Assembly: GCA_028277585.1 (NCBI GenBank) | Contig: JANQFY010000126.1 | Coordinates: forward strand, 1-32,299 | Length of the DNA stretch: 32,299 nt | Origin: Sedimentisphaerales bacterium | GTDB lineage: Bacteria > Planctomycetota > Phycisphaerae > Sedimentisphaerales > Anaerobacaceae | Direction of reading: 5' to 3' | In this document: piece after piece, positions 1-32,299 of the stretch | How the letters are laid out: each line of letters opens with the position of its first letter | Numbering within the stretch: position 1 is the first letter of the stretch | Made by a program: the position numbers and the translations under genes | The notes under the pieces: generated by a model | What the model was told of the DNA's origin: nothing | Database searches by the model: none | What the model saw: the letters and a program-made list of their open reading frames with translations, nothing else

Positions 1-459
1 AAGCCGGCCAACCAGGACCTGGCCAAGGCGCGACAGCGCGTGGAGGGCAAGCGGGCGAAGCTTGGCGATTTCGAAAACGCCACTGCCCAGGCCGAGGATC
101 TGAACAAGCAACTCGGGCAACTTCAAGAGGCCATTCGCTTCTTCGAGAGCAAACTACCTTCGACGAGTGAAATCCACAAAGTGCTCGAGCAAGTCACGGT
201 TGTCGCCCAGAAGCAGGGGCTTCATCCCAAGATGATTCGCACCCTGTCCCCGAAGGACAACAGCGGATACGTCGAGCAGCCCCTGAGCATGAAGCTGGTG
301 GGCAACTTCAATTCGTTCTATTCGTTCCTCCTGGAAATCGAGAAGCTCCCGCGCATCATGAAGTTGCGGGAACTCAAGCTCAACAAGGGCAAATCGGACG
401 AAGGCGAAGTCGCGGTTGAATTCATCGTGAGCATCTTCTTCCAGAACAAGACGGTCTAA
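1..459 (+). CDS. pilO: PilO-like type IV pilus alignment protein (5'-partial)
   Basis: The reading frame is open from base 1, so the true start lies upstream; a GTG at position 40 is only an internal codon. The visible 152 residues begin with a charged, heptad-like stretch (about 1-55) expected of the coiled coil that follows the single membrane helix of PilO. A compact alpha/beta domain follows, with the typical PilO pattern: a VTVVAQKQGL helix, then YVEQPLSMKLVGNFNSFYSF and LEIEKLPRIMKLRELKL. PilO-family proteins pair with PilN in the inner membrane and link the cytoplasmic PilM/ATPase side to PilP and the secretin. It lies 67 nt before a PilP-like gene and then the pilus ATPases, which supports the call. 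The membrane anchor is not in the window, so topology is inferred from the family. Confidence 0.82.
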   Translation, partial: KPANQDLAKARQRVEGKRAKLGDFENATAQAEDLNKQLGQLQEAIRFFESKLPSTSEIHKVLEQVTVVAQKQGLHPKMIRTLSPKDNSGYVEQPLSMKLVGNFNSFYSFLLEIEKLPRIMKLRELKLNKGKSDEGEVAVEFIVSIFFQNKTV

Positions 460-526
460 GGGCCGCTTGTACGCAGAAGCTGTTGATTGCAGGAATAATC
501 AGGCAAGGCATTGATGGAGCTGGACT

Positions 527-1240
527 ATGTTGTCGTTTATGCGTGAGCAGGGGGGCGAGAGCCTTCCGGGTAATCAGACCACGGGCTCAGGTCAGCAGGA
601 CGGCGCCGCACAGGGCGGCGGCGAGTCGCAGGAGTACCTGACGGTTGCCGCCAACAGCAAGAGTCTGCGTCGCAGCACGATTGTGGTCGGGGTTCTGGTG
701 GCGGCGGGGCTGGCGGGCCTGGGATATATGATTCACCAGAGCCGGCCTCAGGCGGCCTCGGGGCAGGTGACCGCTGAGCAGGAGAGCAGCATTGAATTGG
801 CCATCGGTCGACTGACGGGCATTCGCTCGGAGATGGTCGGTCGCATGGACGAGATCGTCAAGAAATTCTACGAGTTCTCCGACGTTTTCCAGGTGGAAGT
901 GGGTGAGTTGGTCAAGAACCCCTTCCAGGCGGAGGTCTTCATGGAGGCGGTTCAGGACGAAGCGGCGACCAAGCAGAGCGAGGCCGAGCGAGCGGCCCTC
1001 ATCCGACGCGAACAACTCAAGAAACGCGCCGGCACATTGAAACTACTGAGCGTCATGCGTTCCGACGAGGGTAACGCCTGCATGATCAACGACCGAATCC
1101 TTCATCGTGGGGACCTCATCGAGGGATTCACGATTACCAGAATCGGAGGCGACTCCGTGGAGTTGACCTGGCGCTCTGATGAGGCCGACCAGGCCGTGAA
1201 GATGGACGATTTGACCATTATGCTGGAACTGGCCCAATAA
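527..1240 (+). CDS. PilP-like pilus assembly protein, single-pass inner membrane
   Basis: The protein has 237 residues. A Gly/Gln/Ser-rich N-terminal tail (1-45) and SLRR are followed by one transmembrane helix (about 51-70) and a helical periplasmic segment (about 85-170). The small C-terminal beta domain (about 173-237) contains ACMINDRILHRGDLIEGFTI and GGDSVEL. This resembles the PilP/GspC homology-region pattern (Ng.l..Gd.i.g..v..I..dsV.L), which in PilP and GspC contacts the secretin and inner-membrane partners. The start is set by GGAG at 516-519, 7 nt before the ATG. Its TAA stop overlaps the next ATG by one base, implying translational coupling to the ATPase gene. Function rests on the C-terminal domain and operon position; the N-terminal part has no family I recognise, so a GspB- or GspC-like role is also possible. 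Confidence 0.65.
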   Translation: MLSFMREQGGESLPGNQTTGSGQQDGAAQGGGESQEYLTVAANSKSLRRSTIVVGVLVAAGLAGLGYMIHQSRPQAASGQVTAEQESSIELAIGRLTGIRSEMVGRMDEIVKKFYEFSDVFQVEVGELVKNPFQAEVFMEAVQDEAATKQSEAERAALIRREQLKKRAGTLKLLSVMRSDEGNACMINDRILHRGDLIEGFTITRIGGDSVELTWRSDEADQAVKMDDLTIMLELAQ

Positions 1241-3126
1241 TGCTACGCTTCCTATCAAATTCCAAACAGAGTGCTCCGAAGGGCCCGGCCCCGACGGACG
1301 CGTCCGAGACGACGGCGGCGATTGCCTTTGCCGATGACGGTGAGGTACGCGGCCTCAGCGACCTGTATTCTCCGGAACCGACCAGCCAGACGCACATTCG
1401 CGACGTGGCGGACGTTCTCATGGAGATGGAGAAGATCACGGACGAGCAGTACGGGCGGCTGCGGCGGGAGCTGATGAATCGGCCGGACATCGACGCCGCC
1501 ACCTGGCTGCTAAAGGAAGGATTCGTGGTCGCCGGTGACGTGCTGCAGGCCAAGGCCGAACTGGGAGGCATGGAGTTTCGACAGATCTCTCCGGATCAGG
1601 TCGATCGTGACGCTTTCGACAAACTCGATCTGGCCTTCATCCAGAGGAGCAGCATCGTTCCCATCGAGATCGATGAGGGCGTGCTGGTCGTCGGGACGAG
1701 CGAGCCGTCCAATATCTTCGCGGTCGAAGACGTGAAGCGGCAGACGGAGATGGACGTGCGTGTGGTGGTCTGCAGCCCGGAGGACGTGGCCGCCATCTGC
1801 GAATCGTTCTCGGCCTCCGAAGAAGGTCCCAATGACTACAACCTCGATGAGATCATCAACGACATGACCGAGGTCGAGGTGGTCCAGGACGAAGAGGATG
1901 ACTCCGAGGATCTCGAGTCGATGGCGGGCCAATCGCCTGTCATCAAATTCGTCAACTACCTGATCAGCAACGCTGTTCGGGAAGGGGCCAGTGACATCCA
2001 TATCGAGCCCAAGGAGGCCCACACCCGCGTGCGCTATCGCATCGACGGCGTTCTGTTCGACGCGATGCAGGCGCCGACCAAGATGCACCCGGCCATTGTC
2101 TCGCGTATCAAGATCATGGCCAGCCTGGACATCTCCGAGCGGCGCTTGCCTCAGGACGGTAAGGTCTCGGCCATCATCGGTGGTCGCGCGATTGACCTGC
2201 GTATCTCCACGCTGCCGACCAACCGCGGCGAGAAGACGGTGATTCGTATCCTCGACAGCAGTTCGATCGTACGTGGGCTAGGGCATGTCGGCATGGAGTC
2301 GGACGTCTGTGCCGCGTTTGCCGAGCAGGTGGCGATGCCTCACGGGATTCTCCTGGTGACGGGGCCGACCGGTTCCGGCAAAAGTACGACGCTCTACTCG
2401 GCCCTGGTCGAGATGGATGGAGACCGACTGAATATCTCGACGGTGGAAGATCCCGTCGAATACGAATTGAGTTTCTGCAATCAGGTTCACGTTCACGAGA
2501 GCATCGGGATGACGTTCGCCGCGGCGCTGCGCAGCCTGCTGCGTCAGGACCCCGATGTCATCATGATCGGCGAAATCCGTGATAACGAGACGGCACGCAT
2601 CGCCGTGCAAGCGGCGTTGACGGGCCACCTGGTGTTGTCGACGTTGCACACGAATGATGCGGCCAGCAGTGTGACGCGACTCGTCAACATCGGCATCGAT
2701 CCTTATCTGATCGCCGCGTCGCTCAACGCGGCGGTCGCTCAGCGTCTGGTGCGAAGGATTTGTCCGAAATGCACCGAGCCTTACAAGGTCCCCGATCGGC
2801 TGCGCCGTTATGTCGAGCAGAGCGGCGCCAATCCGGGCGACCTCGTCCATGGCGCCGGCTGCGAGGCCTGTCGCGGATCGGGGTATTCCGGTCGTGTCGG
2901 CATCTTCGAAATGCTGGTGGTCGACGACAAGTTCCGAGACATCATCAATCAGGACACCTCGGTTGCCAACATGCGTCGCGCTTTCATCGAGAGTGGACGC
3001 GATTCGCTGTTTGACGACGGTATGAAGAAGGTTCGGAAGGGCCTGACCACGGTGGAGGAAGTGCTTCGGGTGACCGAGGTGTATGGCCAGAACGAACACG
3101 AAGAATTCATCGAGAACATCGACTAG
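1240..3126 (+). CDS. pilB: Type IV pilus assembly / type II secretion ATPase (PilB/GspE)
   Basis: This 628-aa hexameric ATPase powers pilin or pseudopilin polymerisation at the cytoplasmic face. An N-terminal MshEN/T2SSE-N-like region (about 50-195) is followed by an acidic linker (about 200-228), then the catalytic core beginning near SPVIKFVNYLI and EGASDIHIEP. Walker A GPTGSGKST is at 375-383, the Walker B region DPDVIMIGEIRD at about 437-448, and the His-box STLHTND at 467-473. A C4 zinc site is formed by C508, C511, C541 and C544, and its presence separates this family from PilT. The length is typical of PilB/GspE. It is coupled to the preceding gene by TAATG and followed after 39 nt by pilT. 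PilB is preferred over GspE because PilT, PilO and PilP-like genes adjoin it. Confidence 0.93.
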   Translation: MLRFLSNSKQSAPKGPAPTDASETTAAIAFADDGEVRGLSDLYSPEPTSQTHIRDVADVLMEMEKITDEQYGRLRRELMNRPDIDAATWLLKEGFVVAGDVLQAKAELGGMEFRQISPDQVDRDAFDKLDLAFIQRSSIVPIEIDEGVLVVGTSEPSNIFAVEDVKRQTEMDVRVVVCSPEDVAAICESFSASEEGPNDYNLDEIINDMTEVEVVQDEEDDSEDLESMAGQSPVIKFVNYLISNAVREGASDIHIEPKEAHTRVRYRIDGVLFDAMQAPTKMHPAIVSRIKIMASLDISERRLPQDGKVSAIIGGRAIDLRISTLPTNRGEKTVIRILDSSSIVRGLGHVGMESDVCAAFAEQVAMPHGILLVTGPTGSGKSTTLYSALVEMDGDRLNISTVEDPVEYELSFCNQVHVHESIGMTFAAALRSLLRQDPDVIMIGEIRDNETARIAVQAALTGHLVLSTLHTNDAASSVTRLVNIGIDPYLIAASLNAAVAQRLVRRICPKCTEPYKVPDRLRRYVEQSGANPGDLVHGAGCEACRGSGYSGRVGIFEMLVVDDKFRDIINQDTSVANMRRAFIESGRDSLFDDGMKKVRKGLTTVEEVLRVTEVYGQNEHEEFIENID

Positions 3127-3165
3127 GACCGCGGGCGGATCGCCCGGATCGGACAGGATTCGGAA

Positions 3166-4281
3166 ATGATAGACATCAAAAATGTACTGGCGATGGCCAT
3201 CGAGAACCGTGCCAGCGACGTTCACATCAATGTCGGCATGCCTCCGGTGTTGCGCAAAGATACGGAGTTGATCGACATGGACTTCCCGCCGGTGACCGAT
3301 GATGACGCGCGGGCGATGGTGCTGGCGATGGTGGGCCCGGAGAAGATGAAGAAGTTCCAGGAACAACGGGACCTGGACTTCTCCACCGAAATCTCCGGCG
3401 GCCATCGTTTCCGTGTCAACGCGCATTACCAGCGCGACACGATCGCCATCTCGTTCCGTGTCATTCCCAATCAGGTGCACAGCATCGATGATCTTCACGT
3501 GGCGCCGATCATCAAGGAACTGACCGATCTGCCGCGCGGACTCGTGCTGGTGACCGGCCATACCGGTTCGGGCAAGAGCACCACGCTCGCGGCGATGCTG
3601 GGACTGATCAACCAGCGGTACAGCAAGCGTATCATCACGCTGGAGGACCCGGTCGAGTACCTGATGGAGAATGAGAAGTGCATGATCGAGCAACGGGAGA
3701 TCGGTTCGGATTGCCCGAACTTCGCTTCCGGATTGCGCCATGCGCTGCGTCAGGACCCCGACATCATCATGGTCGGCGAAATGCGTGACCTGGAAACGAC
3801 CAGCTACACCATTACCGCCGCTGAGACGGGGCACCTGGTCTTCAGCACGTTGCACACGATCAACGCGCCGCAGAGTATCGAGCGTATCGTCGACATCTAT
3901 CCGGCCGGCCAGCAGAACCAGATCCGGACCATGCTGGCCAACACGCTGCAAGCGGTGATCTCGCAGACACTCTTCCGTCGCGTGGATGAACCGGGCATGG
4001 TGCCCTGCACCGAGATTCTCCTCTGTACGTCCGCGACGCGGAACTGCATTCGCGAGAACCGAATCTACGAGATTCCCAATATCATCGAGACCTCTCGGCG
4101 GTTGGGCATGCAGACCATGGACAACAGCATCGCCGATATGTACTTCAAGGGCTTCATCGATCGTGAGGAGGCCATCGTTCGCTCGGGCAACCCGGGGAAG
4201 ATGGAGAAAATGCTGGTCGCGGCCGGGAAGATGAACACCGAGCCGCAGACGGTGACCGCAACCGCCGGCGCAGAGAGTTGA
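3166..4281 (+). CDS. pilT: Twitching motility / pilus retraction ATPase PilT
   Basis: This 371-aa ATPase of the PilT family drives pilus depolymerisation and retraction. The N-terminal PAS-like domain opens with NRASDVHINVGMPPVLR (about 12-28). Walker A GHTGSGKST is at 131-139, DPDIIMVGEMRD at 197-208, and the His-box STLHTINAP follows. The C-terminal helical segment has SATRNCIRENRIYEIPNII, matching the AIRNLIRE region characteristic of PilT. There is no C4 zinc motif, and the protein is much shorter than the upstream ATPase, as expected for PilT. The Shine-Dalgarno before the ATG is weak, so translation may depend on readthrough from pilB. The presence of a retraction motor argues for a true dynamic type IV pilus rather than a pure secretion system. 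Confidence 0.93.
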   Translation: MIDIKNVLAMAIENRASDVHINVGMPPVLRKDTELIDMDFPPVTDDDARAMVLAMVGPEKMKKFQEQRDLDFSTEISGGHRFRVNAHYQRDTIAISFRVIPNQVHSIDDLHVAPIIKELTDLPRGLVLVTGHTGSGKSTTLAAMLGLINQRYSKRIITLEDPVEYLMENEKCMIEQREIGSDCPNFASGLRHALRQDPDIIMVGEMRDLETTSYTITAAETGHLVFSTLHTINAPQSIERIVDIYPAGQQNQIRTMLANTLQAVISQTLFRRVDEPGMVPCTEILLCTSATRNCIRENRIYEIPNIIETSRRLGMQTMDNSIADMYFKGFIDREEAIVRSGNPGKMEKMLVAAGKMNTEPQTVTATAGAES

Positions 4282-4292
4282 GTGAGGGTGAC

Positions 4293-5477
4293 ATGGCTAT
4301 GCCAACCATGCTAGAACGTGAAAGCCGCCTGGCCGCCTCCGACGAGCGACAGACCTCGATGGGAGGGGACGCGATAACGGGCGGGCACACCTCCGGGACC
4401 GTGCTCGAAAAGATGAGGGGCTTCAAGGTCGAATTCGGCCCCAGTCGCAAAGATATCCTCCATTTCACTAGTCAGTTGGCGGTGATGATCCGCGCGGGCA
4501 TCAGTCTGCAGGACGCCCTCGATTCGATCGCGGAACAGTCGGACAACGACAAGTTCCGCCGCGTGCTCCGCGATTTGAAACTGCGGATCGAAGAGGGCAA
4601 CAGCTTCTCGCAGGCGCTGGCCGAACATCCCAGCATCTTCAGCAACCTCTACGTGAACATGGTCGCGGCTGCCGAGGCGTCCGGTTCGCTCAGCGATATG
4701 CTTCAGAAACTCGCCGAGTACCTGGACCAGGAAGCGGAGACACGCTCGCAGGTCAAGAGCGCGATGGTCTATCCGATCATCATTGCCGTGATGGCTGTCA
4801 GTGTCACGGCCTTTCTGTTGTGCTTTGTCCTGCCGCGCTTCACCCGCATCTTTGCCGGCAAGGAGCATCTCCTGCCCATGCCCACCACTGTACTCATGCT
4901 GACCAGCGCGTTTCTGCGGAACTGGTGGTACGCCATCTTGCCCTGCATCGGTGCGGCGTTCTGGGCCTTTCACTATTTCATCAACACGACCACGGGCCGA
5001 CTGTGGTGGGACAAGACCAAGCTGGTCCTGCCCCTGATCCGCACGCTGTGCCGCAATCTCTATATCACGCGCAGTCTGCACACCATGGGTGTGCTCACCC
5101 AGGCGGGCGTGCCGATCCTCAACACCCTGTCGATCACCGCTCACATTTCGGGGAATGTCCTTTTCAAACGCATGTGGCTTGGCATCCATGAAGAGGTCCG
5201 GCAGGGCAAGAAGATCGCCTCGAGCCTGACCCAGTACAAACTGATGCCCGGCTCGGTCGTGCAGATGATTCGAAGTGGCGAGGATTCCGGTAATATGGCC
5301 GAGGTCCTCAGAGACATCGCCAATTTCTACTCCCGCGAACTGAAAGCTGTGATCAAGGCGGTGACATCCATGATCGAGCCGATCATGATTGTGGTCATGG
5401 GTCTGTTGGTTGGGTTCATCGCCATGAGCATCATCCTGCCGATCTTCAAGATGTCGAGTCTGGTCTCGGGCGACTAA
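4293..5477 (+). CDS. pilC: Type IV pilus inner-membrane platform protein PilC/GspF
   Basis: This is the platform protein on which the assembly and retraction ATPases act; with the chosen start it has 394 residues. Two T2SSF repeats are visible: LHFTSQLAVMIRAGISLQDA near the N-terminus, and LYITRSLHTMGVLTQAGVPI in the second half, each with the conserved short helix and the GNSFSQAL- or GKKIASSL-type turn. Hydrophobic segments lie at about 160-185, 212-232 and 365-390, the normal three-helix topology. The frame also holds a TTG at 4278 overlapping the pilT stop and an ATG at 4299. ATG 4293 is chosen because GAGGG lies just upstream, but 4299 would give a more usual spacing. The last third ends with the typical GxxIAMSIILPIFKM motif. 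Confidence 0.9.
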   Translation: MAMPTMLERESRLAASDERQTSMGGDAITGGHTSGTVLEKMRGFKVEFGPSRKDILHFTSQLAVMIRAGISLQDALDSIAEQSDNDKFRRVLRDLKLRIEEGNSFSQALAEHPSIFSNLYVNMVAAAEASGSLSDMLQKLAEYLDQEAETRSQVKSAMVYPIIIAVMAVSVTAFLLCFVLPRFTRIFAGKEHLLPMPTTVLMLTSAFLRNWWYAILPCIGAAFWAFHYFINTTTGRLWWDKTKLVLPLIRTLCRNLYITRSLHTMGVLTQAGVPILNTLSITAHISGNVLFKRMWLGIHEEVRQGKKIASSLTQYKLMPGSVVQMIRSGEDSGNMAEVLRDIANFYSRELKAVIKAVTSMIEPIMIVVMGLLVGFIAMSIILPIFKMSSLVSGD

Positions 5478-5509
5478 GCGGTTCGGGCGTCCACGAGGGG
5501 GGTATAGCC

Positions 5510-6004
5510 ATGCGTGTGTCAAGGCGCCAAGATGGGTTCTCTTTCGTCGAAATCCTGATCTCGATCATTCTGGTGGGGTTGTCCATCACGGCGCTGGTCT
5601 TCGCCAGCAACAGCTTCACGATGTCCAACGGCGCCGGCGCAGATCTGTCCACTGCTGAATTCCTCATCGAGCAGATTCGCGAGTTGACCACGTTGCTTCC
5701 GGTCGTGGATCCGGAGACGACTACAACGCAATTCGGCGCCGAGACGGGCGAAACCACACTGGCGACCTACGATGACGTCGACGATTTCAACGCTGCTACA
5801 TTCTCGCCGCCCATCGATGCCAGTCGCACGCAACTGACGACGCTGACGGCGTTCAGTCAGAGCGTGACGGTGAGCAACGTCAGCCAGTCGAACTTCGACA
5901 CGGCGGTCGGCGCCCACGCGAGCGATTTCGTCAAGATCACCGTGCAGATCTTCCTCAACGGCAGGGAGATCTCTTCGGCCAGTTGGATTCGAGCCAACTA
6001 CTGA
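5510..6004 (+). CDS. Minor type IV prepilin / pseudopilin (N-methylation motif)
   Basis: The 164-aa protein has a short charged leader MRVSRRQDG followed by FSFVEILISIILVGLSITAL. This is a class III prepilin signal with cleavage after Gly9, mature residue Phe, and Glu at +5; the prepilin peptidase PilD would process it. The hydrophobic helix spans about residues 10-32. The rest is a Thr/Ser-rich globular domain without Cys pairs. It resembles PilV/GspI-type minor pilins by position and size, but no specific subfamily can be assigned. AGGGGGG at 5496-5502 precedes the ATG. It follows pilC by 32 nt and precedes a second minor prepilin, so the two probably form part of the pilus tip or priming complex. 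Confidence 0.85.
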   Translation: MRVSRRQDGFSFVEILISIILVGLSITALVFASNSFTMSNGAGADLSTAEFLIEQIRELTTLLPVVDPETTTTQFGAETGETTLATYDDVDDFNAATFSPPIDASRTQLTTLTAFSQSVTVSNVSQSNFDTAVGAHASDFVKITVQIFLNGREISSASWIRANY

Positions 6005-6056
6005 GTGTCAAGCCGCTCAGCCTGAATCCCAGGCGGAGCGCAGGGGGTGAAGGGTC

Positions 6057-6581
6057 ATGAAGCCTACGGTGTGGCATAAGAAGAGACGCGCAGTTCGAGC
6101 CGGGTTCACCGTGGTCGAGTGTCTGATCGGCTTGGTCATTTCGGCCATGCTGATGACCGCTCTGGCTGTGGCGTTCAATGCCTCCATCATCAACTTCCGC
6201 GAAAACGAAACGATGTTCGAGTCGATCAACAGCGCTCGACAGGCCTTGAATCGCATGACGAGCCAACTGCGCACGGCCAATGGCGTGCAGTTCACGTCGC
6301 CCGCCAATCAGTGCGTCTTCCTGAGCAGCGCCAGCGAACTGCTCACCTATGAGTATCGGGACGCCAGTCATTCCACCGATCCCAACACGCTCGTTCTGAT
6401 CAAGAGTGGGACCGCCTACACGCTCTGCGACAACGTCACCGCCGCCAGCTTCAGCAAGACCCAGGCCGACGGGGACCCGAACGACTCCAAGAGCGTCCTG
6501 ATCTCACTGACGGTGCAGACGGGCGATATCCAGCGGTCGCTCTCAGCGGCTGCCGTGGTCCGCCGCGCCCTGGTCATGTGA
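6057..6581 (+). CDS. Minor type IV prepilin, PilW/GspJ-like
   Basis: The 174-aa protein has a 16-residue basic leader ending in RAVRAG, then FTVVECLIGLVISAMLMTAL. Cleavage is expected after Gly16, with Glu at +5 of the mature protein. The helix is followed by INSARQALNRMTSQLRTANG, an amphipathic segment typical of PilW/GspJ-type minor pilins (R.al..m...lR.A), then a beta-rich domain with two Cys residues. It is the last gene of the pilus run: the next feature is an independent tRNA unit. No major pilin gene is visible in the window, so it must lie upstream or elsewhere. A purine-rich GGGGGTGAAGGG stretch just before the ATG supports the start. Confidence 0.82.
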   Translation: MKPTVWHKKRRAVRAGFTVVECLIGLVISAMLMTALAVAFNASIINFRENETMFESINSARQALNRMTSQLRTANGVQFTSPANQCVFLSSASELLTYEYRDASHSTDPNTLVLIKSGTAYTLCDNVTAASFSKTQADGDPNDSKSVLISLTVQTGDIQRSLSAAAVVRRALVM

Positions 6582-6665
6582 CGCACCGCGCAGAAGCCCC
6601 GCGGGGCCCGTTCGAGCCATTTCAGCGGTCAGCCCGTCGAATTTGCAGAACTTCCGCAAAAACCC

Positions 6666-6694
6666 TTGCTTTTTCCACGCGATCTCGGCATAAT
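6666..6694 (+). promoter_or_regulatory. Sigma-70-type promoter of the tRNA-Val unit
   Basis: A TTGCTT -35 box (6666-6671) lies 17 nt from a CATAAT -10 box (6689-6694), placing the start of transcription about 10-15 nt before the tRNA. The upstream 85 nt after the prepilin stop holds only a GC palindrome (6596-6607) without a T-tract. Confidence 0.65.
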
Positions 6695-6713
6695 ACCCGG
6701 ATTAATGCCCTAG

Positions 6714-6787
6714 GGGCGATTAGCTCAGTCGGCTAGAGCGCCTGCTCGACACGCAGGAGGTCACTGGTTCAAGTCCAGTATCGCCCA
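6714..6787 (+). tRNA. tRNA-Val (anticodon GAC), CCA not encoded
   Basis: A full cloverleaf of 74 nt can be drawn by eye. The acceptor GGGCGAT pairs with ATCGCCC, with discriminator A6787. The D-arm is GCTC/GAGC, the anticodon stem CCTGC/GCAGG, the variable loop AGGTC, and the T-arm ACTGG-TTCAAGT-CCAGT. The anticodon loop is TCGACAC, giving anticodon GAC (reads GUC and GUU valine codons). Position 33, almost always U in tRNAs, is C here. The 3' CCA is not encoded (TTT follows), so CCA must be added by the nucleotidyltransferase. It is flanked by its own promoter and terminator and is therefore independent of the pilus operon. Confidence 0.95.
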
Positions 6788-6794
6788 TTTTCAG

Positions 6795-6829
6795 GCCTTG
6801 TTGTCACTCGGCGACAAGGCTTCTTCTTT
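6795..6829 (+). terminator. Intrinsic terminator after tRNA-Val
   Basis: GCCTTGTTGTC and GGCGACAAGGC form an 11-pair stem (two G-U pairs) with the 4-nt loop ACTC (6795-6820), followed directly by TTCTTCTTT (6821-6829). It starts 7 nt after the tRNA discriminator base, which suits termination of a short tRNA transcript. Confidence 0.82.
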
Positions 6830-6885
6830 GCGCACCGTCCCATCTGAGTTCATCTCGCGCTGCTTCGTCCCGCCGCGGCGGAGAA

Positions 6886-6939
6886 TTCTCTCACTTTCTT
6901 AGCAAAGCGGTATACTATGCCCAGAAGCGTGCGTATAAT
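6886..6939 (+). promoter_or_regulatory. Candidate promoter region for the 1005-aa exported protein
   Basis: Two -10-like boxes precede the gene: TATACT at 6911-6916, with a poor TTCTCT -35 (6886-6891, 19 nt spacer), and consensus TATAAT at 6934-6939 without a clear -35. Either would give a leader of roughly 50-80 nt. The lack of a good -35 keeps this tentative. Confidence 0.35.
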
Positions 6940-6999
6940 CACGTCCAGAGAGGCACCATCGACCAAAGGCAAATGGACTTACATGGGAGATCTGCCAAA

Positions 7000-9900
7000 A
7001 TGAAGACGAGACTGATCCTGACTGTGGTGGTCTGTTTGGCAATGCTGGGCGGCACTGGCGTCGTGAGGGCCCAGGGACTCAGCGCCGAGCAACTCGCCGA
7101 TCATGGTTTGCCGGCCGGCCCCGCCCGCGAGGTGCTCCCCGGTGCGGGGGCTCTGGTTCACCTGCAACTGCACGATCTATTGGGCGTGCTCGAGGGGGTC
7201 GAGGAGATCCTGGTCGCTGGTGTGCCGGACAAGGCGGCGCCGCCCGACGTTCAGGAGTTGCTGCAAATGGAGCACCCCTTGCTGACGCTCCTGGGAATGC
7301 AGACCTTGCAGCAGCCCTTGACCTCTGAGTTGCTCGAGCAGGCGACGGGTATTGACACGCGCGGAGCCGTCGGACTGACGCTCTACCTGGGCGATCCGCG
7401 ACGGATGTTCGTACTGAGTCTGCCCACGCGGTCCCGCCAACCCCTGGCGCCTCTGCTCAATGCTGCTCTGGAACCAGCGGAGGTCGAGGAGGTGAGCATC
7501 GGTGGCAAGAAGGCGGTGCGTATGGTGTCGCAAAGACTCTCGTTCTTGCCCGAGCTGTACCTTGTTTCGTCCAGTGACACGCTGTACCTATGTGGCGCTC
7601 GTTCGCTGGCACAGGCCCTGTATGTCACGCCCACCGCGCAACGTTTCGGCCAGGACCCCTTCATGAGTCGCGCCCTGGCAGTCGAGGAGAAGAAACAACT
7701 CCGCGTGGTCCTCAATCCTGCCAATGTGAAGCCGCTCGCCATGCAGTTGCAGGGCCTTAGCATGCTCGCCAAGACATTGATTCCCCAGCAGCGGGCTGGG
7801 CTCATGCAGCAGATACCGCCGGAGGTCAAGGAACAGATCGAGATGCAGGTCCGCATGCAACTGGGGGTGCGCGACTTCGAGCAGTTCGTGGACTATGTCG
7901 AGTGCATTCTCATCGCGACTCTGGAGCAAGTGGTTGATGGCATCTCCGGGCGCCTGCTGGCCTTCGAGGGCTTCACCATGGCCGCCGATCTCCGCGGCGG
8001 TGTCCTGGAGTTCAACACAGGCTTGTACTCGAGCCGTTTCCAAGGAGAGACCGGCAACAAGCCTCTGCCAATGGATCAGGTGAAACAGGCGCTGGCCTGG
8101 CTGGGACCCGAATACCAGTCCTTCACGGTGACGGGGAAGAAGCCCGAGCCTAAGGAATCGCCGATCCTTGCGGCCTGGTCCAAACGGGTCCAGAGACAGT
8201 GTGCGTCGAAGGGGCTCCCCTGGCCGGGCATGGATCGGTTCGTCGAGATGCTCGACGCGCTGCGGGCCGTCCCCACGGTCGAGAGCCGGGCGTCCTGGGT
8301 CTTGAGTACGCATGCGCCGCTGTATCCGGCCCCGTCGCTCATGGACGCCGCCAGCCTGGAGGACTACTTCATCTCGCTGGAACTGCCCGTCTATCGTCCG
8401 GTGAAGATCACTCCCGATCAGGGGCGGCGTTTCCTGGAAACGTGCTTCCGGGAAGAGACGGACGCATTGAACGAGAATCGCCAACTGGGTCAGGATTTCG
8501 CCAATACCTTCCAGAAACAGAAGCCGTGGTGTCTGCAGGAGAACCGCTTCGCGGTCTCGGCTATGGACGGGGGCGTCACCCGCTACACCCGGGAGAGTAC
8601 CTGGACTTCGCGATCCGGCCTGTTCGGTTACGATCAGCATGAACTCATCAATCGCAAGGTGGTCTACGCTCGGCGTGTGGGCGATTACCTGGTCTATCAT
8701 CGCGGTGCTCAGGCGTCGTCGTGGTTGCCCCAGTTGAAGCCCAGTCAGTCCCGCACGATAGCCCCGGGCGTGGCTGACTTGCTGAGCCGTGTGCCCGATG
8801 GGGCCAACTACGTCTCGGTCCAGCGTGTGCTCCAGAACCTGCCGGGCTGGGTCAATTGGATTGGCCTCTTCGAGGCGCGTTTGCACGCGGATGTCGAGAA
8901 GTATCTGGAAGCCGCCCAGGCCGCCGTGGACAGCAGCGCCGATCTGGAAGCCGCCAAGTTCAAGATCCGCGGCATGAGAATGCCCCCGATCGTGGGAAGC
9001 GTGAATATCAACCCCGAGACCAAGCGGGTCTACGCGATCTTGCCGGCCGGCAATATGCCTCTGATGTTGCCCCGGCCCAAGATCCTGCCCTTGGTTCAGG
9101 AGTTGTTCGCCGAGTATGCCGCCCAGGCCGACAGTCTGGGAGGCAGTCTGGTCTACACCAAGGTCGGTGACGGATCGTGTCAGTTCGCGGCGATGCAGAG
9201 CACCGCTGCGCTGACGACGCTGACGCGGACGGTGGGTAACGCGCTGTTCGAGAAGTACCTCGGCTCCCAGGAACGGCAAGAGGAACTACAGCGAACCCTA
9301 ATGACTCGGCGCGATGGCGATCGCAGTGTCTTCGATGAGGTGGTGGCGCGCAATCCGCAATGGGCGTTTATCCCGCAGCCGCAGCCCAAAGTGCCGGCCA
9401 AACCCAGCAAGAGGATCCCATCCCGAAGCACGGGGTTGGACAGCCGGTTGCTTGATCTCTCATCGCACTACAACGCGGCGCTGAACGAGACCTGGCACAA
9501 GGGCGGCATGTCGAACAACACGCTGAAGGATCTACCCACGGGCCAACAGACCCTGGGCGGCGTGTCCTTTGACATTCGCGGGATCGTTCAACTGTCCGGA
9601 CGCCAGGCCGAGCAGGAACTCAGTGTGCAGTTCCCCAAAGAGGCGGCCAACATCACCGTGGGGCAGAAGGCTCGGAAGATTCACTTCTTGCATGGTTGCG
9701 GTTGGGCGTCGGCCCGGGGGACATCCATCGGAACGTACGTCGTTCACTACCGGAACGGCCAGACGCGCCGCGTGCCCATCGTCTACGGTGTTGATGTCAG
9801 AGACTGGTGGATGAGCGAATCCGACACGCCGGGCTCCGAAGTCGATGTCGTGTGGACGGGGACGAACCATGCTGCGCCGGATAATCCTCAGATCGGCGTC

Positions 9901-10017
9901 AGTAAGACGACATGGGACAATCCCATGCCTGACGCGGAGATCGACCGTATCGACTACCAGTCGGCCATGCGGAACTCCGCGCCGTTCCTCATTGCGATTA
10001 CTGTAGAGTCTCCCTAA
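7000..10017 (+). CDS. Large exported protein with C-terminal beta-rich module, function unknown
   Basis: The start at 7000 is chosen over the in-frame ATG at 6973 because GGGAGA (6985-6990) sits 9 nt upstream and the product then begins with a clean Sec signal, MKTRLILTVVVCLAMLGGTG, with likely cleavage at VVRA|QG. The protein has 1005 residues. Residues 25-800 are unfamiliar, with Leu-rich alternating segments such as GAVGLTLYLGDPRRMFVLSL, and no catalytic motif that I recognise. A Pro/Lys/Ser linker (about 790-811) leads to a C-terminal domain (about 812-1005). Its pattern LLDLSSHYNAAL, GVSFDIRGIVQLSG, IHFLHGCGWA and YVVHYRNGQ resembles beta-sandwich modules seen at the ends of other planctomycete exported proteins. 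A periplasmic or surface scaffold role is a guess. It is monocistronic or leads into the PQQ-like gene 113 nt downstream. Confidence 0.8.
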   Translation: MKTRLILTVVVCLAMLGGTGVVRAQGLSAEQLADHGLPAGPAREVLPGAGALVHLQLHDLLGVLEGVEEILVAGVPDKAAPPDVQELLQMEHPLLTLLGMQTLQQPLTSELLEQATGIDTRGAVGLTLYLGDPRRMFVLSLPTRSRQPLAPLLNAALEPAEVEEVSIGGKKAVRMVSQRLSFLPELYLVSSSDTLYLCGARSLAQALYVTPTAQRFGQDPFMSRALAVEEKKQLRVVLNPANVKPLAMQLQGLSMLAKTLIPQQRAGLMQQIPPEVKEQIEMQVRMQLGVRDFEQFVDYVECILIATLEQVVDGISGRLLAFEGFTMAADLRGGVLEFNTGLYSSRFQGETGNKPLPMDQVKQALAWLGPEYQSFTVTGKKPEPKESPILAAWSKRVQRQCASKGLPWPGMDRFVEMLDALRAVPTVESRASWVLSTHAPLYPAPSLMDAASLEDYFISLELPVYRPVKITPDQGRRFLETCFREETDALNENRQLGQDFANTFQKQKPWCLQENRFAVSAMDGGVTRYTRESTWTSRSGLFGYDQHELINRKVVYARRVGDYLVYHRGAQASSWLPQLKPSQSRTIAPGVADLLSRVPDGANYVSVQRVLQNLPGWVNWIGLFEARLHADVEKYLEAAQAAVDSSADLEAAKFKIRGMRMPPIVGSVNINPETKRVYAILPAGNMPLMLPRPKILPLVQELFAEYAAQADSLGGSLVYTKVGDGSCQFAAMQSTAALTTLTRTVGNALFEKYLGSQERQEELQRTLMTRRDGDRSVFDEVVARNPQWAFIPQPQPKVPAKPSKRIPSRSTGLDSRLLDLSSHYNAALNETWHKGGMSNNTLKDLPTGQQTLGGVSFDIRGIVQLSGRQAEQELSVQFPKEAANITVGQKARKIHFLHGCGWASARGTSIGTYVVHYRNGQTRRVPIVYGVDVRDWWMSESDTPGSEVDVVWTGTNHAAPDNPQIGVSKTTWDNPMPDAEIDRIDYQSAMRNSAPFLIAITVESP

Positions 10018-10130
10018 CGAGAGGGCGGGCCTGATACTTCATATTGGATTGGCGCGGCTCAGAGACGCATCGTCGTGAGGGAGGAGTCCCTGGGCGGAGA
10101 TTGGCTGTCGAGTTTTGGGAGGTGACTGGT

Positions 10131-11462
10131 ATGTTCTTCAACAATCGCGCGTCGAGCCATTGCTTCTGCGGACTGTTTCTGCTTGCTGTCGCTGTGGTGC
10201 TCTGCGTGGGTGTTGTGCCAACCGAAGCGGCCGAGTGGCCCCAGTGGCGCGGGCCCAACAGGGATGGTGTCTGGGCGGAGCAGGGCGTTCTGGAGCGATT
10301 CGCAGGCCCCCAGTTGCCCATTCGCTGGCGGGCTAAGATCGGTACGGGCTATAGCGGCCCGACCGTGGCTGCCGGACGCGTCTTCGTCACGGACCGTGCG
10401 ACCGAGCGGGGCCAACGCGAGCGCGTGCATTGCTTCGATGCTCACAGTGGGCAGTCAATTTGGTCGTACAGCTACGAGTGCAGATATAAGAAGGTGGGGT
10501 ACCCGGCTGGTCCCAGGGCGGCTGTCACGATCGATAGCGGGCGAGCCTACGCGCTCGGAACGATGGGGCACCTGCACTGTTTCGATGCGCCATCGGGCGA
10601 GGTGCTCTGGAAGCGGGATCTGAACAAAGAGTACGAGATCCGAATGCCCATCTGGGGCATCGCGGCCGCACCCTTGATCGAAGATGACCTGGTGATTCTG
10701 CATATTGGCGGCAAGGGCAACGCCTGTCTGGTTGCGCTCGAGAAGACGACCGGCCGTGAGCGGTGGCGCACGTTGGAGGATGGAGCGTCATATTCGGCGC
10801 CGATCGTCGTCGAGCAGGCCGGTCGACGCGTGCTGGTCTGTGTCACGGAGCAGCGCGTCGTGGGGCTGGACCCGCTGACGGGGAAGCTCCACTGGCGTCA
10901 TCCTTTCAAGCCGACGCGGATGACGATTACGATTGCCACCCCTGTCCTGCACAACGGCTATCTCTTTGTCACCAGCTTCTACGACGGCGCTTTGCTGCTC
11001 AAATTGGCTTCCGACGAACTAACGGTCGAGCAGGTCTGGCGCCGGCTGGGTCCCAACGAACGGCAGACCGACGCACTGCACTGCTGTATCTCCACGCCCA
11101 TCCTGGAGGGCAACCATATCTACGGCGTGGACAGCTATGGGGAACTGCGGTGTCTGGACCTGATGACCGGGGATCGCGTCTGGGAGGACCTGACGGCGAC
11201 ACCCAAGGCCCGCTGGTCCAACATTCACATGGTCCGCAACGGCCAGAAGATCTGGATGTTCAACGAGCGGGGCGAACTGATCATCAGCACGCTCTCACCG
11301 GCCGGGTTTCGGGAGATCAGCCGCACCAAGCTCATCGAACCGACAAAGGCGCAGTTGAGCCAGCGCGGCGGCGTCTGCTGGTCCCACCCGGCCTTCGCGT
11401 ACAAGAGGATCTACGCCCGCAACGACGAAGAGTTGGTCTGCGCGGATCTGTCCGCCCCGTAG
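10131..11462 (+). CDS. Exported PQQ-like beta-propeller protein
   Basis: This 443-aa protein starts at ATG 10131, with GGGAGG (10117-10122) 8 nt upstream, and opens with a hydrophobic signal sequence ending near TEA|AEW. The mature N-terminus WPQWRGPNRDG is a hallmark of planctomycete PQQ-like propeller proteins. Repeated blade motifs follow: LHCFDAPSGEVLWKRDL, LVALEKTTGRERWRT, VVGLDPLTGKLHWRHPF and LRCLDLMTGDRVWEDL, each ending with the Trp-docking W of PQQ/quinoprotein repeats. Such proteins share the fold of alcohol dehydrogenases and BamB, but most lack proof of bound quinone, and no adjacent cytochrome is present here. It probably works in the periplasm as a binding or scaffold protein. 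The frame extends upstream to 10044 but that part lacks a signal sequence. Confidence 0.87.
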   Translation: MFFNNRASSHCFCGLFLLAVAVVLCVGVVPTEAAEWPQWRGPNRDGVWAEQGVLERFAGPQLPIRWRAKIGTGYSGPTVAAGRVFVTDRATERGQRERVHCFDAHSGQSIWSYSYECRYKKVGYPAGPRAAVTIDSGRAYALGTMGHLHCFDAPSGEVLWKRDLNKEYEIRMPIWGIAAAPLIEDDLVILHIGGKGNACLVALEKTTGRERWRTLEDGASYSAPIVVEQAGRRVLVCVTEQRVVGLDPLTGKLHWRHPFKPTRMTITIATPVLHNGYLFVTSFYDGALLLKLASDELTVEQVWRRLGPNERQTDALHCCISTPILEGNHIYGVDSYGELRCLDLMTGDRVWEDLTATPKARWSNIHMVRNGQKIWMFNERGELIISTLSPAGFREISRTKLIEPTKAQLSQRGGVCWSHPAFAYKRIYARNDEELVCADLSAP

Positions 11463-11486
11463 ACGCGGCCGCGCCCGTCAAATCGG

Positions 11487-11515
11487 TTGCGTCGATTCAG
11501 GTTAGCCGCTACCAT
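11487..11515 (+). promoter_or_regulatory. Candidate promoter for the exported Gfo/Idh-like gene
   Basis: TTGCGT (11487-11492) and TACCAT (11510-11515) are spaced by 17 nt in the 155-nt gap after the propeller gene, giving a leader of about 95 nt. The -10 match is modest. Confidence 0.35.
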
Positions 11516-11617
11516 AGCCCGGAGATCTCGTGTGGAGGTCGGCAAGCGGTTGCTCGGCTCGGAAGGGGAGCGTCTCTCGTTTGCGTCGAGTCCAAGTGTG
11601 GAAATGGAGATGGGACC

Positions 11618-12616
11618 ATGGTTCGAACGATTGTTTTGGCTGTGACATTGCTTTCTTTCTTAGCCGTTCCGGTGATTGCTAACGAAGCCGCCCCGACCTT
11701 TCGCCTGGGTATGATCGGGCTGGACACCTCCCACGTCATCGCGTTCACCAAGCTCATCAACGACCCGGCCAAAGGCTATCACTGCAAGGTCGTCGCCGGC
11801 TACCCGGGTGGTTCGCCCGACATCCCGTCCTCAGCCAACCGCGTGGGCAAGTACACGGAGCAGTTGCGCGACGAGTTCGGGTTGGAGATCGTCGATAGCA
11901 TTGAGGAACTGTGCGAGAAGGTCGATGGTATTCTCCTGGAGTCGGTGGATGGGCGTCCCCACCTAGAGCAGGTCAAGCCCGTCCTCGCGGCCAAGAAGCC
12001 TGTCTTCATCGACAAACCCATGGCGGGGAACCTGGCCGATGTGATCGAGATCTTTCGGCTGGCGAAAGAGAGCGGTGTTCCGTGCTGGTCGAGTTCGTCC
12101 CTGCGTTATGGTCCCTCCATCGCCGGGATGGTCAGCGATCCGAAGATCGGCGAGGTCCGCGGCTGCGACGTGTTCAGTCCGTGCAGCATCGAGCCGCACC
12201 ATCCCGACCTCTACTGGTACGGCGTCCACGGCGTTGAAATCCTCTTCACGATCATGGGCCCGGGCTGTGAATCCGTTCAGCGCCTCCAGACGGACGGCTA
12301 CGAGTTCGTCGTTGGCAAGTGGAAGGATGGGCGGATTGGTACCTATCGCGGCTTGAAGTCGGGTAAGAAAGACTATGGCGCCATGGTCTTCGGCACCAAG
12401 GGGATCGCCCGCAGTGGCGGGTACGAGGGGTACGGCCATCTCGTCGACGAGATCGTCACGTTCTTCAAGACCTCGGAAGTCCCCATCCCGGCCGCCGAGA
12501 CGATCGAGATCTTCGCCTTCATGACCGCCGCCGACGTCTCCAAAGCCAAAGGCGGCAAGCCCGTGACACTGGCCTCGGTCATCGAGAAAGCTGAGAAGAA
12601 GAACGCGCGACGCTAA
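11618..12616 (+). CDS. Exported Gfo/Idh/MocA-like oxidoreductase fold protein
   Basis: The 332-aa product begins at ATG 11618 (GGAGA about 7 nt upstream) with a Sec-type signal MVRTIVLAVTLLSFLAVPVIA and no twin-arginine motif. The mature protein begins with a Rossmann-type segment FRLGMIGLDTSHVIAF, where the usual GxGxxG is replaced by G31-M-I-G34-L-D. It keeps an EKP-like motif as DKPMA (D132-K133-P134) and a candidate catalytic His204 in WYGVHGVEILF. Family members oxidise or reduce sugars and cyclitols with NAD(P); whether this one binds nucleotide is doubtful. The open frame continues far upstream through the propeller gene, but that part is a shadow. It ends convergently with the small zinc-ribbon gene, leaving about 70 nt between them. 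Confidence 0.82.
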   Translation: MVRTIVLAVTLLSFLAVPVIANEAAPTFRLGMIGLDTSHVIAFTKLINDPAKGYHCKVVAGYPGGSPDIPSSANRVGKYTEQLRDEFGLEIVDSIEELCEKVDGILLESVDGRPHLEQVKPVLAAKKPVFIDKPMAGNLADVIEIFRLAKESGVPCWSSSSLRYGPSIAGMVSDPKIGEVRGCDVFSPCSIEPHHPDLYWYGVHGVEILFTIMGPGCESVQRLQTDGYEFVVGKWKDGRIGTYRGLKSGKKDYGAMVFGTKGIARSGGYEGYGHLVDEIVTFFKTSEVPIPAAETIEIFAFMTAADVSKAKGGKPVTLASVIEKAEKKNARR

Positions 12617-12686
12617 CCGTCGCCACGGCCGCCGAATCTCCCACCCCATCACCACCGGCGCGAAAGCGCTGCACGCCTGGGGTCTG

Positions 12687-12908
12687 TCATGTCTCCTTGG
12701 CGACGGGCGGTTCGGCAAACCACTGAATCAAGCCGCACCTGCTGCACATCAGCGTGATGGCGCTGCGATTGGCCCAGTCCAGCCCCAGGAACGTCATGGT
12801 GCTCGTATTCAGCAGAGCCGCGCCCTTCAGGAATCGTGACTTCTGACAGTGACTGCACACGATGGGGCGCCCGTCAAGCTCGTACTCGCGTGGTTCTTTC
12901 TCAGACAT
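12687..12908 (-). CDS. Small zinc-ribbon protein (paralogue 1)
   Basis: This 73-aa protein has a CxxC...CxxC ribbon: C18, C21, C55 and C58. Start 12908 is chosen because AGAGGG lies about 8 nt before the ATG; the frame extends to 12953 but without such a site. Between the Cys pairs runs RFLKGAALLNTSTMTFLGLD, and after the last pair comes LIQWF. The same layout recurs in the neighbouring gene (12975-13250), so the two are a tandem duplication. Zinc ribbons of this size often bind nucleic acid or act as protein adaptors, but nothing here identifies a partner. It is acidic at the N-terminus (SEKEPREYELDG) and has no membrane segment. Confidence 0.72.
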   Translation of the reverse strand: MSEKEPREYELDGRPIVCSHCQKSRFLKGAALLNTSTMTFLGLDWANRSAITLMCSRCGLIQWFAEPPVAKET

Positions 12909-12974
12909 CACACATTCCCTCTTTGGCGCTCGGCCGCGATAACCATGCTTCAACCGGAAACGACATTGGGCGCC

Positions 12975-13250
12975 TCATCTTGACAGCGTTAGATTCACGG
13001 GCGATTTGCCGAACCAATACATGAAGCCACAATTCTTGCAGCGCAGCGTCTTGGCGGATTTATCGAAGTAATCCAGACCCCAGAGGGTCATGTCCTTCGT
13101 GTTCAGTTGCGCCTTACGTGTGAGGAAACGCGTGCCCCCGCATTGGCGGCACGACACGACCTTGCCGCCCGCCTCGTATTCGCATCCTTGCTCGCCAATC
13201 ACCGCGACCAGGAACCGAATCAGTCTGCCTCCAAAACCCACTGTTATCAT
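12975..13250 (-). CDS. Small zinc-ribbon protein (paralogue 2)
   Basis: With the ATG at 13250 the protein has 91 residues, with C34, C37, C71 and C74. The distance between the Cys pairs (C37 to C71) equals that in the neighbour (C21 to C55). Shared positions include RFL, LNT, MT, GLD, SA, TL, CG, WF and PV. The N-terminus FGGRLIRFLVAVIGE is mildly hydrophobic and absent from the other copy. GAGAGG directly abuts ATG 13250, which is too close for a good ribosome site, so the in-frame GTG at 13241 (9 nt spacing) may be the true start. It lies 66 nt upstream of its paralogue on the same strand, so the two could be co-transcribed. No function is assigned. Confidence 0.68.
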   Translation of the reverse strand: MITVGFGGRLIRFLVAVIGEQGCEYEAGGKVVSCRQCGGTRFLTRKAQLNTKDMTLWGLDYFDKSAKTLRCKNCGFMYWFGKSPVNLTLSR

Positions 13251-13624
13251 CCTCTCGATTGTCTTTGCCTTGGATGTAGAGAGCATGGCATATCCCAAAC
13301 CTTGCGTTGAGGGCGGCACCGTCCGCAGTTCGACACATACGCTCCATACCCATCGTAGCCCCGCCGAAGGCACAGGTCAACCGCGTTAGCCACATTCGCA
13401 ACGAGTCACGCGTCGGAATGTCAGCGAATCGATATGCCTGTACCCCCGTACCATTGCCTGAGAACCGGGTTCTGACGCAGGGTCGCCGCGTTCTCCGGCG
13501 AAACGTTGCGGGACGCGTTGGGGAATGTGGTATAATGCTCACTGGTAAGGCCGTGGATGTTAGGCGGCCGGTTTGGAGGATTCGCTGGGGGGTATATTCC
13601 GTGCGATTCGATGAAAGACGTGAG
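13251..13624. other. Divergent intergenic region between zinc-ribbon pair and exported dikinase-like gene
   Basis: This 374-nt stretch separates the - strand zinc-ribbon gene from the + strand exported protein. Open frames cross it, but none has a plausible ribosome site or recognisable product, and I treat it as non-coding. It contains the TATAAT promoter candidate at 13506-13536. No repeat or RNA structure stood out. Confidence 0.55.
13506..13536 (+). promoter_or_regulatory. Promoter of the exported dikinase-like gene
   Basis: A consensus TATAAT (13531-13536) is preceded by TTGCGG (13506-13511) with a 19-nt spacer, slightly long. Transcription would start near 13543, leaving a leader of about 80 nt before ATG 13625. 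Confidence 0.5.
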
Positions 13625-16600
13625 ATGAATGAACGGCGAACGTCAATTACGGTCTATGGTTGGCTTCTGGTCGTGCTGTTGGTCTCTGCGGCCCGTTTGG
13701 TCCAGGCGGATCCGGTGGGGATGTGCGAGCACGGGAAGACACAATTGGTCTTTCCGGGCGATCCATTCGAGGTGCGCCAGTACGCGGGGATGTCCAATCT
13801 GGGCTGGGTCAAGTTCACCTTGCTCAATCCCCCGCACGACCCGAACGTTGTGTACTTCCAGGACGGGGAGCGGTTTCCTTTGCACTACAACTTTGTCTCG
13901 GGGTGTCTCGATCCGTTTGTCGGGATCGGGCCGCAAGAGTTCGATCGGATCTCGTTGCATGCGGAGAATCAGCAGGTCATCCTCGGCGCTGTGATCACGC
14001 CGCCGGCCGGCTACGGAGTCAGCGCCCCGATCCCCGAGTACGGCGTGCAGTTCGTTCGCCATGATCCGTTCACGCGCGAGGAGATCGTCACGCTCTTTCG
14101 GAAAGTCACCGCCGCGATCAGCAGCGATCCGAACGTTGTGCCGTACTACTTCCCCGCCTTCGAGCAGTCGCAAGTGGCGCAGGGCAACGCCGCCTGGTTC
14201 GCCGAGCAAGGGATCCCCATTGGCTCGACCGCGCGATGGGTGCGGGGCAACGCGATCTACTCGGAAGGCTGGGCGCTGGGACGTCTGAAGTATGTGGAAT
14301 CGAACGAGATCGATCTGGCCTATCAGCGGGGCGATCTCCGCGCCGATGACATCCTGCTGACCGATGCGGTGCCGGCCGAGATTCCCGTGTTGGCAGGTGT
14401 CGTGAGCCTGACCCCTTCGACGCCGAACAGCCATGTCGCGATTCTCGCTAACACGTACGCCATCCCGTTCGTCCATTTGGCCGAGGGAGACGATCGACAG
14501 GGAGCGTTCGATCTGGAAGGACGCCGCATTGTCCTGAGGGCGTATGACTCGTACTGGCGCGTCAATGCCGACACGGTCGGTGTGCAGTTGGAGGACGCCA
14601 ACGACACGATGACCGATGAACAGGCGGCCGAGTTCCTCAGTCTCAAGCAGCCTCCGACACTCAGCATTCAACCTGTCGAACACCTGGGCGACTACAGTGC
14701 CTCGGTCGACATGCTACAGCCTGAGGACATCCGCTACTTCGGAGGCAAAGCCGCCAACTACTCGATCCTGCGCCGGGCGATTCGCGAGCACAGCCGTCAG
14801 GCGCTGGCGTTCTCCTTCGATCTGTGGAACGCGTTTCTCGATCAGACGCTTGCCAATGGTCACACGCTCCGCGCCGAGATCGGCAGCCGGTTGTCGGGGT
14901 ACAATTTCCCGCCCGCTTCCGCGGCGGCTCTGTCACACGAGCTGGAACAAGTTCGTGAATTGATCAAGGACGATGGCGCGACGCGGTTCTCGCCTGTCCT
15001 GAGAGAGGCGGTGATCGCCGCGCTGACCGATCCGGCCCATGGTCTCGATCCGAACCGGAAGATCCGCTTCCGCAGTTCCACGAACGTTGAGGACAGCGAG
15101 CACTTCAGTGGGGCCGGGCTCTACGACAGCTTCAGCGGTTGCTTGGCGGACGATCTGGACGACGACGATTCCGGCCCATCCCATTGCGATTCCGACAAGC
15201 GCAAGGAGCGCGGCGTCTTTCGCGCTATTCGCAAGGTCTTCGCCAGTTTCTACAACGATAACGCGTTCACCGAGCGTTTGCGTCATGGGCTCTCCGAGGA
15301 CGAGGTTGGTATGGCGCTGCTGGTGCACCACTCCTTTCCCGACGAGATCGAGCTGGCCAACGGTGTCGCGGTGCTGGAGATCAATACCTACGGCATGACC
15401 GCCGAGATCGTCACTCAAGGCGGCGCGATGTCCGTGGCGAATCCGGAGCCGGGACTGATCCCGGAAGAGGTAACGGCGTCGACGTCCCTGGGATCGGATG
15501 ACGTCTACGTGCGCGTGGGCTCGTACTCGAATCTCACGCCCCTGGGGCAAACGGTCATGACTTGGTCGGACGACTACAAGGATCTGATGGAGCTTCTTGT
15601 CCAAGCGGCGCAGCAGTTCGAACGGGACACAGGTCGCAAGCCCAAGCGGCTTGACTTCGAGTACAAGAAGATCGCGCCGGAAGGCAAGCTCGTCGTCAAG
15701 CAGATCCGCGAGATTCCTACCGCGTCGGGTGCAGCCGCCAAACGACGGTTCCTGGCCGGCGGTTCGGTTCGGCTCTCGGTACTCCAGAGCGAATACTCCG
15801 AGCCTCTGGCCCTTCATCGGCTCAAGTGCGACTGGCAACTCGAGAGCGGCAGTCACTGGTTGACGGCTGAGGAACTCGATGTGTGTCTCTTTCAGGGCGG
15901 GACGATGGAATACCAGGATGAAGGGCAGATCTGGACGACGTCCGGTTCACTCGCTTCCTGGCCTGAAGCCCAGCATGGACTCGTGAAGCCCGAGACAAAT
16001 CAGGATATCGAGATGACGGACTCCTGGACCTTTGACCACCTGGAGAATGCCCGCCGGTATACGCTCACGACGCGTATCGGCGGTACTGGCGTCGTGCCCG
16101 ATGAATGCCCCGTCCTGTTTCTCTCCGATCTAACGTATCGGCTGGCGGTGAAGTACGCCGAGCCCGTGCTCGCCTGGGACTGGATGCAGGACGGCGCGGT
16201 GACCAGCACCACGACCGATGAGGTCCGCCTGGTTCCGGCGTTGGAACCGGATCGCGATGACCTGCTCCAGTATCGTCAGATCGTCGATGACGGAATCACA
16301 GTCGAGACGTCGTATTTCTGGCCTCCGCCGCCCACCGGACCGACGGCCGGCTACACCGCGCCGCTTTCCAGTTGGGTGGAGACCGTTGTCACAGGATTGA
16401 CCGCCGAGCCATTTACGCTAAGAAGCCCCTACGCCCAGACGTACAGCGCGGGGCACCACAACTTCTTCGAGCGGTTCCTGCTCGAGCCGCGACTGGACCC
16501 CGATCTGCCTGAGACGGTGCGGGGCGAACTTCGCGCGAAGGGAGTGGATCTGATCTCCGCCAGCACGGGCTTTGGCGAGGCCGCCATTGAGACGTACGAT

Positions 16601-16651
16601 CTGGTCGATATGGCGTTGCCGCCCGAAGACAGTGCGCCCGAACAACAATAG
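13625..16651 (+). CDS. Exported PEP/pyruvate-binding (PPDK_N) protein with dikinase-like architecture
   Basis: The product has 1008 residues. The start at 13625 gives a Sec signal (hydrophobic 11-23, likely cleavage LVQA28|DP). Residues about 255-285 hold TPNSHVAILANTYAIPFVHL, which resembles the phosphohistidine swivel motif of PEP-utilising enzymes, with candidate catalytic His270. An ATP-grasp domain of the PPDK/PEP-synthase type follows (about 365-700): IRYFGGKAANY with K375, RSSTNVED at 483-490, then SGAGLYDSFSG, FASFYNDNAFTERLRHG, and the closing LDFEYKKIAPEGKLVVKQIR (about 676-695). An acidic insert DDLDDDDSGPSHCDSD splits the ATP-grasp. The C-terminal 300 residues are unfamiliar, and no PEP barrel is evident. 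The order His domain then ATP-grasp matches glucan water dikinases, not PPDK. The substrate is unknown, and export of an ATP-using fold is puzzling. Confidence 0.82.
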   Translation: MNERRTSITVYGWLLVVLLVSAARLVQADPVGMCEHGKTQLVFPGDPFEVRQYAGMSNLGWVKFTLLNPPHDPNVVYFQDGERFPLHYNFVSGCLDPFVGIGPQEFDRISLHAENQQVILGAVITPPAGYGVSAPIPEYGVQFVRHDPFTREEIVTLFRKVTAAISSDPNVVPYYFPAFEQSQVAQGNAAWFAEQGIPIGSTARWVRGNAIYSEGWALGRLKYVESNEIDLAYQRGDLRADDILLTDAVPAEIPVLAGVVSLTPSTPNSHVAILANTYAIPFVHLAEGDDRQGAFDLEGRRIVLRAYDSYWRVNADTVGVQLEDANDTMTDEQAAEFLSLKQPPTLSIQPVEHLGDYSASVDMLQPEDIRYFGGKAANYSILRRAIREHSRQALAFSFDLWNAFLDQTLANGHTLRAEIGSRLSGYNFPPASAAALSHELEQVRELIKDDGATRFSPVLREAVIAALTDPAHGLDPNRKIRFRSSTNVEDSEHFSGAGLYDSFSGCLADDLDDDDSGPSHCDSDKRKERGVFRAIRKVFASFYNDNAFTERLRHGLSEDEVGMALLVHHSFPDEIELANGVAVLEINTYGMTAEIVTQGGAMSVANPEPGLIPEEVTASTSLGSDDVYVRVGSYSNLTPLGQTVMTWSDDYKDLMELLVQAAQQFERDTGRKPKRLDFEYKKIAPEGKLVVKQIREIPTASGAAAKRRFLAGGSVRLSVLQSEYSEPLALHRLKCDWQLESGSHWLTAEELDVCLFQGGTMEYQDEGQIWTTSGSLASWPEAQHGLVKPETNQDIEMTDSWTFDHLENARRYTLTTRIGGTGVVPDECPVLFLSDLTYRLAVKYAEPVLAWDWMQDGAVTSTTTDEVRLVPALEPDRDDLLQYRQIVDDGITVETSYFWPPPPTGPTAGYTAPLSSWVETVVTGLTAEPFTLRSPYAQTYSAGHHNFFERFLLEPRLDPDLPETVRGELRAKGVDLISASTGFGEAAIETYDLVDMALPPEDSAPEQQ

Positions 16652-16664
16652 AGGGCAGGGGAGC

Positions 16665-17729
16665 CTACTCCATATTGCTCGGTGTGTGGCGGTGGGCCAG
16701 GGCTCGCGCCATGTAGTCGTCCAGCAGTTCGATCTTGAACTCGGCGATCATCTCATCGACGGTGATCGTCTCGTCCTCGCTGGAGATCAGGACCGAGCCC
16801 AGGAAACCCGGGTCCTTGATCTTGACCCTGGGTCCATACTTGGCGTTGAGCGCGCGCAGACGCGACCAGTTGTAGTCCAGATGGGCCAGCCGGCAGTCCA
16901 GGTTCACGTCGGCGACGACGAAATCGAAGTAGTTCGTGTTGGAGGCGACCACCTCGCCCAGCGGATTGCGGATCTCGCAGGGCAGTCCGGCTATCGCGCC
17001 GACGAAGTGAGACCGGCACGAGTAGGCCCAGTAGGACTGCATGAGCCCGCCGTGGTACATGGACGAGAAGACAATCAAGTCCGGCTTGGCTTTGGCGTAT
17101 TTGAGACGCAACTCGTCGAAGTTCAAATCGAAGCAGATCGCGCAGACTACGCGTCCGAAATCGCACTCGAAGACCGGCGCCTCGCGGCCGCACAGGATGC
17201 CCGCCTTGGTGGTCTCTTCGATGACGACGTGATTCTTGTTATACGCGCCCATGACCTTGCCCTGGCGATCGATCAGGACACTTGAATTGCGCCACGTGCC
17301 GTCGGGCATCTCCCGAGCGGCAGAATAGACGACGTAGCAACGATTCTCCTTCGCGACCTGAGAGAAGAAGTCGCGCACCTGATCCTTGCGCACGCGGTAG
17401 TAGGCCAGTCGCTTCTCCAGGCTGAGCCCGCCGGGCCGATCGCACGCCTCGGGGACGACGATCAGGTCGGGCTTGTCGGGCAGAACCTGGGCGAAGCGTC
17501 CCCGCCAATGGGCGATGACCTTCGCGACGATTCTCTGGGGCTCTGTATCCGCACCCACGGAGATCGGTCTGGGCCCGAGCGTAGCGATCCGGGCATAGCC
17601 ACGCGGCTTCTGACGCTCTGTCGCTTTCGACGGATTTGCCTCCTCGGCTTGGCAGATCGCAGCCGGCGTGACGAAGAGGGCCAGGAACACCCATACAATC
17701 AATCGGTGGCGCTGTCTGGAGTATCGCAT
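16665..17729 (-). CDS. Exported carbon-nitrogen hydrolase (nitrilase superfamily)
   Basis: The 354-aa protein starts at ATG 17729, with GGAGG (reverse of 17736-17740) 6 nt upstream, and opens with a signal sequence ending near CQA|EE. The nitrilase triad is intact: E94 in LIVVPEACD, K165 in NKNHVVIEE and C199 in CAICFDLNFDE. Surrounding elements (RNSSVLIDRQGKVMGAYNK; FSSMYHGG) also fit. These enzymes hydrolyse nitriles or amides, or transfer acyl groups; the sequence does not identify the substrate. It is the last gene of a - strand operon, 22 nt after the beta-helix gene, and converges on the dikinase-like gene with a 13-nt gap. Association with exported glycan-active proteins suggests an amide-bearing substrate outside the cytoplasm, which is inference. 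Confidence 0.86.
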   Translation of the reverse strand: MRYSRQRHRLIVWVFLALFVTPAAICQAEEANPSKATERQKPRGYARIATLGPRPISVGADTEPQRIVAKVIAHWRGRFAQVLPDKPDLIVVPEACDRPGGLSLEKRLAYYRVRKDQVRDFFSQVAKENRCYVVYSAAREMPDGTWRNSSVLIDRQGKVMGAYNKNHVVIEETTKAGILCGREAPVFECDFGRVVCAICFDLNFDELRLKYAKAKPDLIVFSSMYHGGLMQSYWAYSCRSHFVGAIAGLPCEIRNPLGEVVASNTNYFDFVVADVNLDCRLAHLDYNWSRLRALNAKYGPRVKIKDPGFLGSVLISSEDETITVDEMIAEFKIELLDDYMARALAHRHTPSNME

Positions 17730-17751
17730 CGTATGCCTCCGCATTAGGGTG

Positions 17752-19041
17752 TCAGGATCTCCGATCATCGATCGACGTCGTGGCCTCGATGGTGTTGTCC
17801 TTGAGTTGGACGGGGCCGACCTTCTCCTCGATTTGGATGCCGATGTTCTTGCCGCCTTGCTCCTGCGTGTCGCGGATCACATTGTCGGTGAAGACCAGAT
17901 TGCGGACCTCGCCGCGAATGCGGACCTCGGCGCCGCCGTTGTTCTCGATCACGTTCTGCTCGAACCGATTGCGATGGGGCGCCATGGGCAGCGTTTCGTT
18001 GCGAAAGAAGAGCCCATGCTGTTTGTTCTGCCGCATGATGTTCTTCTGGAAGAGGTTGTCGGAGTCCTTGTGGCCGATCGAGATGCCGAACCGTTCGTTC
18101 TGCTCGAGGATGTTGTTCTCGAAGACGCCATACTTGACGCGCCAGCAGAGGAAGAGCCCATCCGTGCCGTTGGAGCGGGCGATGCAGTTGCGGATGACCG
18201 GGCGTTGCGAACCGCTGCCCGGGTGGAGCCCCAGGCTGGCATTGTGCTCGCAGAGGCAATCCTCAACGGTGACGTCGTTCGATTGCTGGAAGCTGATCCC
18301 GTCGCCATTGTAGCTACGAATGGTGCAGCCGCGCATCACCGTGCCGTGGGCGCGGTACAGGAAGATCCCGGCGCCGCGACAGCCGTTCAGGGGGACGTTA
18401 TTCGCGCGATTGCCTTCGATCGTCAGGTCCTCGATGCGAACTCCCTCGGTGTCGTAGGCGCTGGTCACGGGGAACACGGTAGCGGCTTGGGCATTGTTGT
18501 GGACCATGCAGTCGGCCATCAGCGGCTTGTCGATCGAGAACGTATTGCCGTCGCGCCCCGTGATGCGGGCGACCCGCGTGTGGAAACCACCGGCGCGGTC
18601 GTCCCAGATTGCTACGCCGGCGCCGACAGCGAAACCCGTGGGGTCCTCGACGGTGAACTGCTCTTCACCGAAGTCGCCATCGCAGGCCAGGGGCGAGACG
18701 ACCCCGTCGGCTTTGCGGAGGATGGTTTTGCCCTTTGTGCCTCGCACTGTGACATGAGACCTTAGATGAAGCGAGTCGCCCATCGAGTATTGTCCAGGGC
18801 CGATCTCGACGAGACCGCCTCCCAAGGCGGCGACATAGTTAACCGCCGCCTGCAGGGCCCGATGGTCCGTACCGATCAAGTCCGCATCTGCGTGTCCCAC
18901 CGTGATTCGGGCTCGCTCGGACATCTCGGTGTGCATCGCGCGAGGCAATTGCTCGCCTGGACGCGTCTGGGCACAGACGGTGCCGCCCAAAAGGCATATC
19001 AGGGTTGTCAGAATCGCCACTCGAAGAGTCTTCTGTCTCAT
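17752..19041 (-). CDS. Exported right-handed beta-helix protein (pectate-lyase-3-like)
   Basis: This 429-aa protein starts at ATG 19041 with GGAGA about 8 nt upstream; a TTG at 19059 is less likely. A signal sequence ends near VCA|QT. The N-terminal segment HRALQAAVNYVAALGGGLVE followed by GQYSMGDSLHLRSHVTVRG is the typical first coil of pectate-lyase-3/glycoside-type beta-helices. From about residue 200 the chain is a run of parallel beta-helix rungs with Asn ladders: VRIEDLTIEGNRA, TVMRGCTIRSYNGDGISF, VTVEDCLCEHNASLGLH and GVFENNILEQNERFGIS. Such proteins are polysaccharide lyases, hydrolases or epimerases, or adhesive proteins; no catalytic residues can be assigned with certainty. It lies between a GH-A glycosidase and a nitrilase in one operon (33 and 22 nt gaps), so a polysaccharide substrate is likely. 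Confidence 0.84.
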   Translation of the reverse strand: MRQKTLRVAILTTLICLLGGTVCAQTRPGEQLPRAMHTEMSERARITVGHADADLIGTDHRALQAAVNYVAALGGGLVEIGPGQYSMGDSLHLRSHVTVRGTKGKTILRKADGVVSPLACDGDFGEEQFTVEDPTGFAVGAGVAIWDDRAGGFHTRVARITGRDGNTFSIDKPLMADCMVHNNAQAATVFPVTSAYDTEGVRIEDLTIEGNRANNVPLNGCRGAGIFLYRAHGTVMRGCTIRSYNGDGISFQQSNDVTVEDCLCEHNASLGLHPGSGSQRPVIRNCIARSNGTDGLFLCWRVKYGVFENNILEQNERFGISIGHKDSDNLFQKNIMRQNKQHGLFFRNETLPMAPHRNRFEQNVIENNGGAEVRIRGEVRNLVFTDNVIRDTQEQGGKNIGIQIEEKVGPVQLKDNTIEATTSIDDRRS

Positions 19042-19074
19042 AGTCTGGTCTCCATGCAAACGGTTTGGACGTGA

Positions 19075-21237
19075 TCAACGTTTGATTCGGATAAGGTACC
19101 AGGGTGTAGCCGGTTCTCCAATGGGAATCCGGCAGGTCACTCCTTGGATATCCGGCGCGATGGGCTCCGCGAGTGGACGGGCGCCGCTGTTGAGCGGGAT
19201 GACCTCTATACTCGCGAATGGCTTGAGGTTCCTGAGTGTCACCGTCCCTTGGACCGGCTCGATGACCATCGGTCCTGATCCCCAATCCAGCAGCGAAGTC
19301 CGGTCCTCGTTCCACTTCATGCCCGTATTGGCCGAACGCGCCGTCGTCGCTAACAGCAATTGCGTTGCTTCGGCGATGCATAGTCCATCGACGGCGCTGA
19401 GGACGATTGAGCAGAATCTGTTTTCGACCTCCGCACTGAGGTGAGAGAGTGAAACGCCCGTTCGTCCGACGAATCCGATCATCGCCTGCGATCGTTCGGT
19501 GTCTACCGTCACGAGCCCAGTGCGCGACTCGCCGCTAAGCCAGCGCAGTTCCTCGGTGTCGGAGGTGATGGGATTGGTGGGGGCGATCTGCGGATAGGAA
19601 CTGCGGGCCTTCTCGAAACTCGTTATTCGCGTACCATGTCGCAAGGGAAGCGACGGATCGAATCCCGGCGTGAACATCGGTCGGGCCGAAGGCGACATGC
19701 GTATCCCCTCGCGCACTTGTTCGATGCTGTACGATCGGTCCACAGAGCTGCAGGCCGGTTGCACATCTTCGCGCAGGAACAGGTACGCCCCGGCCGCGAT
19801 CTGGGTCATGCGCACGGGGTCGGGGTGCAGCTCGAAATGCCTGGGCATCGCGGTCGCCCAATCCTCCGGGTGCTTGTGCGCGAAGGTGTAGTGGAACACA
19901 CCATCCCAGTCGTGAAAGGCGGCATAGGCGGCGAGGATCGGGGTTCCTTCGCACGCATACTCGTTCGGGAACGGATGGTTGGTCTCCGAGACGGTGTACG
20001 GTTTGCCTGCAACGGCCGAGCGGGCCAGTTGCACCACCGGCGAATGCAGCGGGTCGTCCACCATGGGCGTGTTCCTGATCCAGAACGTGCGACGTCCTGT
20101 TGCCGGATCGGTGCCGTAATTCGGGTGCTGCCAGTAGACGTGCCCATCGATCACGTCACAGTGGGATGTCGATCTCAGCAGGGGGTACCCGCTACGATAA
20201 TGATTGTGGTCGCTCGTGCCCACGATCAGCGCCTTGACGGCAAGTTCCTCTTTCAGATACGCGAACATCTCCTTGAAGTACCGTTCCTCGAGGTGCATGT
20301 AGAACGCAGCTTCGGCATGGAACTGAGCCTCCGGCGCGTCTTCGAACTGGTCTCTGGTCAGGCGCGGCACCGGATCGCTCTGCCCCACGCCGACTGCTCG
20401 GCGCAGTTCTCGCAGTTGCTGGTTGCTGCGCGTCTCGTTCAACCACCGGTTGTACTGCTTCGTGAGTTCGTCGGCGTACCACGCCGTGATATCCGCCCAG
20501 GTGCCCGGGCGCTTCTTCGTGTTCCTGCCCAGCAAGCGATCGCTGAACCAGGCCTCCACGATGGAGTTCTCGTTGACCAGTTCCACGATAGCGACGGCTG
20601 GTTCGGTGCGGTACTCGCTCTTTGTGTAAGGGTTGTGATGGGTCAGTAGTTGCTTCGCATACTCGCGATGGAGCATCTGCACGCGTTCGTCGAAGTAGTT
20701 GATGACCTTCGCCAGGCCGAGGTAGTCATAGTCTCTCACGCCGTCATTCTTGCGGTAGTTACGCCCCACGTTGAGATTCAGATTGGTGTAGATGCCTCGC
20801 TTCTTCAGCTCCCAGACGAAATAGTCCAGGCGATCCAGTTGATTGGGATCGAGAGCCCGTGTGTCGTCGCGACCCTTGATGAAGAGACTGGCCGACCAGT
20901 TCGAGTCGAGGAAATGGAAGCGCACGCAGTTGATGCCGAACCGAGCCAGATGGGCCGCCACGACGGGAGCGTTCTCCTTCTTGGGAAAGCAAGCCGACCC
21001 TGTGACGTTCACGCCCCAGATGCGAAAGCGCGTTCCGTCCGGCTTGGCCAAGTGCCCGTCGCGAATCACGATGCGCCCATCCCGGCCAGCCGGCGCGTCG
21101 AGCAGCGATGACAGATCCACCAGGGCGCCGGCGTTGTCACGCCAGTCCATGACATACGGCGCCATTTCCGGCTGGCCGCCCATCGTTGAACTTGCGAGCA
21201 GGCCGATCCACATCAGAGTCAGAAACAAGGGCTTCAC
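19075..21237 (-). CDS. Exported GH-A clan glycoside hydrolase (cellulase-like TIM barrel)
   Basis: The 720-aa protein begins with a GTG at 21237, with GGGAGG 5 nt upstream, and a Sec signal (about 1-21). After [14 protein letters not shown] and [19 protein letters not shown], strands of a (beta/alpha)8 barrel of the GH5-like type can be followed. VELVNENS places a candidate acid/base at E223, and [14 protein letters not shown] places the nucleophile at E418, the usual strand 4 and 7 positions of clan A. A long segment between the two glutamates suggests an inserted subdomain. Residues about 560-720 form a separate beta-rich domain ([37 protein letters not shown]). It is the first gene of a three-gene operon with its own promoter, divergent from the catabolic operon. 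The exact family and glycan specificity are not readable. Confidence 0.85.
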
Positions 21238-21260
21238 GTCATCCTCCCATCGAACTTCAT

Positions 21261-21279
21261 GCCCGCTACTCGAGCGGGC
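21261..21279. repeat. Perfect 7-bp inverted repeat in the leader of the - strand operon
   Basis: GCCCGCT-ACTCG-AGCGGGC forms a GC-rich hairpin with a 5-nt loop. It lies between the - strand promoter (21300-21328) and the ribosome site of the GH gene, so it could be an RNA hairpin or a protein-binding site. It lacks a T-tract, so is not a terminator. Confidence 0.6.
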
Positions 21280-21299
21280 CGTTGCATCAAACCAAAGAC

Positions 21300-21328
21300 A
21301 GCGTACCGCGCATCCGTGAGCCGGACAA
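21300..21328 (-). promoter_or_regulatory. Promoter of the GH / beta-helix / nitrilase operon
   Basis: Read on the - strand, TTGTCC (21328-21323) is followed after 17 nt by TACGCT (21305-21300). Transcription would start near 21293, giving a leader of about 55 nt with the hairpin inside it. Confidence 0.45.
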
Positions 21329-21333
21329 TAGCG

Positions 21334-21362
21334 TTGACAGAATCGGCCGGGCCCGCTACGGT
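21334..21362 (+). promoter_or_regulatory. Promoter of the Gfo/Idh-led catabolic operon
   Basis: A perfect TTGACA -35 (21334-21339) lies 17 nt from TACGGT (21357-21362). The start site would be about 35 nt before ATG 21403. The -35 box sits only 5 nt from the -35 box of the divergent promoter, so one regulator could act on both. Confidence 0.5.
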
Positions 21363-21402
21363 GTCGTTGCGCCGTTCAGTGCGGCAGGAAGGGGCAGAGC
21401 CT

Positions 21403-22566
21403 ATGTCAGACATGCATGTGGCTGTGGTCGGAGCCGGCTTCATCGGGCCGGTGCATATCGAGGCGCTCCACCGCCTCGGGATCAGGGTGCTGGGCGTCCT
21501 CGGGGTCTCGGGTGAGGAATCGCAGACGACGGCCGATCGACTGGGCCTGGCAAAGGCCTATCGCAGCTTCGAGGAGGTGCTGGCCGACAGGGCGGTTCAG
21601 GCGGTGCACATCGCCACGCCCAATCGCCTGCACTACCCCATGGCCAAGGCGGCTCTGGAGGCGGGCAAGCATGTGTTGTGCGAGAAACCGCTGGCCATGG
21701 ATTCCGCCGAGTCCGCGGAGTTGGTCGAGTTGGCGCGCCGCACAGGTCTCGTCGCCGGAGTCAACTACAACATTCGCTACTATCCCCTGTGCCTGGAGGC
21801 GGCCGACATTCGACGACGGGGTGACTTGGGGGAGGTCTACTCGGTTTGCGGCAGCTATGTCCAGGACTGGCTGTTCCACCCGACGGACTACAATTGGCGC
21901 GTGCTGGCCGATGAAGGAGGTGAGCTGCGCGCGATCGCCGATATCGGCACGCACTGGCTGGACCTGATCCACGCGATCACTGGTCTCGAGGTCGAATCGC
22001 TCTGCGCCGATCTGGCGACGGTCCATCCAGTGCGACAGCGTCCCCTGGGTGAGGTGGAGACGTTCAAGGGCAAGGAAGACTCCGGGCTGGTCAAGACCGA
22101 ACCCGTCGACATCGCCACGGAGGACTACGGCAGCGTGCTGATCCGCTTCCGAGGAGGCGCCCGCGGTGTGCTGCAGGTCTCGCAGGTGACCGCTGGGCGC
22201 AAGAACTGCTTGCGGTACGAGATCGCCGGCTCCAAATGCGCCCTGGCGTGGTGCAGTGAAGAGCCAAACGGATTGTGGGTCGGACACCGTGACGCCGCGA
22301 ATGAGGCGCTCATGCGCGACCCGGCTCTCGTCTCGGATCGAGCCCGGTCGTTCATCAACTATCCCGGCGGACACAACGAAGGATTCCCCGATACCTTCAA
22401 GCAGTGCTTCCGTGCATTCTACGATCACATCCGGGCTGGGGACGCGTCTGCGACGCCGTCGTTTCCCACCTTTGCCGACGGCCATCGCGAAATCGTGCTC
22501 TGCGAAGCTATTCTGCGCAGCCATTGCGAGGGCCGCTGGGTCGAATTGGAAGGGAGTTGGCTATGA
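21403..22566 (+). CDS. Gfo/Idh/MocA family NAD(P)-dependent dehydrogenase
   Basis: This 387-aa cytoplasmic oxidoreductase has an intact Rossmann motif VVGAGFIG (G10, G12, G15), [20 protein letters not shown] and the hallmark EKPLAM (E94-K95-P96). The C-terminal domain has DIGTHWLDL with D180 and H184 in the catalytic positions of this family. Members oxidise sugars, sugar acids or inositols, often giving keto-sugars. An insert about residues 205-235 ([20 protein letters not shown]) is a frequent feature of the larger subfamily. It opens the + strand operon and overlaps the next gene by 4 nt (ATGA), a strong sign that dehydrogenase and isomerase act together. The start is ATG 21403 with GGAAGGGG upstream; ATG 21412 is a possible alternative. 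The frame extends upstream but without signal or ribosome site. Confidence 0.9.
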
Positions 22567-23477
22567 ATCTCGGATTCGTCAGTGCGATCCTGCCCGATCT
22601 GTCGTTTGAAGAGGTCATTCAGTTCGCCTCCGAGACCGGGTTCTCGTGTGTCGAGATTATGTGTTGGCCCAAGGGCAAGGCGGAACGTCGCTATGCGGGC
22701 ATCACTCATATCGACGTCACGAATTTCAAGCAGGCGGATGCCGACCGAGTCCGCGCGATCCTGAAAGAGGCGCAGGTGGACATCAGTGCTCTGGGGTACT
22801 ACCCGAACTACCTGACGCCTGACAAGCAGGAAGCCAAGACCGTCACGGCCCATTTCAAGAAGGTGATCAATGCGGCCGCCTTGCTGGGAATCGGGCGGGT
22901 CACGACCTTCATCGGGCGGGATTGGACCAAGTCGATCGATGACAACTGGCCGTTGTTCAAAAAGGTGTGGAAGCCCCTCGTCAGGTTCGCCGAGGCGCGA
23001 CAGGTCTACATCGGCATCGAGAATTGCCCCATGCTCTACACCAACGACGAGTGGCCGGGCGGCAAGAACCTGGCGTACTGTCCCCAACTCTGGCGCCGCA
23101 TATTCGAGGAGATTCCGTCGAACTACTTCGGGCTCAACTACGACCCGTCCCATCTCGTCTGGCAACAGATTGATTGCGTCAAACCGCTGTGGGAGTTCAA
23201 GGACCGCATTGTCCACGCCCACGCCAAGGACGTTCGGCTGGACCGCGATCGGCTTAACGACGTTGGCATTCTGGCGACGCCGCTGGAGTATCACACTCCC
23301 AAACTCCCCGGGCTGGGCGAGATCGACTGGGGTCGGTTCTGCTCGGTCCTGAGTGACATTGGCTATGATGGACCTCTTTGTATCGAGGTCGAGGACAGCG
23401 CCTATCAGGCGTCTCTGGAGACCCGCAAGGCGGCGTTGCGGCAAAGCGCCCGATTCTTGCGTCAATACATTGGATAA
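22563..23477 (+). CDS. Sugar phosphate isomerase/epimerase (xylose-isomerase-like TIM barrel)
   Basis: The 304-aa protein belongs to the AP-endonuclease-2/xylose-isomerase-like barrel family that uses a divalent metal to isomerise or epimerise sugars or keto-acids. Expected metal ligands are visible in order: E153 in GIENCP, D194 in NYDPSH, H220 (with H218) in HAHAKD, and E275 in [26 protein letters not shown] and FSCVEIM at the N-terminus are the usual first strand and helix. The ATG at 22563 overlaps the stop of the Gfo/Idh gene by four bases. Such pairs act in inositol, keto-glucoside and uronate breakdown. The exact reaction cannot be assigned from motifs alone. Confidence 0.88.
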
Positions 23478-23507
23478 TACGTTTCGCGCATCAATCAGGA
23501 GTCTTTC

Positions 23508-24188
23508 ATGGACTACACCTACGACGACATCGCCAAGATGATCGACCATTCTCTGCTGAACCCGACGCTGACCACGACTGCGCTGGAGGAGGGGTGTCAA
23601 CTGGCGCTGCAGTACAACGTCGCCAGCGTGTGCATCATGCCGTACGCGCTGAAACGTTGCAGTGAGATACTGGCCGGTAGCACGGTTCGGCCCAGCACGA
23701 CGATCGGGTTCCCACACGGAGGGCACACGACCGCCCTCAAAGTGGCTGAAGCCGAGCAATCGCTAGCAGATGGGGGCCAAGAACTGGACATGGTCGTCAA
23801 TATCAGCAAGGTCCTCAGTGGCGACTGGGACTATGTCCAATCCGACATCGGCGCCGTGATCGAAGTCGTGCACGCGGCCGGACAGAAGGTGAAGGTGATC
23901 TTCGAGAATTGCTATCTGAACGACGAGCAGAAGATCAGACTCTGCGACATCTGCGGGCAACTCGGCGCCGACTGGGTAAAGACCTCCACGGGCTACGGCA
24001 CCGGGGGAGCGACGATCGACGACCTGAAACTGATGCGGGCCCACTCGCCGGCCGAGGTGCAGGTCAAGGCGGCCGGCGGCGTCCGTGACCTGGACAAGTT
24101 GCTGGAGGTCCGCGCGCTGGGCGTCACACGGGTGGGCGCCACCCGCACGGCCGAGATGCTCGACGAGTGCAAACGCAGACTGGGATGA
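23508..24188 (+). CDS. deoC: Deoxyribose-phosphate aldolase family protein (class I aldolase)
   Basis: The 226-aa length and motifs match DeoC. The Schiff-base lysine is K158 in DWVKTSTGYGTGGA, the second conserved lysine K187 in VKAAGGVR, and the proton-relay acid D94 in ELDMVVNI. IDHSLLNPT at the N-terminus and RVGATRT near the end are also family hallmarks. The classical reaction cleaves 2-deoxyribose 5-phosphate to glyceraldehyde 3-phosphate and acetaldehyde. Here it lies between a sugar isomerase and an exported hydrolase, without thymidine phosphorylase or deoB neighbours, so the natural substrate may be another 2-deoxy- or keto-sugar phosphate. AGGAG lies about 6 nt upstream of the ATG; the gap to the previous gene is 30 nt and to the next 13 nt. 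Confidence 0.9.
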   Translation: MDYTYDDIAKMIDHSLLNPTLTTTALEEGCQLALQYNVASVCIMPYALKRCSEILAGSTVRPSTTIGFPHGGHTTALKVAEAEQSLADGGQELDMVVNISKVLSGDWDYVQSDIGAVIEVVHAAGQKVKVIFENCYLNDEQKIRLCDICGQLGADWVKTSTGYGTGGATIDDLKLMRAHSPAEVQVKAAGGVRDLDKLLEVRALGVTRVGATRTAEMLDECKRRLG

Positions 24189-24201
24189 AGGAGAACATGA
24201 G

Positions 24202-25476
24202 ATGAAGTCACCGCTTCCTGTTTTCAGCGTTTCGCTCGTCATCTATCTCTGTGTCGCTCCCGCATCCGCTGCCGCTGGGGGCGTGCCGCTGAAGGCGGGG
24301 GTTGCCAAGGTGGACATCACGCCCCAGCAGCCGGTGAGGATGGCCGGTTACGCCAGTCGCAAGGACCTTTCCGAAGGTGTACACGATCCGCTGTCGGCCC
24401 GCGTGGTGGCGTTCGAGAGGAACGGTCAACGTCTGGTCCTGATTTCGACTGATTCGATCGGTTTCTATGAAGGCACAGCCCAGCGTTTTCGCCAGGCAAT
24501 CCTCGCTGAGTTCGATTTGCGGCCGGGTGAACTGTTCCTCTCGGCGATCCATACCCACGCGGGACCGGCCCCGGCGGGCAACTCCAAGAGGGATCATCCC
24601 AACAACGTTGCGTACACGGACCGCCTTCAGGCAAAACTCATCGAGGCGGTCGGGAGGGCCCTGGTCGACGCGGCGCCGGTGCGGATCGGCCTGGGAGCAG
24701 GCTCGTCCCCGGTCGGGTGCAATCGCCGCGAGGTGCAGCTGCGCGGCAAGGGAGAGACGGTGATCAGCTTGGGGCGCAATCCTTACGGCCCGACTGACAA
24801 GGAAGTGCTTGTAATGAAGGTCGCCAACTCCGAGGGACAGTTGCGGGCCGTGCTGTTCGACTACGCGGTTCATGCGACCTCTCTGGGACCCAAGAACTAT
24901 CAGATTAGCGGCGATGTGCTCGGTTTGGCCGAGCAGTTTGTTGAGAAGGTCATCGGCGCGGGCGTTGTAGCGCCGGCGTTTGCGGGCGCCTCGGGTGACA
25001 TCGATCCGTGGTTTCGGGTGCGCCCGGCCTTCGAGACCGAATCAGGTTGGGTGCCCGAACCGGTCCTGCTCGGGACGTTCCTGGGCGAGGAGGTCATCCA
25101 CGTTTGCCGCCGGACTGAAACGCCGGGCGAAGGAGGCCCCATCAGGAGTTCCCTGGCGGTTCTCGAACTGCCGGCCAAGCGTTCCGGGAGCAGTCAGAAC
25201 GGGGCCCAACCGTTCGTCGTGACGGCGGCGCGAATGGGTGACGTTGCGTTTGTCGGTCTGGGCGGTGAGGTCCTCACCGAGATCGGCCTGGCGATCAAGG
25301 CGGCGTCACCGTGTGAGCATACGTTCGTGATCACGCACTGCAACGGCGCTGCGGGCTACCTGGCGCCGCAGGACCTGTATGTGGAAGGCGGGTATGAGGT
25401 GCGCACCAGTCCGTTCGCGCCGCAGGCGGCCGAGCTGGTGGCGCGCGAGGCGGTGAAGATGCTGCACGATCTCTAG
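24202..25476 (+). CDS. Exported neutral/alkaline ceramidase-like N-terminal domain protein
   Basis: The 424-aa protein starts at ATG 24202, with AAGGAG (24188-24193) 8 nt upstream, and has a signal sequence ending near ASA|AAG. The mature start GVAKVDITPQQPVRMAGYA and SAIHTHAGPAP (H117, H119) match the neutral/alkaline ceramidase fold, with H224 in DYAVHATSLG as another likely zinc ligand. The protein lacks the C-terminal beta domain of true ceramidases. Where ceramidases have the hexapeptide GDVSPN with the nucleophilic Ser, this protein has GDIDPW (265-270), so the Ser is replaced by Asp268. It is therefore probably a related metal-dependent hydrolase of another substrate. Its place in a sugar catabolic operon, 13 nt after deoC, supports that. 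Confidence 0.82.
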   Translation: MKSPLPVFSVSLVIYLCVAPASAAAGGVPLKAGVAKVDITPQQPVRMAGYASRKDLSEGVHDPLSARVVAFERNGQRLVLISTDSIGFYEGTAQRFRQAILAEFDLRPGELFLSAIHTHAGPAPAGNSKRDHPNNVAYTDRLQAKLIEAVGRALVDAAPVRIGLGAGSSPVGCNRREVQLRGKGETVISLGRNPYGPTDKEVLVMKVANSEGQLRAVLFDYAVHATSLGPKNYQISGDVLGLAEQFVEKVIGAGVVAPAFAGASGDIDPWFRVRPAFETESGWVPEPVLLGTFLGEEVIHVCRRTETPGEGGPIRSSLAVLELPAKRSGSSQNGAQPFVVTAARMGDVAFVGLGGEVLTEIGLAIKAASPCEHTFVITHCNGAAGYLAPQDLYVEGGYEVRTSPFAPQAAELVAREAVKMLHDL

Positions 25477-25598
25477 ATCGTTGTTCACGGCGTCGCGTTT
25501 TTTGTCATGGAAGGCTGTACTCTTGCATCGATTCTGCTATGATGTGACCCACTGGATTGGATGGGAAGAGAACGTTACTGTGCTGGAGCCAGGAGAGA

Positions 25599-26543
25599 AT
25601 GACATCGAATGCACTTCCAAGCCCGTTACGAGGAATCATCCCGCCCATGGTCACGCCGTTGGTTGCGCCCGATGAACTGGACCTTCCCGGTCTGGAGCGG
25701 CTGATCGAACACATCCTGGCCGGGGGCGTGCACGGCCTGTTCATTCTGGGCACGACCGGCGAAGCGCCGAGCCTGAGCCATCGTTTGCGGCACGAATTCG
25801 TCGAGCGGGTCTGCACCCAGGTCAACGGGCGCGTCCCGGTCCTGGTGGGCATCACCGATACGTCGTTTGTCGAGTCGCTGAACGTGGCGCAGCGGGCAGC
25901 CGACGTCGGTGCCGATGCCCTGGTGCTCGCGTCCCCATACTATTTCCTGGCCGGTCAACCCGAATTGCTGGAGTACCTCCAGCATCTCGTGCCGCAGGTG
26001 TCACTGCCCGTGCTGCTCTACAACATGCCCAATCGGCCCACCGCGGTGTTCGAGCCGGACATCGTCAAGGCCGCGGCGGACATCCCCGGCGTCGTCGGGC
26101 TCAAGGACAGTTCCACGAATATGATGTACTTCCGGCTCTTGCAGTCGGTGATGGAGGACCGCCCCGACTTCTCTTTGTTGATGGGGCCCGAGACGCTGCT
26201 GGCTGAGACGGTTCTGTTGGGTGGTCACGGCGGTGTTTGCGGCGGCGCCAATCTTCTGCCTCGCCTGTACGTCGATCTGTACGAGGCCGCGGCCGCGAAG
26301 GACCTGCCAACCGTGGAAACGCTGCACCGCAAGGTGGTCCAGATCAATGCGACCCTGTACCGGGTAGGGCGGTTCGCGTCGAGCTTCCTCAAGGGGCTCA
26401 AGTGCGCCCTGTCCTGTCTGGACATCTGCAGTGACTTCGTTGCCGAGCCGTTCCACCGATTCCGCGAGCCGGAACGCGAGATCATACGTCGCACCGTCAA
26501 CGAGCTTGGCATCACCAAGGATGGATTAGCTGACCTGAAATAG
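25599..26543 (+). CDS. DapA/NanA family class I aldolase or lyase
   Basis: This 314-aa (beta/alpha)8 enzyme of the dihydrodipicolinate synthase/N-acetylneuraminate lyase family has its Schiff-base lysine at K169 in VVGLKDSS, the catalytic Tyr141 in LLYNMPNRP, and the LGTTGEAPSL loop for carboxylate binding. Such enzymes make or split pyruvate-containing sugar acids, for example KDG, sialic acid or dihydrodipicolinate. The catabolic setting and the DeoC neighbour favour a cleaving aldolase; lysine biosynthesis seems less likely because no other dap gene is nearby. The start at 25599 follows AGGAG closely. The 122-nt gap before it has a TATGAT box at 25538-25543 without a clear -35, so a weak internal promoter is possible. 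The next gene follows after 10 nt. Confidence 0.87.
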   Translation: MTSNALPSPLRGIIPPMVTPLVAPDELDLPGLERLIEHILAGGVHGLFILGTTGEAPSLSHRLRHEFVERVCTQVNGRVPVLVGITDTSFVESLNVAQRAADVGADALVLASPYYFLAGQPELLEYLQHLVPQVSLPVLLYNMPNRPTAVFEPDIVKAAADIPGVVGLKDSSTNMMYFRLLQSVMEDRPDFSLLMGPETLLAETVLLGGHGGVCGGANLLPRLYVDLYEAAAAKDLPTVETLHRKVVQINATLYRVGRFASSFLKGLKCALSCLDICSDFVAEPFHRFREPEREIIRRTVNELGITKDGLADLK

Positions 26544-26553
26544 AGGAGACGCC

Positions 26554-28041
26554 ATGGAGGGGAGCCTCAGCGCACTCGATATCGGCATTCTGGTTCTCTA
26601 CTGTCTGGTCCTCGTGGCTCTGGGCCTCTACTACCGTACGAAGTGTCGCACCGCCCAGCAGTTCATGGTCGCCGACCGTTCCATCCCCGCCTGGGCGGCG
26701 GGCCTGGCGGTGATGAGCGCCTACACCAGCAGCATCTCCTACATCGCCACACCGGGCAAGGCCTATGAGGAGAACTGGCACCCGTTCATCTTCTCGATAT
26801 GCATCATTCCCGTAGCCTGGCTCGTCTGCAAGTACGCCATTCCGTACTACCGCAAGATGAAGCTGGTCTCCGCTTACTCGTTCCTCGAAGAGCGACTCGG
26901 CGCCTGGGGCCGGATCTACGCCGCCTTCTCGTTCCTGCTCTTCATGGTCGGCCGCATGGCGATGATCCTCTATCTGGTCAGCCTGCTGATCAACGCGTTT
27001 GTTCCCTGGCATATCGGGATCATCATCGTCGTCATCGGCGTCATCACGATTGTCTATACCCTGCTCGGCGGCATGGAGGCGGTCATCTGGACCGACGTGA
27101 TGCAGTCGATCGTGATGATTGTGGGAATCGTCTTCTGCGCGGTCAGCCTGTCCTCGGACATCTTCTCCGGCGCCGAACCTCTGATCCAGAGTGCGCTGGA
27201 CGCCGACAAGTTCAGCCTGGGCAGTCTGAAGCTCTCGCTTTCATCGCGCACACTCTGGGTGATGATCATCTATGGGATCACGGAGAATCTGCGCAACCTG
27301 CTTGCCGATCAGAACTACGTCCAGAAGTACTCGGCGGTACCGACCGAACGCGAAGCGAAGCGATCGGTCTGGATCGCGATGGCGATCTACATCCCCTTGA
27401 CCGCAATCTTCCTCTATATCGGCACGGCGCTGTTTGCCTTCTACTCGGGCGCCGAGAATACGCTGGCCGAGACGGTGACCAAGGGCGATCAGGTCTTCCC
27501 TTACTTCATCGCCACTCAGTTGCCAGCCGGACTCAAGGGGCTTATCCTGGCCGCCATCGTCGCCGCGGCGATGAGCACGGTCGACTCGGCGCTGAACTGT
27601 TCGTCGACCGTGCTTCTGATCGATTTCGCCAAGCGGTACTTCAAGCCGGACATGGGCGAACGGGCCAGCCTGTTGTTCCTGCGCCTGATGACGGTTCTCT
27701 GGGGTGTCTTGGGGATCGCCTTCGCGTTGCTGATGATCCGCGCCAAGAACGCGCTCGATCTATGGTGGCAAATCTCCGGCATCTTCGGCGGCGGCATCCT
27801 GGGCCTGTTCGTTCTGGCGCTGCTGCGCATCCGTGTCACGCTCTGGCAAGGGCTTGTCTCCATCGCCCTCAGCATCGCCGTGATCAGTTGGGGCACCTTC
27901 GCTCGCGGCCTGCCCGATGATTGGGCCTGGGCGCAATGCAACTTCGACAAGATCATCGTCGGCGCCGTCGGCACCGCCACGTTGATGGTTGCGGCCCTTC
28001 TCTTCGGCTTGTTGAACCGCACGCGCCCGGCCGGAGCCTGA
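26554..28041 (+). CDS. Sodium/solute symporter (SSS family)
   Basis: This 495-aa integral membrane protein would import the substrate of the operon with Na+. It starts at ATG 26554 after GAGGAGA. It shows about 13 hydrophobic segments, beginning ALDIGILVLYCLVLVALGLY. The second helix holds SAYTSSISYIATPGKAY, and AAAMSTVDSALNCSSTVLLI (M340-S341-T342, D344-S345) matches the Na+-site helix TM8 of SSS proteins. Positively charged loops such as YYRKMK face the cytoplasm. SSS members move sugars, inositol, sialic acid, proline or pantothenate, and sequence alone does not tell which. Co-transcription with a dehydrogenase, isomerase and two aldolases suggests a sugar or sugar acid. It ends 9 nt from the convergent IUNH-like gene, with no hairpin terminator between them. 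Confidence 0.92.
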   Translation: MEGSLSALDIGILVLYCLVLVALGLYYRTKCRTAQQFMVADRSIPAWAAGLAVMSAYTSSISYIATPGKAYEENWHPFIFSICIIPVAWLVCKYAIPYYRKMKLVSAYSFLEERLGAWGRIYAAFSFLLFMVGRMAMILYLVSLLINAFVPWHIGIIIVVIGVITIVYTLLGGMEAVIWTDVMQSIVMIVGIVFCAVSLSSDIFSGAEPLIQSALDADKFSLGSLKLSLSSRTLWVMIIYGITENLRNLLADQNYVQKYSAVPTEREAKRSVWIAMAIYIPLTAIFLYIGTALFAFYSGAENTLAETVTKGDQVFPYFIATQLPAGLKGLILAAIVAAAMSTVDSALNCSSTVLLIDFAKRYFKPDMGERASLLFLRLMTVLWGVLGIAFALLMIRAKNALDLWWQISGIFGGGILGLFVLALLRIRVTLWQGLVSIALSIAVISWGTFARGLPDDWAWAQCNFDKIIVGAVGTATLMVAALLFGLLNRTRPAGA

Positions 28042-28050
28042 GCGATTCCT

Positions 28051-29181
28051 TTAGGGTAGAGTCACGAGCAGTGATCTCATCGCTTCGGTGAGCGCCGAGT
28101 AATAGTTCTCGGTATCGCGGACGTGGAAGATGAAACGCTTGGTCGATGTGGGATCGGGGGTCCACTCGTTTCCGCCGGGACCCATACGCGTGATTCGGAT
28201 TGGGTCGAACGAGAAGACCGCCTCGTCCGTGTTCGCGTCGAGTCTGGGGGTCGTTCCATCGGCGGTGATGGTGTAACCGGCGGCGTGGAGGAAGCCGGCG
28301 GTGCACCACATGTGTCGGTTCTGCTTCCCGACTTCCTGAAGCAGCGCCTCGTCCGGCTCGCTTTCAAGGCAGCGGAGCCAGTGCTGATCGGTCTTGCGGG
28401 CGAACATGTACGCGAAGTAGATCCGGACCCGCTGGGACAGATGGGGCAGGATCTCGCTCTGGCGGAAGCGGAAGTACGTGCCGAACTCGGGGGCGCTGGG
28501 TGCCTTCTTCTTGTCCAGGCTCTCGAAGCAGGGCATCCAGTACACGGGGCAGGGCAGATCGAACATAGCTTCGTATGCTGGTTTTCCGAGTGTGACGTTG
28601 TACTCGAGCCGGGCGTTGTCGGCCTTCTTCGGCGCGCCGCAGCCGGCATTGAGATAGACGCCCGCGCACTTGGCGGCAAACAGTTCCGGCGCCTTCTTAC
28701 CCGCGACGGCGATGCTCCGACTGTCCCCGATGACGTTGATGACTACGGGGCTCTCGGCCTGGCGCAGGAGGTCCAGCACCATCTCGATCCCCTGGTGGTC
28801 GCTCTTCGACGCGTACGGCTGCGCATCGTCGCGCGATCTCATCGGATGGGGTGTTCCGACGGCGACGGGAACCGCCAGGCCCGTGATATGGTTCATCTGC
28901 GCCACGGCGGCGATATCGGGATTGCGGTCCCTGAGTTTGGCTGGCGGGTAATCGATCAGGACGCCCCGCAGATCGATGTCACCTCGATGCGCCAGCGCGT
29001 AGATGCACGCCAGGTCCCAGTGGTCGTCGGGATCGACGTGCGGGCGGTGCAGGTCGGTGACGTGGATGACGGGGACGCCGGCCTTGCCGGGCCTGGCCTG
29101 AACGAGCCCTGGGATCACCACAAAGGCGACAATAGCGAAAAGGCTCAGGATAATCTGCTGGTGTCGATCTGTTGTGCTCAC
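28051..29181 (-). CDS. Exported nucleoside-hydrolase-like (IUNH fold) protein
   Basis: The 376-aa protein starts at GTG 29181, with GGGAG about 8 nt upstream, and has a signal sequence ending at VQA29|RP. The mature start VPVIHVTDLHRPHVDPDDHWDL resembles the Asp-rich Ca2+ motif of inosine-uridine nucleoside hydrolases (DxDPGxDD), but the spacing between D43 and D52-D53 is extended by several residues. Later features (LRGVLIDYP; SPVVINVIGDSRSIA; CAGVYLNAGCG) follow the IUNH fold, in which N-ribosidic bonds of nucleosides are hydrolysed. An exported form with an altered metal loop may cleave a different ribosyl-like substrate or have lost activity. It is divergent from the sulfatases and shares a compact 130-nt promoter region with them. 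Confidence 0.78.
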   Translation of the reverse strand: MSTTDRHQQIILSLFAIVAFVVIPGLVQARPGKAGVPVIHVTDLHRPHVDPDDHWDLACIYALAHRGDIDLRGVLIDYPPAKLRDRNPDIAAVAQMNHITGLAVPVAVGTPHPMRSRDDAQPYASKSDHQGIEMVLDLLRQAESPVVINVIGDSRSIAVAGKKAPELFAAKCAGVYLNAGCGAPKKADNARLEYNVTLGKPAYEAMFDLPCPVYWMPCFESLDKKKAPSAPEFGTYFRFRQSEILPHLSQRVRIYFAYMFARKTDQHWLRCLESEPDEALLQEVGKQNRHMWCTAGFLHAAGYTITADGTTPRLDANTDEAVFSFDPIRITRMGPGGNEWTPDPTSTKRFIFHVRDTENYYSALTEAMRSLLVTLP

Positions 29182-29227
29182 GTTGTGTCTCCCGTCCTAT
29201 GGTTGTCGATCCGAGGGCAATCTAGTC

Positions 29228-29257
29228 TTGCCGAATGCCCGTCTATTGCGCCATAAT
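29228..29257 (+). promoter_or_regulatory. Promoter of the sulfatase operon
   Basis: TTGCCG (29228-29233) and CATAAT (29252-29257) are 18 nt apart, giving a leader of about 50 nt before ATG 29312. The -10 box overlaps that of the opposite promoter. Confidence 0.45.
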
Positions 29258-29280
29258 AGCCCAGACGCTGGATGGCGTAA
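29253..29280 (-). promoter_or_regulatory. Promoter of the IUNH-like gene
   Basis: On the - strand, TTACGC (29280-29275) is followed after 16 nt by TATTAT (29258-29253). The -10 sequence is nearly coincident with the + strand CATAAT, so polymerase could not occupy both promoters at once. Confidence 0.4.
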
Positions 29281-29311
29281 ACCCTTATGAGCAACATCGG
29301 GAGGTGTCGCA

Positions 29312-30766
29312 ATGAACCGATTGTCCCGCAGGCAGTTTGTCAGGGCGTCCGCATTTCTAACCGCCGTTGGCGCGGCGGGCCCGACGTTATCCGTCGCGGC
29401 GGCAGACGGCAAGCCGAGTGACAGGCCCAACGTCCTTTTGATCATGACGGATCAGCATCGCAAGGATGCGATCGGCGCCTACGGCAACCCGGTGATCAAG
29501 ACGCCGAACCTGGATGCGCTGGCGGCGACCGGCGTGCGTTTCGACAATTGCTGGGTCCAGCACGCGGCCTGCATGCCTTCGCGGGCCTGCATCTTCACGG
29601 GACGCTACCCGATGGCCCACCGCGTGCGCAGCAACGGCGTCCCCTTGCCCAAGCACGAAACCACCCTGGCCCACGTCTTTGCCAACAACGGGTACCGCAC
29701 CGGCGGGGCGGGGAAGTTCCATTTCTTGCCCCATTACCCCTATCGCAGTCCCTTGCCCATGATGGAAACGCATCCCGAACCTTACTACGGGTTCCAGGAG
29801 TTCCACCTGGGCGAGGACGGACGCAGCGGCGAGCATTGGGTCTGGCTCAAGCGAAATCACCCCGAGTACCACGAAGTCCCCGACCACAAGATCCCCTTCA
29901 AACTGCACAACAGCTATTGGTCGGCGTCGCACACGATTGATTTCATCCGCCGGTCGGCGGACCAGGGCGAGCCGTTCTTCGCCTTCTGCTCGTTCGTCGA
30001 TCCGCACCATTCGTACAACCCGCCGTCGCCGTACAAAGAGATGTATCGCAAGGAGGACATGCCCGCGCCGATCCTAGAGGCGGGGGAGCTGGAGGATAAG
30101 CCGCCCAAGCTCCAGGCGGCGATGAAGCGGCGCGAGGGCGTGCGTGACGACGTGGCGTACAATCGCACCCAGTACTACGGGGAGGTGACGTTCATCGACG
30201 ATTCAATCGGCCGTATCCTCAATACGCTGGACGAGCTGGACCTGCGCGACAATACGCTGATTGTCTTCACCGCCGACCACGGGGACATGCTGGGCGATCA
30301 CCATCTCTACTTCAAAGGGGTTGCCTATCCTCAGAGCGCCAGCGTGCCGCTGATCGTTAACTGGCCGGGCCGGGCCCGTGCCGGCAAGGTCGTGGAGGGC
30401 ATCGTTCAGGAGATCGACATCATGCCCACCATTCTCGATCTGGTTGGACTCGACCCGCCGGCGGGCGTGCAGGGACGCTCGCAGGCGAAGCTCGTCACTT
30501 CCAGTAGCGCTGAGACGGGCCATGAATACGCCTACATCGAACATGCCGATTCCGATTTCACGCTGCGCAGCCTCGAATGGCGATTTACGTACTATCCCGG
30601 CAAGGACTACGGCGAACTGTATGATCTTCAGCACGACCCGAACGAATTCGACAATCTCTGGGATGAGCCGGGCCGTCAGAAACTCAAGATGGAACTGACG
30701 AACAAGCTCCTGGCCCGCATCGTCGCCACGCGCGATCCTTTGCCGATCAGGGAGAAGCCCTATTGA
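29312..30766 (+). CDS. Tat-exported type I sulfatase (CMPSR)
   Basis: The 484-aa protein starts after GGGAGG and opens with MNRLSRRQFVRASAF, a twin-arginine signal followed by a hydrophobic stretch. The formylglycine motif is C87-M-P-S-R91, the Cys type matured by formylglycine-generating enzyme or anSME. Metal-site residues fit the family: D47-Q48 in LLIMTDQHR, and D322-H323 in FTADHGDMLGDHHLYFKG. GKFHFLPH after TGGAG gives the conserved Lys/His pair. The length is typical. It would hydrolyse sulfate esters of a polysaccharide in the periplasm or outside. It is followed after 31 nt by a second sulfatase, so the two probably act in turn on differently sulfated positions. Confidence 0.93.
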   Translation: MNRLSRRQFVRASAFLTAVGAAGPTLSVAAADGKPSDRPNVLLIMTDQHRKDAIGAYGNPVIKTPNLDALAATGVRFDNCWVQHAACMPSRACIFTGRYPMAHRVRSNGVPLPKHETTLAHVFANNGYRTGGAGKFHFLPHYPYRSPLPMMETHPEPYYGFQEFHLGEDGRSGEHWVWLKRNHPEYHEVPDHKIPFKLHNSYWSASHTIDFIRRSADQGEPFFAFCSFVDPHHSYNPPSPYKEMYRKEDMPAPILEAGELEDKPPKLQAAMKRREGVRDDVAYNRTQYYGEVTFIDDSIGRILNTLDELDLRDNTLIVFTADHGDMLGDHHLYFKGVAYPQSASVPLIVNWPGRARAGKVVEGIVQEIDIMPTILDLVGLDPPAGVQGRSQAKLVTSSSAETGHEYAYIEHADSDFTLRSLEWRFTYYPGKDYGELYDLQHDPNEFDNLWDEPGRQKLKMELTNKLLARIVATRDPLPIREKPY

Positions 30767-30797
30767 ATTCGTCAGACGACGTGATGAGGAGACGGCT

Positions 30798-32299
30798 ATG
30801 AAACGACGAGAGTTCCTCAAGACGGTCGGCACCGGATCGGCGGGGTGGCTGGCTGCCGAGAACAGCGGCGCTGCGGACCGAGCGGAATCTCCGAAGGAGA
30901 GGCCGAATGTTCTGATTGTGATGTCCGACCAGCATCGAGCCGAGCTGATGACCTGCGCGGGCAACGATCTCGTGCCGACGCCGGGAATCGATCGGATCGC
31001 GGCGCGGGGAGTCCGCTTCGATCGCGCGTATTGCCCTTATCCCGTCTGCGTCGCATCGCGTATGGCGCTGCTGACGGGACTCTACGCCCACACCACGGGC
31101 GCTGATACGAACACGGATCGACTCGACTGGCGCTACCGGACCATCGCCCATCACTTCGCGGACCACGGATACCTGACCGGCCTGATCGGCAAGATGCACT
31201 TCAATGACGCCCACAAGCACGGCTTTGAGTACTACCTTTCAATTAACGACTGGCTCATGTACCTGGGCCCGAAGGTGCAGCACTACGCCAATGAGATCGC
31301 CAGCCATCCGCACACGATGCACTTCACCCGGACCGTCGACGACAGCGGGGCGGGCTTCCCGGATATCGAAGGTCTTTGGGAGGGTCCCAGCCCGTGGGTG
31401 GGCAATGTCACGCGCAGCGGCTTTCGTACGGTGGGGTCGAAGCTCGAGCCGGAGGATCATCTCGACATGTTCGTTGCCCGTGAGACGGTCAAGTTCATGC
31501 GGCGCTACCGCGATCAGCCGTTTCTGCTCTTCGCCAGTTTCATGAAGCCGCACACGCCGTTCTTTCCGCCCCGTGAGTTCGCCGAGAAGTACCCGATCGA
31601 GACGATGACGCTGCGGCCCGTGGGGGATACGTCGACCTATCCCAAGCACATCCAGCAGCGCATCCGCAATCATCAGGCGCGGGACCCGCGTCTGATGCGC
31701 GCCGGTCGCGCCGGGTACCTGGGCAACCTGGCGTTCCTGGATACGTGTGTCGACTACGTCTATCGCGGCCTGCAGGAGTTGGGGCTGGACGACAACACCA
31801 TTGTGGTTTACACGTCGGACCATGGCGAGATGGACGGTGATCACGGCCTTTATCAGAAGTTCTGCCTGTTCGAGTCGGCGGTTCGTGTCCCGCTGATTGT
31901 CAGCTATCCCAAGCGCCTCCCTCAAGACAAGGTGTCTCGCGCCCTGACCGAGTACTTCGGGCTCTACCCAACGCTGGCAGAGTTGGCGGGATTGCCTGCG
32001 CCTCAGCGCACAACGCTGGTCGACATGCCCAACGTGCCGGCCCGTCTCGACGCGCGCAGCTTCGCCGATCTCGTGCGAAATCCGGATGCGAAGGGACCGC
32101 CGGCGGCGTTCGCCGAATTCGCCCTGCGCTCGACGATGCCGCGCTACATGATTCGGACGGACCGCCACAAGCTGATCTTCAATCACGGGGCGATGCATGA
32201 ACTCTACGACCACCAGCGCGACCCGGGTGAGTACGCCAATCGCATCGATGACCCGGACTACCGTTTCGCCCGCCGCGAATTGCAGGAGCAGCTATTCGC
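30798..32299 (+). CDS. Tat-exported type I sulfatase, variant motif CVASR (3'-partial)
   Basis: The frame starts at ATG 30798 (GAGGAGA upstream) and is open to the end of the window, giving 500 complete codons without a stop. The N-terminus MKRREFLKTVGTGSAG is a twin-arginine signal. The formylglycine motif reads C84-V-A-S-R88, the C-x-A-x-R variant, where the first sulfatase has C-x-P-x-R. D44-Q45 in VLIVMSDQHR and D341-H342 in YTSDHGEMDGDHGLYQK complete the metal site; GLIGKMHFND supplies the conserved Lys. Other sulfatase features near the end (KLIFNHGAMHELYDHQRDPGE) show that only a few residues are missing. The pair of adjacent sulfatases with different motifs suggests two sulfation positions or two linkage types. 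The gap to the first sulfatase is 31 nt, implying one transcript. Confidence 0.92.
   Translation, partial: MKRREFLKTVGTGSAGWLAAENSGAADRAESPKERPNVLIVMSDQHRAELMTCAGNDLVPTPGIDRIAARGVRFDRAYCPYPVCVASRMALLTGLYAHTTGADTNTDRLDWRYRTIAHHFADHGYLTGLIGKMHFNDAHKHGFEYYLSINDWLMYLGPKVQHYANEIASHPHTMHFTRTVDDSGAGFPDIEGLWEGPSPWVGNVTRSGFRTVGSKLEPEDHLDMFVARETVKFMRRYRDQPFLLFASFMKPHTPFFPPREFAEKYPIETMTLRPVGDTSTYPKHIQQRIRNHQARDPRLMRAGRAGYLGNLAFLDTCVDYVYRGLQELGLDDNTIVVYTSDHGEMDGDHGLYQKFCLFESAVRVPLIVSYPKRLPQDKVSRALTEYFGLYPTLAELAGLPAPQRTTLVDMPNVPARLDARSFADLVRNPDAKGPPAAFAEFALRSTMPRYMIRTDRHKLIFNHGAMHELYDHQRDPGEYANRIDDPDYRFARRELQEQLF

Follow-up and report, generated by a model that had tools for sequence, protein, structure and literature searches.

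A predicted exported dikinase-type protein family of Planctomycetota with its candidate phosphohistidine domain ahead of the ATP-grasp domain

The dikinase superfamily members PPDK, PEP synthase, RPH, GWD and PWD are described as metabolic, resistance or plastid enzymes. No exported dikinase family is named in open-licence titles and abstracts, among the matches listed, and to our knowledge no exported member of the superfamily is known. PEP synthase and PPDK carry an ATP-grasp domain, a His domain and a barrel, in that order. RPH resembles the protein reported here in combining an ATP-grasp with a His swivel domain and in having another acceptor domain instead of the barrel. Its His domain is placed in the C-terminal region with the ATP-grasp ahead of it, its Lys22 is reported to be essential, and its authors expect phosphotransfer with other acceptors in distant relatives (PMC4844700). 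In GWD and PWD, PPDK_N is described at the C-terminus (PMC11986951). The catalytic residue of potato GWD is His992, and a GWD structure is described as still missing in 2026 (PMC12892837).

Here we analyzed one gene in the window, that is, the whole 32,299-nucleotide stretch of DNA from a Sedimentisphaerales bacterium. The open reading frame runs on the + strand from an ATG at 13625 to a stop codon ending at 16651 and encodes a product of 1008 aa (P0001), and its translation reproduces the coordinates and the residues H270, K375 and R483 given in a preliminary description. P0001 is predicted to consist of a Sec-type signal, an N-terminal domain (N-domain), a phosphohistidine (swivel) domain, an ATP-grasp domain of the PEP-synthase/PPDK type and a C-terminal domain (C-domain), in this order (Table 1). 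H270 lies within STPNSHVAILA and K375 within FGGKAAN, while the motif RSSTNVED starts at R483.

Table 1. Features assigned to P0001 and its gene (positions of the window).
Feature	Position	Strand	Basis
Sec signal peptide, residues 1-28 (beginning MNERR, cleavage between LLVVLLVSAARLVQA and D)	13625..13708	+	translation; hydrophobic stretch after Arg residues; cleavage site by eye
N-terminal domain, residues 40-203	13742..14233	+	K63, H87, F90, G121, Y175 invariant; without Pfam or credible PDB sequence match
Predicted phosphohistidine (swivel) domain, residues 205-343	14237..14653	+	Pfam matches; profile-profile comparison with controls
H270 codon, candidate phosphohistidine	14432..14434	+	kept in 49/49 members covering the site
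ATP-grasp domain, residues 346-705 (K375, R483, E679, Q693, R695)	14660..15739	+	Pfam PPDK_N; PDB PEP synthase; residues in 51/51
Acidic, cysteine-bracketed insert in the ATP-grasp, residues 505-527 (C506...C521)	15137..15205	+	both Cys in 41/51 members
C-terminal domain, residues 712-995	15758..16609	+	without Pfam or credible PDB sequence match

Pfam PPDK_N matches residues 372-583 of P0001 (E=7.2e-13, over the Pfam cut-off) and is matched in 25/25 members of set A3 and 17/18 of set A1. A phmmer search of the PDB with P0001 alone returned nothing at E up to 1; the family ATP-grasp profile matched PEP synthase 2ols at E=3.1e-18, with nearly the whole domain length covered, so that the ATP-grasp and its residues are common to P0001 and PEP synthase/PPDK. 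In an alignment of 51 Planctomycetota members, K375, R483, E679, Q693 and R695 are kept in all 51 and H270 in all 49 that cover the site, and the invariance of these catalytic-type residues persists even where identity to P0001 falls to 20%. The conservation proposed earlier for H270, K375 and R483 is thus borne out, and a non-conserved H270 is excluded; E679, Q693 and R695 are three further invariant ATP-grasp residues that had not been named. All 49 members covering H270 have the histidine before the ATP-grasp.

In P0001, Pfam PEP-utilizers (phosphohistidine) matches residues 252-287 at E=0.027, under its cut-off. This match recurs in 15/18 members of set A1 (best E 6.3e-5) and 8/25 of set A3, and 4/25 members of set A3 match GWD1_pHisD (best 0.0012). 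Among 10 single proteins scanned, two match PEP-utilizers, two match GWD1_pHisD (L079 at 6.2e-4, and L004, both under the Pfam cut-off) and six match neither. The best match of the canonical His profile alone covers H270 in 26/49 members, and the His-domain profile alone found nothing credible among PDB sequences (best E 0.12). When the family His region was compared with the PPDK/EI His domains profile to profile, the histidines aligned and 0/100 column shuffles reached the score; hhalign, on its own scale, gave the domain a probability of only 7%. The evidence for the swivel fold comes from sequence profiles, because AlphaFold2 with three sequences each reached a pLDDT of only 28.9 for the whole of P0001 and 39.0 for residues 203-345. 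These profile comparisons suggest that a homologous swivel domain with a candidate catalytic His is present in the family, the matches being weak in single proteins, and they make it unlikely that the residues around H270 form something else.

Since the His region (252-287) precedes PPDK_N (372-583), P0001 has the His-first, GWD-like order that had been suggested for it, an order shared between its family and the GWD/PWD of plants and algae. His992 of potato GWD presumably also precedes PPDK_N, given the length of that protein. The His region of some members further resembles Pfam GWD1_pHisD. However, the ATP-grasp of GWD is C-terminal, whereas in the P0001 family it is C-terminal only in a minimal group to which P0001 does not belong, and P0001 differs from GWD/PWD in being bacterial and predicted to be exported, with a unique N-domain and an extra C-domain. 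Pfam scans of P0001 and of a selection of other members gave no match to CBM45, CBM20 or any other CBM, and lacking CBM45, P0001 is not classed as a GWD. With respect to PEP synthase and PPDK, the domain order of P0001 is reversed, and Pfam and other family-profile scans gave no match to a PEP/pyruvate barrel family, in line with the preliminary description, which saw no PEP barrel; an assignment to PEP synthase/PPDK is ruled out by the order together with the missing barrel. The order is likewise reversed with respect to RPH, in which a rifampin-binding domain separates the ATP-grasp from the His domain, and P0001 also differs from RPH by its predicted export. Its NCBIfam RIF_Ptrans_rph score is 12.7 against a cut-off of 999, and it was rejected as a rifampin phosphotransferase.

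We then asked how widely an export-type N-terminus occurs in the family. It was found in 32/38 members with complete N-termini (13/51 were left out as truncated or cut) and in 0/11 cytosolic-type controls, by a rule that was fixed after the N-termini had been inspected and that scanned up to about 145 codons in some members, because their true starts are uncertain, versus 60 in controls. The rule failed for six members (L057, L032, L069, L073, L062 and L078); on inspection, a lipobox is visible in L057, four others (L032, L062, L069 and L078) resemble exported proteins, and L073 has an uncertain start. A lipobox pattern is present in four members (L006, doubtful, L027, L057 and L084). Relatives carry extracellular-type modules, namely dockerin-like, lamin-tail (LTD), FG-GAP and EF-hand. 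The acidic insert inside the ATP-grasp, noticed before in P0001 alone, is real and conserved: 41/51 members have both cysteines, and the 10/51 with neither lack the insert. The N-termini, the extracellular modules of relatives and this cysteine-bracketed loop support the proposed export of P0001 and make a cytoplasmic localisation unlikely. It is also very improbable that P0001 is a cytoplasmic relative of PEP synthase/PPDK with a false signal peptide: although its best named matches are PEP synthases and its plasmid relatives are annotated as PEP/pyruvate-binding domain proteins, this would leave the reversed order, the absent barrel match, the export-type N-termini of most of the family, the extracellular modules and the paired cysteines to be explained.

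Alternatively, the dikinase fold may have been repurposed outside the cell, serving a surface protein as a module for binding or structure and not for catalysis. In favour of this, little ATP is expected outside cells, several members have the build of surface proteins, with FG-GAP, dockerin-like and lamin-tail modules, and the relative L020 retains the C-domain although its ATP-grasp and His motif are gone. However, six catalytic-type positions are invariant in every covering member (51) across three long-branch groups, unlike the trace that lost catalysis would leave, and we therefore regard a non-catalytic role as unlikely. The dockerin-like tails do not point to a cellulosome-like complex, because cohesin, the partner of dockerin, was matched, mostly weakly, in 6/13 carrier genomes (5 over the cut-off) and was not found in several genomes with dockerin-tailed members, e.g. 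G176, G205, G014, G017 and G028.

The N-domain is part of the conserved family core. K63, H87, F90, G121 and Y175 are invariant in 25 diverse members and also in 32, while the domain has no Pfam match and its profile found nothing credible among PDB sequences (best E 0.5). The C-domain, residues 712-995, proved as uncharacterised as first described, with no Pfam match and no credible match of its profile to PDB sequences (best E 0.051). All 16 matches of this profile, found in 10/41 genomes, fall in family members, and the last part of the domain has one free-standing copy, beside L014. Because minimal members (about 600-670 aa) lack the C-domain and terminate close to or at the final residues of the ATP-grasp, the acceptor site is likely the N-domain and not the C-domain. 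These invariant residues bear on another explanation, in which the nucleotide itself is the substrate and the protein is an exported scavenger or sensor that consumes ATP (to AMP + 2 Pi) or AMP/Pi/PPi with no organic acceptor. Such an activity would fit the complete ATP-grasp and His and the lack of a known acceptor domain, and RPH variants at Arg117 and Thr136 are reported to keep ATP turnover while phosphorylated drug is not formed (PMC4844700). Nevertheless, the invariance of the N-domain residues equals that of the catalytic ones and suggests that there is a second substrate, and we consider a pure scavenger or sensor improbable.

Together, these observations suggest that P0001 is most likely an extracytoplasmic, catalytically competent dikinase-type phosphotransferase, to which we assign a probability of roughly 0.55. 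We infer by homology that ATP is the donor. In the model we propose, the ATP-grasp would bind the nucleotide outside the cytoplasm, the beta-phosphate would move to H270, and the swivel domain would turn away from the ATP-grasp and hand the phosphate to an acceptor held by the N-domain (K63, H87, Y175); AMP and Pi would be released. The C-domain, the dockerin-like tails and the lamin-tail and FG-GAP modules may serve binding or display. By analogy with GWD, a surface or environmental glycan would be our favoured guess for the acceptor. If the active site is intact and the protein exported, ATP would drive phosphotransfer in the extracytoplasmic space through a mechanism unlike that of secreted protein kinases. 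An exported dikinase branch raises the question of the ATP source, and we know of no ATP supply outside the cytoplasm here. The family also offers a compact unit of N-domain, His domain and ATP-grasp, about 600 residues long, in the domain order of GWD.

Two relatives without signal are encoded on Streptomyces plasmids (WP_331760287.1 and WP_142270066.1). They have the same N-domain/His/ATP-grasp order and keep H270, K375, R483, E679, Q693, R695, K63 and H87, but differ from P0001 in lacking the C-domain and the acidic insert as well as the signal, and in their gene neighbours: a second ATP-grasp gene immediately precedes each of them, and a gene for an MFS transporter follows. Such signal-less proteins in this setting would suit a small-molecule phosphotransferase with a metabolite acceptor, as in RPH, to which export was added in Planctomycetota. 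Because their identity to P0001 is only 22% and their branch is 2.69 changes per column long, we think this origin rather unlikely for the exported proteins.

Extracytoplasmic phosphoryl transfer by P0001 would not be isolated in its genomes, since CotH-type kinase domains occur in 12/13 carrier genomes. CotH-type kinases, which have a protein-kinase-like fold without phosphohistidine, are likewise phosphotransferases outside the cytoplasm and are common in carriers. The domains occur in 13/24 non-carriers, with a median of 29 matches in carriers vs 1 (one-sided Mann-Whitney p=5e-5), in related genomes and hand-picked sets that comprise 13 of 35 known carriers and non-carriers with genomes of at least about 4 Mb. 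The excess vanishes when the comparison is confined to the host's family, where 5 carriers do not differ from 6 non-carriers (p=0.36), and we take the CotH link as context only. It is tempting, if tentative, to picture a second extracytoplasmic phosphorylation system beside the CotH-type kinases, in which surface-displayed exported dikinases would pass the beta-phosphate of extracellular ATP through a His arm to a surface or environmental polymer that a new acceptor domain would hold.

To judge from sequence relationships, P0001 belongs to a multi-group family and is not a single odd protein. The family occurs in three groups of Planctomycetota, separated from each other by long branches, and the gene is patchy, being present in 16/61 relatives and 20/392 genomes of the phylum. 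Annotated relatives carry PEP/pyruvate-binding names. No relative of the P0001 family was found on viral contigs, nor on plasmids searched with P0001. With L031 as query, 82 plasmid records match. Two of these span 80% or more of L031, and the remaining 23 among the best 25 of the 82 span 45-53% of it, corresponding to the ATP-grasp; phages searched with L031 gave 4 records with 30-51% covered. With L067, 42 plasmid records match, and 15 among the matches listed cover the FG-GAP part. The gene neighbourhood of P0001 was compared with those of L025 and L026, in which no partner operon was found. Two downstream, convergent genes, for a carbon-nitrogen hydrolase and a beta-helix protein, are shared with both, and L025 also shares a ceramidase-like gene located further on.

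P0001, the protein of the window studied here, is encoded by a single open frame, and the opposite strand, read in register, is interrupted by stops. The preliminary description had reported a Sec signal and no visible PEP barrel in this protein. Both points stand: the N-terminus reads as a typical Sec signal, with the cleavage site placed by eye, and family-profile searches including Pfam matched no PEP/pyruvate barrel family. Only two named records similar to P0001 were found; both belong to Phycisphaerales MAGs and share 67 and 69% identity with it.

Features of the window, of P0001 and of loci carrying its relatives
Feature	Location	Strand	Detail
P0001 gene	window 13625-16651	+	single open frame, ATG start, 1008 residues
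Sec signal	P0001 N-terminus		MNERRTSITVYGWLLVVLLVSAARLVQA/D; cleavage site by eye, typical Sec type
PEP-utilizers mobile (phosphohistidine) domain	P0001 252-287		Pfam, E=0.027, under cut-off
PPDK_N (ATP-grasp)	P0001 372-583		Pfam, E=7.2e-13
Second paralogue of the host, L037	G000:C408, 1930-4618	-	broken into three frames
Separate C-domain-like frame	L014:2240-2911	+	matches C-domain residues 884-978
Streptomyces plasmid locus	L086:5520-8893
Streptomyces plasmid locus	L087:3514-6890
Small frames beside dikinase-like gene	L146:9893-13998 (G028)	+	PEP-CTERM-like ends, by eye
CotH-containing frame and dikinase-like gene	L142:3837-10252		convergent, 26 bases apart, 1065 codons each
Uncharacterised frame	window 6973-10017	+	1014 aa; no Pfam or NCBIfam match
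Catabolic cluster	window 21259-32297	+

The dikinase-like proteins are a family, and P0001 is no isolated oddity. Carriers make up 16 of 61 related genomes (E up to 1e-5) and 20 of 392 genomes across the phylum (E up to 1e-8, with at most two candidates scored per genome); the host is included in both counts, and the known carriers number 35. The main alignment comprises 51 proteins, namely P0001 and 50 from the collected loci. Without L013 and L051, which were too short, 49 of these proteins were placed in a tree together with two Streptomyces plasmid relatives. The Planctomycetota members fall into three groups, every one supported at 100/98 or better: a minimal group of 8, a C-terminally extended group of 19 and P0001's own group of 22. 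The deepest forks have support of just 90/83, and the root is a midpoint root. The host genome also holds the broken paralogue L037, in which the search tool counted one TAG; four further genomes from the genus carry full-length copies related to it (L021-L024), and the split is either a pseudogene or an assembly error.

The putative catalytic residues are strictly conserved. K375, R483, S484, S485, N487, E489, D490, E679, Q693 and R695 are identical in 51/51 proteins, and position 270 is histidine in 49/51, the other two being gaps in truncated rows; the conservation of H270, K375 and R483, on which the preliminary description had called for a check, thus holds. A further alignment, of 25 diverse proteins from among the 51, reaches identities to P0001 as low as 20%; H270 and the ATP-grasp residues remain invariant there, as do K63, H87, F90, G121 and Y175 of the N-domain. 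When the family profile is aligned with PEP synthase, K375 falls on the glycine-rich lysine loop of that enzyme, R483 on the RSS loop and the E...K..Q.R motif on the end of the ATP-grasp. From the glycine-rich motif, K375 would be the equivalent of Lys22 of rifampin phosphotransferase (RPH), which is the counterpart of PPDK Lys22 and is essential for activity (PMC4844700). A relative in another genome, outside the 51 rows (L020/L036, G053:C57), is a 706-codon frame that retains a signal-like start and the C-domain; its His region is degenerate (PSQDVILF), and the N-domain and the entire ATP-grasp are lost.

Since the single-sequence signal for the His domain is weak, it was pursued by other routes. 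PEP-utilizers was matched by 15/18 members of one alignment (A1; best E 6.3e-5) and by 8/25 of another (A3), in which 4/25 matched GWD1_pHisD (best 0.0012). Among ten proteins scanned singly, two matched GWD1_pHisD, two PEP-utilizers and six neither; the match of L079 to GWD1_pHisD (6.2e-4) lies at the conserved histidine, and no single-protein match whose score was inspected reached the Pfam cut-off. When the family region 205-343 (32 rows) was compared by hhalign with the His domains of PPDK and enzyme I (18 rows), the histidines of both were aligned with a score of 22.4 (P=0.005, hhalign's own probability being just 7%). The N-domain and C-domain scored 10.6 and 12.6, a reversed version of the PPDK/enzyme I alignment 11.5, and 0/100 column-shuffled versions of that alignment reached 22.4 (maximum 19.95). 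The top match of the canonical profile spans H270 in 26/49 members, and 22/49 score above the best reversed sequence. No PDB chain was found with the profile of the His domain alone, and structures predicted from three input sequences each gave pLDDT of 28.9 for whole P0001 and 39.0 for residues 203-345. Judged by these profile comparisons, region 205-343 is likely homologous to the PPDK/enzyme I His domain.

Every one of the 49 members whose sequence covers H270 has the His domain ahead of the ATP-grasp. In potato GWD the catalytic histidine is His992 (PMC12892837), and PPDK_N is placed at the C-terminus of GWD and PWD (PMC11986951). Given the length of potato GWD, its His992 would also lie before PPDK_N, and the GWD order therefore equals the family order, as had been proposed from the window alone. 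In contrast, PEP synthase and PPDK run from the ATP-grasp through a central His domain to the pyruvate domain, and RPH has its His domain in the C-terminal region (PMC4844700).

Several features point to export. A rule for signal-like N-termini, fixed after the N-termini had been inspected and scanning more codons in some members than in controls, selects 32/38 complete N-termini (13/51 members were excluded as truncated or cut) and 0/11 controls (two Streptomyces relatives, six PPDK and three enzyme I). Four members show a lipobox pattern, L084 and L057 looking best. Relatives carry modules of extracellular proteins: dockerin type I (3/18 in A1, 6/25 in A3, best 5e-7; below cut-off in three singly scanned proteins), 13 FG-GAP stretches in L067, EF hands in L080, and a lamin tail domain (4/18 of A1; E=2.9e-12 in L035). 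A ~160-residue insert in the ATP-grasp near residue 412 occurs in 8/51 members; for 4/18 of A1 and for L035, Pfam calls it a lamin tail domain. P0001 itself has no Pfam match to dockerin, LTD or FG-GAP. The acidic insert reported earlier within its ATP-grasp (approximately CxADDLDxDxxGPxxC) is present in 41/51 members and absent from 10/51; both bracketing cysteines occur in 41/41 with the insert and neither in the 10 without, although cysteines within one insert are necessarily gained or lost along with it. This all-or-none occurrence would fit a disulfide and, with it, an oxidising compartment; the acidic stretch that the cysteines enclose may be a Ca2+ or Mg2+ site.

The two Streptomyces proteins, from plasmid records, span 89% of L031 at 25% identity. 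By the rule used they are signal-less; order and catalytic residues are as in the family, and K63 and H87 are kept. A second ATP-grasp gene lies directly upstream of each family gene and an MFS transporter gene downstream, and the genes seem to belong to a cluster for small-molecule biosynthesis. These relatives suggest that the N-domain/His/ATP-grasp unit reaches beyond Planctomycetota and is not always exported.

Sequence profile searches gave no credible solved relative of either the N-domain or the C-domain, in line with the C-terminus without known family of the preliminary description. In 41 genomes, 16/16 C-domain matches lie inside family members (10 genomes). The separate frame at L014, outside these genomes, adjoins a family member and is either a free-standing copy of the last part of the C-domain or a split-off piece. 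Minimal members (L004, L030, L031, L077, L079, L081) lack the C-domain and terminate in KQARPW(I/V) at the ATP-grasp end, and L080 and L082 extend a few residues beyond this motif; the N-domain is thus the better candidate for the second-substrate site.

We favour, at slightly better than even odds (about 0.55), the reading that the P0001 family comprises active extracytoplasmic dikinase-type phosphotransferases, because this is the simplest account of invariant catalytic residues together with export. By analogy with GWD, PPDK and RPH (PMC7569903, PMC4844700), the ATP beta-phosphate would pass to H270, the phosphorylated His domain would swing and hand the phosphate to an acceptor, and AMP and Pi would be the products. 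That the acceptor is a glycan is a guess. The chief objection still stands, namely that ATP is expected to be lacking outside cells. Among the matches listed, titles and abstracts of mostly open-licence literature (subscription journals lying largely outside) named no exported member of the dikinase superfamily. The exported location and two domains are new here; the component domains and the order, a rare one, are known.

CotH-type kinase domains were found in 12/13 carriers (median 29 matches) versus 13/24 non-carriers (median 1), both sets being hand-picked (13 of 35 carriers) from related genomes. Within the host's own taxonomic family the excess is gone (carriers 25, 0, 8, 4, 12 versus non-carriers 13, 11, 0, 3, 5, 5; p=0.36), and the data show only that such kinases commonly accompany the dikinase-like gene. 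Bacillus CotH is a Ser/Thr kinase acting on a coat protein (PMC7821199). At L142 a CotH-containing frame faces a dikinase-like gene. At L146, in genome G028, a run of small frames with PEP-CTERM-like sorting signals at their ends, judged by eye, adjoins the dikinase-like gene.

Comparison with the close relatives L025 and L026 revealed no conserved operon around the window gene: convergent carbon-nitrogen hydrolase and beta-helix genes downstream recur in both, and no upstream gene does. Elsewhere in the window, the 1014-aa frame adjoins type II secretion/type IV pilus-type genes, and the catabolic cluster, which looks like one for sulfated sugar use, encodes a Gfo/Idh/MocA oxidoreductase, DeoC and DHDPS aldolases, a ceramidase-like protein, a sodium/solute symporter and two sulfatases.
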